Below, one piece after another: positions 1 through 64,000 of a DNA stretch of 64,000 bases. The first letter of the stretch is position 1, and each line of letters opens with the position of its first letter. The stretch comes from Acidobacteriota bacterium (lineage in GTDB: Bacteria; Acidobacteriota; Terriglobia; Acidiferrales; UBA7541), in contig JABCZF010000004.1 of NCBI GenBank assembly GCA_013289825.1, forward strand, positions 62,001-126,000. The letters run 5' to 3'. The position numbers and the translations under genes were made by a program. Below the pieces are notes generated by a model that saw nothing but the letters and a program-made list of their open reading frames with translations, searched no databases and had not been told where the DNA came from.

Positions 1-378
1 TGCCGGCAGCAATTTCGGCCGGCCGTTGCTTCCGCAAATGATATGAGTCGTCTCGCCGGTCGCGAGCAGTTTGCCGTCCGCATCTCGAAACAGTTCGTAG
101 GAAAACTTTACGATACGATTTCGCGATTCTGCGATGCGCGTGCGGATGCGCAAAACTTCATCGTATCTGGCGGGTTGCTGATACCGGCAATGCGCGTCCG
201 CCACAACGATGTGGCAATCGTCTTCTTTTTCCATGCGCGTGTACTCGATGCCCAGCGCGCGGATCAGCTCGACGCGGCCGACCTCGAACCACACCAGATA
301 GTTCGCGTGGTACACCACGCCCATCTGGTCGGTTTCGGCGTAGCGCACCCGTACTGTCGCGTCGTGGTACTCGATCAT
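1..378 (-). CDS. acyl-CoA thioesterase, 4HBT/YbgC-like hotdog fold (3' end outside window)
   Basis: The reverse-strand reading begins MIEYHDATVRVRYAETDQMG and continues VVYHANYLVWFEVGRVELIR. This is the 4-hydroxybenzoyl-CoA thioesterase/YbgC signature, with the catalytic Asp in the ETDQMG motif near residue 17. Such enzymes hydrolyse acyl-CoA thioesters in the cytoplasm. ATG 378 is preferred to ATG 384 because an AGGA lies about 7 bases upstream of it. The gene starts 38 bases after the enoyl-CoA hydratase stop on the same strand, so it probably ends, or continues, the acyl-CoA operon. About 126 codons are visible and the C-terminus is cut off. Confidence 0.85.
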   Translation of the reverse strand, partial: MIEYHDATVRVRYAETDQMGVVYHANYLVWFEVGRVELIRALGIEYTRMEKEDDCHIVVADAHCRYQQPARYDEVLRIRTRIAESRNRIVKFSYELFRDADGKLLATGETTHIICGSNGRPKLLPA

Positions 379-416
379 TCCCATGTCCTGTGAATCGAGG
401 CGCTCGCCGGCGTGGA

Positions 417-1202
417 TCATTCCACGTCCGTGCTCCAAACAGGTTTGCGTTTTTCCAGAAACGACGCGAGCCCTTCTTTAAAATCCGCTGTGCAGCGAAT
501 GCGCGCATTTTCCAGAATAGCGCGCTCCAGATCGGCGTCCACGCTGGCTGCTGCTGCCGAGGTCAGCAAACGCTTCGCTCGCGTCAGACTTACGGGGCTC
601 GCGGCAATCAGCACGTCCGCCAATTCGTGCGCGCGTTCCAGCAAACGCTCGCGTGGCACGATCTCCGTGATTAGTCCGAGACTCAAAGCCTCTGTCGCTT
701 CCACTAGGCGCCCGGTCAGGAGCAGGTTGCGCGCCTGCTTGTCGCCGATTTGGCGCGTCAGAAAAACGGAAACGATGGCTGGCAGAAATCCGATCTTTAC
801 TTCGGTGTAGCCAAACTTCGCTCCGGGCACGGCAATCGTGAAATCGCACAACGTGGCGATCCCGCAGCCGCCCGCCAGCGCAGCGCCATTTACGGCTGCG
901 ATCAACGGCTTTGAAAAACCCCAAATGCGGCGGAATACCTTCGCCATGCGCCGCGAATCGTCCATGTTTTCCGCGGAAGACTGGTTGGCGATGTCCGAGA
1001 GCATTTCCAGGTCCATCCCCGCGCAGAACGACTTGCCCGCGCCGGTGACGATCGCCACCCTGGTGCGGCTGTTCTCAATCTCGTCCAGTGCGGATTGCAG
1101 CTCGGAGACCATCTTCGAATTGATGGCATTGTGTTTGTCGGGCCGGTTGAGCGTCAGCGTGGCCCGTTGGCCGGTAAATTCCAGAGTCAGTGTTTCAAAC
1201 AT
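417..1202 (-). CDS. enoyl-CoA hydratase/isomerase (crotonase family)
   Basis: A 261-residue crotonase-superfamily protein. The oxyanion-hole segments are visible: GAGKSFCAGMDLEML near residue 55 and AAVNGAALAGGCGIATLCD near residue 100. Members hydrate or isomerise enoyl-CoA thioesters. Lying downstream of a carboxyltransferase beta subunit and an HMG-CoA lyase-family gene, a methylglutaconyl-CoA hydratase role in leucine breakdown is plausible but not proved. An upstream in-frame start exists, but ATG 1202 is chosen because AGGAG sits about 10 bases before it and MFETLTLEF is a typical crotonase N-terminus. Confidence 0.88.
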   Translation of the reverse strand: MFETLTLEFTGQRATLTLNRPDKHNAINSKMVSELQSALDEIENSRTRVAIVTGAGKSFCAGMDLEMLSDIANQSSAENMDDSRRMAKVFRRIWGFSKPLIAAVNGAALAGGCGIATLCDFTIAVPGAKFGYTEVKIGFLPAIVSVFLTRQIGDKQARNLLLTGRLVEATEALSLGLITEIVPRERLLERAHELADVLIAASPVSLTRAKRLLTSAAAASVDADLERAILENARIRCTADFKEGLASFLEKRKPVWSTDVE

Positions 1203-1354
1203 TTTTGCGCGTCTCCTAAGGTCTGAAGTCCTGGAGAAATCTCGCAGACGCACTCTCGTTCACGGCTGCCACCGCCGATGGATGGTCGTCCAAATCGCAA
1301 ACGTAGGTACGAAACATGATTCCCGAGCACTCCGCGCTTTGCGCCTGAATGATT

Positions 1355-2293
1355 CTAGTTCACCAGGGGCGCATGTGCATACTTTCGGCGAATCTCGGCG
1401 GCCATGCCCAGCACAGTTTCGAGCCGCTCGGAATCAATCCCCGGGTCGGCCCCGGCTTTTTCGAGCGCCGCAAGGACCTCCTCCGTGGCGATATTGCCAA
1501 CGAGATGGTCTCCGGCAAATGGGCAACCGCCAAGTCCGGTCAACGCGCTATCGAATCGACGGCAGCCTGCTTCGTACGCGGCCAGAATTTTTGTTTCCGC
1601 ATCTTCCGGGCGGCTGTGCAAGTGCACCCCAAGCTCGATTCCTCGGAATTCGTCTTTCACTTGGCGATAAAGCTCGCCGACAAGTTCCGGCGAAGCGGTG
1701 CCCACGGTATCTGCGAGTGAAACCGTGCGAACGCGAATTCCTTCCAGCCACGCTAGCGCGTCCGCGACGATTTCCGGTCCCCAGGGTTCGTCATAGGGAT
1801 TGCCGAAGGCCATCGAAATGTAAACCACGAGATCTTTCCCTGCGACCAGAGTTTCCTTTCGCAGTTTTTCGACGAACAAGCGCGATTCGTTCCGCGTCAT
1901 GTTGGCATTCGCCCGTCGGAAATAGGCCGAAATCGAATAGGGATATCCAATGGTACGAACACCCGGAGTCGCCAGCGCGCGCTCCAGCCCCTTTTCGTTC
2001 ACGACGATTCCAATGATTTCCGGCGCCTTGGCCGTAGCGCCGGCATCCGGCCGGCTTTTATCGTGGTCGGCGGCTGACGGGGGCAGGGAAGCATTGAGTC
2101 TCGCCATAACGTCTTCGCTGTCGGCCATCTGCTTCACATGCTTCGGAGAAACAAAGCTCAGTGCATCGATGTGCTGGAATCCCGCAAGCACGAGCTGTTT
2201 CAAATACTCAGCCTTGTATTCGGTGGGGATCAGGTCGGGCAATCCCTGCCATGCATCCCGGGGACATTCGATCAGTTTCACGACTTCGGCCAT
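1355..2293 (-). CDS. hydroxymethylglutaryl-CoA lyase family enzyme
   Basis: A 312-residue TIM-barrel protein of the HMG-CoA lyase family, which cleaves HMG-CoA to acetoacetate and acetyl-CoA at the end of leucine degradation. Family motifs are present: ECPRDAWQGLP near residue 9 (Arg-Asp catalytic pair), SFVSPKHVKQM near 46, the metal-binding VHLH near 222 and the catalytic cysteine loop GLGGCPFAGD near 254. The usual PRDGLQ is PRDAWQ here, so this is a divergent member and its substrate is inferred. It starts a few bases after the end of the frameshifted membrane gene and is probably cotranscribed with the carboxyltransferase. Confidence 0.8.
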   Translation of the reverse strand: MAEVVKLIECPRDAWQGLPDLIPTEYKAEYLKQLVLAGFQHIDALSFVSPKHVKQMADSEDVMARLNASLPPSAADHDKSRPDAGATAKAPEIIGIVVNEKGLERALATPGVRTIGYPYSISAYFRRANANMTRNESRLFVEKLRKETLVAGKDLVVYISMAFGNPYDEPWGPEIVADALAWLEGIRVRTVSLADTVGTASPELVGELYRQVKDEFRGIELGVHLHSRPEDAETKILAAYEAGCRRFDSALTGLGGCPFAGDHLVGNIATEEVLAALEKAGADPGIDSERLETVLGMAAEIRRKYAHAPLVN

Positions 2294-2297
2294 ATCT

Positions 2298-2541
2298 TCA
2301 TTTCGTTTCGTTTATTCGGCGATCGAATAAGAGCGAAACCAAGCCCAAAACCAGAAGAACCGTCGAGACGCCGAGCAGTCGCAGGAAAGGAACGTGGAAG
2401 ATGATAAAGAAAGAAGCATGCCCCCGGCCCCCGAAGATTGAGGTAGAAACCATAGATCGGAACCCACGCTAAACTACCAGCAAGGAGGACCGGCGGAAGA
2501 ATACTCAGCCGCAAAATCAACTTGCTACGCCTGGTCGTCAC
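2298..2541 (-). pseudogene. small two-helix membrane protein, apparently frameshifted in a G-run
   Basis: The open frame from ATG 2541 encodes MTTRRSKLILRL followed by a hydrophobic helix (LSILPPVLLAGSLAWVPIYGF). After the coding-strand G-runs at 2421-2432 it becomes implausible (RSFPATARRLDG). In the neighbouring frame the same DNA reads FIIFHVPFLRLLG then VSTVLLVLGLVSLLFDRR, ending INETK at TGA 2298-2300. That is a credible second transmembrane helix with a basic end, and it stops just before the next gene. One base too many in the G-run explains the break, as either a mutation or a sequencing error. ATG 2541 overlaps the preceding stop by 4 bases, as in an operon. I do not recognise the family. 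Confidence 0.6.
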
Positions 2542-4214
2542 GTCTGGAGAACTCCGGTCTTGAATTCGCGAATCTCCGCGTTCAGCGCGGCGGCTTCTAG
2601 CGCGCTGATCAGCGCGTCGCGCGTGTGGGCGGGATCAATGATGGCATCAACCCAAAGACGGGCCGCGGCATAGCGCGGATCGGTTTGATGCTCGTAGGTC
2701 GCTTTAACGCTTTCGAGCATTTCTTTGCGGGCTCTTTCGTCGACTTTTTTGCCTTCGCGCTCGAGCTGCTTTAGTTTGATCTCCGCTAGCGTGTTGGCAG
2801 CGGCGTCCCCGCTCATGACCGCGAACTTCGCGGTGGGCCATGCGAACATAAAGCGCGGATCGTAGGCTTTGCCGCACATCGCATAGTTGCCCGCGCCGAA
2901 GCTGCCGCCGCAAATCACCGTGATTTTCGGCACCACGCTGTTGGCGACGGCATTCACCAGTTTCGCGCCGGCGCGGATGATGCCGCTCCACTCGGCGTCC
3001 TTGCCGACCATGAAACCGTTCACATCGTGCAAGAACACCAGCGGGATGCGGTTCTGGTTGCAATCGAGAACGAACCGCGCGGCCTTCTCGGCGGATTCGG
3101 TGTAGATCACGCCGCCGAACTCTATTCTCTTCTGGTCCGAGCCGCGCGCCAGCATCTGCACATGCTTTTTCTGATTTGCGACGATGCCCACAGCCCAGCC
3201 GCCGATGCGCCCGTAACCGCAAAGGACCGTCTCGCCGTATTCGGCGCGATATTCCTCAAATTCGCTGGCGTCCACGATGCGCGCGATAATTTCGCGCATG
3301 TCATATTGTTTGGCGGGATCGCTCGAGAAAATTCCGTAAATTTCATCGCCTGGAAAGAGCGGCTCACGCGCCGCAACGTGGCTGAAGGGCGAAGGATTTG
3401 CCGCGCCCATCTTATCGACCAGGGAGCGAATTCTCGCAATGCAGGCATCATCGTCCGGTTCGCGAAAATCCACCGTGCCGCTGATCTGCGAGTGCATCTT
3501 CGCGCCGCCCAAATCTTCCGCAGAAGTGACCTGTCCAATGGCTGCCTGCACCAGCGCAGGTCCCGCCAAAAATAATCCCGAGCCATCCGTCATCAAAATG
3601 TGATCGCACATCAGCGGAAGGTAGGCTCCCCCGGCTACGCACATGCCCATGATCGCAGCCAGCTGAGGAATACCCATCGCGCTCATCACCGCGTTGTTGC
3701 GGAAAACCCGGCCGAAGTCATCCGTGTCGGGGAAGACATCCTCCTGCAGCGGCAAGAAAATGCCCGCGGAATCCACCAGATAAATCGTCGGGATGTGATT
3801 GTCGATGGCGATATTCTGCGCGCGAATGACTTTCTTTGCGGTCATCGGGAAAAACGCGCCAGCTTTCACGGTCGCGTCGTTCGCAATAAGCATGAGCGTC
3901 CGTCCACAAACCTTGGCAAGCCCGGTGATCGTTCCCGCCGACGGCGCGCCGCCCCATTCCTGGTACATTTCGTAAGCGGCAAAAAGTCCCAGCTCAAAGA
4001 ATTGCGAGCCCGGGTCGATCAGCTTGGCGATGCGCTCCCGCACCGTGAGTCGGCCTTTCTTATGCTGCGATTCGACAGCTTGCGCGCCCCCGCCCTGGCG
4101 AATCTGTTCCTCTTCATTCTTGATTTTCGTGAGGAGATCAATAATACGGCGGTGGTTTTTTTCAAAGTCCGGGGACTTCGCTTTTACGCTGGTTTTCAAA
4201 ACGGACGCAGCCAC
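2538..4214 (-). CDS. acyl-CoA carboxylase, carboxyltransferase (beta) subunit, methylcrotonyl-CoA carboxylase-like
   Basis: A carboxyltransferase of the biotin-dependent acyl-CoA carboxylase family, transferring CO2 from carboxybiotin to an acyl-CoA. Visible features are the ERIAKLIDPGS entry motif, VDSAGIFLPLQEDVFPD (a methylcrotonyl/geranyl-CoA carboxylase-type stretch), MGMCVAGGAYLPLMCD in the N-terminal domain and ICGGSFGAGNYAMCGKAYDP in the C-terminal domain. The open frame reaches 4352, but its first ~46 residues look non-coding. GTG 4214 has GAGG 8 bases upstream and gives 558 residues, near the usual ~535. The biotin carboxylase subunit is not in the window. With the HMG-CoA lyase and crotonase downstream, leucine degradation is the best guess. 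Confidence 0.85.
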   Translation of the reverse strand: MAASVLKTSVKAKSPDFEKNHRRIIDLLTKIKNEEEQIRQGGGAQAVESQHKKGRLTVRERIAKLIDPGSQFFELGLFAAYEMYQEWGGAPSAGTITGLAKVCGRTLMLIANDATVKAGAFFPMTAKKVIRAQNIAIDNHIPTIYLVDSAGIFLPLQEDVFPDTDDFGRVFRNNAVMSAMGIPQLAAIMGMCVAGGAYLPLMCDHILMTDGSGLFLAGPALVQAAIGQVTSAEDLGGAKMHSQISGTVDFREPDDDACIARIRSLVDKMGAANPSPFSHVAAREPLFPGDEIYGIFSSDPAKQYDMREIIARIVDASEFEEYRAEYGETVLCGYGRIGGWAVGIVANQKKHVQMLARGSDQKRIEFGGVIYTESAEKAARFVLDCNQNRIPLVFLHDVNGFMVGKDAEWSGIIRAGAKLVNAVANSVVPKITVICGGSFGAGNYAMCGKAYDPRFMFAWPTAKFAVMSGDAAANTLAEIKLKQLEREGKKVDERARKEMLESVKATYEHQTDPRYAAARLWVDAIIDPAHTRDALISALEAAALNAEIREFKTGVLQT

Positions 4215-4655
4215 AGGGCAGACCTCGCGCAGCGATTCCCACCGGCGCGCCGAAGCTCCGTGGCACGCCAACCAAACCAGTATACGGTCCGCCGCAAAAT
4301 TCTGCGAGTGCGCCGGCGGGCGCCCGTGTATTGACGATTCCCGCTTGAGCATCTAGAATTCAAATTACGGTACCGCAAACGCACTGAATGTTCTGCCGGA
4401 GGTGCCCGTGAAAACCTCTATCATAGTAGTCCGGGGTGGGTGCGTCTCCGGCGGGGCTCCGCGTTAGCCGAGCGCGTCGCCCGGAAGACCTTCCCGCTTC
4501 TCCTTCTCACGCACAGTTGCATCACTACGTTTGCTTAACAATCGAAGTCTCGAGTCCGTGAGATTCGTTCAAGCGAACACAAAGCATGGTTGGCTTGCTG
4601 GGGCCATCGAGCGGGAACGCGCGGTGCTCATTGCGGGCGGCAGGAGGATTTTCAA
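4215..4655. other. divergent intergenic region between carboxyltransferase and rsgA
   Basis: 441 bases separating two divergent genes. It must hold both promoters. The only -35/-10-like pair I found, TTGCGG then TAGATG with 17 bases between on the minus strand near 4345-4375, is weak. Short open frames here show no protein-like composition. No RNA gene was recognised. Confidence 0.5.
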
Positions 4656-5735
4656 GTGTTTATCGTGGATTTAGGTTGGGACGTGTATTTTGAAGCGCTG
4701 CGAGTCGCGTGCGTGGGTGCTGGCTGCGTTCCGGCACGCGTTATTTCGCAGCACCGCGGGTTGTGGCGCGTGGCGGGAGATTTTGAGGAGTGTTGGGCGG
4801 AGCCTTCTGGCAAATTGCGGAAAGAGTCCGTAGCCGGCGGAGATTGGCCGGCGGTGGGCGACTGGGTGTCGGCAGAAATCCTCTCTGGGCAGCCGAACGC
4901 GACGATCCAGCAGGTTTTGCCGAGGCGAAGCCGATTTGTGCGCAAAGTTGCGGGCAAACAGATCGCAGAACAAGTGATCGTCGCAAATATCGATGTAGCG
5001 CTGGTCGTGGCGGCGCTGGACGGCGATTTCAGCGTGCGGCGCATCGAGCGGTACTTGGCGCAGTCCTGGGAATCGGGTGCGCGGCCGGCGATTGTTCTGA
5101 ACAAAGCCGACGCTTGTGCTGAGCCGCAGGAACTCGTAGCGCAGATCGAGCGCATCGCCATGGGCGTGCCGATATTTCTGGTCAGTGCGAAGACTGGAGC
5201 AGGGCTGGAGGCCATCGAGGCCAGCTTCAAGAAAGGCCAAACCATTGTTCTGCTGGGATCATCCGGAGTGGGGAAGTCCACCCTGGTGAATCGCTTGCTG
5301 CAAGAGGAGCGGCAGCCCACGCATGCGGTGCGGTCGAGCGACAGTCGCGGGCGGCACACCACCACCTCGCGAGAGTTGTTTGTAACGCCGGGCGGCGCGC
5401 TGATCATCGATACGCCTGGCTTACGAGAACTTCAGCTGTGGAACGCGGCGGAGGGAGTCTCACAAACATTCACGGACGTCGATGAACTTGCCGCGCAATG
5501 CCGGTTCACCGATTGCCAGCACCTGAACGAGCCGGGCTGCGCTGTCCAGCGTGCTCTCGCGGAAGAGGTGCTGGACGCCGACCGGCTGGAAAGCTGGCGC
5601 AAACTCCAGCGCGAGCAGGGGTTTCTCTTGCGCAAAATGGATCCTGCGAATGCCGCTGCACAGAAGAAAGGTACTAAAATATCAATGCGTCAAGTAAGAG
5701 AGAAATACCGGAACCGGGACAAAGGGAAGAACTAA
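4656..5735 (+). CDS. rsgA: ribosome small-subunit-dependent GTPase A
   Basis: A circularly permuted GTPase that assists late 30S subunit maturation. G motifs appear in the permuted order: G4 NKAD near residue 148, G1 GSSGVGKST near 206 and G3 DTPGLREL near 255. They are preceded by an OB-fold region and followed by the zinc-binding CRFTDCQHLNEPGCAV. GTG 4656 is chosen over an upstream in-frame ATG at 4590 because AGGAGG lies 8 bases before it and the extra 22 residues look non-coding. The product is 359 residues, normal for the family. A GNAT gene follows after 8 bases. Confidence 0.93.
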   Translation: MFIVDLGWDVYFEALRVACVGAGCVPARVISQHRGLWRVAGDFEECWAEPSGKLRKESVAGGDWPAVGDWVSAEILSGQPNATIQQVLPRRSRFVRKVAGKQIAEQVIVANIDVALVVAALDGDFSVRRIERYLAQSWESGARPAIVLNKADACAEPQELVAQIERIAMGVPIFLVSAKTGAGLEAIEASFKKGQTIVLLGSSGVGKSTLVNRLLQEERQPTHAVRSSDSRGRHTTTSRELFVTPGGALIIDTPGLRELQLWNAAEGVSQTFTDVDELAAQCRFTDCQHLNEPGCAVQRALAEEVLDADRLESWRKLQREQGFLLRKMDPANAAAQKKGTKISMRQVREKYRNRDKGKN

Positions 5736-5743
5736 AAACAAAC

Positions 5744-6562
5744 ATGCGAGCGTTACTTTTGAATCTGGAGCTGGCTCGACGTGTGGAACTTGCCGAAGCC
5801 CAAGCCGCCGTCGAGTGCGCCGAGGCTCTCGGACGATTCCGGCCAGCCAGCGGCGCGGCGGTCCGGCGGCTTGCCGGCGGATTTGCGGTCTATTGCGGCA
5901 AGGGTTCACCGATCACGCAGGCTGTGGGAATGGGTCTCGATGGACCAGTGAGCCCTGAAGAGTTCGATCGGCTGGAGGAGTTTTACCGGAGCCGCGGCGA
6001 AGCCGTGCGCGTGGAGACCTGTCCGCTGGCGGATCCCTCTTTTATCGAGCACTTCGCCGAGCGGGGATATCGCGTCACGGAATTTTCGAATGTTATGGCG
6101 CGGCAGGTGAGTCCGGATGAAACTTGTCCGCAACCACCCGAAGGCGTCACCGTTGAAAAAATCGCGAAGGACCAAATCGATCTGTGGACCCTGACCGTTT
6201 CCCAGGGATTCGCGGAAAAGTTCCCGGTGTCGCAGGAACTACTCGAAGTTATGAAACTGTTTGCCTTTGGGCCGAAGACGGAATGCTATCTGGCGCGCGT
6301 GGACGAAAAAGTTGCGGGCGGCGGGACACTTGCGCTGCACGACGGCGTAGCGGGATTGTTTGGAGCCAGCACATTGCCGGTGGCGCGCAGGCGCGGAGTG
6401 CAGACCGCGCTGCTGCAGAGGCGTTTGGCGCGCGCCTCGCAGGCGGGTAGCAACCTTGCCGTTAGCATCGCGCAGCCGGGCAGTATTTCTCAGAGAAATA
6501 TAGTCCAGCAGGGATTTCAGGTGCTTTATACGCGCGTCAAATTCGAAAAAACAATGGAGTGA
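5744..6562 (+). CDS. GNAT-family N-acetyltransferase
   Basis: A 272-residue protein. The C-terminal half has the acetyl-CoA-binding layout of GNAT enzymes: a beta strand GGGTLALHDGVAGLFGASTLPVARRRGVQTALLQRRL, with the pyrophosphate-binding RRRGVQTAL loop near residue 217. The N-terminal half is a second, degenerate domain. The substrate cannot be told from sequence. It starts 8 bases after rsgA and is probably cotranscribed. It ends 17 bases from the convergent cobalamin-binding gene. Confidence 0.75.
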   Translation: MRALLLNLELARRVELAEAQAAVECAEALGRFRPASGAAVRRLAGGFAVYCGKGSPITQAVGMGLDGPVSPEEFDRLEEFYRSRGEAVRVETCPLADPSFIEHFAERGYRVTEFSNVMARQVSPDETCPQPPEGVTVEKIAKDQIDLWTLTVSQGFAEKFPVSQELLEVMKLFAFGPKTECYLARVDEKVAGGGTLALHDGVAGLFGASTLPVARRRGVQTALLQRRLARASQAGSNLAVSIAQPGSISQRNIVQQGFQVLYTRVKFEKTME

Positions 6563-6579
6563 TGTAGGCCCCGAGAGAG

Positions 6580-6978
6580 TCAGCGAGCCAGTCGCTTGTG
6601 GATGAACGCGACGATGTCTTGGGTCGAAGTGCCCGGCAGGAAAATCTCGGCGATGCCCGATTGTTTCATGGCGGGGATGTCGGCTTCGGGGATGATACCG
6701 CCGACGAGAACGGTGACGTCTTGCATGCCCTTTTTTCGCAACAGGTTCATGAGTTGCGGGCAAATGGTGTTGTGGGCGCCGGAAAGAATGGAGAGACCGA
6801 TGACGTCGACGTCCTCCTGCACGGCGGCTGAGGCGATCATCTCCGGAGTTTGACGCAGGCCGGTGTAGATCACCTCCATGCCGGCGTCGCGCAGCGCGCG
6901 GGCGATGATTTTGGCGCCGCGGTCGTGGCCATCCAATCCGGGCTTGGCAATCAAGACTCTTATTTTTTTCTCAGGCAT
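6580..6978 (-). CDS. acyl-CoA mutase small subunit, cobalamin-binding domain (icmB/mutB C-terminal type)
   Basis: A 132-residue B12-binding domain that carries adenosylcobalamin for the large mutase subunit encoded upstream. The base-off/His-on signature is present: [13 protein letters not shown] near residue 12 (DxHxxG, with the histidine that ligates cobalt), GLSILSGAH near 60 and [11 protein letters not shown] near 87. [14 protein letters not shown] is the standard start, and the longer in-frame extension to 7077 overlaps the mutase gene and looks non-coding. It lies 37 bases downstream of the large subunit. Which acyl-CoA is rearranged depends on that partner. Confidence 0.9.
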
Positions 6979-7015
6979 ATTCGTGGGAGAGTTTAGCTCG
7001 ATTCCTCGGAGCAAA

Positions 7016-8728
<1,713 letters not shown>

Positions 8729-8850
8729 GGTTTGGCGCTCCAGTTTGTGCGCCTACCGGTCGCTATTTCAAAAGAACTCACAATTCCATGCTATGCGAAA
8801 GCGAAAAACGGGGCAAGGGGATGAGGCGCAGCAGTCAGCAGTTCAGCAGA

Positions 8851-8894
8851 AGAAAAAAGAGAGGCTGGAGAGGTTTCCATTCCCATCCAGCCTC
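8851..8894 (-). terminator. rho-independent-like terminator after the first tolC-like gene
   Basis: Arms GAGGCTGGA (8861-8869) and TCCAGCCTC (8886-8894) pair perfectly. On the minus strand the stem is followed by a T-rich stretch (complement of 8851-8860). It lies about 10 bases beyond the stop at 8905. Confidence 0.65.
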
Positions 8895-8904
8895 GCTCGA
8901 GAAA

Positions 8905-11061
8905 CTAGCGTTGCCCTCCGTCACCCAAGCTCTTGAGGAGCTCTTCGGTGCCAACGACTTTTCCGTGAAGCGTACCGGGGATTAGGGTTTCGCGCTCGAT
9001 ATCGCCGGACTTGGCGTCGGCGATGGTGACGTGATTTACGTCGAGAGTGCGGCCCAGGGCGCGCTCGTAGTTGGCTTTGGCTTCCTCAAGATTAGCTAAC
9101 GCGCGAAGCTCCTGGCCCTGGGCGTTGATGAGGTCGCGCTGGGTCTGAATGACCAGGTAGGTGGTGGAGGCCCCCAACTGGTATTTCTTCTGCTCGGCGT
9201 CGAAGGTCTGCTGTTGCAATTCGCGCGCTTTGCTCGCTGCTGCTACTTGCGCACGGTCTTGCGTGAGTTGGATGTAGGAGTTGCGAACGTCAAGAAGCGC
9301 GGCATTTCGCAGTTGCTGTTCCTGCGTCTCCAGTTGCCGTTGCACGAGCAGGGCGCGAGCGTGGAAAGCCTGAGCCGAGCGGTTGCGCAGCGGAAGCGTC
9401 AACGTTAGTTGTCCGGCATATTCAGGGAAGCGATTGTGAAAGATTTGGTTTTGCGCTGTCCCGAAGCCATGCTGAGAGGTGCCCAGTACGGGCGCACTGG
9501 CAGTCGGTTCGAAGATGGGAGTTGGCACGCCGCCAACGTCCACGGTGATGGGGTTGCCGTTGACGTCCACGATGGGCGCCCGCGTGTTGCCTACGGTGGT
9601 CGGGGTGCCGAAAGCGGTGGCGTTTCCTGCTAGCCCGCTGGACAGATAGAACGCGTTCGCGGTGAGCGAGGGTAGCAGGGCGTTCTTGGTAGCGCGAACG
9701 TCGATCTCCGCGTTCTTGAGATTGTAGATCTGTTCCTGAAGTTCGGGCCGCTTGGCAAAAGCTTCCTTAATGGCATCTTCGAAAGAAGCCGCCTCAATGG
9801 TTTCCGGCTGCATAGGCTTGTCCATAGGAACGATCTCCACATTGATGATGTTCGGAGCAAGTGGATCTTTGGAGATAAAATTCTTCAGGGTTTGTTCGTC
9901 CGTGAGCTGGGTCGTCTGCGCGAAGATGAGGGCCTGCGTGTCCGTGGCCACTTCGGATTCAGAACGTGTTACATCCAGGGGCGCGAGACTGCCGATCTCC
10001 AGCTGCTTTTTGTTGTCTTCATAGAGCTTCTGAGCAACCGCAACAGCCTGCTGATTCACTTTGACGTTTTCGCGAGCGAAAACGAGCTCCCAATACGCGG
10101 TGATGGTGTTGGTGATGGTGGTGATGGCTTGTTGGGCGAAGGCCCAGTCTGCGATCTTGCGATTGTTGTTGGCGATGCGAATGTTGCGAGTCCACATCTG
10201 CTTGCCGAAGCCATTCAAGAGAGGCTGGGAAATAGAAACCGAAAGCGTTGAACTTACGTCGGGATTGAAGAAGTTGGCGATGTTCTGGCTCTGGCGGGTG
10301 TTGTTCCAATTTACGGTGAAGTTCGTTCCGGTGTGAAAGGTTTGCGAATACTGGTTACTAAATTGAGTGGAGTGCGTAACCACGGAGGCCACGTTAACGC
10401 CGGCATTGGTGGTTGTACCGGCTCCGGAAGTGAACGGGTTGTTGATCGGTGTGGTGATGTCGGCAACCGAAGCGTTGCTCGTGATCAGAGGATCGAAGTT
10501 CTGAATGAAGAAAGCGAACGGATTAATGGCGGCGGAAGAGGAGCCAATGGCCACGCCAGGCGTAGAGAATCCGGAGTTGCCGGAGTCGGCGTTGAGCAGG
10601 CCGGCGTCCGAGATCCAGGGGTAGTAGCGCTGGACAGCAATGTCCAGGCTGTTTTCGAGCGCCAGCTCGACCGCATCCTGCAGGCTGATCTCCAGCTTGT
10701 TGTCACGAATGAGTTGATCGACGCGAGGTGAGTTGGTGAGCACCGGCGGATCGACGTGCAGCGATTCGTAAGGCTTGAAAATGTTTGGGAAGGCGCGTGC
10801 GCCGCGGTTGTAGTTGTGGCTTGCGACGCCCAGCGAGGCCACCGGGGCGATGGACGAACCACCCGTGGCAGGGGGCGCTGTAGGGGCAGGGTTCGAGGGC
10901 GGATTCTGCGCGGGGCTCTGTGCGAAAACCGGCGAAAGCGGCCCTCCGGCCAAAAGGCCGGCCAAAACGATAACAAACAGCGATCGCGCCCATTCCGAAG
11001 CTGTCCTGCGCGTATTGGCTCCTAAAATGGACCGCTTCAAGGTCCCCCTCAGCGTCTTCAT
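8905..11061 (-). CDS. TolC-family outer-membrane efflux protein (paralogue 1)
   Basis: A 718-residue exported protein with two outer-membrane-efflux repeats. The signal peptide (hydrophobic FVIVLAGLLAGGPLSPVFA, residues ~29-47) is followed by a Pro-rich linker. TolC-type helices appear at ITAYWELVFARENVKVNQQA and again near the end (LRALANLEEAKANYERALGR). It would form a periplasm-spanning outer-membrane channel. It is longer than E. coli TolC (~490) because of an N-terminal extension. The tail (LIPGTLHGKVVGTEEL) and most of the body match the next gene, so the pair arose by tandem duplication. No inner-membrane pump or adaptor gene is nearby. Confidence 0.87.
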   Translation of the reverse strand: MKTLRGTLKRSILGANTRRTASEWARSLFVIVLAGLLAGGPLSPVFAQSPAQNPPSNPAPTAPPATGGSSIAPVASLGVASHNYNRGARAFPNIFKPYESLHVDPPVLTNSPRVDQLIRDNKLEISLQDAVELALENSLDIAVQRYYPWISDAGLLNADSGNSGFSTPGVAIGSSSAAINPFAFFIQNFDPLITSNASVADITTPINNPFTSGAGTTTNAGVNVASVVTHSTQFSNQYSQTFHTGTNFTVNWNNTRQSQNIANFFNPDVSSTLSVSISQPLLNGFGKQMWTRNIRIANNNRKIADWAFAQQAITTITNTITAYWELVFARENVKVNQQAVAVAQKLYEDNKKQLEIGSLAPLDVTRSESEVATDTQALIFAQTTQLTDEQTLKNFISKDPLAPNIINVEIVPMDKPMQPETIEAASFEDAIKEAFAKRPELQEQIYNLKNAEIDVRATKNALLPSLTANAFYLSSGLAGNATAFGTPTTVGNTRAPIVDVNGNPITVDVGGVPTPIFEPTASAPVLGTSQHGFGTAQNQIFHNRFPEYAGQLTLTLPLRNRSAQAFHARALLVQRQLETQEQQLRNAALLDVRNSYIQLTQDRAQVAAASKARELQQQTFDAEQKKYQLGASTTYLVIQTQRDLINAQGQELRALANLEEAKANYERALGRTLDVNHVTIADAKSGDIERETLIPGTLHGKVVGTEELLKSLGDGGQR

Positions 11062-11337
11062 AGTGATCTTTACCCTCGAGATTCTGTCCCATTGGGACGT
11101 TTTTAATTTGACCTAACTCTGTAAAACGCTCGAACCATGGATTTTGTTTCAATTGCGGGCTGGATTTGGGGGCACGAGGCGTAGTAAACCCTGTGCCTTG
11201 AACCAGAAACACGGCCGCGTTAGGTGCAACGAGGATAATGGACATGGGGAGGCAAGACAAGGATTTGGCGGAGCTGAAAGTGAATTGAGACGTTTAGAGG
11301 AAGTTGCCTCGCTGGTCGAAGCAAGTGCGGCGGAGAG
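11062..11337. other. intergenic region between the two tolC-like genes
   Basis: Holds the leader of the first tolC-like gene, including the palindrome at 11086-11098. I see no convincing gene on either strand. An open frame crossing into the second tolC-like gene on the opposite strand is a shadow. Confidence 0.5.
11086..11098 (-). promoter_or_regulatory. palindrome GTCCC-N3-GGGAC in tolC-like leader 1
   Basis: The sequence GTCCCATTGGGAC is a perfect inverted repeat (GTCCCA/TGGGAC around one base). It ends 25 bases upstream of the start codon at 11061. The same element, GTCCCAGCGGGAC, occurs at the same distance before the second tolC-like gene, flanked by conserved CAGAATCT and GAGGG. Candidate operator or RNA hairpin. 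Confidence 0.5.
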
Positions 11338-11394
11338 AAAAAAAGTCAAGAAGAATACGGAGCCACGCATGGTGCCATCGCAGCGTGGCTCCGT
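11338..11394 (-). terminator. terminator hairpin after the second tolC-like gene
   Basis: Perfect 12-base arms ACGGAGCCACGC (11357-11368) and GCGTGGCTCCGT (11383-11394), just beyond the stop at 11402. On the minus strand they are followed by a T-rich stretch ending in a run of seven Ts (complement of 11338-11344). The T run is about 12 bases from the stem, so efficiency is uncertain. Confidence 0.6.
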
Positions 11395-11401
11395 CTCTCG
11401 A

Positions 11402-13540
11402 TTATCGCGAGCCGCCGTCCCTAAAAAGCTCTTCCGTGCCGACGACCTTGCCATGAAGCGTGCCGGGGATCAGGGTTTCGCGTTCGACTTCGCCAGATTT
11501 GGCGTCGGCAATGGTGACGTGATTGACCTCGAGAGTGCGTCCAAGCGCGCGTTCATAGTTGGCTTTGGCCTCCTCGAGATTGGCCAGCGCACGGAGTTCC
11601 GTGCCCTGCGCGGCGATGAGGTCGCGCTGGGTGAGAATCACGTTGTAAACGGTGGACGCTCCAAGCCGGTATTTCTTCTGCTCGGCGTCAAACGTTTCCT
11701 GCTGGAGTTGCCGGGCTTCGCTGGCGGCATCCACCTGGGCCCGGTCTTGCGTTAGGGCGATGTAAGTGTTGCGGACGTCGAGAAGCGCGGCGTTTTTCAA
11801 TTGCTGGAGCGACATCTCCTGCTGGCGCTGGGTGAGGATGGCGCGGACGCTGTCTGCCTGCGCGGAACGGTTGCGCAAGGGCAGACTCAGTGTCAACTGC
11901 GCGGAATAGTCGGGGAAGCGACTGTGGAAGATCTGGCTTTGCGCGGTCGGGAAGCCTTGCTGTTTCGTGCCCATAACAGGAGTCTTCGACTCAGGCTCAA
12001 AAATGGGAACTCCATTGACGAGCACAGGATTGCCATTTTCATCCAAAATCGGCAGTTGCGTGTCGGGGACCAGAATGGAATTCCCTTTGATCGGAGCATT
12101 GCCGGCCAAACCCACGGAGCTGTATTGCCCGCTGAGCGTGAGGGTAGGCAACAGCGCGTTGCGCGTGGCTTGGATATCGATGTCGGCATTCTTCAAATTG
12201 TAGAGTTGCTCTTGAAGCTCAGGCCGTTTCTCGAAGGCTTCTTTGATGGAGTCCTCGAAGGACGGGTTTTCAATCACCGCGGGCTGGGTGGGCTGGTCGG
12301 TGGTGATGATCTCGACGTTTACCACATCCGGCGCCAACGGATCCTTGGTGATGGCATTCTTCAGGATTTGTTCGTCTTGCAGCTGAACCGTTCGCGCCAC
12401 GATGAGATTTTGACGGTCGGTGGCTACTTCGGACTGGGCGCGCGTTACGTCCAAAGGCGCCATGGTGCCGGCATCGAGCTGTTTCTTGTTGTCGCTGTAA
12501 AGTTTTTGGGAAACGGTCAGAGCCTGCTCGTCGACTTTGACGTTGGCGCGCGCGAAAACGAGTTCCCAATAAGCGGTGATGGTGTTCGTGACGGCGGTGA
12601 TGGCTTGCTGCGCAAAGGCCCAGTCCGCGATTTTGCGGTTGTTTTTTGCGATGCGGATGTTGCGGGTGTTGACGGCGATGCCGAAGCCGTTCAATAGCGC
12701 TTGCGTGAAACCGATCGTCAAGGTGGACTGAACGGCGGGGTTAAAGAGGTTGGCCAGGGAGGTCGAGCTGGTGCGCGAATTGTTCCAACTGGCAGTCAGG
12801 TTGGTCCCCGTTTCGAAGCCGCGTGAAAATTGGTTATTGAATGCCGTGGTGTGGGTCTGGAGAGTTGTGAGAGTGGCGACGCCGGCAGCGCCGGTCCCGG
12901 AGATCAAGGGATTGTTGACGGGCGTGGAGCGATCATCGATAAGAATAGTGCTTGTGACCGTCGGGTCGTAGGAGAAACTGGGAAGGAAGGCGGTGGAGGA
13001 AGCAAACAGGCCGCCAGGCGTTGCATAGCCCGAGCCGCCGGCTTTGGCTTTGAGAATCGAGGCGTCCGCGATCCACGGGTAATATCGCTGGACGCCGATG
13101 TCCAGACTGTTTTCGAGGGCGAGTTCGACGGCGTCCTGCAGGCTTAGCGCAAGCTTGCCATCGTGGATGAACTGCTGGAGCCGCGGCGAATTGGTGATGA
13201 CCGGTTCATCGATGTGGATCTGTTGATAAGGCTTGAGCAGATCGGGAAATGCGCGGGGGCCGCCCGTGAAATTGTATTTGGCTAGGCCCAGTGAGCTTAC
13301 CGGAGCGATGGAGGAGCCCTCGGTCGCTAGCGACGTCGTTGGGGCCGGGTTCGACGGCGGGTTTTGAGCCGCGCTTTGTGCGAAAGCGGGCGAAAGAGGA
13401 CCAATCGCAAGCATGGCGGCCATGAAAAACGCCAAGAGAGACTTGCCCGCCCGCCATCCGGGCACCTCGGAAAATAAACCGGACCGCTTTGTGCTGACCA
13501 GCAATAGAAAAGACTTCGCGGTCTCACAGAGAGTCGTCAT
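11402..13540 (-). CDS. TolC-family outer-membrane efflux protein (paralogue 2)
   Basis: A 712-residue paralogue of the neighbouring TolC-like protein, with the same order of parts: hydrophobic signal segment ending PAFAQ, Pro-rich linker, two efflux repeats (ITAYWELVFARANVKVDEQA and LEEAKANYERALGR) and the shared tail LIPGTLHGKVVGTEELF. The open frame extends to 13654, but the start is placed at ATG 13540. Alignment of the two leaders puts this ATG opposite the start of paralogue 1, with GAGGGG about 11 bases upstream. ATG 13546 is also possible. A tandem pair without pump genes suggests channels shared with pumps elsewhere. Confidence 0.87.
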   Translation of the reverse strand: MTTLCETAKSFLLLVSTKRSGLFSEVPGWRAGKSLLAFFMAAMLAIGPLSPAFAQSAAQNPPSNPAPTTSLATEGSSIAPVSSLGLAKYNFTGGPRAFPDLLKPYQQIHIDEPVITNSPRLQQFIHDGKLALSLQDAVELALENSLDIGVQRYYPWIADASILKAKAGGSGYATPGGLFASSTAFLPSFSYDPTVTSTILIDDRSTPVNNPLISGTGAAGVATLTTLQTHTTAFNNQFSRGFETGTNLTASWNNSRTSSTSLANLFNPAVQSTLTIGFTQALLNGFGIAVNTRNIRIAKNNRKIADWAFAQQAITAVTNTITAYWELVFARANVKVDEQALTVSQKLYSDNKKQLDAGTMAPLDVTRAQSEVATDRQNLIVARTVQLQDEQILKNAITKDPLAPDVVNVEIITTDQPTQPAVIENPSFEDSIKEAFEKRPELQEQLYNLKNADIDIQATRNALLPTLTLSGQYSSVGLAGNAPIKGNSILVPDTQLPILDENGNPVLVNGVPIFEPESKTPVMGTKQQGFPTAQSQIFHSRFPDYSAQLTLSLPLRNRSAQADSVRAILTQRQQEMSLQQLKNAALLDVRNTYIALTQDRAQVDAASEARQLQQETFDAEQKKYRLGASTVYNVILTQRDLIAAQGTELRALANLEEAKANYERALGRTLEVNHVTIADAKSGEVERETLIPGTLHGKVVGTEELFRDGGSR

Positions 13541-13564
13541 GATCATTTTTCCCCTCAAGATTCT

Positions 13565-13577
13565 GTCCCAGCGGGAC
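13565..13577 (-). promoter_or_regulatory. palindrome GTCCC-N3-GGGAC in tolC-like leader 2
   Basis: GTCCCAGCGGGAC, with 5-base perfect arms, ends 25 bases upstream of ATG 13540. Position and flanks match the element before paralogue 1, although the three central bases differ. This favours a selected site. Confidence 0.5.
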
Positions 13578-13867
13578 TCATTTATTTGCTTCTGACAATG
13601 TGGAACGTGCCCTGAACAGGTGTTGGTACACTTAGTTGGCCGGTTTCTTGCCACACGGAAGGAAAGCTTCGGGAGCGTGGCTGCGAGATAGGGCTATCGA
13701 GGGGCATCCTTCACAGTTTGGCCCAGAGAGCAGCCAGAACGTCTTGGCGCAGCCCGGAAACTGGTCCTGCAGTTTAGCAGCAGGCCCATTCCTTGACAAC
13801 GCGGCGCGCCGCGGCTAGGCTGCTGACGATTTGATGTTTAGTGGCGATTCGCGGTTAGCAGAAAACG
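13578..13867. other. divergent region between tolC-like gene 2 and pyrE
   Basis: About 290 bases holding the upstream part of the tolC-like promoter and the pyrE promoter candidate at 13793-13821. No gene seen. Confidence 0.5.
13793..13821 (+). promoter_or_regulatory. putative sigma-70-type promoter for pyrE
   Basis: A perfect -35 TTGACA (13793-13798) and a -10-like TAGGCT (13816-13821) are 17 bases apart. The GC-rich spacer contains the palindrome GCGGCGCGCCGC. The pyrE start lies 46 bases downstream. Confidence 0.45.
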
Positions 13868-14485
13868 ATGCTTTCACGAGAAGAATTGCTGCGCCTGTTT
13901 GAGTCCGCCGGAGCCATCCGCAACGGCCACTTTGAGCTTACCAGCGGCTTGCATAGCGGGACTTATGTGCAGTGTGCGCTGGTACTGCAGTATCCGCGCT
14001 TCGCCGAGAAACTTGGCCAGGCGCTGGCCGCGTTATTTTCGGACGCGGTCATCGGTGCCGTTGTTTCGCCCGCATTGGGAGGGGTGATTATTGGGCAGGA
14101 AGTCGCCCGCGCCCTGCCGGAACCAAAGGGATCCGCGGGCCGGGGAGTGCCGGCTATTTTCGCCGAGCGCGACGCCAGCGGCACGATGACTTTGCGGCGC
14201 GGGTTTTCACTCGAACGCGATGAGCATGTGCTGGTGATCGAAGATGTCTGGACGACGGGCGGGTCGACGCAGGAAACCATCCAAGTCGTTGAGGAAGCCG
14301 GCGGGCGAGTCGTTGCTGCTGGGGCTTTGATCGATCGCAGCGGCGGCACGCTTGAACTCGGAGTCGAGACACAGGCTTTGCTGGACCTGCCCATCGCCAA
14401 ATACGAACCCGAGGATTGCCCGCTGTGCCGCGAGGGTGGGGCCGCGGTGAAGCCCGGCAGTCGCTTCGCGCGCACTGCTCCGTGA
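13868..14485 (+). CDS. pyrE: orotate phosphoribosyltransferase
   Basis: A 205-residue type I phosphoribosyltransferase that makes OMP from orotate and PRPP in pyrimidine synthesis. The start is typical (ELLRLFESAGAIRNGHFELTSGLHSGTYVQ). The PRPP-binding loop VLVIEDVWTTGGSTQETI lies near residue 120, and the flexible-loop region around FAERDASGTMTLRRGF is present. No other pyrimidine gene is adjacent; truA follows after 72 bases. A short Cys pair (EDCPLCREG) near the C-terminus is seen in some homologues. No strong Shine-Dalgarno precedes ATG 13868. Confidence 0.93.
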   Translation: MLSREELLRLFESAGAIRNGHFELTSGLHSGTYVQCALVLQYPRFAEKLGQALAALFSDAVIGAVVSPALGGVIIGQEVARALPEPKGSAGRGVPAIFAERDASGTMTLRRGFSLERDEHVLVIEDVWTTGGSTQETIQVVEEAGGRVVAAGALIDRSGGTLELGVETQALLDLPIAKYEPEDCPLCREGGAAVKPGSRFARTAP

Positions 14486-14557
14486 CGCGTCCAAAACACT
14501 TGCCGAATCCGATCGATCTTCTCGAAATCGATCCCTAGAAGTAGAACGCTCCCCTTC

Positions 14558-15340
14558 ATGCGCCATTTCAAGATCACTATCGCTTACGACGGAACAGACT
14601 TTCACGGCTGGCAGATGCAGTCCAACAAGCCCACGATTCAGGGCGAGATTTCCAGTGTGTTAAGCCGGCTGACGCAGGAAAACGTGGCGCTCCATGGCGC
14701 GGGACGGACGGACGCGGGCGTGCACGCGCTGGGGCAGGTGGCTAGCTTTCGCACGCAATCGGGATTGTCAGCAGGTGAGTTTCAACGCGCTTTGAATGCC
14801 TTGCTACCTCCTACGATTCGCATCGTTGGCGCCGAAGAGGTGGGCCCGGATTTTCATGCGCGTTGGTCGGCTCTCGGAAAAATTTATCGTTACCGTTTGT
14901 ATCGCGGGAAAGTCGTTCCGCCTGCGGTGTGGCGCTACGTGCTGCACTATCCCTTTCCGCTCGATGAAGAGGCCATGCGTGTCGCGGCCTCGCGCTATGT
15001 CGGCCCGCACGATTTTGCTTCCTTCACAGCCTCCACGGGTTCTGAGGACGACGACAAGGAGCGCTCCACGGTCCGCGAGATTTATGCCAGCGAGTTAGTG
15101 CGCAGCGAAGACGGCCAAGAGCTTGTCTATACCGTGCGCGGCCGTTCGTTCCTGCGCTACATGGTCCGAAAGATGGTCGGCACGCTTCTGGATGTCGGCC
15201 GCGGAAAGCTCGTGCCCGACGATATTCTGCGCCTCTATCAGCTGCGGGATCGCGCCAAGTCCGGGCCTACCGTGCCTCCTCAGGGCCTGTGCATGGTGCA
15301 GGTCATGCATGACGAAGCTTGGCGCATCGGCCAGGCTTAG
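14558..15340 (+). CDS. truA: tRNA pseudouridine(38-40) synthase
   Basis: A 260-residue TruA, converting uridines 38-40 of tRNA anticodon arms to pseudouridine. The catalytic aspartate lies in GAGRTDAGVHALGQVASF near residue 52, and the start FKITIAYDGTDFHGWQMQ is canonical. The C-terminal conserved region FLRYMVRKMVGTLLDVGRGK near residue 200 is also present. Length is normal. It follows pyrE on the same strand and precedes the toxin-antitoxin promoter. Confidence 0.95.
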   Translation: MRHFKITIAYDGTDFHGWQMQSNKPTIQGEISSVLSRLTQENVALHGAGRTDAGVHALGQVASFRTQSGLSAGEFQRALNALLPPTIRIVGAEEVGPDFHARWSALGKIYRYRLYRGKVVPPAVWRYVLHYPFPLDEEAMRVAASRYVGPHDFASFTASTGSEDDDKERSTVREIYASELVRSEDGQELVYTVRGRSFLRYMVRKMVGTLLDVGRGKLVPDDILRLYQLRDRAKSGPTVPPQGLCMVQVMHDEAWRIGQA

Positions 15341-15370
15341 CGCGGGCTCAGGCCTTTTGGGAATTGAGGG

Positions 15371-15407
15371 TTGAAAAACACGAAGTTAGCTAATATACTT
15401 AGCTAAC
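15371..15407 (+). promoter_or_regulatory. toxin-antitoxin promoter with overlapping palindromic operator
   Basis: -35 TTGAAA (15371-15376) and -10 TATACT (15394-15399) are 17 bases apart. A perfect palindrome, GTTAGCTAA (15385-15393) and TTAGCTAAC (15399-15407) around TATAC, overlays the -10. The ATG at 15409 follows one base after it, so transcription would begin at or just before the start codon. This is the expected form of an autorepressed operator bound by the antitoxin. Confidence 0.7.
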
Positions 15408-15408
15408 C

Positions 15409-15639
15409 ATGTACACCGTACACCAAACCAAGACGAATCTATCGAAACTGCTCCGCAAGGTTGCTAACGGAGAAGAGGTGATCATCGCCCGTGGCAAGGA
15501 ACCCGTGGCGCGGATTGTCCCTTTTTCCAAGCGCCCGAAGAAGCGTGTCCCAGGCAGTCTTAAGGGGCGAATTCACATCCACCCATCGTTCTTTGACCCG
15601 ATGACCAAAGAAGAGCTGGCGCTGTGGGGGATCGAGTGA
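15409..15639 (+). CDS. type II antitoxin, Phd/YefM family
   Basis: A 76-residue antitoxin. The N-terminal dimerisation and DNA-binding part (MYTVHQTKTNLSKLLRKV, then NGEEVIIARGKEPVARIVPF) is the Phd/YefM pattern. The tail, about residues 45-76, should neutralise the toxin. The gene begins directly after the palindromic operator with no room for a Shine-Dalgarno, and its stop overlaps the toxin start by 4 bases. It probably represses its own operon together with the toxin. Confidence 0.88.
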   Translation: MYTVHQTKTNLSKLLRKVANGEEVIIARGKEPVARIVPFSKRPKKRVPGSLKGRIHIHPSFFDPMTKEELALWGIE

Positions 15640-16022
15640 GCAGCGTTTTGCTCGATACGCACGTTCTGTTGTGGTGGTTCCAAGCATCACGCAGACTGTC
15701 CCCGAAGGCGCTAGCAGTGTTCCGCGATCCCGAAACCACGGTGCTCGTGTCAGCCGCATGCGCCTGGGAAATTGCAATAAAGCATAAGGCTGGAAGGCTA
15801 GAGGCCGCGGATTTGGTAGCCAATTTCGAAGCCCGCCTCGAAGGTGACAGATTTTTGGAACTGCCGATCACTGTGGCGCACGCAGTCCGCGCGGGCATGC
15901 TTAAGGAAAGTCACGAGGATCCATTCGACCGCATGTTGATCGCACAGGCGCAGTGTGAAGGCGTTCCTGTTTTAACCACCGACAAGAGATTTGAGGAGTA
16001 CGATGTTCAACGCATCTGGTGA
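15636..16022 (+). CDS. PIN-domain ribonuclease toxin, VapC-like
   Basis: A 128-residue PIN-domain protein. The four acidic metal-binding positions are visible: LLDTHVLLWW (Asp6), AACAWEIAIK (Glu near 42), EDPFDRMLIAQA (Asp near 97) and LTTDKRF (Asp near 116). It should cleave RNA when released from the antitoxin. GTG 15636 overlaps the antitoxin TGA (GTGA), giving translational coupling. An alternative GTG at 15624 adds four residues. The pair looks intact. Confidence 0.9.
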   Translation: MSSVLLDTHVLLWWFQASRRLSPKALAVFRDPETTVLVSAACAWEIAIKHKAGRLEAADLVANFEARLEGDRFLELPITVAHAVRAGMLKESHEDPFDRMLIAQAQCEGVPVLTTDKRFEEYDVQRIW

Positions 16023-16114
16023 GGCTATTCTTGGAAATTAATTTGAGCGCTACGGCCCTGGTTCCCCATCGAGAGACGGTGCTATTGCCTCTGAAAGTCG
16101 GCTAGAATTTGCCT

Positions 16115-17686
16115 ATGGCATCCGCAGCCATCCCCGTCGAGACGATTCCATCGATTGATCCTGCTACGAGCAAAATTCTTGCACAGTTTGAGAGGACGCC
16201 GTCGGCTGCGCTGCCTGAAATTGTAGTGCGGGCGCGCTCGGCACAGTCCGCGTGGTGCGGAGTGCCGATCGAGAAGCGCTGCGCGCAACTGCGCTTATTA
16301 CGCGACCGCATTATGGTTTCGAGGAATGCGTTGGCTGACGCCGTTGTCGCTGAGTCCGGGAAGCCGCGCGTGGAGGCGCTTTTCGCGGACCTTTTTGTTG
16401 CGCTCGACACTGCCGAATACTTTTCAAAACATGGCGCGAAGCTTTTGCGGCCGGAACGCGTACCGCACCATAGCAGCGCCGGGAAAGCGAAGTTCGGCCG
16501 CTTGTTTTACGATCCCGTTGGTGTCATCGGCATCATCAGTTCCTGGAATTATCCGCTGGCCATTCCGCTTGGCCAGATTGTTCCGGCGCTGGCCGCGGGC
16601 AACGCCGTCGTCTCGAAGACCAGCGATTTCACTCCGCAATGCGGCGCGCTGATCGAAAAGCTTTTCGCTGACGCTGGTTTCCCCAAAAACCTGGTCACCG
16701 TCATTCAGGGTGGCGGGGAAGTCGGCCAGGCGCTGATCGAGGCGGCTCCCGACAAAATCATGTTCACGGGGAGCGTGGCTACCGGCCGCCGCGTCGCGGA
16801 AGCTTGTGCGAAAAAACTGATTTCCAGCGTGCTTGAACTGGGCGGCAAGGACGCCATGATAGTTCTCGCGGACGCGAATGTAGACGTCGCGTCGAGCGCC
16901 GCCGTTTGGGGCAGCTATACGAATTGCGGGCAAGTATGTCTTTCTGTCGAGCGGCTTTTCGTGGAACAGTCCATCGAGGAAGAGTTTCTTGCGCTTTGCG
17001 TCGAGAAAACCAAGAAGCTGCGCCTTGGCCCAGGACGGGATCCGGCGACCGACGTTGGCCCGCTTATTCGACCTCAGCATGTTCAGCGGTTGAGCGATCT
17101 GGTCAATGACGCCGTGGCGCGCGGCGCTCGGGTACTTTGCGGCGGGAAACCTCGCCCTGAACTTGGCGCAAATTTCTTTGCGCCAACCGTCATTGCCGGT
17201 GTGAATCGCTCGATGAAGCTCTTCGAGGAAGAAACTTTCGGCCCCATACTCGCCGTGCAGTCCGTCGAAGACGCCGAAGAAGCTATCGTTCGCGCGAACG
17301 ACTCCGCATTTGCTTTGGCGGCAAGCGTTTGGACGAGCGACGGGAAACGCGGGCAAGCCCTTGCCGCGCGCTTGCGGGCTGGCGCGGTCATGGTGAACGA
17401 TGCCATCAGCTATTTCGGCATTGCGGAAGCGCCGCACGGAGGTTCGGGCGCCAGCGGATGGGGCCGCACTCACGGTAAAGCCGGCTTACTCGAGATGGTC
17501 CAGCAGAAATATATCGATGTGGACCGCCTGCCGGGGCGCGAAAAGCCGTGGTGGTACCGTTATGGAACGGATTTGGAGCGCGCCGCCGACGCGTTTTTAC
17601 AGTTTGAATTCGGCACAGGCCTCGTCAGAAGGTTGCGGAATGCCCGCGGGGCGCTCGCGACCATGTTTCGCGATCACCGTTTTTAG
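16115..17686 (+). CDS. NAD(P)-dependent aldehyde dehydrogenase family protein
   Basis: A 523-residue aldehyde dehydrogenase oxidising an unidentified aldehyde. Cofactor-binding segments are GIISSWNYPLAIPLGQI near residue 142 and FTGSVATGRRVAEAC near 219. The catalytic glutamate lies in LELGGKDAMIV near 244 and the cysteine in NCGQVCLSVER near 280. The family signature EEETFGPILAV is near 373. ATG 16115 is taken as start; two upstream in-frame codons from 16109 are possible. The C-terminal ~50 residues, after GREKPWWYRYG, extend beyond the core. Confidence 0.88.
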   Translation: MASAAIPVETIPSIDPATSKILAQFERTPSAALPEIVVRARSAQSAWCGVPIEKRCAQLRLLRDRIMVSRNALADAVVAESGKPRVEALFADLFVALDTAEYFSKHGAKLLRPERVPHHSSAGKAKFGRLFYDPVGVIGIISSWNYPLAIPLGQIVPALAAGNAVVSKTSDFTPQCGALIEKLFADAGFPKNLVTVIQGGGEVGQALIEAAPDKIMFTGSVATGRRVAEACAKKLISSVLELGGKDAMIVLADANVDVASSAAVWGSYTNCGQVCLSVERLFVEQSIEEEFLALCVEKTKKLRLGPGRDPATDVGPLIRPQHVQRLSDLVNDAVARGARVLCGGKPRPELGANFFAPTVIAGVNRSMKLFEEETFGPILAVQSVEDAEEAIVRANDSAFALAASVWTSDGKRGQALAARLRAGAVMVNDAISYFGIAEAPHGGSGASGWGRTHGKAGLLEMVQQKYIDVDRLPGREKPWWYRYGTDLERAADAFLQFEFGTGLVRRLRNARGALATMFRDHRF

Positions 17687-17763
17687 TTTGGGCGCCGATC
17701 GAGCCGATCGAGTCACCGTGCGGACAGTGAGCGCAAGAGGAGATACAAAGGAAGGCCAGCCCG

Positions 17764-18999
17764 ATGCAGCAAAACGAATGGATCTACGACTGGAATGTGG
17801 CGCGAACGCCGCTCATTGCGCCGGGCACCCGCGTCCTGCTGAATGACGAAACGCTGCGCGACGGCCTGCAAAATCCTTCTGTCCACGATCCCAGCATAGA
17901 AGAAAAAATCGAAATCCTGCACCTGATGGAAGCGCTGGGCATCGACTCGCTGAACATCGGCTTGCCGGGAGCCGGCGCGCGCGCCAGGGAACACACCGAG
18001 GCAGTGGCCCGCGAAATCGTCACCAAGCGCATGAAGATCAAGCCAAATTGCGCGGCGCGAACGATCGAAGCCGACATTCGCCCTATCGTCGAGATTTCCC
18101 AGCGCGTGGGAATGGCCATTGAAGCCGCGACTTTCCTGGGATCAAGTCCCATCCGCAGGCTAGTCGAAGACTGGACCGTCGATCATCTCGAGCGCACCAC
18201 GGAAAAGGCGGTGAAGTTCGCTGTAGATCACGGCCTTCCGTCCATGTACGTCACAGAAGACACCATTCGCACCGACCCGGACACGGTGAAGCGTCTTTAT
18301 GCGGCGGCCATCCGCAGTGGCGCGCGGGCCATCGTGCTTTGTGACACCGTCGGCCACGCCATTCCCAATGGCGCTTACAACCTGGTGAAATTTGTCATCG
18401 AGGAAGTGGTCAAGCCCAGCGGAGAGAACATTCGCGTGGACTGGCATGGCCACAACGATCGCGGCCTGGCTGTCGCAAATTCGCTTGCAGCGATCGCCGC
18501 AGGTGCCGATCAGGTGCACGCCGCGGGCAATTCGCTCGGAGAACGGGTCGGTAACACGGCCATGGAGCTGATGCTGGTGAACTTACGCTTGATGGGCCTC
18601 ATCCACCAGGACTTGTCGCGGCTAAAGGAGTATTGCGAAAAGGTCGCCAGCGCCACGCACACGGTCATCCCGCCGAATTATCCCGTCATTGGCCGCGATG
18701 CTTTCCGCACGGCAACCGGCGTCCACGCCGCCGCCATCATCAAAGCCTTTCACAAAGGCGACCAGTCGCTCGCCGACTCCGTCTATAGCGGCGTGCCCGC
18801 GCATCTCTTCGGTCTCGATCAAGTCATCGAAATCGGTCCCATGAGCGGCAAGTCCAACGTGCTTTTTTGGCTCGAGCGCCGCAAAATTCCAGCCGACGAC
18901 GCCCTCGTCAATCGCATCTACGACGCGGCCAAACAATCGGCACGAGTGTTGACGGACGCAGAAATTTCCGCGCTGTGCGCCGAGGCTACACGCCGTTGA
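17764..18999 (+). CDS. LeuA/HMG-CoA lyase superfamily acyltransferase (2-isopropylmalate or homocitrate synthase-like)
   Basis: A 411-residue DRE-TIM barrel enzyme that condenses an acyl-CoA with a 2-oxo acid. Motifs are LNDETLRDGLQNP near residue 26 (catalytic Arg-Asp), the metal-binding DWHGHNDRGLAVAN near 226 and the conserved GNSLGERVGNTAMELML near 260. It has a helical subdomain after ~300 but no C-terminal LeuA regulatory domain, so it should not be feedback-inhibited like classical LeuA. leuC and leuD lie 15 kb away on the other strand. GGAAGG precedes the ATG. Substrate unresolved: isopropylmalate, homocitrate and citramalate synthase are all possible. Confidence 0.8.
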   Translation: MQQNEWIYDWNVARTPLIAPGTRVLLNDETLRDGLQNPSVHDPSIEEKIEILHLMEALGIDSLNIGLPGAGARAREHTEAVAREIVTKRMKIKPNCAARTIEADIRPIVEISQRVGMAIEAATFLGSSPIRRLVEDWTVDHLERTTEKAVKFAVDHGLPSMYVTEDTIRTDPDTVKRLYAAAIRSGARAIVLCDTVGHAIPNGAYNLVKFVIEEVVKPSGENIRVDWHGHNDRGLAVANSLAAIAAGADQVHAAGNSLGERVGNTAMELMLVNLRLMGLIHQDLSRLKEYCEKVASATHTVIPPNYPVIGRDAFRTATGVHAAAIIKAFHKGDQSLADSVYSGVPAHLFGLDQVIEIGPMSGKSNVLFWLERRKIPADDALVNRIYDAAKQSARVLTDAEISALCAEATRR

Positions 19000-19025
19000 A
19001 CAGAACCAGAGCGCGCAGCAGGGCA

Positions 19026-20306
19026 GTGAAACGCGTCCTCGTTTGGGTTATTCTCTTCGCTATGCCGGTTCGCTCTTCGCTCGCCCGACAATCCACTCGT
19101 TCCGCCTCCGTCGGCCAGCTTGGCGAAAACGCGCAAGTCCGCGCGGCCCTGGCCTGGTTTGCGCCCAATCTCGTTTGGATCAATGACCAGCAAGCCCGCT
19201 TGACGGAAATTCCCGCGCCCGCTTTTCAGGAAGGCCAGCGTGCGGCGGTGCTTAAAACCCTTTTTTCCGCCGCCGGCCTCACTGTCCAGGTCGATGCCAC
19301 CGGCAACGTGATCGGCGAACTCCGCGGCGTAAACGAAAAAGAGATCGTCGTGCTCTCCGCACATTTGGATACCGTCTTTCCGGCGGGAACGGACGTCAAA
19401 GTCCGCCACGAAGGCAGCCGCATGCTGGCGCCCGGCATTTCCGACAACGGCACCGGCCTCGCCGCGCTGGCGGCCATCGCGCGGGCCCTTCAGGAAGCGC
19501 AAATCAAACCGCAGCGCACCATTCTCTTCGTTGCCGATGTCGGCGAGGAAGGCGAGGGCAATCTCCGCGGTATGCGCGCCCTCGTCGATGCCTACCGCAG
19601 TCGCCTTAAAGCGGTAATCGTTCTAGACGGTGCTGGCACCGATCACGTGACCACCATCGCGCTGGCCTCGCGCCGCCTCGAAGTGATCATCAGCGGCCCC
19701 GGCGGCCACAGTTGGTCGGACTTCGGCATGCCCAATCCGATCAACGCTCTGGTTCGCGGCTCCATGCGTTTCATCAATACCAAGGTTCCAGGATCGCCGC
19801 GCACCACGTTCAATCTAGGACAAATTGACGGCGGCACTTCTATAAATTCGATTCCTTACCAAGCCCGCCTCAAGGTCGACGTGCGCTCTGAAAGCGAGAG
19901 TGAGCTAGCGCGCCTCGAATCTGCTCTGCGCGAGTCGATGGCTGCCGGCGTTCGCGACGAAATGGAGTCCCCCCGGGATCGTTCGCGAGGCAAGCTCGAG
20001 TGGAAGGTGGAACTCCTCGGCAGCCGGCCCGGTGGCGAATTGGCGGCAGGGTCGCCGCTTCTCGCGGCCTTGCGCGCTTCGGATGCTATGGTGGAAAACG
20101 AATCACGGATCGAGCGTTCTTCGACCGATGCAAACATTCCTCTTTCTCTGGGAATCGACGCGATCTCTATTGGCGCCGGAGGCAACGGCGGCGGTGCGCA
20201 CTCGCTCCAGGAATGGTACGACCCAGCAGGCCGCGAAATGGGACTGAAACGCGCCCTGCTCACGCTGCTTGGGGTTGCAGAGGTGGCTCCGGAGAGACCT
20301 AAATGA
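19026..20306 (+). CDS. exported M20-family metallopeptidase
   Basis: A 426-residue M20 zinc peptidase. GTG 19026 gives a signal-peptide-like start (KRVLVWVILFAMPVRSSLA), while TTG 18996, overlapping the previous stop, is the alternative. Metal ligands of the family are visible: SAHLDTVFPAG, GISDNGTGLAAL, ADVGEEGEGN and the C-terminal GGGAHSLQEWYDP. A dimerisation domain lies between (GPGGHSWSDFGMPNP). It probably removes residues from peptides or deacylates amino acids in the periplasm. Its stop overlaps the next start by 4 bases, so the two exported hydrolases are coupled. Confidence 0.85.
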   Translation: MKRVLVWVILFAMPVRSSLARQSTRSASVGQLGENAQVRAALAWFAPNLVWINDQQARLTEIPAPAFQEGQRAAVLKTLFSAAGLTVQVDATGNVIGELRGVNEKEIVVLSAHLDTVFPAGTDVKVRHEGSRMLAPGISDNGTGLAALAAIARALQEAQIKPQRTILFVADVGEEGEGNLRGMRALVDAYRSRLKAVIVLDGAGTDHVTTIALASRRLEVIISGPGGHSWSDFGMPNPINALVRGSMRFINTKVPGSPRTTFNLGQIDGGTSINSIPYQARLKVDVRSESESELARLESALRESMAAGVRDEMESPRDRSRGKLEWKVELLGSRPGGELAAGSPLLAALRASDAMVENESRIERSSTDANIPLSLGIDAISIGAGGNGGGAHSLQEWYDPAGREMGLKRALLTLLGVAEVAPERPK

Positions 20307-22030
20307 AGATTCGCGGGACCAGTTTGCTGTATCTCGGACTGATTGTTTTTTTCAGTTTCTGTGCCGGCGTATTTGTTCTGCGGGCCAAAGCCCAATCCTC
20401 CCAGACCGACTCGCATACCGTCGTTTATCTCCACGGACGCATGTACACGAATGATCCGGCTCATCCGTGGGCCGAGGCCATGGCCATTCGCGACGGCAAG
20501 ATTCGCTGCGTCGGCAAAATCGATTACGTGCTCCTGGAATGCGGAGGAAATGAGCCCAGCGCCGAAACCGTCCAGCTCAAAGGCAAATTCCTCATGCCAG
20601 GTTTCAACGACGCCCACGTGCACCTCGGCGGAGCGGGGGCGGATATGCTCTCCGTGCGGCTAAATGGCGTGGCCACTATCGAGGAGCTGCAGAAGCGCGT
20701 AGCCGACGCCGTCACCCAGCACAAAGAGGGAGAGTGGATCACCGGCAGCGGCTGGGATCACACGCTCTGGGCTGATAAAAAATTTCCCACGAAACAAGAG
20801 CTCGATGCCGTGGCGCCAAAGAATCCTGTTTTTCTCACGCACGTTTCGGGTCACGTGGCCGTGGCCAATACGCTGGCCCTGCTGCACGGCGAAATCAAGC
20901 AGGACACGCCGAATCCTCCGGGCGGCATGATCGAGCGCGGCGCCGACGGCGCAGCCACCGGCATGCTCGAAGAAGATTCCGCCATGAGCCTGGTTTCCGC
21001 CAGGATTCCCGACCTCAAATCCGAGCAGCGCCTCCGGGGCATCCAGATGGTGCTCGCCGATGCCGCCAAGAATGGTGTCACCTCGGTGCAGGATTTTTCC
21101 GATTGGTCCGACTTCCTCGTTTATGTGCAATTGAAAGAAGAAGGGAAGCTCACGCTGCGCATCACGGAATGGCTGCCCTTTCTCCTTCCGACAAATGAGT
21201 TGCTGAATATGCGAGCGCAGGGCGGCACTACGGATCCCTGGCTTCGCACCGGCGCTTTGAAAGCCTTCACCGACGGCGCGCTAGGGTCGCGCACCGCTGC
21301 CTTGCTTGCGCCCTACGCGGATGATCCCTCTACCAGCGGAATCTTGACGAATGATCCTGATAAGCTGCGCGCCATGGCCATTGAGCGCGATAAAGCCGGT
21401 TTCCAGTTGAACTTTCACGCCATCGGTGACCGCGCCAACCGCGTGGCCCTCGATGTCTTCGAAGCCGTCGCCAAAGCCAACGGCCCGCGTGACCGCCGCG
21501 ACCGCGTCGAACACGCGCAAGTTCTGGCGCCCGAGGATTTGCCGCGTTTCGCGCAACTCAAAGTGATTGCTTCGATGCAGCCTTCTCACGAAACCACCGA
21601 CATGCGCTGGGCCGGTGCGCGCATCGGCCCCGACCGCTCCAAGGGCGCCTATGCCTGGGCCTCTTTAGAGAAGAGCGGAGCCCATCTGGCCTTCGGCACA
21701 GATTACCCCGTGGAGTCCATCAATCCAATACGGGGGCTTTATGCCTGCGTGACCCGCGAGCTGCCGGATGGCGGTCCTGCCGGCGGCTGGCAGCCACAGG
21801 AAAAAATTTCGCTGGACGACTGCATCCGCGCCTATACCTCCGGCTCCGCCTATGCGCAATTCGAGGAAGGTAAGAAGGGCGAGCTCAAAGCTGGCGAATT
21901 AGCCGACTTCATTGTTCTTTCGAGCGATCTCACCAAGATTCCACCACAGCAGTTCACCAAAACCACCGTTCTTCTTACCGTCGTAGGGGGCCGCACGGTC
22001 TACTCGCAGGATGGAAGTTCGCCTCATTGA
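20303..22030 (+). CDS. exported amidohydrolase, YtcJ-like
   Basis: A 575-residue amidohydrolase with an N-terminal hydrophobic segment (LLYLGLIVFFSFCAGVFVL), so it is secreted or membrane-anchored. Metal-site motifs of the YtcJ/amidohydrolase-3 group are present: GFNDAHVHLGGAG near residue 101, FHAIGDRANRVALDVFEA near 373, RVEHAQVL near 406 and FGTDYPVESINP near 465. Its natural substrate is unknown. ATG 20303 overlaps the peptidase stop (ATGA), suggesting the two act on related peptide or amide substrates. Confidence 0.87.
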   Translation: MKIRGTSLLYLGLIVFFSFCAGVFVLRAKAQSSQTDSHTVVYLHGRMYTNDPAHPWAEAMAIRDGKIRCVGKIDYVLLECGGNEPSAETVQLKGKFLMPGFNDAHVHLGGAGADMLSVRLNGVATIEELQKRVADAVTQHKEGEWITGSGWDHTLWADKKFPTKQELDAVAPKNPVFLTHVSGHVAVANTLALLHGEIKQDTPNPPGGMIERGADGAATGMLEEDSAMSLVSARIPDLKSEQRLRGIQMVLADAAKNGVTSVQDFSDWSDFLVYVQLKEEGKLTLRITEWLPFLLPTNELLNMRAQGGTTDPWLRTGALKAFTDGALGSRTAALLAPYADDPSTSGILTNDPDKLRAMAIERDKAGFQLNFHAIGDRANRVALDVFEAVAKANGPRDRRDRVEHAQVLAPEDLPRFAQLKVIASMQPSHETTDMRWAGARIGPDRSKGAYAWASLEKSGAHLAFGTDYPVESINPIRGLYACVTRELPDGGPAGGWQPQEKISLDDCIRAYTSGSAYAQFEEGKKGELKAGELADFIVLSSDLTKIPPQQFTKTTVLLTVVGGRTVYSQDGSSPH

Positions 22031-22433
22031 GAACGTCCCAGCCCAGGAAGAAAACTTCCGCCGAATTCTAGTAGCACAAATAATCGAGGGGACCTTGCGG
22101 CCCCTGCGGTTTGCCGGATGGCTCATTTTTGTCTCGTGCGTCGTCGCGATTTCTACCCGCGGAAACGGATCGCGAGCGGCATGATGCGCGGCGTCACGTC
22201 GCCGGAAGCGCCGCCCAAGCCTGCGAACTACGCAGTAAGCAGGGCCGGGACGATCGACTGGAAATCCATGGCGTATTTCCATCGACGCTATCCACCGGAA
22301 GTGAAACTCTGCTGCGCAAACGGTTGTGGTTGCAGATTCAGAAGTACTAGGACTACGTAACCGGACGGGACCCTCTCGTTGAAATTACATAAATTAAATC
22401 TAAAATTTATCTTAACTGAATGTCAGATTCTCG

Positions 22434-22462
22434 TTGACAAAGCGACGGAGCGGCAATATATA
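22434..22462 (+). promoter_or_regulatory. strong sigma-70-like promoter upstream of receptor 1
   Basis: Perfect -35 TTGACA (22434-22439), a 17-base spacer and -10 TATATA (22457-22462), preceded by AT-rich DNA. It lies about 390 bases before the receptor start, so it would make a long leader or an unrecognised short RNA. Confidence 0.5.
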
Positions 22463-22635
22463 GGCCGGTTATAAACCTGTGGTGAGATGTTGTTGCCAAT
22501 CCAAGAGTGTGGAAGACGGTGATGTCGCTCCATTCGTTCACCGTGATTTCGCTCTGTCGCTACGTGGGGAGCTGCACGGTCGCCGGGGGGAAAACCATGG
22601 AGCGACATACGGCGGGGCGGACGGCGTAAAGGCAA

Positions 22636-22850
22636 TTGATATTAATTTTAGATAATTCATGAAGATCGCTTGGTTGCGCTCCTAGGACGCCATGGTGCCT
22701 GGTCTGCATTTGCTTTTGCGATACGGTTGCTCTCGTGGTGGTTGTCTGACTCAAGAAAATCTGGATCTCTGAGATTAGTTGACTCGGTTTGATCTGCTTC
22801 ACCTGCTCGAGAAGTTAGGGGCTCTCAAGGCCCATCCAGGAGGTAGTTGA
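22636..22850 (+). repeat. conserved receptor leader, copy 1
   Basis: Begins TTGATATTAATTTTAGATAA and runs to the start codon 215 bases on. It shares with copy 2 (27138-27353) that opening block, a central ATACGGT...TGGTGGTTG block and the final AAGGCCCATCCAGGAGGTAG containing the ribosome-binding site AGGAGG. Matches are interspersed with diverged DNA, which looks like selected elements. Confidence 0.7.
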
Positions 22851-25800
22851 ATGTCAAGTAAGCGAGTGGCTCTTCTCCTAGCTGCACTGTGTTGTTTCTT
22901 AACTTTGACCCCTTCGGCCCTGTTTTCGCAAACCGCGGGCACGGTAAACGGCTTGGTCACTGACCCCTCGGGTGCTGCAGTTGCTGCGGCGACGGTGACT
23001 TTGACCGATAAAGCAACGGGGTCGCCACGAACGACAACTACGAACGAAGCAGGGAGATACGTCTTCGTTGAGGTTCCCTCTGGCACTTACGATCTTAGTA
23101 TCAGTAAGACGGGGTTCCGCGTTACAAAGCTCGCCGCCCAAAAAGTGACCGTTGGTAGCGAGCTCACGCTTAATGCTGCGCTGGAAGTGGGCACCATATC
23201 CCAGACAGTGGAAGTGACCGCTGTGCGCGGTGCGCAACTGCAGACCGAGAACGCAACCATGGGGAGCACCGTGAGCGGCGACACGCTGCTCGCCCTGCCA
23301 AACTTAAATCGTGACGCTACGTCACTCCTAACCTTGCAGCCCGCCACAGCACCCACCGTAGGCGGAGGCGATGTCTATGGTGGTCAGGTGGCCGGTTCCT
23401 TGAGCGACCAGAATACTTACCTGCTGGACGGCGGCAATTTCACGAGCGACCTGGAGGGTGACAACGGCTACCAGCACTCCGGCATGGGCGCCATTCCGAC
23501 TCCGATAGAAAGCATTGAGGAGTTCAAAGTGGCCACCAACAATCAGACCGCGGACTTCTTCTCCTCCGCCGGCGGGCAGGTTATGTTGGTGACCAAGCGC
23601 GGCACAAACAGTTTCCACGGATCGGCCTACGAATACTTCCAAAGCCAGGTGTTTGACGCCAACACGTGGGACAACAACCGCCTCGGTAATCCGATCGTGA
23701 AGTTTCACGACAACCGTTTCGGGGGCAGCGTAGGCGGGCCCCTGCTCCCCGGCAAGCACCTGGGAGGCAGGACGTACTTCTACGGTTTCTATGAGGGCCG
23801 GCGCTTTCCGGGAACTGCGCAAATCGAGGAGTGGGCGGTACCCTCCGCTTTGATGAGGCAAGGCATCCTTCAATTCAAGGATAGCAGTGGCGTGATCCAT
23901 CAAGTCAACCTGCAGACTTCGACGGCGTGCAATGTCACGGCGACCAATGCGACCGGGGCCTGTGACCCGAGAGGCATTGGCATTAGCCCAGTTGTATCTA
24001 AGATGTGGAACACCTTCATGCCGCTTCCCAACGACCCGAGCTACAACGCCAACGGGGCAGACGCCCTAAATGTCCAGGGATACCGGGCCTCCTTGTCACT
24101 TCCGGAAAAGACAGACTATGGGGCGGTGCGTGTTGATCACGATTTTGGCGACAAGTGGCGGCTTTTTCTATCCTATCGAATTTTCAATGACATAGCCCCG
24201 AGCACCAATCAGATTGATATCGGCGGGTTACTGCCGGGCGACAAGCTTGGCGTCCCGGCCGCCGTTTCGAACAATCCGGCTAGTCCGAAGTATGCGGTAC
24301 TCGGTCTGAACGGAACCCTTACTCCGACTTTGATCAACGAGTTTCACCTTAGCTATTTGCTCAACAACTGGAGCTGGCAACGGCAAGGCGTAACGAAGGC
24401 GATCTCCGGCGTGCCTGCGGGGATCGAGTTCGCGGACTCCCATTTCGGCTGCATGTGCCCAGTCAACATGGACACACAGGATGCTCGCAATCGTATCTGG
24501 GATGGACACGATTGGAATTACAGCGACACCCTTAGCTGGGTGAAGGGCACGCACTACCTTCAGTTTGGCGGCAGCATTGTCCACTGGTGGGACCACCATG
24601 TTCGCGACGACCAAGTGGTCGCGGGACTGCCGGACTTGGTTGACCAGTTGACCAAGGCAACAGGGTTGATAACCTCCGGAGATAACAGGCCGGTCGGGCT
24701 TCCCAGTACTCTGAATAGCATCTGGGATACCCAGTACGCTCAGACACTGGGCATTATTGGAACGGGCGCGCAACTATTTGTCCGTGGTGGAACAGATTTT
24801 CATTTGACCGGCGCAAAGACCTTCGCGGACACCTCGATCATCGACAGTTACAGCCTGTACTTCAACGATTCCTGGAAAATCCGGCCGACCATCACCCTCA
24901 ACTACGGCCTGGAATGGGGTACGCAAATGCCGCCCTACGAGATCAACGGCGTGCAAGATATTGCCGTGGATGCGAGCGGCAACCAGATCAACACGCAGGC
25001 ATACCTTCAGAACACCGTCAACATGGCTCTGAATGGGCAGGTGTATAACCCTGTCATCGGGTTCGAGCCTATCGGTGCTGTGGGCGGTCATCCTAAGTAT
25101 CCCTTCAATCCTTATTACGGAGGCTTCAGCCCCCGTGTGGCGTTGGCGTGGAACCCGAAATTCCAGTCAGGAATCTTGGGCCGCATCACCGGCAACGGCA
25201 AAACGGTCATACGCGGCGGCTTCGCCCGCCTGTATGACCGCAACAACGGCGTGGACTTGGTGCTTGTGCCCCTCCTGGGATACGGCTTCGGCCAAACGAT
25301 CCGGTGCAATGGCGCTGGCATCATCGGTGGCACGTCCAGTTGTTACGGCGGGTCCGGTACCACTCCATCTAATGCGTTCCGTCTCGGCGTGGATGGCACC
25401 AGCGGGCCTTTCCCGGTAGTCCAGCAAGCCCTCCCGATCCCTGCTGAGCCTGGCATTAATTCTCCAGCCGGATCCAACATTTCTTTTCTCGACAACAACT
25501 GGCGGCCCGGTGCGAACAACGGGGTTTCCATCAGTATCCAGCGCGAATTGCCTGACAATATGCTCGTGGAAGTAGCCTACGTGGGCAAGTGGTCCACCCA
25601 CCTTTACCAAGGACTGGACTTGAACAATGTTCCCTGGATGATGACGAAGGGCGGTCAGAGCTTCGCAAAGGCCTATGCCAGTGTCTGGACTGCCGATCAC
25701 GGTGGGACGATGGCCAGTACCCAGCCCTTCTTCGAAAATAGCCTACCGGCAAACTACCTCAATACCACCAATTCGCTTATTACCTCATACAATGCTACGA

Positions 25801-26897
25801 GTGCAGGTAAATCTGCTCCCCTGCCTTTGTGCGCGACGTTTACCTGCGCGGTCCAGACGAATGAAGGCGGCGGGCCCCTTGGGACTGGCAACATTACTAA
25901 CGAAAATGTATATGGAATGTTTCAGGATATGGATACCGGCGCAACTTGCGCGCCCTCAAAACTCTTGCCTAACAACACGCTTTGTCCGTTCACCTTTGGG
26001 ACGGCCCTCCCTGCGGATCTCCAGGGCTATAACTCGATGCTCGGGAACACTACCTTGGGATTCTCCAATTACCAGGCGGGCATTGTCAGGCTGCAAAAGC
26101 GCACCGGGCACGGCCTAACGCTGAACGCCAACCTTACCTGGTCGCATACCCTGTCAACGGTAGGTATCAACCAGGAATATACCCAGGCCAACCCGTCCGT
26201 TCCGTTTAACCTCCGGTACGACTATGGAGCAGCACCCTTTGACACACGCTGGGTATTCAATATGCTCGGCACCTATGAGTTGCCTTTCGGTAAGGGTAAG
26301 TGGCTGGCAACCAACAACGGTATCTTGGACCGGATCATCGGGGGCTGGACTTTCGCTCCGATCTTCCAGTGGAACAGCGGGTTGGTGGAGGAGACCTACA
26401 CGGGTTCCTGCGACGAGTTCGGTCAAGGGAACGTCGCTTTTTGCTCTGGCATGGTACCTTTGTCCGGAGTCAACCTAGGCAACATCAGCCGATCACCCCA
26501 TTATGGCGTCACGTCCAATGGCGGTATCGGCGCCAACGGGGATGCCAGCAATGGCGGAGCCGGGGTCAACATGTTTGCCAACCCCACCGCGGTATACAAC
26601 GACTTCCGGGCGGTAGTTCTGGGTATCGACGGTCGCGCCAACGATCTCGGCCCGCTCTATGGCCAGCATCGCTGGAACCTGGACTTTACCATCGCCAAGA
26701 CCACCCGAATCAATGAACGGATGGGACTCACCTTCTACGCTCAATTCTTCAACGCGTTCAATCACATGGAGTTCAGCGATCCAGGTCAATACGGAACTGG
26801 CGGACTCAATCTCCAGAACCCAGCCGCTTTTGGCGTGTTGAACAGCCAGTTCAACACCCCGCGGCAAGTTGAACTAGGGCTACGGTTCTTTTTCTAG
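22851..26897 (+). CDS. TonB-dependent receptor, Oar-like with carboxypeptidase-regulatory-like domain (receptor 1)
   Basis: A 1348-residue outer-membrane protein. The signal peptide ends near SALFSQ (residue 27). A CarboxypepD_reg-like beta-sandwich follows (VNGLVTDPSGAAVAAATVTL to ~110), then a plug-like region (TYLLDGGNFTSD, TKRGTNSFHGSAYEYF). A long beta-barrel ends in a terminal aromatic strand (QVELGLRFFF). By family it imports a large substrate or has an Oar-like surface role. Ligand unknown. Many closely spaced cysteine pairs lie in predicted loops. It is paralogous to the next gene, sharing its leader and first residues MSSKRVAL. Confidence 0.88.
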   Translation: MSSKRVALLLAALCCFLTLTPSALFSQTAGTVNGLVTDPSGAAVAAATVTLTDKATGSPRTTTTNEAGRYVFVEVPSGTYDLSISKTGFRVTKLAAQKVTVGSELTLNAALEVGTISQTVEVTAVRGAQLQTENATMGSTVSGDTLLALPNLNRDATSLLTLQPATAPTVGGGDVYGGQVAGSLSDQNTYLLDGGNFTSDLEGDNGYQHSGMGAIPTPIESIEEFKVATNNQTADFFSSAGGQVMLVTKRGTNSFHGSAYEYFQSQVFDANTWDNNRLGNPIVKFHDNRFGGSVGGPLLPGKHLGGRTYFYGFYEGRRFPGTAQIEEWAVPSALMRQGILQFKDSSGVIHQVNLQTSTACNVTATNATGACDPRGIGISPVVSKMWNTFMPLPNDPSYNANGADALNVQGYRASLSLPEKTDYGAVRVDHDFGDKWRLFLSYRIFNDIAPSTNQIDIGGLLPGDKLGVPAAVSNNPASPKYAVLGLNGTLTPTLINEFHLSYLLNNWSWQRQGVTKAISGVPAGIEFADSHFGCMCPVNMDTQDARNRIWDGHDWNYSDTLSWVKGTHYLQFGGSIVHWWDHHVRDDQVVAGLPDLVDQLTKATGLITSGDNRPVGLPSTLNSIWDTQYAQTLGIIGTGAQLFVRGGTDFHLTGAKTFADTSIIDSYSLYFNDSWKIRPTITLNYGLEWGTQMPPYEINGVQDIAVDASGNQINTQAYLQNTVNMALNGQVYNPVIGFEPIGAVGGHPKYPFNPYYGGFSPRVALAWNPKFQSGILGRITGNGKTVIRGGFARLYDRNNGVDLVLVPLLGYGFGQTIRCNGAGIIGGTSSCYGGSGTTPSNAFRLGVDGTSGPFPVVQQALPIPAEPGINSPAGSNISFLDNNWRPGANNGVSISIQRELPDNMLVEVAYVGKWSTHLYQGLDLNNVPWMMTKGGQSFAKAYASVWTADHGGTMASTQPFFENSLPANYLNTTNSLITSYNATSAGKSAPLPLCATFTCAVQTNEGGGPLGTGNITNENVYGMFQDMDTGATCAPSKLLPNNTLCPFTFGTALPADLQGYNSMLGNTTLGFSNYQAGIVRLQKRTGHGLTLNANLTWSHTLSTVGINQEYTQANPSVPFNLRYDYGAAPFDTRWVFNMLGTYELPFGKGKWLATNNGILDRIIGGWTFAPIFQWNSGLVEETYTGSCDEFGQGNVAFCSGMVPLSGVNLGNISRSPHYGVTSNGGIGANGDASNGGAGVNMFANPTAVYNDFRAVVLGIDGRANDLGPLYGQHRWNLDFTIAKTTRINERMGLTFYAQFFNAFNHMEFSDPGQYGTGGLNLQNPAAFGVLNSQFNTPRQVELGLRFFF

Positions 26898-26925
26898 AAA
26901 ACCACAGAATCTCATCCAAACCTAG

Positions 26926-26954
26926 GAGGGCCGGTTTGCCGGCCCTCACTTTTT
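26926..26954 (+). terminator. rho-independent terminator of receptor 1
   Basis: Nine-base perfect arms GAGGGCCGG (26926-26934) and CCGGCCCTC (26939-26947) around TTTG, followed by ACTTTTT. It begins 29 bases after the receptor stop. Confidence 0.85.
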
Positions 26955-27353
26955 GGTCAGGAACGCGGCCGTGCCCCTCTCTTCTGGTCTCCTCCTGTGT
27001 TCATTTCCTTTCAGAGCGCTTGATCAACGGTGTTCCCCTGAGCGAATTCTGTGCTTCGGCGGTCTGCAAGGTTTCTATGAAACCCTGTAGCTAAATATGG
27101 CACGACATATATATCGTTTATATTGGTGCGCGGGGAATTGACATTAATTTTAGATAATGTATAGACAGCATTTGGTTTAGCGTTTTCTTCCGCATTGGTA
27201 GCTGGCTTGCAAATGTCTTTGCCATACGGTCTTTTTATGGTGGTTGCCCAATTCAAGGATAGTTTGAATTCTCGAGCGTAGTTGGCTTTGCTCGATTTGC
27301 CTCACCTGCTTGAGATGTTTAGGGCTCCGAAGGCCCATCCAGGAGGTAGTTGA
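26955..27353. other. intergenic region between the two receptors
   Basis: About 400 bases, of which the last 216 are the conserved leader copy 2. The first part has no gene. A short AT-rich stretch near 27090-27125 partly resembles the region just before leader copy 1. Confidence 0.5.
27138..27353 (+). repeat. conserved receptor leader, copy 2, with promoter-like start
   Basis: Starts TTGACATTAATTTTAGATAA, 216 bases before the start codon (copy 1: 215). Here TTGACA (27138-27143) and TATAGA (27160-27165) stand 16 bases apart and may be a promoter. In copy 1 the equivalent boxes are TTGATA and CATGAA. The last ~60 bases, including AGGAGG, are nearly identical in both. Confidence 0.65.
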
Positions 27354-30300
27354 ATGTCAAGTAAGCGAGTGGCTCTGTTTCTAGCTGCGTTGTTCTGTTT
27401 CTTTGCAGTGGTTCCCTCGGCTTTGTTCGCTCAGAGCGCATCAACTGGTACAGTCGCCGGAACGATTACCGACCCCTCCGGCGGTGCCATTGTCGGCGCG
27501 ACCGTTACGTTGATCGATACCGCGACGAGTATTGTGCGCACGGAAACAACGAATGAAACAGGGAGATATTTTTTCGCGAACGTGGTGCCGAGCAAATACA
27601 CCGTTTCTGTGAGCAAGACCGGTTTTCGTGTCTCGAAGCTCGTCGACCAGGAGGTGTTAGTCGGCGCTCCACTCACCTTGAACGTCACGTTGGAAATTGG
27701 CTCCGTCGCTGAGACCGTCGAAGTGACCGTCACCACTGGCGCCGAACTGCAAACCTTGAACGCTACTGTCGGCAACACCGTAGGCGGGGAACTCTTGCAG
27801 AACTTGCCTTCGATCCAGCGGGATGCCGCTACTTTCGTAACCTTGCAGCCGGGCGTCTCTCCCGATGGCAGCGTGGCTGGCGCGGTCACGGACCAAAGCA
27901 CCTTCATGCTTGACGGTGGCCAGAATAGCAACGATATGGACGGCAGCATGGCGGTTTACACGCCAAGCTTCGCCGGCGATCCGACCGGTGGTGTCGTCTC
28001 ACACCAGATCGGTGGCAGCCCCACAGGGGTGATGCCTACGCCCCTCGACAGCGTTGAAGAGTTCAAGGTCAATACCGCCAACCAGACTGCGGACTTCAAC
28101 AGCTCCGCCGGCGCGCAGGTTCAGGTGGTCACCAAGCGCGGCACCAACGCCTGGCATGGCACTGCCTATGAATATTATTTCGATAACAATTTTAACGCGA
28201 ACACGTTTGATAACAATTTTACGGGAACGCCTCTGCCTAGCTACCACTACAATCGCTTCGGCGCGTCTGGTGGTGGCCCGATCATTTCAAAGAACATTCT
28301 GGGCGGGAAGACCTATTTCTTCGCCAACTATGAAGGTTTCCGCTGGAACAACTCGCAGACCTATGAGGTCGCGGTGCCTTCTGCTGACATGCGAAACGGC
28401 ATTCTTCACTTTGATGTATGCAATGCTGCCTGCCAGGCGACTGGCGGCCCCGCGCCGGTGCCCACCACGTTCAACATGTTGTCGGGTACTAACTGTGGCC
28501 CCAGCGGAACTGCCGCGTGCGACCCCCGAACCCTCGGAATCAATTCCTTGGTCCAGCAGATGTGGAACAAGTTCGAGCCCGTGGGGAATGACCCGAGCTG
28601 CGGCGCTTTATTTGGTTCGCACTGCGATGGCATCAACGAAATAGGATTCAAAGCCAATGTCTCGGTTCCCCAGACCTCCAATTTCGGAGTGGCCCGCCTG
28701 GACCACGACTTTGGTTCAAAGTGGCATTTCAATAGCAGCTACCGCTACTACAAAGTGGTTCTCGCCACTACCAATCAGGTGGATGTCGGCGGCTTCTTCG
28801 CCGGCGACACACTGGGTACACCCGCAGCCCTCTCCGTACGCCCGCAACAGCCGTGGTTTTTCGTGGCAGGTTTAACCACCAACATCAGCTCTAACACTAC
28901 AAACGATTTGCACTACAGCTTCCTTCGCAACTACTGGTCTTGGTCCAATCCCGGCGGTGTGACCCAGTTCTCCCAACTTGGCGGCGCCCTTGAGCCTTTC
29001 GGCGAGACTGCCACCGAGGTGCTCGCCCCTTACAACGTGAACACCCAGTCCGTACGCACGCGGTTCTGGGATGGCCACGACAATTTCTTGCGCGATGACG
29101 TCACCATGCTGAAAGGCAATCACCTCTTCACCTTCGGTGGCGCCTATCAGCGCAATTGGGACTACCACCAGCGCTCCGATAACGGTGGCGGCATCAATTA
29201 CCAGCCCACCTACCAGCTTGGTGACTCGGCCGGCGGCGGCCTGGTAGACTTCTCTGCCACCAATCCTGCTGGCGTGACCAAAACCACCTGGGCTCGCGAC
29301 TCTTCCGCCGTTCTGGGCATCGTCACAGATTCACAAATCGCTTATACGCGGGCCGGCAACAATCTGGCGCTGAATCCCCCGCTTACCCACGCTTTTGACC
29401 AGAGTACGATCCCCTACTACAACGTGTACTTCAGTGATTCCTGGCACATGAAGCCGTCCTTTACCCTGACCTACGGTTTGGGCTGGACGCTCGAGATGCC
29501 GCCGACCGAAGCACATGGCAAGCAGGTCGAACTCGTGGATGCCAGCGGCCAGCAGCTTGACCTGGCTACCTACCTTAAACAGCGGGAGTCTGCTGCTCTG
29601 GCGGGACAAGTCTACAATCCGTCGGTGGGTTTTGCCCTCGTCGGCAACACCGGCTCGGGGCAGAAATACCCCTATAACCCGTTCTACGGCTCGTTCAGCC
29701 CGCGCATTGCAGCGGCTTGGAACCCGAACATCAGCGATGGCTTCCTGGGCAAGGCGTTTGGTGGAAGGAAATCAGTTGTACGGGGCGGCTATAGCCGTGT
29801 CTACGGACGCTTAAACGGAGTGGATTTGGTTCTCGTACCGCTTCTGGGTACGGGGCTCATCCAGGCTGTCCAGTGCCGTACCAACAACATGAATGGAACT
29901 TGCAACGGCCCCGTCAGCGTCGCCAACGCTTTCCGGGTTGGTACCGACGGCAACAACGCCCCAATTCCGGTCGCCTCGCCCACTCTTCCGCAGCCAGTTT
30001 TTCCGGGCATTAACAGCGTCTCGGCTGCAGCCGGCGAAGCTTTAGACCCGAAGTTCCGTCCCAACGTGGTGGACTCGTTCGACTTGACCATTCAGCGGCA
30101 GTTGGGTAACAAGTTCATCCTGGAACTGGGATACATTGGGCGGAGAATCACGCACGAGTATCAGCCCGTCAACATCAACGCTGTGCCGTACATGATGACT
30201 GTGGGCGGGCAGCAATTTGCCAAAGCTTATGCAGCCGTTGAGACCGGACTGGGCTGCGCCACCTCCTTTGCTGCTTGCGGTGCGGCCATTCCCACGAACT

Positions 30301-31406
30301 CGAACGCCGCTTTGCAGAAGGCGCAGCAAATCGCGTACGCCAACGCTTTCACACCCCAACCATTTTTTGAGTCGGCGCTAAATCCTGCCTACTGCGCCGG
30401 GTTTTCGAGTTGCACCGCAGCCGTCGTGTACAACGAGGGCATTGCTAAGAGCAACTTGACCAATCAGGCGGTTTGGAGCTTGTGGAGTGATCTCGATCAC
30501 GGAGGGTTTAACTTCCCCCGCAGCATGCTGAATTCACCGCTGAACTGCCCGACCGGTGCGGAAATCGGTTGCAACGGTCAGTTGTCGTCCGGCGTCGGCG
30601 TCAATGCCAGCATCGGCCACGGCAATTACAACGGCGGGTTCGTTTCACTCAAGATGAACAACTGGCACGGGATCACCCTTCAGGAAAACTTCACGTACAG
30701 CAAGGCCTTGGGCACGGGAGCTTATGTCCAGGCCACCAGCGAGTACACGGAGAACGATCCCTTCAACCAAAACAATCAGTATGGCTTGCAGAACTTCGAT
30801 CGGAAGTTTGTGTTCAACACCTACGCGATGATAGACGACCCCTGGTACAAGGGCCAACACGGCATCATCGGCCATATCGCGGGTGGTTGGTCATTGTCAC
30901 CGATTCTCGCTATCGGCAGCGGCGCGCCGATCGGCTGCGGTACGAATACCGACGGCCAGTCTTTCGGCTCAGGTGACGGTGCCAACTTCTTCACAAACGA
31001 AAACTGCGTTTTCACAAAAGCGTACTCCGGGGGATCAGCCTCGCTGCACAACAATGCTGGTCCTGGCGCTTTCAACATCTTTGCGGACCCCGCCGGATTG
31101 CTAAGCACTCTTCGCGCGCCAATTCTGGGTATCGACAACGGGACGGGCGGCGCTGGCATAATCCGTGGGCTGCCGTATTGGAACGTGGACATGAGGTTGG
31201 TGAAAGACATTCATATCCTGGAGCGCGTCAGCCTCCAGTTCCAGTATGTCGTCACCAACGTGTTCAACCACCCGGTGTTCGCAGATCCGAACGCGTCATT
31301 CTTTGTCCAGGGCGTCGATCCAACCTCTGCGGGGTCCTTCGGTGTTGTCAACAGCCAGGCCAACAACCCCCGGCAGATGCAGTTCGGTCTCCGCCTAACT
31401 TTCTAA
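27354..31406 (+). CDS. TonB-dependent receptor, Oar-like with carboxypeptidase-regulatory-like domain (receptor 2)
   Basis: A 1350-residue paralogue of receptor 1. It has a signal peptide ending SALFAQ, a CarboxypepD_reg-like domain (VAGTITDPSGGAIVGATVTL), a plug-like region (STFMLDGGQNSND, TKRGTNAWHGTAYEYY) and a barrel ending QMQFGLRLTF. The N-terminal ~250 residues are well conserved with receptor 1 and the outer loops have diverged, as expected for paralogues binding different ligands. It is rich in short-range Cys pairs (TNCGPSGTAACDPR, SCGALFGSHCDG). No SusD-like lipoprotein or TonB/ExbBD gene is nearby. Confidence 0.88.
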   Translation: MSSKRVALFLAALFCFFAVVPSALFAQSASTGTVAGTITDPSGGAIVGATVTLIDTATSIVRTETTNETGRYFFANVVPSKYTVSVSKTGFRVSKLVDQEVLVGAPLTLNVTLEIGSVAETVEVTVTTGAELQTLNATVGNTVGGELLQNLPSIQRDAATFVTLQPGVSPDGSVAGAVTDQSTFMLDGGQNSNDMDGSMAVYTPSFAGDPTGGVVSHQIGGSPTGVMPTPLDSVEEFKVNTANQTADFNSSAGAQVQVVTKRGTNAWHGTAYEYYFDNNFNANTFDNNFTGTPLPSYHYNRFGASGGGPIISKNILGGKTYFFANYEGFRWNNSQTYEVAVPSADMRNGILHFDVCNAACQATGGPAPVPTTFNMLSGTNCGPSGTAACDPRTLGINSLVQQMWNKFEPVGNDPSCGALFGSHCDGINEIGFKANVSVPQTSNFGVARLDHDFGSKWHFNSSYRYYKVVLATTNQVDVGGFFAGDTLGTPAALSVRPQQPWFFVAGLTTNISSNTTNDLHYSFLRNYWSWSNPGGVTQFSQLGGALEPFGETATEVLAPYNVNTQSVRTRFWDGHDNFLRDDVTMLKGNHLFTFGGAYQRNWDYHQRSDNGGGINYQPTYQLGDSAGGGLVDFSATNPAGVTKTTWARDSSAVLGIVTDSQIAYTRAGNNLALNPPLTHAFDQSTIPYYNVYFSDSWHMKPSFTLTYGLGWTLEMPPTEAHGKQVELVDASGQQLDLATYLKQRESAALAGQVYNPSVGFALVGNTGSGQKYPYNPFYGSFSPRIAAAWNPNISDGFLGKAFGGRKSVVRGGYSRVYGRLNGVDLVLVPLLGTGLIQAVQCRTNNMNGTCNGPVSVANAFRVGTDGNNAPIPVASPTLPQPVFPGINSVSAAAGEALDPKFRPNVVDSFDLTIQRQLGNKFILELGYIGRRITHEYQPVNINAVPYMMTVGGQQFAKAYAAVETGLGCATSFAACGAAIPTNSNAALQKAQQIAYANAFTPQPFFESALNPAYCAGFSSCTAAVVYNEGIAKSNLTNQAVWSLWSDLDHGGFNFPRSMLNSPLNCPTGAEIGCNGQLSSGVGVNASIGHGNYNGGFVSLKMNNWHGITLQENFTYSKALGTGAYVQATSEYTENDPFNQNNQYGLQNFDRKFVFNTYAMIDDPWYKGQHGIIGHIAGGWSLSPILAIGSGAPIGCGTNTDGQSFGSGDGANFFTNENCVFTKAYSGGSASLHNNAGPGAFNIFADPAGLLSTLRAPILGIDNGTGGAGIIRGLPYWNVDMRLVKDIHILERVSLQFQYVVTNVFNHPVFADPNASFFVQGVDPTSAGSFGVVNSQANNPRQMQFGLRLTF

Positions 31407-31439
31407 CTTCTTCCGGCGAGTCTCGACAAACTTGCCGCA

Positions 31440-31474
31440 AAAACGGGGAAGGCCTTCGCGGCCTTCCCCGTTTT
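31440..31474. terminator. strong, possibly bidirectional terminator of receptor 2
   Basis: Fifteen-base perfect arms AAAACGGGGAAGGCC (31440-31454) and GGCCTTCCCCGTTTT (31460-31474) around TTCGC. An A-run on one side and a T-run on the other allow termination in both directions. Confidence 0.88.
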
Positions 31475-31692
31475 GCATTTTGCGCGATGGTTGTGGCACG
31501 GCGGCTTGTCCGGCGCAAGCTTTTAGTCCCGGGAAGCTAAAAACACGGAATTTTCTCTCGCCGATATGAGCTGACGGTTAGGTGCACGCATTCGCAATTC
31601 TCGGGCTGTCGCGCTGTGAGTGCCTGCAAGCATTGTCAGTCCTGGCCACAAGAATTACACTGACCCGCTTGTCGTCGAGCGACACCCCCGTC

Positions 31693-32655
31693 ATGACGAA
31701 GCGATTCCGCGCCGACCTGTCCCTCGCTTTCTGCAGCCTGCTTTGGGGCGCTACATTTGCCGTGGTCAAAAACTCCCTCGATTATTCGTCGGTCTTCGTG
31801 TTTCTGGCCGCGCGCTTCACTCTGGCAGCGCTTCTGATGGCCGCATTCCGCCCGCACGTCTTTCGCACCCTCGAAAGGGAAGAGCTGCTCGCCGGCGCGG
31901 CCCTGGGCTTCTTCATGTTTGGAGGCTACGCCTTCCAAACTGCCGGTCTCGAGTACACCACCCCCGCCAAATCTGGCTTTGTGACCGGTTCCAGCGTGGT
32001 CATGGTCCCGCTGCTGCTGGGGATCTTCTGGAGGCGACGCCTTACCCGCTGGGTCTATGGCGGCGTATTCGCCGCTGCCTTGGGCCTCTATTTCCTCACC
32101 GTGCCATCCGAGGGCCTCTCGCACCTCAACCGCGGCGACCTCCTCACATTTGTCGCTGCGGGGCTTTATGCCATGCATATTATTCTGGTCGGGGATTACA
32201 CTCGTCGGCACTCGGTCGCCGCGCTCAGCGTGCTCCAGGTTGCGGCCTGTGCCGCTCTGGCGTGGCTCGCAACTGGTCTAGGTTCTCTAAGCGGCTGGCA
32301 GCCCGCGCGATTCGCATGGCAGGGAAAGGCGCTCCTGGGGATGGCCATCTGCGCCGTGCTGGCGACCGCCGTGGCCTTCTCCATTCAGCTTTGGGCGCAG
32401 CAGTACACTACAACCAGCCACGCCGCCATTTTATTTACGCTCGAGCCGGTCTTCGCTTCGATGACTTCCTACATTTTATTGCGCGAGAGGCTCGGTAACC
32501 GCGCGCTGTTCGGCGCGGCGTTTGTGCTTGCTGGCATCCTGATCGCTGAGTTGCTTGGCCCGCCGGCTGCTCCCGAATCCCCGGAGCCTACCGGGGCCGA
32601 TCCGCCGGAATCGCCTCCGCCGACGAGCGCTCGAAGAATAGCGCTCGAAGAATAG
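31693..32655 (+). CDS. EamA/DMT-superfamily transporter
   Basis: A 320-residue inner-membrane protein with about ten hydrophobic helices in two EamA repeats (LSLAFCSLLWGATFAVVK at the start; AAILFTLEPVFASMTSYILL in the second). Such proteins export metabolites or amino acids; the substrate is not predictable. Start ATG 31693 (MTKRFRADLS) is preferred to an upstream in-frame ATG at 31582 whose extra residues look non-coding. The C-terminal ~35 residues are Pro/Glu-rich and end in a duplicated 14-base unit. It is convergent with leuD, three bases apart. Confidence 0.85.
   Translation: MTKRFRADLSLAFCSLLWGATFAVVKNSLDYSSVFVFLAARFTLAALLMAAFRPHVFRTLEREELLAGAALGFFMFGGYAFQTAGLEYTTPAKSGFVTGSSVVMVPLLLGIFWRRRLTRWVYGGVFAAALGLYFLTVPSEGLSHLNRGDLLTFVAAGLYAMHIILVGDYTRRHSVAALSVLQVAACAALAWLATGLGSLSGWQPARFAWQGKALLGMAICAVLATAVAFSIQLWAQQYTTTSHAAILFTLEPVFASMTSYILLRERLGNRALFGAAFVLAGILIAELLGPPAAPESPEPTGADPPESPPPTSARRIALEE
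32626..32653 (+). repeat. 14-base tandem duplication at the end of the EamA gene
   Basis: AGCGCTCGAAGAAT occurs twice in direct succession, followed by AGCGA. The second copy supplies the stop codon TAG (32653-32655). Without it the frame would continue over the end of leuD. Confidence 0.8.
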
Positions 32656-32658
32656 CGA

Positions 32659-33303
32659 TTATTGTCGAGCGTTGACGTAGTTCTTTACGTCGACCGCTTC
32701 GTACATTGTGGCTGTTGCGCCGTGAGCTTTTTCGTAGCTGGTGATATCTGTTTCGTGTTGCAGTGATGTGCCGATATCGTCGAGGCCTTTCAGCAGAACT
32801 TCCTTGCGCGACGGTGCCAAATCGAAGCGGAACATCAAGCCGTGCCTGTCGGCAACGGTCTGATTCGGAAGGTTCACCGTCAGCATGTAGCCTTCTTCCT
32901 TTTCCGTGCGCTGGAAAAGTTCCTCGACCTGCTCCTCACTCAGGGAAGCGGGCAGAATTCCGTTCTTGAAGCAATTATTGTAAAAGATGTCCGCGTAGCT
33001 TGGCGCGATGATTACCCGGAAGCCGTAGTCCTTCACCCCCCAGGGCGCATGCTCGCGGCTCGATCCGCAGCCGAAGTTATGTCGCGCCAACAGCACGGAG
33101 GCACCTTCATAGCGCGGAAAATTCAGCACGAACTCGGGGTTCGGTCTTTCTCCCGGCAGGTAGCGCCAGTCATAAAACAGAATTCTTCCAAATCCTTGCC
33201 GCGTTAGCGCCTTCAGGAATTGTTTCGGCACCATCTGGTCGGTATCCACATTGACGCGGTCCAGCGGCATAACCATCCCCGTGTGCGTGTTGAAAGGCTC
33301 CAT
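32659..33303 (-). CDS. leuD: 3-isopropylmalate dehydratase small subunit
   Basis: A 214-residue LeuD, the swivelling domain of isopropylmalate isomerase in leucine synthesis. It starts [23 protein letters not shown] (given here only as a recognisable N-terminus) and contains [20 protein letters not shown] near residue 75, the substrate-binding loop. It lies 49 bases downstream of leuC and is expected to be cotranscribed with it, the two forming a heterodimer. Length is normal. Confidence 0.95.
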
Positions 33304-33352
33304 CCGGTCGGCACTCCTTAGAAATTCAAATCGATCTGCGCGAAATCCCTTT

Positions 33353-34774
33353 TTATTCTACGGTTGAGACGTCCAGTGAACGTACATCTACAAAGTGGCC
33401 GGCGATGGCCGCCGCTGCGGCCATTACCGGGCTGACCAGATGGGTGCGGCTGTCCTTGCCTTGGCGGCCCTCGAAATTGCGGTTTGAGGTGCTGGCACTG
33501 CGTTCGTGCGGAGGCAGGACGTCTGCATTCATGCCGATGCACATGCTGCAACCTGCGTCGCGCCATTCGAAGCCGGCATCGCGGAAGATCTTGTCCAGGC
33601 CTTCTTTCTCGGCTTGCGCTTTGATGCCACGCGAGCCGGGCACAATCAAGGCTTGCTTGATGCTGTGCGCTACGTGCTTACCGGCGACCAGATGAGCTGC
33701 TGCGCGCAAATCATCCAGGCGCGAATTCGTGCACGACCCGATGAACACTCTGTCCACTGGAATGTCCACGATCGGCGTGCCGGCTTTCAGCCCCATGTAT
33801 TTCAAAGCGCTTTCTGTGGCTTTCTGATCGTTGGGATCATGGAACGACCCCGGCTCCGGCACGCGTCCCGTCACACTGGTCACCATGCCGGGATTCGTGC
33901 CCCAGGTGACCTGGGGCGCGAGGTCCTGCGCCTCGAGCTCAACGGTCATGTCAAACTTCGCGCCTTCGTCGCTAGTGAGCTTTTTCCATCCCGCGACGGC
34001 TTCTTCAAACGCCTTGCCACGCGGCACAAATGGCCGGCCTTCCATATACGCGAAGGTGGTCTCATCCGGCGCGATCATACCGGCGCGCGCTCCGCCTTCA
34101 ATGGTCATGTTGCAGACGGTCATGCGGCCATCCATGCTCAAATCGCGGATGGCTTCCCCGCCATATTCCGCCACGTGCCCGGTCCCGCCGCTAATTCCGA
34201 TCTTTCCGATGATGGCCAGAATGATGTCTTTGGCCGTCACGCCGCGCGGACGCTTGCCTTCGACCAGGATATGCAGCGTTTTGCTGCGCGATTGCACCAG
34301 GCACTGCGTCGCCAGCACGTGCTCCACTTCGCTCGTCCCGATGCCAAACGCCAGCGTGCCAAAAGCTCCGTGGGTCGAAGTGTGGCTGTCGCCGCAGACA
34401 ATCGTCTGGCCTGGTTGGGTCAGCCCCAGCTCCGGGCCAATGATGTGTACGATGCCCTGGTTACGGCTGTTCATGTCGAAGAGCCGCACGCCGGTCTCAC
34501 GGCAATTTTTTTCTAGCGCTTCAAATTGCAGCCGTGCAGCCGTATCTATAATCGGCAGCGTGCGGTCTTTGGTGGGGACCGAGTGGTCCATCACGGCAAA
34601 CGTCAAGTCGGGCCGCCGCACCTTGCGCCCTTCGGCGCCGAGGCCAGCGAACGCCTGCGGTGACGTACCCTCGTGGATAAGATGCCGGTCGATATAAATG
34701 AGCGCAGGTTTTCCGGCTTCTTCGTGTACGACGTGCGAATCCCAGATCTTTTCGTAGAGTGTTTTTGGCGGCAT
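33353..34774 (-). CDS. leuC: 3-isopropylmalate dehydratase large subunit
   Basis: A 473-residue LeuC, the iron-sulfur subunit that isomerises 2- to 3-isopropylmalate. The start [12 protein letters not shown] is canonical. [4Fe-4S] cysteines lie in [13 protein letters not shown] near residue 350 and in [15 protein letters not shown] near 413. [13 protein letters not shown] near 148 is a substrate-site motif. A promoter with its -10 only ~15 bases before ATG 34774 suggests a very short leader with no Shine-Dalgarno. leuB is not in the window, and a LeuA-family gene is 15 kb away. Confidence 0.95.
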
Positions 34775-34789
34775 GTCAGTTCGTCTCAG

Positions 34790-34818
34790 ATTTTAACACT
34801 CCCGAAACATATGTCCAA
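34790..34818 (-). promoter_or_regulatory. putative leuC promoter giving a near-leaderless mRNA
   Basis: On the minus strand TTGGAC (34818-34813), 17 bases, then TAAAAT (34795-34790). The expected start point is roughly 5-10 bases before ATG 34774. No ribosome-binding site lies in that interval. Confidence 0.5.
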
Positions 34819-34886
34819 TTGCACGCGTCCCGCTCATGGCAGAGGTTGCTCCTGGCACAGCTAGTCTTGGCTGCGCGCAGTGTCGC

Positions 34887-34919
34887 ACCAAAAGAAAAGC
34901 GACAGCCAAAAGTGGCTGT
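34887..34919 (-). terminator. small terminator after the 67-residue gene
   Basis: ACAGCC (34902-34907) and GGCTGT (34914-34919) pair around a 6-base loop. On the minus strand the stem is followed by CGCTTTTCTTTT. It lies about 30 bases beyond the stop at 34948. Confidence 0.5.
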
Positions 34920-34947
34920 GCCGGTTCGCGAGCCGCGCTCGAAGCTG

Positions 34948-35151
34948 CTACCGACGGATGCTTACGGCCGCGGCGTTCGCTTCGTAGCCTTCGTCCTTCA
35001 CGGTTTCTTCGGCCTTCGCGCGAAGCGTCGTCTCATCCGCATCTTTTGGCGCTTTGCAATGACGGCTGATTACCTCTTCGCCGCTTTCAATGCGAACCAG
35101 CCAGTCCGATTTCCCGTTGTCCCAGGAAACTTCCACTCGATCGGCGCGCAT
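34948..35151 (-). CDS. small conserved-looking hypothetical protein (67 aa)
   Basis: I do not recognise a named family. ATG 35151 has GGAGGGA a few bases upstream and begins MRADRVEVSWDNGKSDWLVR, followed by an acidic, helix-prone stretch and ending DEGYEANAAAVSIRR. The composition, clean ribosome-binding site and downstream terminator argue for a real gene. The alternating short strands then helix suggest a compact cytoplasmic fold. The longer in-frame extension upstream looks non-coding. It lies alone between leuC and the Crp-like gene. Confidence 0.6.
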   Translation of the reverse strand: MRADRVEVSWDNGKSDWLVRIESGEEVISRHCKAPKDADETTLRAKAEETVKDEGYEANAAAVSIRR

Positions 35152-35391
35152 ATTCCCTCCACAGGAATCCGCCGGACATTGTAGTCCAACAGAGCACAGT
35201 AGAGAACCCCCGGTCTCATGGGACTCATGGGGAGGGTGGGATGCAATCGGACTGGCGGTGGTCAAGAGGTTGCCATCGGTTGGCTGGATGGAGACGGGTC
35301 TTGGTGAGACTGTGGAAATGTGTGGAAAAATCAAGCCACGAATCCTTGCATAGTCAAAACCGTGGGTGCGGCATTCGGCGAGGACTGAAAG

Positions 35392-36183
35392 CTATTTGCA
35401 AAAAGCTTTACGTAAGAGGGGGGTGTTGATGTGGATCCCGCCATTTCGGTCGAGACGGCCGTGGTATCCTATGAATCCAAGCTTTCTGAACCTGTTCATA
35501 AAAAAATTGACGCGCGAGCGCGTGGTGCCGATCATGGTTGCCAGCGTCGCTTGCGATATCCCGGCAAATCCGTGCTGCTTGCTCTGATTCCCCCTCCCGG
35601 CGAGCAGCAGCAGTGCGCGGGCGAGTCGCTTCTCGCTGCTCTGGCTGAGCTGGTCGATTAAATCCTCCTCAACGCGGATCTTCCGCAAAAGCATATAGCA
35701 CAAGAAGCGGTGAGAGAGCGCAGGTTCGTCGTGGAGCGCTCGGATCATCTCGTCTCTTTCAATGACTTGCAGAACTGTAGGCGCAATGGCGGTAACCGTC
35801 TTTGTACGAGTGGCCTCGCCTGCAAGGCAGCCTTCCCCAAAAAAATTACCGGGTCCCAGTATAGCTACGACGGCATCCTTGTCAGTCCCGGAGGCCACCG
35901 CGAATTCCACGCGGCCTCTTTGAATGTACATGACCGTCTCGGCGACATCGCCCTGAGAGAAAATAATCTCTCGCGTGGCGAACTTTTCAATCCTTGTTAC
36001 CACATTGCCCAAATCACTTACGGTTGCGTATGAGGGTTCCCTTTTGGATGCCAGAAGGCCATTAAGCCTCGCATTCTGCTGGCCTACGGCGGCTCGTGCG
36101 GACGGGGCCATTCGTGGAGTCGCCGTTTCCTTGCGGGTATTGCTTAGGCAGATTTCCTGCAACTCTTCTCGCCCAGTCAGCAT
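35392..36183 (-). CDS. Crp/Fnr-family transcriptional regulator
   Basis: A 263-residue regulator. The cyclic-nucleotide-binding-type beta-roll runs from ~55 to 165 (REIIFSQGDVAETVMYIQRGRVEF, GPGNFFGEGCLAGEATRTKTVTA). The C-terminal winged helix has the recognition region SQATLATMIGTTRSRVNFFMNRFRKLGFI near 215-243. There are no Fnr-type N-terminal cysteines for an iron-sulfur cluster, so it is not an oxygen sensor of that kind. ATG 36183 follows AAGGAGGGG. A Crp-like box 44 bases upstream suggests autoregulation. The ligand is unknown. Confidence 0.88.
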   Translation of the reverse strand: MLTGREELQEICLSNTRKETATPRMAPSARAAVGQQNARLNGLLASKREPSYATVSDLGNVVTRIEKFATREIIFSQGDVAETVMYIQRGRVEFAVASGTDKDAVVAILGPGNFFGEGCLAGEATRTKTVTAIAPTVLQVIERDEMIRALHDEPALSHRFLCYMLLRKIRVEEDLIDQLSQSSEKRLARALLLLAGRGNQSKQHGFAGISQATLATMIGTTRSRVNFFMNRFRKLGFIGYHGRLDRNGGIHINTPLLRKAFCK

Positions 36184-36226
36184 AGTATCTCCCCTCCTTA
36201 GAGTTGCATCAAAGCGGAGCACTTGC

Positions 36227-36242
36227 TGTGCAATTTGACACA
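36227..36242. promoter_or_regulatory. candidate Crp/Fnr-type binding site
   Basis: TGTGCAATTTGACACA matches the Crp consensus TGTGA-N6-TCACA at 8 of 10 positions and lies 44 bases upstream of the Crp/Fnr gene start, suggesting autoregulation. Confidence 0.4.
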
Positions 36243-36270
36243 CTGCTGCGGATCGGCCGGTCTGGCTGCT

Positions 36271-36477
36271 CTATTTTTTGGTTGCAGTTTTGGTTGTGGC
36301 GCGGGCGGCGCAAGCGTGGGAGACGAATTCCTGGTCACGCTGCTGCTCGTAATTCTGCTTCATCTCCTCAAGAGTGTTTCCAATGGGGGGCACCGACGGG
36401 TTGAACACCCAGGCGCATTGCGAGCATGCCCAGCCCTGAAAATCCCCTGTTTTGGCCCACACTAGCTCGCGACGCAC
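36271..36477 (-). CDS. small zinc-finger-like hypothetical protein (68 aa)
   Basis: The protein reads RRELVWAKTGDFQGWACSQC, then AWVFNPSVPP, a helical EEMKQNYEQQRDQEFVSHAC segment and a basic tail. CSQC and the later HAC could bind one zinc ion (C-x2-C...H-x-C). GTG 36477 or TTG 36483 are the possible starts; neither has a good Shine-Dalgarno. It resembles small acidobacterial hypothetical proteins I recall, but I cannot name a family. It lies upstream of the Crp-like gene on the same strand, close enough for cotranscription. Confidence 0.55.
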   Translation of the reverse strand: MRRELVWAKTGDFQGWACSQCAWVFNPSVPPIGNTLEEMKQNYEQQRDQEFVSHACAARATTKTATKK

Positions 36478-36716
36478 GAACAAAGAATATCCAGACCACT
36501 AAAGAAAGGTGAAGATATTGGATTCCTCTATCGGAGCTATGAACGACGTAGGAGGTAGTAAAGGTGGGGTGACCGCGCCACAGACGGATGCAAACCATAT
36601 CGCTAACGTATGCCAGATAGAAGACTGCGTATGCAGCAGAATGGGTAGGGGTAGACAAAAATATAGTTGACGTAGAATTGTTGCTTGGGTATGGTATGCG
36701 TTGTGGAGGAGGGCCC

Positions 36717-37013
36717 ATGCCCAATGGACTGAAAGCCGGAGCCAAGCAACCGGTTCTGAAGTATCGCCGTGTGGAACTTTCAAGTCTCAGGAAGGGTCGG
36801 CGCGGCAAGCACCACGACATCGTGGAAGGAATTCTGGGTGAGTTAGAAGGGGTACAACCCGGTTCGGCGCTGGAAATTCCGCTTGCGGACATGAACGGGA
36901 TCGGACTGGCAAACCTGCGTTCGGCGGTTCATCGGGCGTCCACGTCCGCAGGGTTGTCCATTGAAACGCTTGCCGACGAAAAGAATTTTTACGTTTGGAA
37001 GACGCCGGCTTAA
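36717..37013 (+). CDS. hypothetical protein (98 aa)
   Basis: ATG 36717 follows GGAGGAGGG, an excellent ribosome-binding site. The protein begins MPNGLKAGAKQPVLKYRRVE, has a basic SLRKGRRGKHH segment and ends NLRSAVHRASTSAGLSIETL then DEKNFYVWKTPA. The alternating helices and basic patches would fit a small nucleic-acid-binding protein, but that is a guess. It stands alone, with 226 bases to the end of pntB on the other strand and no visible partner. Family not recognised. Confidence 0.65.
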   Translation: MPNGLKAGAKQPVLKYRRVELSSLRKGRRGKHHDIVEGILGELEGVQPGSALEIPLADMNGIGLANLRSAVHRASTSAGLSIETLADEKNFYVWKTPA

Positions 37014-37239
37014 AAACAGCGGAGTGGAAGTAAGCGGTGTTCCGCGAACAACGATATTTATTCGCGCTTGCGGCAGAAGGGCCCTCAGCAATTCCCTCCA
37101 GCAACGATCTAATCTATTGAGGAACGGCGCGTTTAGGAACCGTAGTGTGTTCGGCGGCAGGGGCTCTCGGCAAACGGAGCTTCCCGAGGCAGGCGAGTCC
37201 CTCTTGGGGAGCGGCCGCCGCCGTCAGTGGCGGGGAAGA

Positions 37240-38627
<1,388 letters not shown>

Positions 38628-38631
<4 letters not shown>

Positions 38632-38927
38632 GACTTTTTCGCCGCCTTGCCGGTCTTGAACATGCTGAGCATGCGGTCGGTGATAACGAAGCCGCCGACC
38701 ATGTTGCTGAAGGAGGCCGCGACCGCCACCAGTCCGAGGATGGTCGAGAGGCGCGTCTCGTGCCGCCCGGCAATAATGATGGCCGCGACCACCACGATGG
38801 CGTCGAGCGCGTTCGTCAGGGACATCAGAGGAGTATGCAGGAGCGGCGAAACGCGTTTAATGAGCTCGATGCCTAAAAATGCCGATAGTATGAACACAAA
38901 CAGACTCGAGATAAAATCCGCGGGCAT
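38628..38927 (-). CDS. pntAB: NAD(P) transhydrogenase subunit alpha, membrane part
   Basis: A 99-residue membrane subunit (alpha-2) with three helices: SSLFVFILSAFLGIELIK, ALDAIVVVAAIIIAG and ILGLVAVAASFSNMVGGFVI. It corresponds to the membrane end of the single-chain E. coli alpha subunit, here encoded separately as in many bacteria. ATG 38927 (MPADFISS) follows AAGGAGG, 10 bases after the end of the soluble subunit gene. The longer in-frame start at 38978 lies inside that gene and is discarded. Confidence 0.92.
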
Positions 38928-38937
38928 CCCTGCCTCC

Positions 38938-40110
38938 TTAAGATTTCGCAGCCAGCGCCGGCAGCTTGTAAATTTCACGAAGCCTGACGCTTACAATCTC
39001 TCCACCCTGGGTCAGCAATGTTTCGCGCACGATCTCATCCTGCGGATTTATCTGCAGCTTGCCTTCTTTGATCATGTACAGGAGAAACGTGGCGACGTTT
39101 TTGGCATACATTTGGCTGGCGTGATAGGGAACCGTGCTGGCCAGATTGATGGAGCCGATGATGGTTACGCCGTGCTCTTCGATTTTTTCACCGGCGCGGG
39201 TCAGTTCGCAATTTCCACCGCGCTCGGCTGCGAGATCGACGACCACCGACCCGGGAGCCATTCCGTCGACCATTTCTTTGGTTACGAGAATCGGGGATTT
39301 CTTGCCGGGGATTACCGCGGCGGTGACCACGACGTCGCTTTCGGCGACTACCTTCCCGAGCAGTTCGCGTTGCTTCTTGTAGAACTCTTCGCCCTGGGCC
39401 GTCGCATATCCGCGCGCATCCTGCGCGTCCTTGGCTTCTACCGCGATCTCCACAAACCGTCCGCCTAGGCTCTGGACTTGCTCTTTGACAGCGGGGCGCA
39501 GGTCGTAGGCGGAGACTACCGCGCCTAGCCTGCGGGCCGTGGCGATGGCCTGGAGGCCGGCAACGCCGCACCCGATAATAAAAACGCGGGCTGGGGTGAT
39601 CGTTCCCGCTGCGGTGGTGAGCATCGGAAAAAGCTTGGGCAGGGTGTCTGCGGCGATCAACACGGCTTTGTAGCCGCTGATGGTGGCCATCGACGAAAGC
39701 GCGTCCATGCTTTGCGCGCGCGTGGTGCGCGGCATCAACTCGATCGAAAAAGCCGACACGCCTTTTGACGCGATTTCCTGAATGGTTTCGAGAGAGCCGA
39801 GGGGACGCATGAAGCCGATGAGCACTTGGTTAGGCCGATAGAGGGGGACGTCGGCTTTGCCGGTCTTGTCGTTCGAACCGTAGCACAGGACCTGAACGAC
39901 GATATCGGCTGCGGCGAAGACCTCGGCGCGCGTGCGGAGAATTTTTGCGCCCTTGGCTGCGTACTCGGTATCCAAATAGCCGGCTTCTTTTCCTGCGCCC
40001 GCTTCGACGACAACTTCCAGGCCCGCTTTTGTGAGGCTCGGAATTACCGCTGGTACCATCGCTACGCGGCGCTCCCCAGGAAAACTTTCTCGTGGCACTC
40101 CGACAATCAT
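38938..40110 (-). CDS. pntAA: NAD(P) transhydrogenase subunit alpha, soluble NAD-binding part
   Basis: A 390-residue soluble domain I. The start MIVGVPRESFPGERRVAMVP is that of the alanine dehydrogenase/transhydrogenase fold. The NAD-binding Rossmann motif is VFIIGCGVAGLQAIATARRLGA near residue 168, and the catalytic-loop region includes PVLVTKEMVDGM-like sequence near 270. It hands hydride from NADH to NADP+ held by PntB. It is first of the three-gene operon, which continues pntAB and pntB. Confidence 0.94.
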   Translation of the reverse strand: MIVGVPRESFPGERRVAMVPAVIPSLTKAGLEVVVEAGAGKEAGYLDTEYAAKGAKILRTRAEVFAAADIVVQVLCYGSNDKTGKADVPLYRPNQVLIGFMRPLGSLETIQEIASKGVSAFSIELMPRTTRAQSMDALSSMATISGYKAVLIAADTLPKLFPMLTTAAGTITPARVFIIGCGVAGLQAIATARRLGAVVSAYDLRPAVKEQVQSLGGRFVEIAVEAKDAQDARGYATAQGEEFYKKQRELLGKVVAESDVVVTAAVIPGKKSPILVTKEMVDGMAPGSVVVDLAAERGGNCELTRAGEKIEEHGVTIIGSINLASTVPYHASQMYAKNVATFLLYMIKEGKLQINPQDEIVRETLLTQGGEIVSVRLREIYKLPALAAKS

Positions 40111-40236
40111 GAAGCTTCCTCCGGTATTTTGTCCGTTACTTCAAAACTTGCCCGCAATTCTAGTTTTCCATGTCCGCGCGGCATTCTACATCACGGCGAG
40201 GGACGCAAACAAATGGCCAGCGCAATCGGCTTGGAT

Positions 40237-41028
40237 TTATCCGGCTCCGGCCTCTTTGCCAGGGATGAAATAGACTTCTTCGAACAGGGAACCCTTTTGC
40301 CAGCCGGCGCGGGTGAGAATGCCTTGGCCGTTTTCGCACATGCTGGGGTGGCCGCAGAGATAGCCCGTGGTGGTTTCCGGGCGCAGGTTCCACTCGTCGA
40401 CGTACCTGCGAACTAAATCGTCGACGCGGCCGGTTTGCCCCTTCCACGAAGCGTCCTCCCACGGTCGGCTGATGGTGGCGACGAATTTGAACCACGGAAC
40501 TTCCCGAGCGATGCGCTCGAGTTCCTCGCGATAACCGAACTCCCAAGAACGGCTTCCGCCTTGCAGGCAGAAGAATTTGTGTTCGCCGGGCATGGGGCTG
40601 TTGCCGGCCTTCCAATCCTGGTACAAAGTGCGCACATAACTCACAAAAGGGGCGATGCCGGTGACGGTGGCCAGAAGAAGGTGATTGGTGCGGCCACTTT
40701 TCAGGTCGAGGGTGAAGCGGCCCTTGGAGATTTTGCGGCAGAGCAAGGTGTCGCCCACGTGGAGTTTATAAAGATGCGGTGTGAGGGCACCTTGGGGGAC
40801 CAGCTCGATGAAAAACTCAAGCCCCTCTTCGTACGGGGAAGAGACAATGGAGTAAGCGCGCTCGATGCGCTTGTCTTCGTAATCCACGCCGAGCGTAGCA
40901 TACTGTCCGGCCTTAAAAGAAAAGGGGCCGCCGGGATCAACGCGGATCAGCCACAGGTCTTCCGACAAGTCTTTTCGCTCCATGATGCGGGCCGTGAAAT
41001 GCTTGCCCGTCGGCACAGCCAGGCTCAT
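40237..41028 (-). CDS. ferredoxin/flavodoxin-NADP+ reductase family protein
   Basis: A 263-residue FAD enzyme of the ferredoxin-NADP+ reductase superfamily. FAD-binding RAYSIVSSPYEEG lies near residue 57, and the NADP-binding LLATVTGIAPFVSYVRTL near 117. The C-terminal GYLCGHPSMCENGQGIL region is near 220. The most likely reaction is electron exchange between NADPH and ferredoxin or flavodoxin, as in bacterial Fpr. It is 126 bases upstream of the transhydrogenase operon on the same strand, so both may serve NADPH balance. No ferredoxin gene is in the window. Confidence 0.85.
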   Translation of the reverse strand: MSLAVPTGKHFTARIMERKDLSEDLWLIRVDPGGPFSFKAGQYATLGVDYEDKRIERAYSIVSSPYEEGLEFFIELVPQGALTPHLYKLHVGDTLLCRKISKGRFTLDLKSGRTNHLLLATVTGIAPFVSYVRTLYQDWKAGNSPMPGEHKFFCLQGGSRSWEFGYREELERIAREVPWFKFVATISRPWEDASWKGQTGRVDDLVRRYVDEWNLRPETTTGYLCGHPSMCENGQGILTRAGWQKGSLFEEVYFIPGKEAGAG

Positions 41029-41505
41029 ACTCCTCCGTCGGCAGATTTCTTAGTGGGTCTACTCAAAGAACGACCGGGTGGAGCCGCTGTCTGCTTGGCC
41101 CGGTGCTGTGGAATCGATACGTTTCCCCCGGAGGATGAGTTGAATGTGTTGACCGAAGCCATCCTGGTATTGGACTTCGTTTGTGTCTGCTTCGATTGGG
41201 GAGGCTCACGGCGGCCGTCTGAGACATGGCCGCTGTCCGGGACCCCAACGGGCGGCATTGTACACCCGTTGGGGATTTTGCGAGGCGGGAATCGTTGGCG
41301 GATCAACTTCCCTCGAGCCGGAGGCTTGTGCCGAATGGCCGGATGGAGCGCCCTCAGGCGAGCGTCTTAGGGAGAGCCTGTGCATCCACTACTGATTCAT
41401 CCAAGCCCATCAGGTGGTGGGGCTGCCCCGAATCTTCGCGCGGCGTGGCCTATCGACGAACGAGAAATGGACGGAACTCGGGCGCTCTCGTGCGGCTGAT
41501 GGAAC
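41029..41505. other. intergenic region without a convincing gene
   Basis: 477 bases upstream of the reductase. Open frames on both strands have scrambled composition and no ribosome-binding site. The only notable structure is the hairpin at 41243-41274. It may hold the decayed remains of a gene, but nothing is recognisable. Confidence 0.5.
41243..41274 (+). repeat. orphan inverted repeat, terminator-like
   Basis: Perfect ten-base arms CCCCAACGGG (41243-41252) and CCCGTTGGGG (41265-41274), followed by ATTTT on the plus strand. No plus-strand gene precedes it. Confidence 0.55.
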
Positions 41506-42126
41506 CTAGTCGGTCGTGTAGGCCAGCAAATCAGAAGAACTGACACGGGCTTTTTCGAGCCCGCTTGCGCCGTGGCGCGAGCTTTGCGTGACGATATGGG
41601 TCATTTCATGGACGATAATGCGTGAAACCGCGCGCGCCAGGAGGCGCCGGCGCTCGGCGGTGGTTTTATCTCGAAGATCTCGATAGAGCATCTGCCGAAC
41701 CCGGTCGCAGTCCACATAGACGAAGGGCTGGATCCGATCTTCAACCAGTAACACCCAACCGAGGGGGCCGCGAGGTTGCTTCTGGTTGGTACTCGGCGCG
41801 GCCATCGTGCAATCACCACGGAGCAGGATTTCGTAGCCGCGCTTAGACTCCAGGCCTTTCTGAAACTCGTCTTGCGTGATCCACCGAACAGAACCTGTCA
41901 GCAATTTTCGCGTTTCGGAGCGCTCCAGCTCGGATTTCAAAGCTGGCCAAAATGCGCTGCAGGAGGGGGAGGGGAAGTACACCACCACCAGAGTATCGTA
42001 GGCCACGGCGGGATGTTCCTCAGCACGAACGGGGAACCTGAAAAATAAGGATAAGACCGGAGCAAGCAGCGCTCGGCGGAGCACCAGCGCTCGAAGGAAT
42101 TTGCCATACGCAAGAAGAACTCGCAT
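41506..42126 (-). CDS. exported HExxH zinc-metalloprotease-like protein (206 aa)
   Basis: Starts MRVLLAYGKFLRALVLRRAL with a hydrophobic stretch ending in FPVRAEEHP, which looks like a signal peptide. The C-terminus holds IIVHEMTHIVTQSS near residue 170: HExxH, a zinc-site motif, with Glu191 as a possible third ligand. No other family feature was recognised, so the substrate is unknown. ATG 42126 lacks a clear Shine-Dalgarno. The frame stays open another 324 codons upstream, but that part is antisense to the LysR gene and is not believed. It is divergent from LysR with a 78-base gap. Confidence 0.6.
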   Translation of the reverse strand: MRVLLAYGKFLRALVLRRALLAPVLSLFFRFPVRAEEHPAVAYDTLVVVYFPSPSCSAFWPALKSELERSETRKLLTGSVRWITQDEFQKGLESKRGYEILLRGDCTMAAPSTNQKQPRGPLGWVLLVEDRIQPFVYVDCDRVRQMLYRDLRDKTTAERRRLLARAVSRIIVHEMTHIVTQSSRHGASGLEKARVSSSDLLAYTTD

Positions 42127-42204
42127 GAAGCGAGTGTGAGGAACGCTCTTGTATCGGTCCAATAGATTGTTATGATCATAGTCATTCTTGCGGGAGATGA
42201 TGGC
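42127..42204. promoter_or_regulatory. divergent promoter region with candidate LysR operator
   Basis: 78 bases between divergent starts, containing the perfect palindrome TATGATCATA (42171-42180). LysR regulators commonly bind such a region to repress themselves and control the divergent gene. The site assignment is inference. Confidence 0.4.
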
Positions 42205-43137
42205 ATGGAGATCCGGCAACTGCAGATTTTTCAAGCGCTCGCCGAAGAGCTGCACTTCACCAGAGCGGCGGCGCGGGTGCATTGCGTGCAATCCAACGTG
42301 ACCACCCAGATTCGCTCTCTCGAAGAGGAATTGGGCACGCCACTCTTCGACCGCTTGGCGAAACGCGTAGTTCTGACGGATGCCGGACGGCGCTTCCTGC
42401 CGTATGCGGACAAAGTTCTCTCGACGCTCGACGAGGCCCATTGCGCTATGATCCAGGATGCTGTCCCTGCGGGGCCGCTGTCCGTTGGTGCTCCCGAATC
42501 CGTGCTCACCTATCGTCTGCCAGGAATTCTCAGCGAGTTCCGCAGGCTCTATCCAAAGGTGGCGCTGACGTTTCGGCCTTACAGTGACGAGAAGCTGGTC
42601 CATTCGCTGGAGGTCGGCAAGTTTGATTTGGCGGTGTGGATGGTGGACCACATCGAACCAGACCGATTGAAATCTGTGCGTCTTCGGAACGAAGAGATTC
42701 TCCTGTTTGCTTCCCCGGAACATCCGTTTGCGGCGAAGAAAAAGGTGGAACCCCAGGACTTGAGCGGGCAGACTTTGCTGCTCACCGAAGCGGGATGTGG
42801 TTACCGTAAGAAACTGGACCAAATACTCGCGCTCGAAGGAATTCGTCCGGGAAATATCACAGAATTCTCGAGCGTCGAGGCCATCCGAGAGTGCGTTTCC
42901 ATGGGGATGGGCATGGGATTGTTGCCAGAGGTAGTGATAGCGGGAGAAATCGCGCGCAAACGAGTGGTGGCGCTCCCGTGGGCAGGCCCGGATATGGCTA
43001 TCACCACCTACGTGGTGTGGCACAAAGACAAGTGGATTTCCCCGGCGATGAGCGCATTCGTTTCGCTTCTGGAAAAGAGGATCCGAGCGAAGGCCCATGC
43101 ACCATCACGCTCGCGGCCAGGAGCGCCTGCCTCTTAG
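42205..43137 (+). CDS. LysR-family transcriptional regulator
   Basis: A 310-residue LysR regulator. The N-terminal helix-turn-helix is clear (LQIFQALAEELHFTRAAARV, then VQSNVTTQIRSLEEELGTPLF), and the effector-binding domain runs from ~90 (GPLSVGAPESVLTYRLPGIL). ATG 42205 (MEIRQLQ) is chosen over an upstream in-frame ATG because the domain begins there and GGGAGATG precedes it. By LysR habit it may control the divergent HExxH gene. The inducer is unknown. Confidence 0.9.
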   Translation: MEIRQLQIFQALAEELHFTRAAARVHCVQSNVTTQIRSLEEELGTPLFDRLAKRVVLTDAGRRFLPYADKVLSTLDEAHCAMIQDAVPAGPLSVGAPESVLTYRLPGILSEFRRLYPKVALTFRPYSDEKLVHSLEVGKFDLAVWMVDHIEPDRLKSVRLRNEEILLFASPEHPFAAKKKVEPQDLSGQTLLLTEAGCGYRKKLDQILALEGIRPGNITEFSSVEAIRECVSMGMGMGLLPEVVIAGEIARKRVVALPWAGPDMAITTYVVWHKDKWISPAMSAFVSLLEKRIRAKAHAPSRSRPGAPAS

Positions 43138-43292
43138 CTGTTTAGCTGCTCGGCACGGAAGTTTCTTGAAACATTTGGGGGTCTCCGATACGTCTAACCT
43201 GTGACGCAAAGGGTATGGCGCGTCCGCCGCGTAACCCTCCCAGGCGAAGACAGTCGAGGTTTGCAGGTCGCGTTAGATTCGAGGAGTCATCG

Positions 43293-44531
43293 ATGGAATT
43301 GCGTGGGAAAGAGCGCGTAAGGCGCTTGAGATTGATTGCTGTATTTGCTTGCATGGTTTTTGGCGCTGCTCGCGGGGTGGACGCGAGAACTCGGGAACGC
43401 CTGCCACAAGGAGCGCCAGCGTCGAATCCGGCGACGCGACCGGTCGGCACGATCAAGACCATTACCGGAAAAGCGATTGTATTGACCACCGATGCGGGCG
43501 CCGAAGTTGCGATTCAAGTGCAGGATGATGCTCGGCTGGTGCGAATCGCTCCGGGGCAAAAAGACTTGAAGGATGCGGCCCCCATTCAACTGGCAGACCT
43601 GCAGCCGGGGGATCGTATTTTGGTCCGCGGGAAGATGGCAGACGATGGGAAGACCATCCTGGCGGCTTCCGTTATCGCGATGAAACAGACGGACATCGCG
43701 ATGAAGCAGTCCCACGAGCGCGACGAGTGGCAGAAGCATGGCGTTGGCGGGCTGGTGAGCGCGGTCGACGCGGCAGGCAGCACCATCAAGATTTCAACAA
43801 ACGCCCTCGGGGCTGCCAAGGACGTGAGTATTCATGTATCGAAGCAAACCGTATTGCGCCGATACGCGCCGGACTCCGTGAAGTTTGATGATGCCAAGCC
43901 TTCGGCGATCGAGGAGATCAAAGTGGGAGACCAGCTGCGCGCGCGGGGAGCACGCAGTGCGGATGGCACGGAGCTAACGGCGGATGAAGTCGTATCTGGA
44001 ACATTTCGCAATATAACGGGAATGATCAACGGAATTGACGCCTCTCAAGGAACGATTACGGTCATGGATCTGGTGGCGAAAAAACCGATCACCGTGAAAG
44101 TTACGGCGGATACGCAGCTTCGAAAGCTGGCTCCTGCCATGGCGCAGCGGATTGCCATGCGGCTCAAGGGCGCTCCCGCGGATGCGCCGACGGGCGGTAA
44201 TGCGGCGGCGAGTGCGACGGCGAAACCAACGGAAACATCAGGCGGTGGCCAAGCTGGGGGGCAGAGTGGCGCCGGTCGAACGGGCGGAGCGGGAGGAGCT
44301 GGTGGGGGCGACCTGCAACAGGCACTCAGCCGAATGCCCGCCGCGACGCTTGCCGATTTGCAGAAGGGCGATGCGGTGATGATCGTCGCCACGGAAGGGA
44401 CGCAAGAACGTGGGGTGATAGCGATCACGCTGCTTGCCGGAGTGGAACCCCTACTACAAGCTGCCGGTGCGTCCACGATTCTTACCCCGTGGACCATGGG
44501 CGCAGCACCGGGCGGGGATGCCGCACCTTGA
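43293..44531 (+). CDS. exported repeat protein with DUF5666-like beta domains and a Gly-rich linker
   Basis: A 412-residue protein with a signal-like start (RRLRLIAVFACMVFGAARGVDA). Three similar modules follow: GTIKTITGKAIVLTTDAG near 50, GLVSAVDAAGSTIKIST near 150 and GMINGIDASQGTITVMDL near 248. Each reads like the small OB-like beta domain of DUF5666 proteins. A Gly/Ala/Gln-rich linker (GGGQAGGQSGAGRTGGAGG) lies near 325-355. ATG 43293 follows GAGGAG. It ends 44 bases before the receptor gene and is probably cotranscribed. Function unknown; a periplasmic or surface role with the receptor is inferred. Confidence 0.65.
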   Translation: MELRGKERVRRLRLIAVFACMVFGAARGVDARTRERLPQGAPASNPATRPVGTIKTITGKAIVLTTDAGAEVAIQVQDDARLVRIAPGQKDLKDAAPIQLADLQPGDRILVRGKMADDGKTILAASVIAMKQTDIAMKQSHERDEWQKHGVGGLVSAVDAAGSTIKISTNALGAAKDVSIHVSKQTVLRRYAPDSVKFDDAKPSAIEEIKVGDQLRARGARSADGTELTADEVVSGTFRNITGMINGIDASQGTITVMDLVAKKPITVKVTADTQLRKLAPAMAQRIAMRLKGAPADAPTGGNAAASATAKPTETSGGGQAGGQSGAGRTGGAGGAGGGDLQQALSRMPAATLADLQKGDAVMIVATEGTQERGVIAITLLAGVEPLLQAAGASTILTPWTMGAAPGGDAAP

Positions 44532-44575
44532 AGCACGCCAGTTATGAGAAAGATGGTTGCCGGTCAGGAGAAGGA

Positions 44576-47500
44576 ATGAGATTTGGCCTTTATCGGTGGA
44601 TGCTTTTTCTAGCAACGCTTTTGCTCGCGGTAATGTGTGCGAATGTAATGAAGGCGCAGACACCTGCGGGAACCTTGCGAGGGCAAGTGACGGACCCGTC
44701 GGGCGCGGCCGTCGGCAATGCCACGGTGCTGGTAAGTACGGCGAGCGGAGTAGCTACGGCGACGACCAACCGCGACGGCATTTTTGAAGTGACGGGCCTT
44801 GCTCCCGGCAAATACGAAGTAAAGGTGGTGGCGGATGGTTTTGCGGCGTTCGATCAGCCGGAAGTCGTCATCAGCGCCGGCCAAGCCCAGAAACTGAATG
44901 TAGCCATGAAGATCGAAGTGCAGGAGCAGAAAGTCGAGGTCTCGGACACCACGACGAAGGTGGATGTGAATCCGGCGAACAATGCCGGCGCGATCGTGAT
45001 GCAGGGGAAAGATCTCGAAGCGCTTTCGGATGATCCGGATGAGCTGCAGTCCGAGCTGCAGGCGCTGGCGGGGCCTTCGGCTGGGCCGAACGGCGGCCAG
45101 ATCTACATCGACGGTTTCACCGCTGGACAACTTCCGCCCAAAGCCTCCATTCGCGAGATTCGCATTAATCAAAATCCGTTTTCGGCGGAATACGACAAAC
45201 TTGGTTACGGGCGAATCGAAATCCTGACCAAGCCCGGCACGGACCAGTTTCACGGGCAGTTTTTCATGACCGGAAATACGGCGGGATTCAATTCTCGAAA
45301 CCCGTTTGAACATTTGCCAGCGGGAACCGAGCAGCCCGGCTACCACACCACGCAATTCAGCGCCAACGTGGGCGGACCATTGAGCAAGAAAGCCTCATTT
45401 TTCTTCAACATCGAGCGGCGTAGCATCAGCGATTTGTCCGTGGTGAGCGCGGAGATCGTTGATCCCACGACGTTTCAGATCGAGCCGTTCAGCCAAGCGT
45501 TGCCAAATCCTAGGACCAGAATCAATTTGAGCCCGCGGCTCGACTATCAAGTAACGCCCACGAACACGCTGAGCGTGCGCTACCAGTATTGGCGGAATAA
45601 CGAGAAGGACGACCTCGGGACTGGCGGTGGTTTTAACCTGGTGTCGCAGGCGACGAATTCCATCAACTCGGAAAACACGCTGCAAGCCACGGACACGCAG
45701 ACCATCAGTCCGTCGATCATCAACGAGGTGCGGTTTCAATACATTCGCGAAACCGAGAGCGCGACGCCCACAACCACCGCGCCGGCCATCAGTGTGCCGG
45801 GCGCGTTCGTTGGCGGCGGCAACACCAGCGGGACAAGCAGCGACACGCAGGACCGCTACGAGCTGCAAAATATTGTTTACATGAATCACGGCAAGAATGC
45901 GTGGAAGATTGGCGGGCGGCTTCGCTATACCACGGATTGGACGGCATCGAATGGCACCTTTAATGGTGCGTATTCGTTTGGAGCAAGACTGCTGCCTGGA
46001 TGCGCGCCGACCGCCACGGACAACTGCGAGATCACCCCGCTCCAGGCGTACCAAATCACACTGCAAGCGCTCGCACCGGGAAATACTCCGGCGAACCTAG
46101 CAAAGGCAATTTCGGAGGGCGGCGGAGCAAGCTTTTATTCGCTGAATTACAACACCGGGGGCTCAGCAGCGACTAGCGTCAGCTTTTTTGATGGGGCGCT
46201 CTTTGTACAAGATGACTTTAAGTGGCGGCCGAATGTAACTGTGAGTTACGGGCTCCGTTACGAGACACAAAACAATCTTGCCGACCACGCCGATTTTGCC
46301 CCGCGTTTGGGAATCGCGTGGGGCATCGACGGAAACGGGAAAAACAAGTCGCCGAAGACCGTGCTGCGGCTGGGATACGGCATCTTCTACGACCGCTTTG
46401 CGGAAAACCTGGTTTTGCAGCAGCAATTGGCCAACGGCTTCATCCAGCAGCAGTTCCTGATTCCGAATCCACAGTTCTTCAATCCGAACCAGCCGTTTAC
46501 CCCGGCCGATCCGGGGTTTCCCACCACAGCGGCGTCATCGGAAACGGTTTATGTGAAAAACCGTAATCTTCGCACTCCGTACACGATGCAGGCAGGAGTG
46601 ACACTTGAGAGACAGCTGACGAAGTTTGCAAACGTTTCCGTTACGTACCTGAATGCGCGGGGCGTCCACCAGTTTTATGCCAATGTTTTTCCCCCGAATA
46701 CGCCAAATTCACCGCTGCCCGGCGGTTTCATTCCCAGTGACATTGCTTATCAATATACGTCCGGGGCCATCTTCAAGCAAAATCAACTGATCGTGAACAG
46801 CAGCGTGCGCATCCCGACGGCGCATGGATTTATCAAAGATCTCTCGCTCTTCGGTTACTACACGCTGAACTACGCGAACAGCGATAGTGCCGGAGCTTTC
46901 TATGTGCCGTCCATTCCAGAGGGCGTGGGCGCGAATCCAGAAGGTATCAGCGCGGATTACGGACGCGCGTCCTTTGATATTCGGCACCGAGCGTTCTTCG
47001 GGGGCACGATAGGAGCGCCGTACGGCTTCCGATTGAGCCCGTTCATGATTGTTAGTTCTGGCATCCCGTTCAACATTACGACCGGACAGGATGTTTTTGG
47101 CGATGCGCAGTTCAACACCCGGCCGGCGCTTGCCACCTGTGGTCCCGGCACGCCGCCCGGTGTGGTACAGACCGCATTCGGTTGTTTTAATACACTTCCT
47201 CAGGCGGGACAGACTCCAATCCCTATTAACTTCGCGACCGGGCCGGGACGCTTTTCGCTGAACCTGCGGCTCAGCAAGACGTTTGGATTTAGACAGAAGA
47301 AGGAAGCGGTCGCCAGCGGCGGTCCGGGCGGGCCAGGAGGAAGCACGTTTGGGCGCGGGCCTGGCGGTGGCGATCACGGAGGTGGGCCGAGAGGTGGCGG
47401 CGGACCCATGTTCGGAGGGGGCGGATCGTCGAACTATCGGTACAATCTGACCTTCAGCGTGAATGCGCGGAACGTGTTCAACAACGTGAACGTCGGAACG

Positions 47501-47617
47501 CCGATTGGGAATTTGAGTTCGCCGCTCTTTGGCGAGGCCAATGCGCTTGCTGGGCAGCCGTACTCATCCCCGACAGCGAACCGGCGGATCGACTTGCAGG
47601 TGCAGTTCACGTTTTAG
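44576..47617 (+). CDS. TonB-dependent receptor, Oar-like with carboxypeptidase-regulatory-like domain (receptor 3)
   Basis: A 1013-residue outer-membrane receptor, shorter and more diverged than receptors 1 and 2. It has a signal peptide (LFLATLLLAVMCANVMKAQ), a CarboxypepD_reg-like domain (LRGQVTDPSGAAVGNATVLV), a plug-like region (IYIDGFTAGQLPPKASIREI, LTKPGTDQFHG) and a barrel ending RIDLQVQFTF. A Gly-rich insert (GGPGGPGGSTFGRGPGGGDH onward, residues ~925-965) interrupts the barrel near the C-terminus. ATG 44576 follows AGGAGAAGGA. It is linked to the DUF5666-like gene upstream and a 52-residue basic protein downstream. Ligand unknown. Confidence 0.87.
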   Translation: MRFGLYRWMLFLATLLLAVMCANVMKAQTPAGTLRGQVTDPSGAAVGNATVLVSTASGVATATTNRDGIFEVTGLAPGKYEVKVVADGFAAFDQPEVVISAGQAQKLNVAMKIEVQEQKVEVSDTTTKVDVNPANNAGAIVMQGKDLEALSDDPDELQSELQALAGPSAGPNGGQIYIDGFTAGQLPPKASIREIRINQNPFSAEYDKLGYGRIEILTKPGTDQFHGQFFMTGNTAGFNSRNPFEHLPAGTEQPGYHTTQFSANVGGPLSKKASFFFNIERRSISDLSVVSAEIVDPTTFQIEPFSQALPNPRTRINLSPRLDYQVTPTNTLSVRYQYWRNNEKDDLGTGGGFNLVSQATNSINSENTLQATDTQTISPSIINEVRFQYIRETESATPTTTAPAISVPGAFVGGGNTSGTSSDTQDRYELQNIVYMNHGKNAWKIGGRLRYTTDWTASNGTFNGAYSFGARLLPGCAPTATDNCEITPLQAYQITLQALAPGNTPANLAKAISEGGGASFYSLNYNTGGSAATSVSFFDGALFVQDDFKWRPNVTVSYGLRYETQNNLADHADFAPRLGIAWGIDGNGKNKSPKTVLRLGYGIFYDRFAENLVLQQQLANGFIQQQFLIPNPQFFNPNQPFTPADPGFPTTAASSETVYVKNRNLRTPYTMQAGVTLERQLTKFANVSVTYLNARGVHQFYANVFPPNTPNSPLPGGFIPSDIAYQYTSGAIFKQNQLIVNSSVRIPTAHGFIKDLSLFGYYTLNYANSDSAGAFYVPSIPEGVGANPEGISADYGRASFDIRHRAFFGGTIGAPYGFRLSPFMIVSSGIPFNITTGQDVFGDAQFNTRPALATCGPGTPPGVVQTAFGCFNTLPQAGQTPIPINFATGPGRFSLNLRLSKTFGFRQKKEAVASGGPGGPGGSTFGRGPGGGDHGGGPRGGGGPMFGGGGSSNYRYNLTFSVNARNVFNNVNVGTPIGNLSSPLFGEANALAGQPYSSPTANRRIDLQVQFTF

Positions 47618-47677
47618 CGGTGGATTATTTCCTAGTTCCGGCCGGCAGAGGGACGCACTAATTGCCAGGAAAATGCC

Positions 47678-47836
47678 ATGAAGAGGCGGCGAAAGAAAGT
47701 GCTGGATGTGGGCGTGGAGGCCAGGCGGGCAGCACGTAACTCCGGGATTGCGCCTGCGGCCACCCGGGTGATCGCGGATAAGCGGAAGCATCCGGCCAAG
47801 CACAAGAAAAAGTGGCTGGAAAAAGAAGCGGAGTAG
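47678..47836 (+). CDS. 52-residue highly basic protein
   Basis: Reads MKRRRKKVLDVGVEARRAAR, then NSGIAPAATRVIADKRKHPA and KHKKKWLEKEAE before TAG 47834-47836. AGGA lies 7 bases before the ATG, and a perfect terminator hairpin follows 35 bases after the stop. Both support a real gene despite its size. Its strong Lys/Arg content (about 20 of 52 residues including His) suggests nucleic-acid or ribosome contact. I recall similar small acidobacterial proteins but no assigned function. It may share the receptor 3 transcript. Confidence 0.65.
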   Translation: MKRRRKKVLDVGVEARRAARNSGIAPAATRVIADKRKHPAKHKKKWLEKEAE

Positions 47837-47871
47837 AACCGGAATCCTCCCGGTTTCCCTTTTCTGCCGAG

Positions 47872-47896
47872 TAGGTCCGGACCGGACCTAGTTTTT
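47872..47896 (+). terminator. terminator after the 52-residue gene
   Basis: Perfect eight-base arms TAGGTCCG (47872-47879) and CGGACCTA (47883-47890) around GAC, followed by GTTTTTGG. Confidence 0.75.
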
Positions 47897-47902
47897 GGAG
47901 CC

Positions 47903-48451
47903 TCATCCAGGTTTATGAGCGGGGACGGATTCGTCCGGGCGGAAAAGCGCGGACGGCATGGTCTTCTTGCGCTCGGCGAGTACGCTCGCGATCGATTCCA
48001 AATCCTTTTTGTCAAAGCCCATACAACTGATCTTCACAGTGCCGTCGGTCTCAATGAGAAAGATCGTCGGGACACTGCTAAGGCCGTAGGCATTTGAAGC
48101 CGGATAGCCTTTTTCCTTTTCATCAAGCAGTATCGGGAAAGTGGTGCCGAATTCCTTGGCAAAGTCTTTCGTAGCGCCGGCTTCATCTTGCGAGATGCCA
48201 AGGAAGTTCACGTTGTCGCCGCCGTAGCGCTTGTAGATGCGTTCGAGGAAAGGGAACGTGAATTGGCAGACCGGGCAGGAAACTTTGAAGAAGGCCGCCA
48301 CCACGGGCCCTTGTTCGATTAGTTGTTCGAGTGCGTGCTCTTTTCCATCCAGCGCCTTCAAGGAAAATCCCGGCGCCATATTTCCTGCCACGATGTGAGT
48401 CATCTCTTTGCTTGCTCCCAGCCAACGCCAAGTGCGATCGAAAATCGTCAT
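47903..48451 (-). CDS. thioredoxin-fold redoxin (AhpC/TlpA-like)
   Basis: A 182-residue thioredoxin-fold protein. The active site is VAAFFKVSCPVCQFTFPFLE near residue 58, so CPVC is the redox pair. LSSVPTIFLIETDG near 123 holds the cis-proline. There is no signal peptide; the N-terminus (MTIFDRTWRWLGASKEM) precedes the AhpC/TSA-like APGFSLKALDGKEHALEQL. It probably reduces disulfides or peroxides in the cytoplasm. It follows the rhomboid gene on the same strand. Confidence 0.83.
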   Translation of the reverse strand: MTIFDRTWRWLGASKEMTHIVAGNMAPGFSLKALDGKEHALEQLIEQGPVVAAFFKVSCPVCQFTFPFLERIYKRYGGDNVNFLGISQDEAGATKDFAKEFGTTFPILLDEKEKGYPASNAYGLSSVPTIFLIETDGTVKISCMGFDKKDLESIASVLAERKKTMPSALFRPDESVPAHKPG

Positions 48452-48505
48452 TTCAGAATCTTAGCGCAGTCTCGAGAAACGCAGGAAATAATACGCCTCT
48501 CCGAA

Positions 48506-49882
48506 TCAATGCACCTGCCTGGTGGCGTAGTCCAGCCCGGCTTGTGCGCGTTTGTCGTTCGGATTTTGCGCCAGAATGCTTCTGTAAGTTGTCTGAGCGT
48601 CGGCGAAATGCCCCGCTTGCAGCTGGGCCTGGCCGAGAGAAAAAGCTGCGTCGTTCATTCTTGGGTCGAGTGCGAGTGCCTGCCGGAACTCAGGAATTGC
48701 GGAGTCGTACTGCCGCTTGGCGAGCGAAACCTGTCCGAGCCCAAAATGCACGAATGCCTGGTTGGGGTTTTGCTCCTCGAGATGCTGGAAAAATGCCGTT
48801 GCTTGACCGATCATTCCGAACTGCAGAAAAACTGTTCCGAGTTCTTTCTGGTACGTGATGTTGTCTGGATTCGCGTCGTAAGCCTTTTGTAGCGCCGCGA
48901 TTGCTTCGGGATACTGCCCTTTGCGGAAATACACCTTGGCCAGCAGTTCGTGCCCGGGAGCAAACTCGGGCTCACGCGCGGTTAGCTGCTGCAATTGCGT
49001 CAGGGCTTCGTCGGTTTTCTTCTCGGCGATCAAGTGCTCGGCGGTTAGAAGCTCGCTCACACCTTTGGAGAGTCTTTTGGCTGCAATGGCGGAGCCCACC
49101 AGCGCGATCGCAGAGAAAATAGCCACCAGCGATACCCGTGCGCGGCGCGCCGCCTCGCTAGCTCCGGCAGCGGGCAGCACCGCTCCAACGACAAGGCCCA
49201 TCGCCAGGCCGCCGATGTGCGCGGCGTTACTGATTCCCGGAAGCGCTCCAAACGCCAGGTTGTAGGCAATGAATGTGCCCAGGCTCCCCAGCATTCTGCT
49301 GTTGATTTTTATGTGCGACGGAGTCTTCTTCAAATAAACGTAGGAAACCAGCACGCCAGCCATTCCAAAAATCGCACCCGAGGCTCCTGCGCCCACCCCC
49401 ATCGGGTGCCAATACAGGCTCGCGATGCTGGCGAAAATTCCGCTCACAAAATAAGCGAGCAAGTAAGAGGCGCGTCCCATCAATTGCTCGGCAGCGCGGC
49501 CCAAATTCCAGAGGCACCACATGTTGAGGCCGATGTGAACAATTCCGAAGTGCAAAAACATGCTGGTGACCAGGCGCCACCATTGCCCGTTCAGCGTGAG
49601 GGGACCAAAGTCCGCGCCGAAGGCAATCATCTGCTGCGTCGATGGGGTGAAGGGCGATATTCCTCGCAGCACCATGATTAGGAACACCATTACGTTCAGC
49701 CCAATTAGTCCTGCGGTGATCAGGATGGAAGGAGTAAGGGGAGCTTGTCCAGAAGTTGCAATCCCGGCGCGCGACCTTGGCCCCCTGCCCTTCTCGCATT
49801 CCGGGCAGGTCAGGGAAACGGGCGAATCACCGAAATTGCGTTCAAACTCTTTTCCGCACTGTGGGCAGCGTTCGATGGGCAT
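48506..49882 (-). CDS. rhomboid-family intramembrane serine protease with zinc ribbon and TPR domain
   Basis: A 458-residue protein with three parts. Residues 1-35 are zinc-ribbon-like (RCPQCGKEF ... LTCPECEKG, two CxxC pairs). Residues ~50-265 form the rhomboid membrane domain with the catalytic serine in GASGAIFGMAG near 168 and histidine in SNAAHIGGLAMGLVVG near 222. Residues ~290-458 hold TPR repeats (FAPGHELLAKVYFRKGQYPEAIAAL; AFVHFGLGQVSLAKRQYDSA). It should cleave transmembrane proteins in the inner membrane, with the TPR part recruiting partners. Confidence 0.87.
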   Translation of the reverse strand: MPIERCPQCGKEFERNFGDSPVSLTCPECEKGRGPRSRAGIATSGQAPLTPSILITAGLIGLNVMVFLIMVLRGISPFTPSTQQMIAFGADFGPLTLNGQWWRLVTSMFLHFGIVHIGLNMWCLWNLGRAAEQLMGRASYLLAYFVSGIFASIASLYWHPMGVGAGASGAIFGMAGVLVSYVYLKKTPSHIKINSRMLGSLGTFIAYNLAFGALPGISNAAHIGGLAMGLVVGAVLPAAGASEAARRARVSLVAIFSAIALVGSAIAAKRLSKGVSELLTAEHLIAEKKTDEALTQLQQLTAREPEFAPGHELLAKVYFRKGQYPEAIAALQKAYDANPDNITYQKELGTVFLQFGMIGQATAFFQHLEEQNPNQAFVHFGLGQVSLAKRQYDSAIPEFRQALALDPRMNDAAFSLGQAQLQAGHFADAQTTYRSILAQNPNDKRAQAGLDYATRQVH

Positions 49883-49947
49883 AAAAAATAATAACAGTTT
49901 CTAAGGAAATGGCCGCGTGCTCCGAAGAATAGAGATCGCAACTAGGA

Positions 49948-51225
49948 TCAGTGGATTTGCTTGGTTTTGCGGTGCATGTAATCCATCAGCAAGTACTGGC
50001 CGAGGGTGTAGGGCGTGGTGAAGTAGGCTTTGCCGCGGCACATCTCGGTGATTTTCTGGACGAAGTGGACCAGGCTGTAGTCGCTGGCGAGCATGAAGGT
50101 GTTGATCATGATGCCGGCGCGCTTGCATTTGTTGACTTCTTCGAGAGTCTGGCCGACGACGAAAGGATCCAATCCGAAGGCATTTTTGTAGATACGGCCG
50201 TCTTCTAACGTGAGCGCGGAGGGCTTTCCGTCGGTGATCATGATGATTTGGCGCATGTCTTTCTTTTGGCGGAGCAGGATACGCTGCGCCAGCCGCAGGC
50301 CTTCGCGCGTGTTGGTGTAGTACGGGCCAACCTGGACGCGGGCGAGTTCGCCGAGGGGAACTTCTTCGGCGCTGTCGTGGAAGAGCACCAGGCTGAGCGT
50401 ATCGCCGGGATATTGCGTGCGAATGAGATGGGAAAGGGCCATGGCCACGCGTTTTGCGGGAGTGAAGCGATCCTCGCCGTAGAGAATCATACTGTGGCTG
50501 CAATCGAGAAGAACGACGGTGGCGCAAGAGCTGTGATATTCGCACTGATGCACCATGAGGTCCGAATAGGCCATGTCGATGGGAACTTTCGCGCCTTGGC
50601 GGCGGACGGCGTTGAAGAGAGTTTCGCTGACGTCCAGATTCATGGTGTCGCCGAATTCGTAGGGGCGGGAGACGCCGCCGGACTCGATGCCCGTGGAGAG
50701 GTCGCGGGTGTCGTGACGTCCAAAGCTGCTGCGGCCTAGGGAGCCGAGAAGGTCCTGGAGAGTTTTGAAGCCTAGGAAATCGATGGTCTTGTCGGTGATC
50801 TCGAAGCGTGCTTCGGGGGGCTTTTCGTGGGGCTGGCCGAGTTGGCCGCGGGCGGAAGTTTCCGGAGGTGGCGTGACTTGGGGCGGCTGCTCGGGATTGA
50901 TGAACCCTTCCTGAGCGAGGCGCTCCATTAGTTTGTCGAGGAGATCTTTAACGGCTTGATTGTTTTGCGCGTCGGGATTTTGCAGCATTTGGCGAAGCTC
51001 TTCGCTCATGGCGTCTTCGGGGAGGAAGTCGCCTTCCTGGAGGGCGCGGAGAATGGCTTCGCGTAGGGCTTCCATGGAGCGGCCGGAATCCATTTGGGAG
51101 ACTCCGTAGAATTGCGATTCAAAGCCGCTCTGCAGGAAAAAATCGCCCATGCGTTTGACCAGTTCTTCTAGATCAATGGCATCGGCGGGTTCGCCGACGT
51201 ATTTTCCGTAGCGGATGAATTTCAT
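49948..51225 (-). CDS. von Willebrand factor A domain protein (BchD-like partner of the AAA+ ATPase)
   Basis: A 425-residue protein with a helical N-terminal half and a C-terminal vWA domain. The metal-ion-dependent adhesion site is visible: [18 protein letters not shown] near residue 235 (DxSxS) and [12 protein letters not shown] near 310. Its start [20 protein letters not shown] is distinctive. It lies 108 bases downstream of a MoxR/BchI-type ATPase, an arrangement seen in chelatase and chaperone-like ATPase/vWA pairs that remodel or metallate a client. No chelatase substrate gene is adjacent, so the client is unknown. Confidence 0.82.
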
Positions 51226-51333
51226 GTGCAGAACCTCGGAAAGCTAACAGCCGACAGCTGGCAGCTTACAGCGGCAAAAAAACGAACCAGTATCACTCGG
51301 CAACCAACGTTGGATGGCGGCGCTCTGTGCATT

Positions 51334-52842
51334 TCAGTTGAATTGGCGGCGCGGAGGGCGGGCCGGATTTTCGCGCTGCTCCTGCTGCTTGGGCTTGTCG
51401 GCGTAGAAACCGCGTTCTTCGCTGCGGCCGATGCGGCGGTGGGCCCATAAGCCTTCTAGGATCATTTCGGCGGCGGACGCGGCAGCGGCTGCGTCTTTGC
51501 GCTCTTGGACGCCGAGGCGCCCGATATGCTCCATTAGGCCCTGAATTTTGGAGAGCTGGTGGTAACGGTCGGAAGTTGTGGCCAGCTCCGGGAGTTTGAG
51601 TTCGCCGCCGATTTCAAACCACTGAATGACCGGTTGGAAGCTGACTTCGGCGAAATGTTTGCTGAAGACGCGGCCGACGGCGGTGCGAATCAGTTCGCGG
51701 GCGATGGTGTCGGCGCCTTTTAGCTCGCCTTCGTATTCGAGTTCGAGCTTCCCGGTGATGGCGGGGAGCGAGGAGTACACGTCGGCGATACGCGCGACGA
51801 CGGATTTTTCTCCGGTGCGAGCGGCGCGCTGTTCGGCGCTGCTGACCAAGCTTTCGAGAGTGGTGATGGGGAGACGCTGGCTGACGCCGGAACGGCGGTC
51901 GACGCGTTTGTCCTCACGGGCCTGAAAGGCAATTTCTTCCACTACGTTGCGAAGATAAGCGGGAACTTCTACTTTGCGTCCGAGGTCGCGAGCGACCCAG
52001 GCTTCTTGCGCGGTGATGGCCATGCCTTCTTCGAGACTGGACGGATAGTGTGTGCGAATTTCGGCGCCGATACGGTCCTTGAGCGGAGTGATGATTTTGC
52101 CGCGCGCCGTGTAGTCCTCGGGATTCGCAGTGAACACGAGAAGGACGTCGAGCGGCAGACGCAGGGGGTAGCCCTTAATCTGGATGTCGCCTTCTTGCAT
52201 GATGTTGAACAATCCGACTTGGATTTTGCCGGCGAGGTCAGGAAGCTCATTGATGGCGAAGATGCCGCGATTGGCGCGAGGGAGGAGGCCGTAGTGGATG
52301 GTCAGCTCATCGGAAAGATCGCGGCCCCCGCGAGCGGCACGGATGGGATCGACGTCGCCGATGATGTCGGCCATGGTCACGTCGGGGGTAGCGAGCTTTT
52401 CCACATAGCGATGATCGCGGGGCATCCAGGCGATGGGTGTGTTGTCGCCTTCGGCGGCGACTTTTTCGCGGCAGGCGCGGCAGATAGGGCGCAAGGGATC
52501 GTCGTTGATTTCGCATCCGATGACCACGGGAATTTCTGAATCGAGGAACTGGGAGAGGCCGCGGAGGATGCGGCTTTTGGCTTGGCCGCGAAGGCCCAAG
52601 AGGATGAAATTGTGGCGGGAGAGCAGGGCGTTGATGATTTGCGGGATGACCGTGTCTTCGTAGCCGTGGACGCCGGGGAAGAGTGGCTCGTTCTTTTCGA
52701 TCATGCGCAGGAGGTTTTGGCGCATTTCGGCCTTCACCGAGCGCGAGACGGTCCGAGCGTCGAAGTCCGGGATGCGTTTCAGCTCACCAAGAGTGCCAGC
52801 TCTCGGATGTCCCGCGGATGCGAGAGATGTGGTTACCGTCAT
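51334..52842 (-). CDS. AAA+ ATPase, magnesium-chelatase (BchI)/MoxR-like
   Basis: A 502-residue AAA+ protein. The nucleotide-binding region is NFILLGLRGQAKSRIL near residue 78. The usual glycine before the Walker A lysine is alanine (RGQAKS). The Walker B-like AINELPDLAGKIQVGLF is near 196 and the sensor-1 region VLLVFTANPEDYTARG near 234. A PICRACREK cysteine pair occurs near 120. With the vWA protein it probably forms a two-component remodelling machine like MoxR/CoxD or chelatase I/D. Confidence 0.85.
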   Translation of the reverse strand: MTVTTSLASAGHPRAGTLGELKRIPDFDARTVSRSVKAEMRQNLLRMIEKNEPLFPGVHGYEDTVIPQIINALLSRHNFILLGLRGQAKSRILRGLSQFLDSEIPVVIGCEINDDPLRPICRACREKVAAEGDNTPIAWMPRDHRYVEKLATPDVTMADIIGDVDPIRAARGGRDLSDELTIHYGLLPRANRGIFAINELPDLAGKIQVGLFNIMQEGDIQIKGYPLRLPLDVLLVFTANPEDYTARGKIITPLKDRIGAEIRTHYPSSLEEGMAITAQEAWVARDLGRKVEVPAYLRNVVEEIAFQAREDKRVDRRSGVSQRLPITTLESLVSSAEQRAARTGEKSVVARIADVYSSLPAITGKLELEYEGELKGADTIARELIRTAVGRVFSKHFAEVSFQPVIQWFEIGGELKLPELATTSDRYHQLSKIQGLMEHIGRLGVQERKDAAAAASAAEMILEGLWAHRRIGRSEERGFYADKPKQQEQRENPARPPRRQFN

Positions 52843-52900
52843 GAGGCCCCTTCCGCGTCCTGAGTAAATTGGGACGCAAGCAATGCTAATACAACCCGTG

Positions 52901-53521
52901 CTAATTCAATCCTTGTCCGTTGCCCCCGGCGCGCTGGCGCATCACGCCTGTCTTCTGTAGATGCGGCGCCCAGGCGCGAAGATACCCGACCAGGCGTTCC
53001 TGGCGGTCCGATTCGGAGCGTAGTTCGAGGATTTGCTGCTTCCAGAGCAGATCCATCGGCAGGCTGCCTGCGATAGCGAAAGAGATTTGAGCCGACTGGT
53101 CGGTATCGGTGTTCTTGGGATAGTCCTCGAAGACCAGTGTGTGGCAGGTCTCGTAGAGTTCGACAAGCTCGCGGCGCATGGATGGGTTGGCCGGCGCCTC
53201 GCGGTCTTCGAGGTAATCCACGTGGCCTTCAGCGAGGGGATGCTCCTCGAAGAATTTGACGACGCGGAAAGGGTCGCGGCCGACGGTCAAGATGTCCATG
53301 GTTTCGTCGTTATAGGGCTTGACGACTTCGATGATTTCAGCGGTGCAGCCCACGCGGGCGATGCCCTTCGGAAGTGCCAGGAGAACGCCGAAGACGGACC
53401 TTCCCTTCAGGCAGCGGTTGACCATATCGACATAACGAGGCTCGAAGATGTGCAGGGGAAGGTCTGCGCCGGGGAGAAGGACGACGTTCAGTGGAAAGAG
53501 CGGGATACGATCAGGCCGCAT
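52901..53521 (-). CDS. Lon N-terminal (LON substrate-binding) domain protein
   Basis: A 206-residue protein beginning RIPLFPLNVVLLPGADLPLH then IFEPRYVDMVNRCL, the PUA-like fold at the N-terminus of Lon protease. ATPase and protease domains are absent, so it is a stand-alone LON-domain protein. Such proteins are often near proteostasis genes, and the adjacent AAA+/vWA pair fits that setting. Function beyond substrate binding is unknown. Confidence 0.85.
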   Translation of the reverse strand: MRPDRIPLFPLNVVLLPGADLPLHIFEPRYVDMVNRCLKGRSVFGVLLALPKGIARVGCTAEIIEVVKPYNDETMDILTVGRDPFRVVKFFEEHPLAEGHVDYLEDREAPANPSMRRELVELYETCHTLVFEDYPKNTDTDQSAQISFAIAGSLPMDLLWKQQILELRSESDRQERLVGYLRAWAPHLQKTGVMRQRAGGNGQGLN

Positions 53522-53605
53522 AGTGCCAGCTCAAATCATACCAGAGCGCGGGCCAATTGGATGGGAATGCCCCACAAGTCTCGGAAGGCGGGAGGTAGCG
53601 TCGTG

Positions 53606-53929
53606 TCAGGCGAGTTCGGCGAGGAAGGATTCCATCTCAGAGCGGGCGTGGTCGTCGCCTTTTTGGGCGGCGGCGGCGATGCCATTCGACAGAATCTGCT
53701 TGGCTTCGTCGCTGCGCGACTCGCGAGCCAGGAACTGGCCGTACATTAGGTAAGCCGGGATGTAGTCGGCATGGCGCTCGAGTAGGGCTCGGAAGTGGAC
53801 GTCGGCGGCGCGGGGGTCGCCGCCGTTCATGCACTCCATCGCGAGGCCGTAGCGAGAGAAGGCGTCGTCGGGTTTTTTGGCGACGAAGTCTTCCAGCATT
53901 TGGCGCCGCGTTTTCTTTTGGTCCGGCAT
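53606..53929 (-). CDS. small TPR-repeat protein (107 aa)
   Basis: A 107-residue protein starting MPDQKKTRRQMLEDFVAKKP. Two to three TPR-type helix pairs follow (FSRYGLAMECMNGGDPRAADVHFRALL; IPAYLMYGQFLARESRSDEAKQIL). TPR proteins serve as protein-binding scaffolds; partners are not evident. ATG 53929 is favoured because the longer frame upstream has low-complexity, non-coding composition. It is 84 bases upstream of the LON-domain gene on the same strand. Confidence 0.75.
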   Translation of the reverse strand: MPDQKKTRRQMLEDFVAKKPDDAFSRYGLAMECMNGGDPRAADVHFRALLERHADYIPAYLMYGQFLARESRSDEAKQILSNGIAAAAQKGDDHARSEMESFLAELA

Positions 53930-54064
53930 AGTTGGCTCTCGTATTATACGGGGAAAGAGACGCGAGCAGGCCGGGAACCGGCAGAGACGCGGGCGGCTTA
54001 GTGAGGCATCGCTTGGGCTCGAGAAAGCGCACCGGCAGGGTGCCTGTGCTAAAAGGGAGAGCGA

Positions 54065-54601
54065 ATGAAGCGTAAGCAACTGGTGAAGAGTGAGATGAAC
54101 GGGGAATTTGCGTTGAAGGGGAAACCGGTGAGCGCTTCGCGCTCAGAGATGACGGAGATTGTGTTGCCCGCGCAGACCAACCCTTTGGGGAAGTTGCTCG
54201 GGGGCCAGGTGATGCATCTCGTGGATATGGTGGCGGCCATGGCCGCGCACCGGCATTCAAACAGCTATGTGGTTACGGCGTCGGTGGACTACATTGATTT
54301 TCGCAATCCGATTAACCTGGGGGAGATCGTCAATCTGAAATCGCAAGTGAATCGGGTGTTCCGGACGTCGATGGAAGTGGGGGTCGAGGTATACTCAGAA
54401 AATGCCATGACCGAGGAGCGCAAGCACACGACCTCGGCTTATGTGACGTTTGTAGCCATCGATGAGCACACTAGGTTTCCCAAGCCTGTGGCGCCACTGA
54501 TCTTGAAGACGGCCGAGGAGAGGCGACGGTTTCGAGAGGCTGCGAAACGGCGCGAGGTCCGCCTCGCTCTGCGTTACGGGAAGAGACACATCGTTAGCTG
54601 A
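54065..54601 (+). CDS. acyl-CoA thioesterase, YciA-like hotdog protein
   Basis: A 178-residue hotdog-fold thioesterase. The signature LPAQTNPLGKLLGGQVMHLV lies near residue 37 with the family's conserved MDMVAAMAAH-like helix, followed by ASVDYIDFRNPINLGEIVNL. It would hydrolyse medium- or long-chain acyl-CoA. GGGAGAGCGA precedes ATG 54065. It stands alone on the plus strand between two minus-strand groups and its last 8 bases overlap the end of the anti-sigma gene. Confidence 0.85.
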   Translation: MKRKQLVKSEMNGEFALKGKPVSASRSEMTEIVLPAQTNPLGKLLGGQVMHLVDMVAAMAAHRHSNSYVVTASVDYIDFRNPINLGEIVNLKSQVNRVFRTSMEVGVEVYSENAMTEERKHTTSAYVTFVAIDEHTRFPKPVAPLILKTAEERRRFREAAKRREVRLALRYGKRHIVS

Positions 54602-55394
54602 CGCCGCCGGAATAGCGGGGCGGGTTGGTGGGCCAGGGGCTGCCGCCTTCGGGTTCTTCACTGATGGCGAGAGCTTTGGTGGCGTCCATGGATTCCGGCG
54701 GACTCGAGACCAGCAGGACGAATCTCCCATTGGCATCAGGGCGCACCATCATCGAGGGCATGGGCATTTTTCCGGGTGCCTTAGGAATGAACCACAGTTG
54801 CAAGACATGATGGGGAGACGGCATGGGAATGTTTTCACCCATGACCACCACGCCCCATTCGGAATGCCACTTAGCTTTCAGTTGCGGTCCTTGAGCGTCG
54901 CTGCCTTTGAGAGCAATATTTACGGAACCGGGGTCCATCAGAATCGTAGCTTCACGCTTGGCGAGGAGGAGTTCCTGTTCAATCTTTTGGCGTTGTTGGA
55001 CGAGGTCGGCGGCGCGATTGTTTGCCTCACGGATTTCGTCGTGCAGGCGACGGGTGTTCCAAGCAGAGTAGATCGAGAAGACCACCAGCGCAGCCACGCC
55101 TGCCAGCAGCCAGAACGGGATGGCGCTCTTGGAGGGCAGCGCGTGAGGTTTCGCCTGGGATTGCGCTTCAGCGCGGACCGTTTGCAGCAGACGGCCCTTG
55201 AGCATGTCCGAAGGAGCGGCTTCCGGGGCCGTGTAGGCGAGTTGGCTGATGAGCCACCGGGCTTCTTCGACGGCCTTGGTGCACTCCGGGCAGCCGCTCG
55301 CCAGGTGGACTTCGAGCGCGACGCGTTCTTCGGGATCGAGCGCGCCGAGCGCGTAGGCTTCCGTCCGCTCACGGAATTGGTCGCAGTTTTTCAC
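54594..55394 (-). CDS. anti-sigma factor, RskA-like
   Basis: A 266-residue single-pass membrane protein. The N-terminal zinc anti-sigma-like part has EVHLASGCPECTKAVEEARW near residue 30 (H-x4-CxxC). It is followed by a membrane helix (IPFWLLAGVAALVVFSIYSAW, ~93-112), a coiled coil (~115-145) and a C-terminal periplasmic domain (VVVMGENIPMPSPHHVLQLW) of the RskA type. It should hold the adjacent sigma factor inactive until a signal triggers release. Its start overlaps the sigma stop by 4 bases, the usual coupled pair. Confidence 0.87.
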   Translation of the reverse strand: MKNCDQFRERTEAYALGALDPEERVALEVHLASGCPECTKAVEEARWLISQLAYTAPEAAPSDMLKGRLLQTVRAEAQSQAKPHALPSKSAIPFWLLAGVAALVVFSIYSAWNTRRLHDEIREANNRAADLVQQRQKIEQELLLAKREATILMDPGSVNIALKGSDAQGPQLKAKWHSEWGVVVMGENIPMPSPHHVLQLWFIPKAPGKMPMPSMMVRPDANGRFVLLVSSPPESMDATKALAISEEPEGGSPWPTNPPRYSGGVS

Positions 55395-55978
55395 GAGGTT
55401 GCCTGCAATCCTTCTTTCAGGCGAAGCAAACCGTTTCTTATCCAGCTTTTGACCGTGCCGAGCGGTTCTTCGAGTGCTGCCGCAATTTCGGAATGACTTA
55501 GACCTTCAAAATAGGCAAGTTCGATGGCTTTTTTCTGCTGCGGACTGAGCGAAGCCATCAGGGCGCGGACCCGTTCGGCACGGCGTTTATCATCCAGGAC
55601 CTTTTCATATTCGGGCGCGACTACGGCGCTCGGTAACTCGTCGGGTTGATCCTCGCGGCGGCGCTGGCGTTCGCTCTTCAGACGCAGCCGGTCAAGCGCC
55701 CGGTTCCGCGCCATGGTGCACAGCCAGGGAACAAAAGGGCCGCGAGAGGGGTCATATTGGTCGGCGTTGCGCCAGAGCTGGAGGAAGACCTCCTGGACGA
55801 CCTCTTCGGAGATCGAGGCCTGCTGGAGAATGCGCAGGACCAGGCCGTAGACCAGGCGCGAATGGCGATCGTAGAGCTGTTCGAAAGCGCTCACGTCTTT
55901 TTGAAGAAGGCGCGGCACGAGCGTCGCGTCGGGCGACACTTCGCGAGGGCCTGTGGATGTGAAAGCCGCCAAGAGCAC
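55391..55978 (-). CDS. ECF-type RNA polymerase sigma factor (SigK-like)
   Basis: A 195-residue extracytoplasmic-function sigma factor. Region 2 is seen at DVSAFEQLYDRHSRLVYGLV and EEVVQEVFLQLWRNADQY, near residues 28-72. Region 4 is at SLSPQQKKAIELAYFEGLSH and EIAAALEEPLGTVKSWIRNG, near 144-184. It directs polymerase to a small regulon, probably stress-related, under control of the cotranscribed membrane anti-sigma. Its targets cannot be predicted here. Confidence 0.92.
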   Translation of the reverse strand: MLLAAFTSTGPREVSPDATLVPRLLQKDVSAFEQLYDRHSRLVYGLVLRILQQASISEEVVQEVFLQLWRNADQYDPSRGPFVPWLCTMARNRALDRLRLKSERQRRREDQPDELPSAVVAPEYEKVLDDKRRAERVRALMASLSPQQKKAIELAYFEGLSHSEIAAALEEPLGTVKSWIRNGLLRLKEGLQATS

Positions 55979-56045
55979 GAGTGTCGGCTTCTTCCTCTCC
56001 TAGAAGACTATACGGCGGAAACGACAATTCGGATGACCAAGGTGG

Positions 56046-57434
56046 TTAGCCCGAACCTGTGTGCGAAGCCGCAATTCGCATCTCATCCGCCACCGCAAGA
56101 GCTTGTTCGATGCAGGCGCCGATGGCGGGTCCGCGGAGATAGTTTCCCACAAGCTTGAGGTTTAGAAAAAACGAAGATTCTCGCGCGAGACTGCCAACGC
56201 GCGTGGTGTGGCCGATGTTGTATTGGGGCAGAGCTCGCGGATAGATCTGTACGCTAGAAAAGGTGGGAACGCCGCGAATGGAGAGGATTGGTCGAATCTC
56301 TCGATGAACGATGGCGCTTAGCTCTCCGGCGGAGAGCGCCACAGCCTGGGGATCTGTCGCGCCGCCGATAAAGCTCGTCAGTAAGACCGAACCTTCGGGT
56401 GCGCGGCCGGGAAAGAGTGACGAATTCCAGACCGTTCCCAGCGTGCGGAGACCCTCGGAACGTGGGACCAGGAACCCGAAGCCCACGAGAGATCGTTCGA
56501 CATCCTCCTGGCGATATCCGAGCGAAACCACTGCAATAGGAGCGTATTCGATGCCTCCCAGTGCTGACTCAGCCTCCGGATGGAGAAGGCTCGCTGCCAC
56601 ATAGGTCGGCACTGCGAGAATGAGTCCGTCGGCAGCTATGCTCTCGGTGCCCGCTGCAGTTTTAGCGCCCACTACAAATCCTTCTGCTGGCGACGGGAGC
56701 CCGGTCCCTCCTCGTTGAATCGCTGTCACTTCTATTCCGCAGCGCAAGGCCGGGCCCAGATTTCTAGCAAGCGCCCTGATAAGAGTCTCATTTCCATCGC
56801 GAAAGCTTTGAAGAGTTGGCCTTTGCTTTGGGCTTTTTTTGGATTTTGCGGCGCGCATCATTCCGCGGGCGATGCTGCCGACGGTTCGTTCGGCTTCGAA
56901 GAGTTGGGGAAAAGCCGCCTGGAAGCTTAGTTTTTCCGGGTCGCCGGCGTAGATGCCGGAGACGAAAGGAGCGACGAGTTTGTCGAGGAGTTCGGGCGAA
57001 AACTTGCGCCGCGTAAATGCCGCGACGGATTCGCCTGCGTCGGGCGGGGTGCTGTGGCCGAGCGCGTCGCGGAGAACGCTCCATTTTGTGCGGGCACTGA
57101 AAAGGGAAGACGCGAAAAACGCCGGCGGGCTTAAAGGTGCTTGTCTTAGTTGTCCATCCAGGACCAGGAATCTGGGCGCGTGCGGAGGGGCTTCGATCAA
57201 TTCGTTTTCGATGGCCAGGTCGCGGCAGAGGTCCTGGAGTTGCCCAGTGCCGCTGAAACTTTGCGGGCCAAGTTCGAGGAGGAAGCCATCCCGGCGCGGG
57301 GACCGGATTACGCCGCCTGCCTGCCCGGAGGCTTCGACGATTTGCGCGTCAATGCCGGACTTGCGTAAGGAATGCGCGCAGACCAGCCCGGAGATACCGG
57401 CGCCAACGACCAGGACTGGAACGCGGGCGGTCAC
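56046..57434 (-). CDS. hemY: protoporphyrinogen/coproporphyrinogen oxidase (FAD), HemY type
   Basis: A 462-residue FAD enzyme oxidising a porphyrinogen to a porphyrin late in haem synthesis. The dinucleotide-binding start is VPVLVVGAGISGLVCAHSLR. AGGVIRSPRRDGFLLELGPQSF near residue 38 and a C-terminal FAD loop (VGNYLRGPAIGACIEQAL) complete the signature. Whether the natural substrate is proto- or coproporphyrinogen cannot be told from sequence. It lies 102 bases downstream of hemN. Confidence 0.9.
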   Translation of the reverse strand: MTARVPVLVVGAGISGLVCAHSLRKSGIDAQIVEASGQAGGVIRSPRRDGFLLELGPQSFSGTGQLQDLCRDLAIENELIEAPPHAPRFLVLDGQLRQAPLSPPAFFASSLFSARTKWSVLRDALGHSTPPDAGESVAAFTRRKFSPELLDKLVAPFVSGIYAGDPEKLSFQAAFPQLFEAERTVGSIARGMMRAAKSKKSPKQRPTLQSFRDGNETLIRALARNLGPALRCGIEVTAIQRGGTGLPSPAEGFVVGAKTAAGTESIAADGLILAVPTYVAASLLHPEAESALGGIEYAPIAVVSLGYRQEDVERSLVGFGFLVPRSEGLRTLGTVWNSSLFPGRAPEGSVLLTSFIGGATDPQAVALSAGELSAIVHREIRPILSIRGVPTFSSVQIYPRALPQYNIGHTTRVGSLARESSFFLNLKLVGNYLRGPAIGACIEQALAVADEMRIAASHTGSG

Positions 57435-57536
57435 AACCGACGCTCATTGCCAGGCTGGGGCGCAACATTCGCTCTTTGAGATTCCGGACAAAGCTGTGCC
57501 CCTACAACGGAGAGGAAAGGCCGGTAGAAAGGCGGG

Positions 57537-58949
57537 CTAGAGGGTTTTGGAGAAGAGAGGCTTGGCATTGAGGTGCTGCCTTTCGAGGTAGGGATCGAAG
57601 ATCATGGCTAGATTACGAATGAAAATGCGGCCTAGCCAGGTGGTGCGGATTTCGCCAGGATGGAGTACCGCTAGGCCGTCTTCGCGAAAGGCCTCGAGGC
57701 GGGCCAGTTCGTCGGCGAAATAGCTGTCAAAGTCGATGCCGAATTCCCGCGAGATTTCTTGTTTCAAGACCATCGTGTGGCAGAGGAGTCGGTTGATGAC
57801 TGCGCGGCGGAGACGATCGTCATCGGAAAGATGGTAGCCGCGCATGGTGGCGATGCCGCGTTCGTTGACGGCCTTTTCCCAGGAGGGGATGTCGCGTTGA
57901 TTCTGTGCGTAGGCGTTTCGGATGGCACTGATGGCGGTGATGCCCATGCCGTAGAGGTCGGCGCCGGCTTTGGTGGTGTAGCCCTGAAAATTTCGATGGA
58001 GCGTGCGATTTTGCTGGGACACGGCGAGCTCGTCGCCGGGCTTCGCGAAGTGGTCCATGCCGATGTAGAGATAGCCGGATTCGAGGAATTTCAGGAGGCC
58101 GGTGCGGAAGATTTCGAATTTTTGCAGGCCTTCGGGGAGATGGCCTTCGAAAGAGTTTTGCTGCTTTTTGAGCCAGGGCACGTGGGCGTAGCTGAACAGG
58201 GCCACGCGATCGGGAGTGAGTTCGAGGATCTGCTCGACGGTGTGCGCGAAGGTTTCGGCGGTCTGGTAGGGAAGGCCGTAAATCAGGTCGACGTTTACAC
58301 TTTCGAAGCCGAGGGCGCGGGCGGACTGAATGAGGTCCGCGGTAAGTTCGAATGGTTGGACGCGATTGATCGTTTTTTGAACGAGTGGATGGAAATCCTG
58401 GATGCCCATGCTCAGGCGATTGAAACCGAGCTTGCGCAAGGTTTCCAGGTGTTCGCGGGAAGTGACCCGCGGATCGACTTCGATGCCGATTTCGGCGTCA
58501 GGCGCAAAAGTGAAGTGTTCACGGGTGAAGCCAAAGAGTTCTTCAATTTGCGCCGGAGTGAGATAGGTGGGAGTGCCGCCTCCCCAGTGAAACTGCACGA
58601 CGGGGCGATCACCGGAAACGCTGCGACTGACGTGTTCGACCTCGCGCTTCAATATGTCCAAGTACGGGGGCGAGACCCGCTTGTCTTTTTGGATGATGAC
58701 ATTGCAGGCACAGAAGAGGCAGAGACTCTCGCAAAAAGGGATGTGCATGTACAGGGACACGGGCGATTTGGCGCGCTGGGCTTCTTCGTGAACTTTTTCG
58801 AGGTCAGCGGGGCCGAAGGAATCATTCCAGACGGGCGCGGTGGGGTAGCTGGTGTACCGGGGGCCGGGACGGTTGTAGCGTGCTAGAAATTCTTCGCTGA
58901 CGCGAAGCTCGTCGCGCATGTTTTCGAGGCTTGGATTTCGGAGCGTCAC
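57537..58949 (-). CDS. hemN: oxygen-independent coproporphyrinogen III oxidase
   Basis: A 470-residue radical-SAM enzyme decarboxylating coproporphyrinogen III without oxygen. The cluster-binding motif is MHIPFCESLCLFCACNVI near residue 70 (C-x3-C-x2-C). PGPRYTSYPTAPVW near the N-terminus and the later YTTKAGADLYGMGITAISAI near 343 are typical of true HemN rather than HemW. It lies 12 bases downstream of hemE. Its presence implies haem can be made anaerobically. Confidence 0.94.
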   Translation of the reverse strand: MTLRNPSLENMRDELRVSEEFLARYNRPGPRYTSYPTAPVWNDSFGPADLEKVHEEAQRAKSPVSLYMHIPFCESLCLFCACNVIIQKDKRVSPPYLDILKREVEHVSRSVSGDRPVVQFHWGGGTPTYLTPAQIEELFGFTREHFTFAPDAEIGIEVDPRVTSREHLETLRKLGFNRLSMGIQDFHPLVQKTINRVQPFELTADLIQSARALGFESVNVDLIYGLPYQTAETFAHTVEQILELTPDRVALFSYAHVPWLKKQQNSFEGHLPEGLQKFEIFRTGLLKFLESGYLYIGMDHFAKPGDELAVSQQNRTLHRNFQGYTTKAGADLYGMGITAISAIRNAYAQNQRDIPSWEKAVNERGIATMRGYHLSDDDRLRRAVINRLLCHTMVLKQEISREFGIDFDSYFADELARLEAFREDGLAVLHPGEIRTTWLGRIFIRNLAMIFDPYLERQHLNAKPLFSKTL

Positions 58950-58961
58950 GATACGTGTCCC

Positions 58962-60035
58962 CTAACGCCAATTTGCTGCTGGTTTGGCTTCCTGCGACAG
59001 CGATTGCTGGCCGGTTTCGATAAAAAGTTGAGCGTTTTCGACTGGGGTGTGTTGCAGGATGCCGTGGCCGAGGTTCACGATGTGGCCTGTTCCGCCGAGT
59101 GCCGACAGCGCTTCTTGCGTCGCGCGTCGAATCTCCTCGGGCGGGCCGAAAAGAACCGCGGGGTCGACATTTCCTTGCAGGGCGATATGCGGTCCCAGCT
59201 TTAGGCGAAGTGCGTGCATATCCACGCGCCAGTCCACGCTCAGGACGTTGGCGCCCGCACGGGCCACCGCCGGTAGAAGGTGATGAGACGCTTTGGTGTA
59301 ATAAATGACGGGAGTGGAACCACCCAAGCTGGAGATGATTTCTTGCGTGGCGGGGAGAGCGAACTCTTGGTAATCGCCGAGGGACAGTTCGCCGCACCAG
59401 GTGTCAAAGAGTTGCACGGCGGCGGCTCCCGCAGCGATCTGAGCCTTCAAGTAAGGAATAGTTGCTTCGGCGATGCGATGCAATAGCTCACGAAAAGTGG
59501 CTGGCTCGTGCAGCAAGAAGCTTTTTACCGTGGCGAAGCCTTCGCGGGTGCGGCCTTCGACCATGTAGCAGGCCAGAGTCCAGGGAGCGGCGGCAAAACC
59601 CAGGACCGGGACTTCTGGACCGACTTCGCGGAGCACGCGGCGAATGGCCTCAGGAAGAAAGGCGGTGTCGATTTCGGGGTCGAAGAGTTTCAGTTTCTGG
59701 ACATCGCCTTTAGAGCGAACGGGCTCCGGCAAGTTGGGACCAGCGTCGCCCAGTTCAAGCTTTAGGCCCATGGCTTCGGCGGGGATCAGGATATCGGAGA
59801 AGATGATGACGGCATCCACGCCGAGCAGACGAAAGGGTTGCAGAGAGACTTCGGCGGCCAGATCCGGGGTTTTGCAAACCTCTAGAAACGCGTGGTTTCG
59901 GCGAATCGCGCGGTATTCTGGGAGGTAGCGTCCGGCTTGTCGCATCATCCAGACAGGAAGGCGCGAGAGAGTTTCGCCCCGGCAGGCGCGCAGGAATAAG
60001 TCTTTTCGATTCAGAGGAGCAGAAGTTGTGGTCAT
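58962..60035 (-). CDS. hemE: uroporphyrinogen decarboxylase
   Basis: A 357-residue HemE, converting uroporphyrinogen III to coproporphyrinogen III. The substrate-site signature PVWMMRQAGRYLPEYRAIR lies near residue 25. GFAAAPWTLACYMVEG near 135 and the C-terminal GHGILQHTPVENAQLFIETG near 320 are conserved. Length is normal. It heads the minus-strand haem group hemE-hemN-hemY and is divergent from the plus-strand group across 189 bases. Confidence 0.95.
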   Translation of the reverse strand: MTTTSAPLNRKDLFLRACRGETLSRLPVWMMRQAGRYLPEYRAIRRNHAFLEVCKTPDLAAEVSLQPFRLLGVDAVIIFSDILIPAEAMGLKLELGDAGPNLPEPVRSKGDVQKLKLFDPEIDTAFLPEAIRRVLREVGPEVPVLGFAAAPWTLACYMVEGRTREGFATVKSFLLHEPATFRELLHRIAEATIPYLKAQIAAGAAAVQLFDTWCGELSLGDYQEFALPATQEIISSLGGSTPVIYYTKASHHLLPAVARAGANVLSVDWRVDMHALRLKLGPHIALQGNVDPAVLFGPPEEIRRATQEALSALGGTGHIVNLGHGILQHTPVENAQLFIETGQQSLSQEAKPAANWR

Positions 60036-60224
60036 CTCGCGTCTGAGGAAGAGAATAGCAAATCCGCGAGATGTTTGCAGAACGAGTCCAGGCTTGTAAG
60101 GCTTGTGCGGCGCACCTCCAGGCTGGGCTATACTCTCAAGTCATGCTGATCTCTGAGGGGTCGCTGGCCGGACCGGCGCAGTTGCCGGGCGCGCGGCTGT
60201 GGGAAAAGTAGGCTGGTAGAGGCC
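60036..60224. promoter_or_regulatory. divergent promoter region of the haem cluster
   Basis: 189 bases between hemE and the hemX-like gene. A good -10, TATACT (60129-60134), faces the plus-strand genes, but no consensus -35 is at standard distance. No known operator was recognised. Confidence 0.35.
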
Positions 60225-61037
60225 ATGAAAGACCTGTTTCTCATTCTGACGATCGTCGCCTACGGGAGTAGTTTGGCCCTCTATCTTCGCTTTCTCGGCA
60301 CCGGGAGAGAGGTGATCGGGCGACTCGGAACAGTGCTCCTCGGGCTCGGGCTGATCGCGCACTATTTTGCACTGCTCGAACGGTCGCGGGGGTTGCACAC
60401 CGTTCCTTATCATGACCTTTATGGATCGATGTCGCTGTTTGGGTGGCTGCTGGCCTTGACTTATCTGGGTCTGGAGCTTTTTCATCGCCAGCGTTCGGTG
60501 GGAGCGTTTGTCTTGCCGTTTATCATCGTGTTTTTTGTCGCGGCACACTTGGCGCCTGCGGATCGATTGTCTCCCGCCCCAGCGCGGGGAATAGTCTTTG
60601 CTTTCCACGTCACGCTCAGCATTCTTGCTTATGCGGCCTTCGCGCTTTCGTTCGTTTTTAGCTTGATTTTCCTGGGGGAGGAGCGGCTTTTGCGCAGCCG
60701 CAAGCTCGGCAATGTGGTATGGCGGCTTCCGCCGCTTGAACTTCTCGAACGCATGAGCCGATCGAGCGTTCTCGTGGGGCTGGTGTCTATCGGCATTGGC
60801 ACGGCGCTGGGATTCGTGTGGGTCGACCGGCTGCGAGCACAAACTGGGTACTTCGATCCCAAGTACGTCATCACGCTGCTGGTGCTGCTGCTTTACGCGC
60901 TTTATTTTCAGTTGGCGCGGACGGCTTCGTGGCGGGGATCGCGAGCCTCAAAGCTCTGTATCTTTAATTTTTTCGTCGTGGTGATGAGTTTTACGGTGGT
61001 AAACCTGTACTTGTCTCAGAGTCATCGTTACTTCTAG
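60225..61037 (+). CDS. HemX/CcsA-like membrane protein of the haem operon
   Basis: A 270-residue inner-membrane protein with about eight helices (LFLILTIVAYGSSLALYL at the start; VITLLVLLLYALYFQL near the end). The family is the cytochrome c assembly (CcsA/CcmC/HemX) group. The Trp-rich WWD haem-handling motif of true CcsA is absent; the corresponding loop reads RLRAQTGYFDPKYVI. Conserved histidines remain (PYHDLYGSMSLFGW, FAFHVTLSILAY). Its position just before hemA recalls Bacillus hemAXCD, where HemX lowers HemA levels. That role is inferred. Confidence 0.75.
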   Translation: MKDLFLILTIVAYGSSLALYLRFLGTGREVIGRLGTVLLGLGLIAHYFALLERSRGLHTVPYHDLYGSMSLFGWLLALTYLGLELFHRQRSVGAFVLPFIIVFFVAAHLAPADRLSPAPARGIVFAFHVTLSILAYAAFALSFVFSLIFLGEERLLRSRKLGNVVWRLPPLELLERMSRSSVLVGLVSIGIGTALGFVWVDRLRAQTGYFDPKYVITLLVLLLYALYFQLARTASWRGSRASKLCIFNFFVVVMSFTVVNLYLSQSHRYF

Positions 61038-61052
61038 GAGCGCGCGCTCGGC

Positions 61053-62330
61053 ATGGAGATCGTTCTCGTCGGATTGAACCATCGTACGGCGCCTGTCGAG
61101 GTGCGCGAACGGGTGTCCTTCACGGCGGAACAAGCGCGGAAGGCGGCAGAAGAATTGCGCTCTCGAGGAATCCTCGAAGAAACGCTCGTGCTTTCGACCT
61201 GTAACCGGAGCGAAATCTATGGGGTGCCGCCGGAGAGTTCGCACGAGTGCGCGCCGGGATTGTCTTCGTTTCTAAGCGAGTTTCATTCTGTGCGGGCCGA
61301 AGAGCTTGGGCTGTCGCTCTACCATCACTATGACCGCGAAGCGGTGCGGCACCTCTTCCGTGTTTCTGCGGGGCTGGATTCGATGCTTCTTGGTGAGGCG
61401 GAGATCCTCGGGCAAGTGCGCGAAGCGTATCGCTATGCGCACGAGTACGGTGCCACCGGCCCGGTGCTGAACCGATTGTTTCAAGGAGCGCTCGAAGTCG
61501 GCAAGCGCGTGCGGTCGGAAACGGAGCTGGGAACTCGCCCGATGTCCGTGGCTTCGGCTGGAGTGAAACTCGCGGAGCGGGTCTTTGGAAAAATGAACGA
61601 GCGAAGCGCGCTGGTGCTTGGCGCGGGAACGATCAGCGAGCAGGTCGTCAATCAACTGAGAGACCGGGGTATCGCGGCGCTATTGATTATGAATCGATCG
61701 CGCGAACGTGCCAATGAGCTGGCGATTCGATTTGGCGGGAAAGTGGTTGGCTGGGGCGAATGGGAAACTGCCCTGAAGGTGGTGGATGTGGTGGTCTCCT
61801 CGGTGGCGTCCGAGGAACCCGTGCTACGGCGAGAACTCCTGCAGGCGGCGATGTCGGCGCGCGGCAACCGCGCGCTCTTCCTGATGGACTTGGGACTGCC
61901 CCGCAACATCGAAGCCTCTGCCGCAGAGCTCTACAACATCTACATGTACAACATCGACGACCTCACGGAAATCGTGGAACAAAACCGGCATGCGCGCGAG
62001 GGCGAAGTCCCGCGCGCCGAAACCATCGTGGACGAGCACGTCGGGAAGTTTCTTTCCTGGCAGGCGAGCGTGGAATTGGTTGGGGTGGTGGATGCGCTGC
62101 GCGCGCGATTGCGGGAGGAAAGGGCAGCCTTCATTCATGCCCGCATGGACTCCATGAATCACCTGAGCGCGGCGGAGCGAGAGCGCATGGAATCGATGAT
62201 GGACGAATTGCTGGAGAAGCTGTTACTACAACCGGCGGAGCGTCTGCGCGGGGAGAAGGAACTTCGCCGCAAGATCCAAAATGTGGAAGCGCTGCGGGAT
62301 CTTTTCCTGTCGAACCGGGAGAAGCCTTGA
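61053..62330 (+). CDS. hemA: glutamyl-tRNA reductase
   Basis: A 425-residue HemA, reducing glutamyl-tRNA to glutamate-1-semialdehyde, the first committed step of C5 tetrapyrrole synthesis. The catalytic cysteine lies in VLSTCNRSEIYGV near residue 50. The NADPH-binding region is ALVLGAGTISEQVVNQLRD near 189, and a C-terminal dimerisation helix follows. The start EIVLVGLNHRTAPVEVRERV is canonical. It begins 15 bases after the hemX-like gene and its TGA overlaps the hemC start. Confidence 0.95.
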   Translation: MEIVLVGLNHRTAPVEVRERVSFTAEQARKAAEELRSRGILEETLVLSTCNRSEIYGVPPESSHECAPGLSSFLSEFHSVRAEELGLSLYHHYDREAVRHLFRVSAGLDSMLLGEAEILGQVREAYRYAHEYGATGPVLNRLFQGALEVGKRVRSETELGTRPMSVASAGVKLAERVFGKMNERSALVLGAGTISEQVVNQLRDRGIAALLIMNRSRERANELAIRFGGKVVGWGEWETALKVVDVVVSSVASEEPVLRRELLQAAMSARGNRALFLMDLGLPRNIEASAAELYNIYMYNIDDLTEIVEQNRHAREGEVPRAETIVDEHVGKFLSWQASVELVGVVDALRARLREERAAFIHARMDSMNHLSAAERERMESMMDELLEKLLLQPAERLRGEKELRRKIQNVEALRDLFLSNREKP

Positions 62331-63253
62331 GACACCTGCGCATCGGCACCCGCGGGAGCCTGCTGGCGAAGTGGCAGGCGGAGTACGTGCGCAAACAGCT
62401 TTTCGCCGGCGCGGGTGTGGAAACCGAGATCGTCGTTATCAAAACCTCGGGCGACAAGCAGCAGATGGCGCCCTTGTCCGAAATCGGCGGAAAGGGAATC
62501 TTCATCAAGGAGCTGGAGGAAGCGCTGCTTGAGGAAACCATTGACCTGGCCGTGCATAGTGTCAAGGACGTTCCGACGGATACACCCTCGCGGCTGATGT
62601 TTCCGGCAGTGTGCCGGCGCGAAGACGTTCGGGATTGTCTGGTTGCCGCGAACGGTGCGACCATCGCTAGCTTGCGCCAGGGCGCACGCGTCGGCACAGG
62701 AAGCCTACGGCGGCAGGCGCAGCTTCGGCATATCCGGCCGGACTTGGACGTGCGCGATCTGCGGGGAAATGTGGATACACGTTTGCGCAAGGTGGAGAGC
62801 GGGGAGTATGAAGCAGTCATGCTCGCAAAAGCGGGCCTTGACCGTTTAGGCTGGAGCGGACGCATCACCGAGACCCTGTCTCCGGAAGTCTTTCTACCGG
62901 CAGTGGGGCAGGGAGCGATCGCCGTGGAGTGCCGTTCAAAGGATACCGGAGCAGCGGAGGTGGTAGCGGGACTTGACGACGCCGAGTCGCGCACCGCAAT
63001 TATTGCCGAGCGATCGTTGCTGGCCGCGCTGCATGGTGGATGCCAGGTGCCGCTGGGGGCTTGGGCGCGGCTGGAGCGCGGCGAATTAGTGATGGAAGCA
63101 TGTGTTTGTTCCGTGGACGGAGTGCAGTATATAAAACAGCGTGCGACATCGACTCCTGAGCAGGCCGCAGAACTCGGCGGGCACATGGCCACCCTGTTGA
63201 TGGAAGCTGGCGCCGAGAGCATCCTTCGAGAAGTGAGTCGGCACCGTGACTAG
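62327..63253 (+). CDS. hemC: hydroxymethylbilane synthase (porphobilinogen deaminase)
   Basis: A 308-residue HemC, polymerising four porphobilinogens. Substrate- and cofactor-binding features are IGTRGSLLAKWQ at the start, GGKGIFIKELEEAL near residue 50, VHSVKDVPTD near 75 and the dipyrromethane cysteine in LLAALHGGCQVPLGA near 240. The frame is open far upstream through hemA, but the true start is TTG 62327, overlapping the hemA stop as TTGA. This coupling and the rare start codon may limit HemC relative to HemA. Confidence 0.93.
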   Translation: MRHLRIGTRGSLLAKWQAEYVRKQLFAGAGVETEIVVIKTSGDKQQMAPLSEIGGKGIFIKELEEALLEETIDLAVHSVKDVPTDTPSRLMFPAVCRREDVRDCLVAANGATIASLRQGARVGTGSLRRQAQLRHIRPDLDVRDLRGNVDTRLRKVESGEYEAVMLAKAGLDRLGWSGRITETLSPEVFLPAVGQGAIAVECRSKDTGAAEVVAGLDDAESRTAIIAERSLLAALHGGCQVPLGAWARLERGELVMEACVCSVDGVQYIKQRATSTPEQAAELGGHMATLLMEAGAESILREVSRHRD

Positions 63254-64000
63254 CACGAGGGAGTCTCCACTTCGAGAAAAAACAGTCATTGTAACTCGCG
63301 CCGCTGCGCAGAGTGGCGGGCTGTGCGAGGAACTCAACGCTCGAGGCGCCTGCGTCAGACTTCTGCCGCTAGTTTCATTTGCGCCGCCGGAGAATTGCGA
63401 TGCGCTGGACACGGCATTGACCGCTATAGAGACATTTGATTGGGTGCTCTTCACGAGTGTAAATGCGGTTCAGGCGGTGGAGCGGCGCGGAAACGAACTC
63501 CAGAGTGGTCCGGGCAGCGCCCGGAAGCTGCCGCGCGCCGCTGCCGTGGGACCGGTCACTGCCGATGCCGCAGAAGCTGCCGGATTTTCTGTAGAGTATG
63601 TGGCGGCTGACCATAGCGGAGCAGGGCTCGCCCGGGAACTTGGAGAAGAGTTGCGGAACAAAAAAGTTTTTCTGCCGCGAAGCGACCGAGCGAACCCGGA
63701 ATTGCCCGCGGCCCTTCGCAGATGTGGGGCGCTTGTGACGGAAGTGGTGGCCTATAGAAACTTGCCTCCAAACGCGACGGATCGAGAACAGTTACACGAA
63801 ATGTTTCGGAATAGAGTTGATAGTATTTTGTTTTACAGTCCTAGCGCTGTAGAAAACTTTCTGGAGTTGCTGGGGCGGGAGCGGTTGGGCCCCTTGCAGG
63901 GGAGAGTAGTGATGGTGGCCATCGGACCTACGACCGCGAATGCACTGAGCGCGGCAGGGATCCAAAGAATCGCAAGGGCCGCGGATACGACGACGAAAGC
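63246..64000 (+). CDS. hemD: uroporphyrinogen-III synthase (3' end outside window)
   Basis: An open frame from GTG 63246 to the window edge, about 251 codons. It reads TVIVTRAAAQSGGLCEELNA near residue 13, DWVLFTSVNAVQAVERRG near 64, VFLPRSDRANPELPAALR near 137 and a later ILFYSPSAVENFL and VAIGPTTANAL. This is the two-lobed HemD pattern, closing hydroxymethylbilane to uroporphyrinogen III. It overlaps the hemC end by 8 bases. Only the last residues are missing. The product would pass to HemE, encoded 3 kb away on the other strand. Confidence 0.9.
   Translation, partial: MTSTRESPLREKTVIVTRAAAQSGGLCEELNARGACVRLLPLVSFAPPENCDALDTALTAIETFDWVLFTSVNAVQAVERRGNELQSGPGSARKLPRAAAVGPVTADAAEAAGFSVEYVAADHSGAGLARELGEELRNKKVFLPRSDRANPELPAALRRCGALVTEVVAYRNLPPNATDREQLHEMFRNRVDSILFYSPSAVENFLELLGRERLGPLQGRVVMVAIGPTTANALSAAGIQRIARAADTTTK

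Follow-up and report, generated by a model that had tools for sequence, protein, structure and literature searches.

A probable RpoN-dependent promoter module, apparently kept in front of recombined outer-membrane receptor bodies in Acidobacteria

SusC-type outer-membrane receptor loci of Bacteroides are phase-variable by DNA inversion. The accessible parts of two papers describe, for sigma-54 promoters, a -24/-12 word TGGCAC N5-7 TTGCT (PMC12316311) and activator dyads about 100 bp or more upstream, with activator motifs such as yGTCA-N6-TGACr for DVU2894 orthologues and GTCA-N6-TGGC for FlrA (PMC4641369). In what is accessible of PMC12316311, sigma-54 control in Flavobacteriia is predicted for TonB, not for receptors, and is there called unconfirmed, and the string Acidobacteri does not occur in that text. 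A literature search, with few subscription papers within reach, turned up no account of Acidobacteria receptors under sigma-54 control, of leader-body mosaics, or of how the giant receptors, dozens of which are present per Acidobacteria genome, are controlled.

The stretch of DNA analysed here (the window, 64,000 nucleotides of an Acidobacteriota genome) holds two giant receptor genes, each encoding an OMP_b-brl_4 barrel with an N-terminal CarboxypepD_reg domain according to Pfam. No Plug family was found in either at E 0.001, and "receptor" therefore means here a member of the barrel family. The genome has about 43 CarboxypepD_reg outer-membrane receptor frames; these families are called Oar-like in Acidobacteria, and the two window receptors have the same domain make-up. 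An earlier note on this DNA had placed related leaders at 22636-22850 and 27138-27353. They are present as placed, a 301-bp stretch of copy 1 retrieving copy 2 at E 2.9e-41, and the AT block with which they begin is indeed shared, but the conserved unit starts earlier, at 27075 in copy 2, and in copy 1 a sigma-70-like promoter, P1, lies at 22434-22462. A promoter-like leader module precedes 15 receptor genes in 12 Acidobacteria genomes, and in it a 36-bp four-box site is followed by an AT block, a GG-N10-GC word and a constant Shine-Dalgarno/start segment. Our main reading, to which we give a probability of about 0.7, is that this is a promoter module for RpoN and an enhancer-binding protein, kept in front of receptor bodies that have recombined. 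The two window copies have these features:

22434..22462, + strand: P1, sigma-70-like promoter of copy 1, TTGACA-17-TATATA (promoter scan of leaders)
22586..22622, + strand: remnant of the putative activator site in copy 1, with TACG the only one of the four TAYG/CRTA boxes still present (alignment; no pattern match)
22634..22656, + strand: AT block of copy 1, with the conserved word GATAAT (22651-22656) at its end (alignment with copy 2)
22693..22708, + strand: sigma-54-type -24/-12 word of copy 1, TGGTGCCTGGTCTGCA, 8 of 12, CTGC for TTGC; predicted start about 22719
22838..22869, + strand: start segment of copy 1, AGGAGGTAGT, ATG, AAGCGAGTGG (codons 4-6 and one base) (exact-match search)
22851..26897, + strand: receptor 1, 1348 aa, CarboxypepD_reg and OMP_b-brl_4, body class A
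22898..22925, + strand: putative crossover in the signal-peptide codons of receptor 1 (site-by-site comparison)
26926..26952, + strand: terminator-like hairpin of receptor 1, 9-bp stem and T run
27075..27110, + strand: putative activator site of copy 2, four boxes in two tandem dyads, CTATGAAACCCTGTAGCTAAATATGGCACGACATAT (pattern search)
27136..27158, + strand: AT block of copy 2, GATAAT at 27153-27158, 42 bp past the activator site
27196..27211, + strand: sigma-54-type -24/-12 word of copy 2, TGGTAGCTGGCTTGCA, 9 of 12; predicted start about 27222
27341..27372, + strand: start segment of copy 2, AGGAGGTAGT, ATG, AAGCGAGTGG (exact-match search)
27354..31406, + strand: receptor 2, 1350 aa, CarboxypepD_reg and OMP_b-brl_4, body class B

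Between the two copies, 22 of 23 positions are identical in the AT block, 83 of 121 columns from the sigma-54 word to the ribosome-binding segment, and 45 of 47 from before the ribosome-binding site to codon 8. The ribosome-binding segment is thus as near-identical as the earlier note had it, with conservation extending into codons 4-6 (AAGCGAGTGG), and the islands it saw in the diverged middle include the GG-N10-GC word. These islands recur in other genomes at near-fixed spacing, which gives good support to the shared regulator proposed in the note; the finding that it had named as a refutation, islands unconserved in other genomes with these receptors, did not occur. The start segment (AGGAGGTAGT, ATG, AAGCGAGTGG) has 13 exact matches in 10 of 151 genomes, and the reversed control has none. 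Within the own genome its exact form belongs to the two window genes only, all 29 other receptor loci examined being without it; the block TTGAYATTAATTTTAGATAAT occurs exactly twice genome-wide with up to 3 mismatches allowed, and no third leader copy above chance was found there. Two internal repeats were rejected, GTGGTTGCC with 17 near-matches (shuffle mean 1.15) and GCGAGTGGT with 18 (mean 1.29; 14 of the 18 are the constant codons), both counts being inflated by shared ancestry. TTTAG repeats of 11 bp lie upstream of P1 and in the AT block and exceed shuffles in some leaders only, and both AT blocks pair inverted with 22398-22418, upstream of P1.

The GG-N10-GC word matches a sigma-54 -24/-12 promoter. 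In a scan for a TGGCAC-N5-TTGCW-like word, with GG and GC ten bases apart required, it was the top match within each of the 15 leaders, at -128 to -176 from the ATG and with scores of 7 to 11 of 12, the words of L081 (7) and window copy 1 (8) being weak. The summed score of 143 compares with a maximum of 98 in 500 shuffles, although the shared ancestry of the leaders inflates this sum. RpoN (PF04552) is encoded in 35 of 36 genomes of the genus, the own genome among them, and enhancer-binding proteins (PF00158) have 15 matches in the own genome, 11 of them strong; seven of these activator proteins were given to Pfam, and all have Sigma54_activat and six an HTH_8 hit. Two candidates for the activator of the module were traced through the other 35 genomes of the genus: L107 is not supported, with orthologues of at least 80% in just 2 of them, and L106, with such orthologues in all but one, is not diagnostic. 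For seven of the 11 activator proteins, a search of the 64-kb window, the 12 neighbourhoods and L098 at E 1e-5 gave no relative; a Crp-like gene at 35392-36243, also set aside, has none among the neighbour-gene clusters.

The 36-bp site is TAYG-N6-CRTA twice, 20 bp apart, and is recognisable in 13 of 15 leaders, two boxes being changed in L098 and the site decayed in window copy 1. Among 89 family genomes its pattern found 11 distinct sites before these receptors and 5 others, and the reversed control gave 13 matches. The spacing is rigid: 30-32 bp from the site to the AT-block word in 12 of 13 leaders (42 in window copy 2; 32 in L098), and from that word, whose TAA is invariant in 14 leaders, exactly 44 bp to the GG in 10 of 14, otherwise 43, 45, 45 and 46, with 44 in the held-out L098. 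The AT-block word was also considered as a sigma-70 -10 with a class I activator. TAA, its most constant letters, fits a -10 poorly, and we dropped this since the geometry is better accounted for by the GG-N10-GC word that lies 44 bp downstream; the spacing statistic behind it (0 of 2000 shuffles) still holds, and there may be a sigma-70 promoter at the AT block, at least in copy 2 (TTGACA-16-TATAGA). A canonical IHF consensus, frequent but not obligatory at sigma-54 promoters, is unsupported in the stretch that separates the activator site from the promoter, where the summed match is 102 against a mean of 100.7 in shuffles, 115 of 300 of which reach it.

Farther upstream, a sigma-70-like promoter is present in 13 of the 15 leaders (12 of 14, and L098). 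Of the 12, nine score at least 10 (shuffle mean 0.036 per 700 nt), and the other 3 score 9.5 with a spacing of 16 or 18 (shuffle mean 0.31 at 9 or more); P1 of copy 1 is absent from a strict scan demanding T at position 6 of the -10. In copy 1 the sigma-70-like promoter survives and the activator site has been lost; in copy 2 the activator and sigma-54 sites survive and there is no sigma-70-like promoter. With such opposite control sites, expression of the two window receptors probably depends on different conditions.

From these sequence features we infer the use of sigma-54, the binding of an activator and a bending of the DNA at the module, the leader being a promoter module plus a 5' untranslated region. 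An enhancer-binding protein (an AAA+ activator) would occupy both tandem dyads, some 120 bp ahead of the predicted start (some 130 in window copy 2). The intervening DNA, with the AT block in it, would bend or loop, and RpoN-RNA polymerase poised at the GG-N10-GC word would be opened. The transcript would then carry an untranslated stretch of roughly 100-150 nt (132 in the window) and the constant, strong Shine-Dalgarno/start segment, and most leaders would have the sigma-70-like promoter as an additional one. Recombination would either have put new receptor bodies behind a preserved module or have converted the leaders, and for receptor 1 the joint would fall within its signal-peptide codons.

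The earlier note had thought also of an RNA element, and one could picture the 36-bp site as a hairpin in a long P1 transcript, where it would join the AT block and GG-N10-GC in an element that controls translation in the manner of a riboswitch or by binding a protein. In 11 of 13 site-bearing leaders the site is downstream of P1 and so may be transcribed; it can be drawn as a hairpin in which the varying conserved pairs 4/33, 12/25 and 13/24 are all G-C, A-U or G-U, and RNAalifold pairs the TTGC of the untranslated region with the GCGA of codons 4-6. In single folds, however, the latter pairing has a probability of 0.00 in 13 of 14 cases (0.37 in one), and among 13 loci the hairpin loses pair 1/36 in 3, pair 5/32 in 2 and pair 11/26 in 3. 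The site is 36 bp without length change across these loci, and its conserved tetramers, one every 10 bp in alternating orientation, are the pattern expected of DNA boxes. Its distance to P1 varies from 26 to 146 nt, yet that to the AT-block word is nearly fixed, and copy 2 carries the site but no P1. The covariance check that the note had suggested gave, for 14 leaders, a consensus fold of -2.59 kcal/mol with two-sided change in none of 16 pairs; no common fold emerged, Rfam had no match in 22300-27500 up to E 1, and a structured RNA leader appears improbable. The stem GGGCT...AGGCCC, said to be able to fold over the ribosome-binding site, is located immediately ahead of the Shine-Dalgarno instead of over it; copy 1 has it in its minimum-energy fold, copy 2 does not, and the majority of the 14 folded leaders lack it. 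It speaks for the note that pairing of the Shine-Dalgarno is frequent in single folds (mean unpaired probability 0.15 for copy 1, 0.32 for copy 2, 0.05-0.69 overall), but the partners differ, and the single folds do not agree with one another near the ribosome-binding site.

Divergence, which the note had seen in the protein loops, marks the receptor bodies as a whole, with 43% amino-acid identity (561/1299) and 35% identity at fourfold sites (106/306). The body of receptor 1 is nearest to L086 (75%) and L083 (74%), that of receptor 2 is 70-74% identical to L084, L087, L089 and L090. The gene of receptor 1 is mosaic, with a leader and first codons that match the receptor 2 lineage and a remainder that matches receptors of other genomes: before +60, 19 sites are like W2/L089/L090, 2 like L086/L083 and 1 like neither, and from +60 to +1000 the figures are 5, 85 and 7. 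Leader and body trees conflict (AU p 6e-64 and 5e-4), for groups picked after the body-identity comparison had been seen and with several bodies cut by contig ends or frame breaks. The 3' flank of receptor 1 matches the flank after L086 (90.6% over 32 nt), and its hairpin is a terminator-like site with 9 pairs, 8 of them G-C, in a region where the number of such sites, 4, is not above chance (shuffle mean 4.9). One conserved neighbourhood has differing receptor classes in different genomes with related leaders in front, and the window has class A and class B on one leader lineage. Trees of leaders and of neighbour genes concur in the window clade but not everywhere: L087 is separated by its leader from L079, L080 and L088, and L084 groups with L081 in the leader tree and with L085 in the neighbour tree. 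One conserved control region in front of very different receptors suggests that it was kept while the receptor behind it was exchanged. The receptor choice of which the note spoke holds in an evolutionary sense only, with leaders of a single type in front of different receptors; there was no sign of switching inside a cell.

As to the route of the exchange, one tentative possibility is a receptor expression site, in which one activator-driven sigma-54 promoter and its constant start segment are kept and recombination in the leader and signal peptide imports whole bodies, with their own terminators, from other lineages; if so, these Acidobacteria would change their surface receptor and keep signal-dependent control. 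A search for silent donor bodies among the 29 other receptor loci of the own genome (87% complete) gave at best 35% identity. Nearly an even chance can be given to differential loss, where an ancestral tandem array held several receptor classes, each with its own leader copy, of which genomes retained different members, while gene conversion made the leaders of the same genome alike and no body was imported. The window itself is a tandem of class A and class B, its clade is the one where leaders agree with the neighbour-gene tree, and G016 and G030 each have two such receptors; on the other hand, conversion would have to halt at the signal peptide, several losses are required, and class A of G016 and G030 lies outside the conserved neighbourhood. 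Differential loss is compatible with the promoter reading of the leader. That the genes are adjacent and co-directional, with leaders 72% identical over 160 nt, would suit a recent whole-gene tandem duplication in which the leaders are alike for want of time, but for the bodies this is refuted by their low identities and their places in different clades and receptor classes, and we give it next to no credence. An active DNA-inversion system (a phase-variable promoter or shufflon) that recombines at the leader is also very unlikely. A constant 5' end before varied outer-membrane bodies is typical of such systems, but the own genome lacks a third leader copy above chance, none of the 25 longest of 45 inverted repeats in 20000-35000 pairs leader with leader, and the neighbours given to Pfam include no recombinase except an IS66 transposase near L086.

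With the RpoN module as the preferred reading, the receptors of one subgroup gain a concrete and testable, if putative, control logic of RpoN and an enhancer-binding protein, and a precise DNA site with which the activator could be fished out. The locus would be a clear case of a promoter kept while receptor bodies are exchanged, which could let a surface receptor, and with it perhaps the specificity for nutrients or phages, change with its regulation intact.

The module resembles the sigma-54 promoters of the glnA, nif and psp type in its -24/-12 word, its upstream activator dyads and its rigid spacing, and differs from them in that its target is a giant OMP_b-brl_4 receptor of Acidobacteria and that a canonical IHF site was not found. 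The glnA gene also has an upstream sigma-70 promoter, a likeness to the upstream promoter of the module. With the DVU2894 and FlrA motifs the site shares inverted tetramers and a 6-bp spacer, whereas its letters, TAYG-N6-CRTA, and its two dyads 20 bp apart are its own. Unlike at the SusC-type loci of Bacteroides, no inverted leader copies were seen here among the repeats listed and no invertase among the neighbours given to Pfam, and the exchange would take place between genomes and not within the cell, but both have a constant 5' region with varied outer-membrane bodies behind it.

The two giant receptors of the window and their surroundings are as follows.

22434..22462 (+): P1 of copy 1, a sigma-70-like promoter
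22851..26897 (+): receptor 1, 1348 aa, behind leader copy 1 (W1)
27354..31406 (+): receptor 2, 1350 aa, behind leader copy 2 (W2)
35392-36243 (-): Crp-like regulator (cNMP_binding + HTH_Crp_2), 4 kb downstream of receptor 2

Both receptors carry CarboxypepD_reg and OMP_b-brl_4, and Pfam finds a plug domain in neither at E 0.001. The earlier note described paired leaders with a common AT-rich block and a near-identical ribosome-binding segment before diverged proteins, and this description holds: 301 bp of copy 1 matches copy 2 (E 2.9e-41), 22 of 23 bases of the AT block and 45 of 47 of the start segment are identical, and the bodies share 43% of their residues and 35% of fourfold sites. Judged from sequence, we read the leaders as a putative sigma-54 promoter module with a double activator site that, together with an upstream sigma-70-like promoter, was retained while the receptors changed.

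Parts of the leader, from upstream to downstream
P1, farthest upstream: TTGACA-16/17/18-TATA[TC]A, in 12 of 14 leaders and in L098, a locus kept out of the derivation
Activator site, 36 bp: CTATGAAAGTCCRTA-N6-TAYGG-N5-CRTAG, recognisable in 13 of 14 leaders
AT-block word: [TGC][AG]TAA[TA], at the end of the AT block, downstream of the 36-bp site
GG-N10-GC word: mostly TGGTA-N6-YTTGCW, 44 bases past the AT-block word in 10 of 14 leaders (others 43, 45, 45, 46)
Untranslated region: 100-150 nt, weakly conserved
Start segment: AGGAGGTAGT, then ATG, then AAGCGAGTGG

As DNA, the activator site is TAYG-N6-CRTA-N6-TAYG-N6-CRTA, two tandem dyads 20 bp apart with one conserved tetramer per 10 bp and a constant length. 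Across 89 family genomes, with at most three mismatches, the pattern hit 11 distinct sites in front of these receptors and 5 further ones, against 13 reversed-control matches; it did not catch the sites of receptor loci L089 and L090, which have diverged further. The AT-block word follows at 30 (one locus), 31 (three), 32 (eight) or 42 bases (window copy 2), and none of 2000 shuffles reached the score for the 30-32 spacing. The AT block may bend the DNA between activator site and promoter, a role put forward by inference, since these leaders show no enrichment of the canonical IHF consensus. The AT block of copy 1 (22633-22653) has an inverted near-copy upstream of P1 (22398-22418, 81% over 21 nt), and several leaders have TTTAG repeats spaced 11 bp, upstream of P1 and within the AT block; a second DNA-binding protein may bind in both places.

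The GG-N10-GC word resembles the -24/-12 word of sigma-54 promoters, which a passage of PMC12316311 gives as TGGCAC N5-7 TTGCT. Best scores summed over 15 leaders reach 143 (maximum of 500 letter shuffles, 98), and single words score from 7 (locus L081) and 8 (window copy 1) up to 11 of 12. P1 lies 26 to 146 bp upstream of the 36-bp site, scores at least 10 in nine leaders (shuffle mean 0.036 per 700 nt) and 9.5 in three, and is absent from window copy 2 and L088; a strict promoter scanner omits it because the sixth base of its -10 is A. Allowing one mismatch, the word GTGGTTGCC is present in three separate stretches of these leaders: codons 10-12, about -108 to -138, and -338 to -389 (17 near-matches, shuffle mean 1.15).

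The start segment was searched as GGAGGTAGT-(0-6)-ATG-(3-9)-AAGCGAGTGG, exact, over 151 related genomes, which gave 13 matches in 10 genomes, every one of them among the 36 of the window's genus, and none for the reversed pattern. Genome G017, added through the 36-bp site, brings the module to 14 loci in 11 of the 36. An exact scan of an 84,980-genome collection gave 13 stretches, L098 being the new one, and the total is 15 loci in 12 genomes, titled as Acidobacteria MAGs (gp1, gp2 or unstated) and by wording from soil and bog. L096 (CAJCHZ010000017.1), titled Betaproteobacteria, shares its match position with G006:C17 of the window's genus, and its title is probably wrong. As an independent test, L098 has P1 at -432 and 44 bases from CGTAAT to the sigma-54 word; its activator site, in which two of the four boxes are altered, precedes CGTAAT by 32 bases.

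In the window's own genome both exact start-segment matches lie inside the window, and the segment is absent from the 29 other receptor loci examined. Sigma-54-like words stand at about the module's distance in two of these 29, L037 (-169 from a guessed start; score 10 of 12) and L047 (-175; 9 of 12). Their start codons (AAACGACTC, AAGCGACTC) resemble those of the module, and the four-box site is missing from both. In four further loci a word scoring 9 or 10 is placed differently. AAGCGAGTGG is nucleotide-constant in 15 of 15 loci, a set defined by the same word. It makes up codons 4-6 (window 22860-22869 and 27363-27372), CGA arginine codon included, against 26-52% identity at fourfold sites elsewhere in the pairs compared; no cause was found for the constancy.

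The earlier note also thought of an RNA element, which the searches did not support. Rfam returned nothing up to E 1 for 22300-27500, and RNAalifold on 14 leaders gave -2.59 kcal/mol with two-sided change in none of 16 pairs. The pairing that it predicts between codons 4-6 and the sigma-54 word turns up in one of the 14 single folds, at probability 0.37, and stands at 0.00 in the other 13; near the ribosome-binding site the single folds vary among leaders, the Shine-Dalgarno often being paired all the same. Drawn as an RNA hairpin, the 36-bp site has three varying pairs that are always standard and three others broken in some loci, and by itself it does not decide for or against RNA.

Upstream of the receptor lies a conserved neighbourhood of aldehyde dehydrogenase, HMGL-like, M20 peptidase and Amidohydro_3 genes, in which the receptor-body class varies by genome.

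Body classes in the conserved neighbourhood
Class B: L084, L087, L089, L090
Class C: L081, L082, L085; L080 assigned by N-terminus
Class D: L088; L079 at contig end
Class A plus B: window

Receptor 1 has its closest bodies beyond this neighbourhood in other genomes (75% to L086, 74% to L083), and receptor 2 is 70-74% identical to the class B bodies L084, L087, L089 and L090. The last 160 nt of the receptor 1 leader are 78% identical to the same stretch of the L089 leader, 72% to that of receptor 2 and 59% to that of L090, but 44% to that of L086 and 39% to that of L083. The leader tree joins W1, W2, L089 and L090 (99/98) and the body tree W1, L083 and L086 (100/99). AU tests reject the body grouping on the leader (6e-64) and the leader grouping on the body (5e-4), with groups picked after the identities were known, several bodies partial, L080 omitted from the body tree, and a long-branch warning at the junction of L079/L088 with the class A rows. 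Neighbour genes (HMGL-like and Amidohydro_3) follow the leaders in joining the window, L089 and L090 (100/100) and in placing L079, L088 and L080 together; L087 falls with the latter by neighbours, not by leader, and the L081/L084 and L082/L085 pairings differ.

Receptor 1 has 123 informative sites, 119 within the tallied range. Before +60, 19 are leader-lineage, 2 class A and 1 neither; the counts between +60 and +1000 are 5, 85 and 7. The run's last leader-lineage site is +73 and the first class A site +74; the switch falls inside positions 22898-22925 of the window. The 3' hairpin of receptor 1 is like that after L086, and that of receptor 2 like those of its own class. As hairpins match body class and the switch lies in the signal peptide, the exchanged unit seems to span signal peptide through terminator. 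Misassembly is an unlikely cause of the window's mosaic, since about 28% of positions differ between its two leaders. Bodies may have been imported, or an ancient array may have lost members while its leaders underwent conversion. At L086 an IS66 transposase fragment (1743-2393) precedes by 1.3 kb a class A receptor that has the leader and lies beyond the conserved neighbourhood; the element is a possible vehicle of spread.

For the retained promoters, inputs seem divided between the window copies: copy 1 has P1, a decayed activator site and CTGC at -12, and copy 2 has the activator site and TTGC and lacks P1. Being behind receptor 1's terminator-like hairpin, copy 2 probably needs its own promoter. 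RpoN (PF04552) occurs in 35 of 36 genus genomes, and PF00158 gives 15 matches in the own genome (11 strong), seven of them typed. A search with seven activator proteins brought up no relative at E 1e-5 within the window, the 12 neighbourhoods or L098. Two activator genes were traced, L107 with orthologues of at least 80% in G014 and G031 only and L106 in all genus genomes except one, and by this distribution neither is indicated as the activator. Nothing related to the Crp-like regulator turned up in the neighbour clusters of other genomes.

Our literature search found no account of sigma-54 promoters for these Acidobacteria receptors, nor of a leader-body mosaic. Promoters of the sigma-54 type with activator sites are in themselves a familiar class. 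PMC4641369 places activator sites at least 100 bp upstream, with motifs of the same 4-N6-4 geometry as the 36-bp site, and a passage in PMC7175178 has activator DNA-binding domains in pairs on such sites, with looping aided by IHF.
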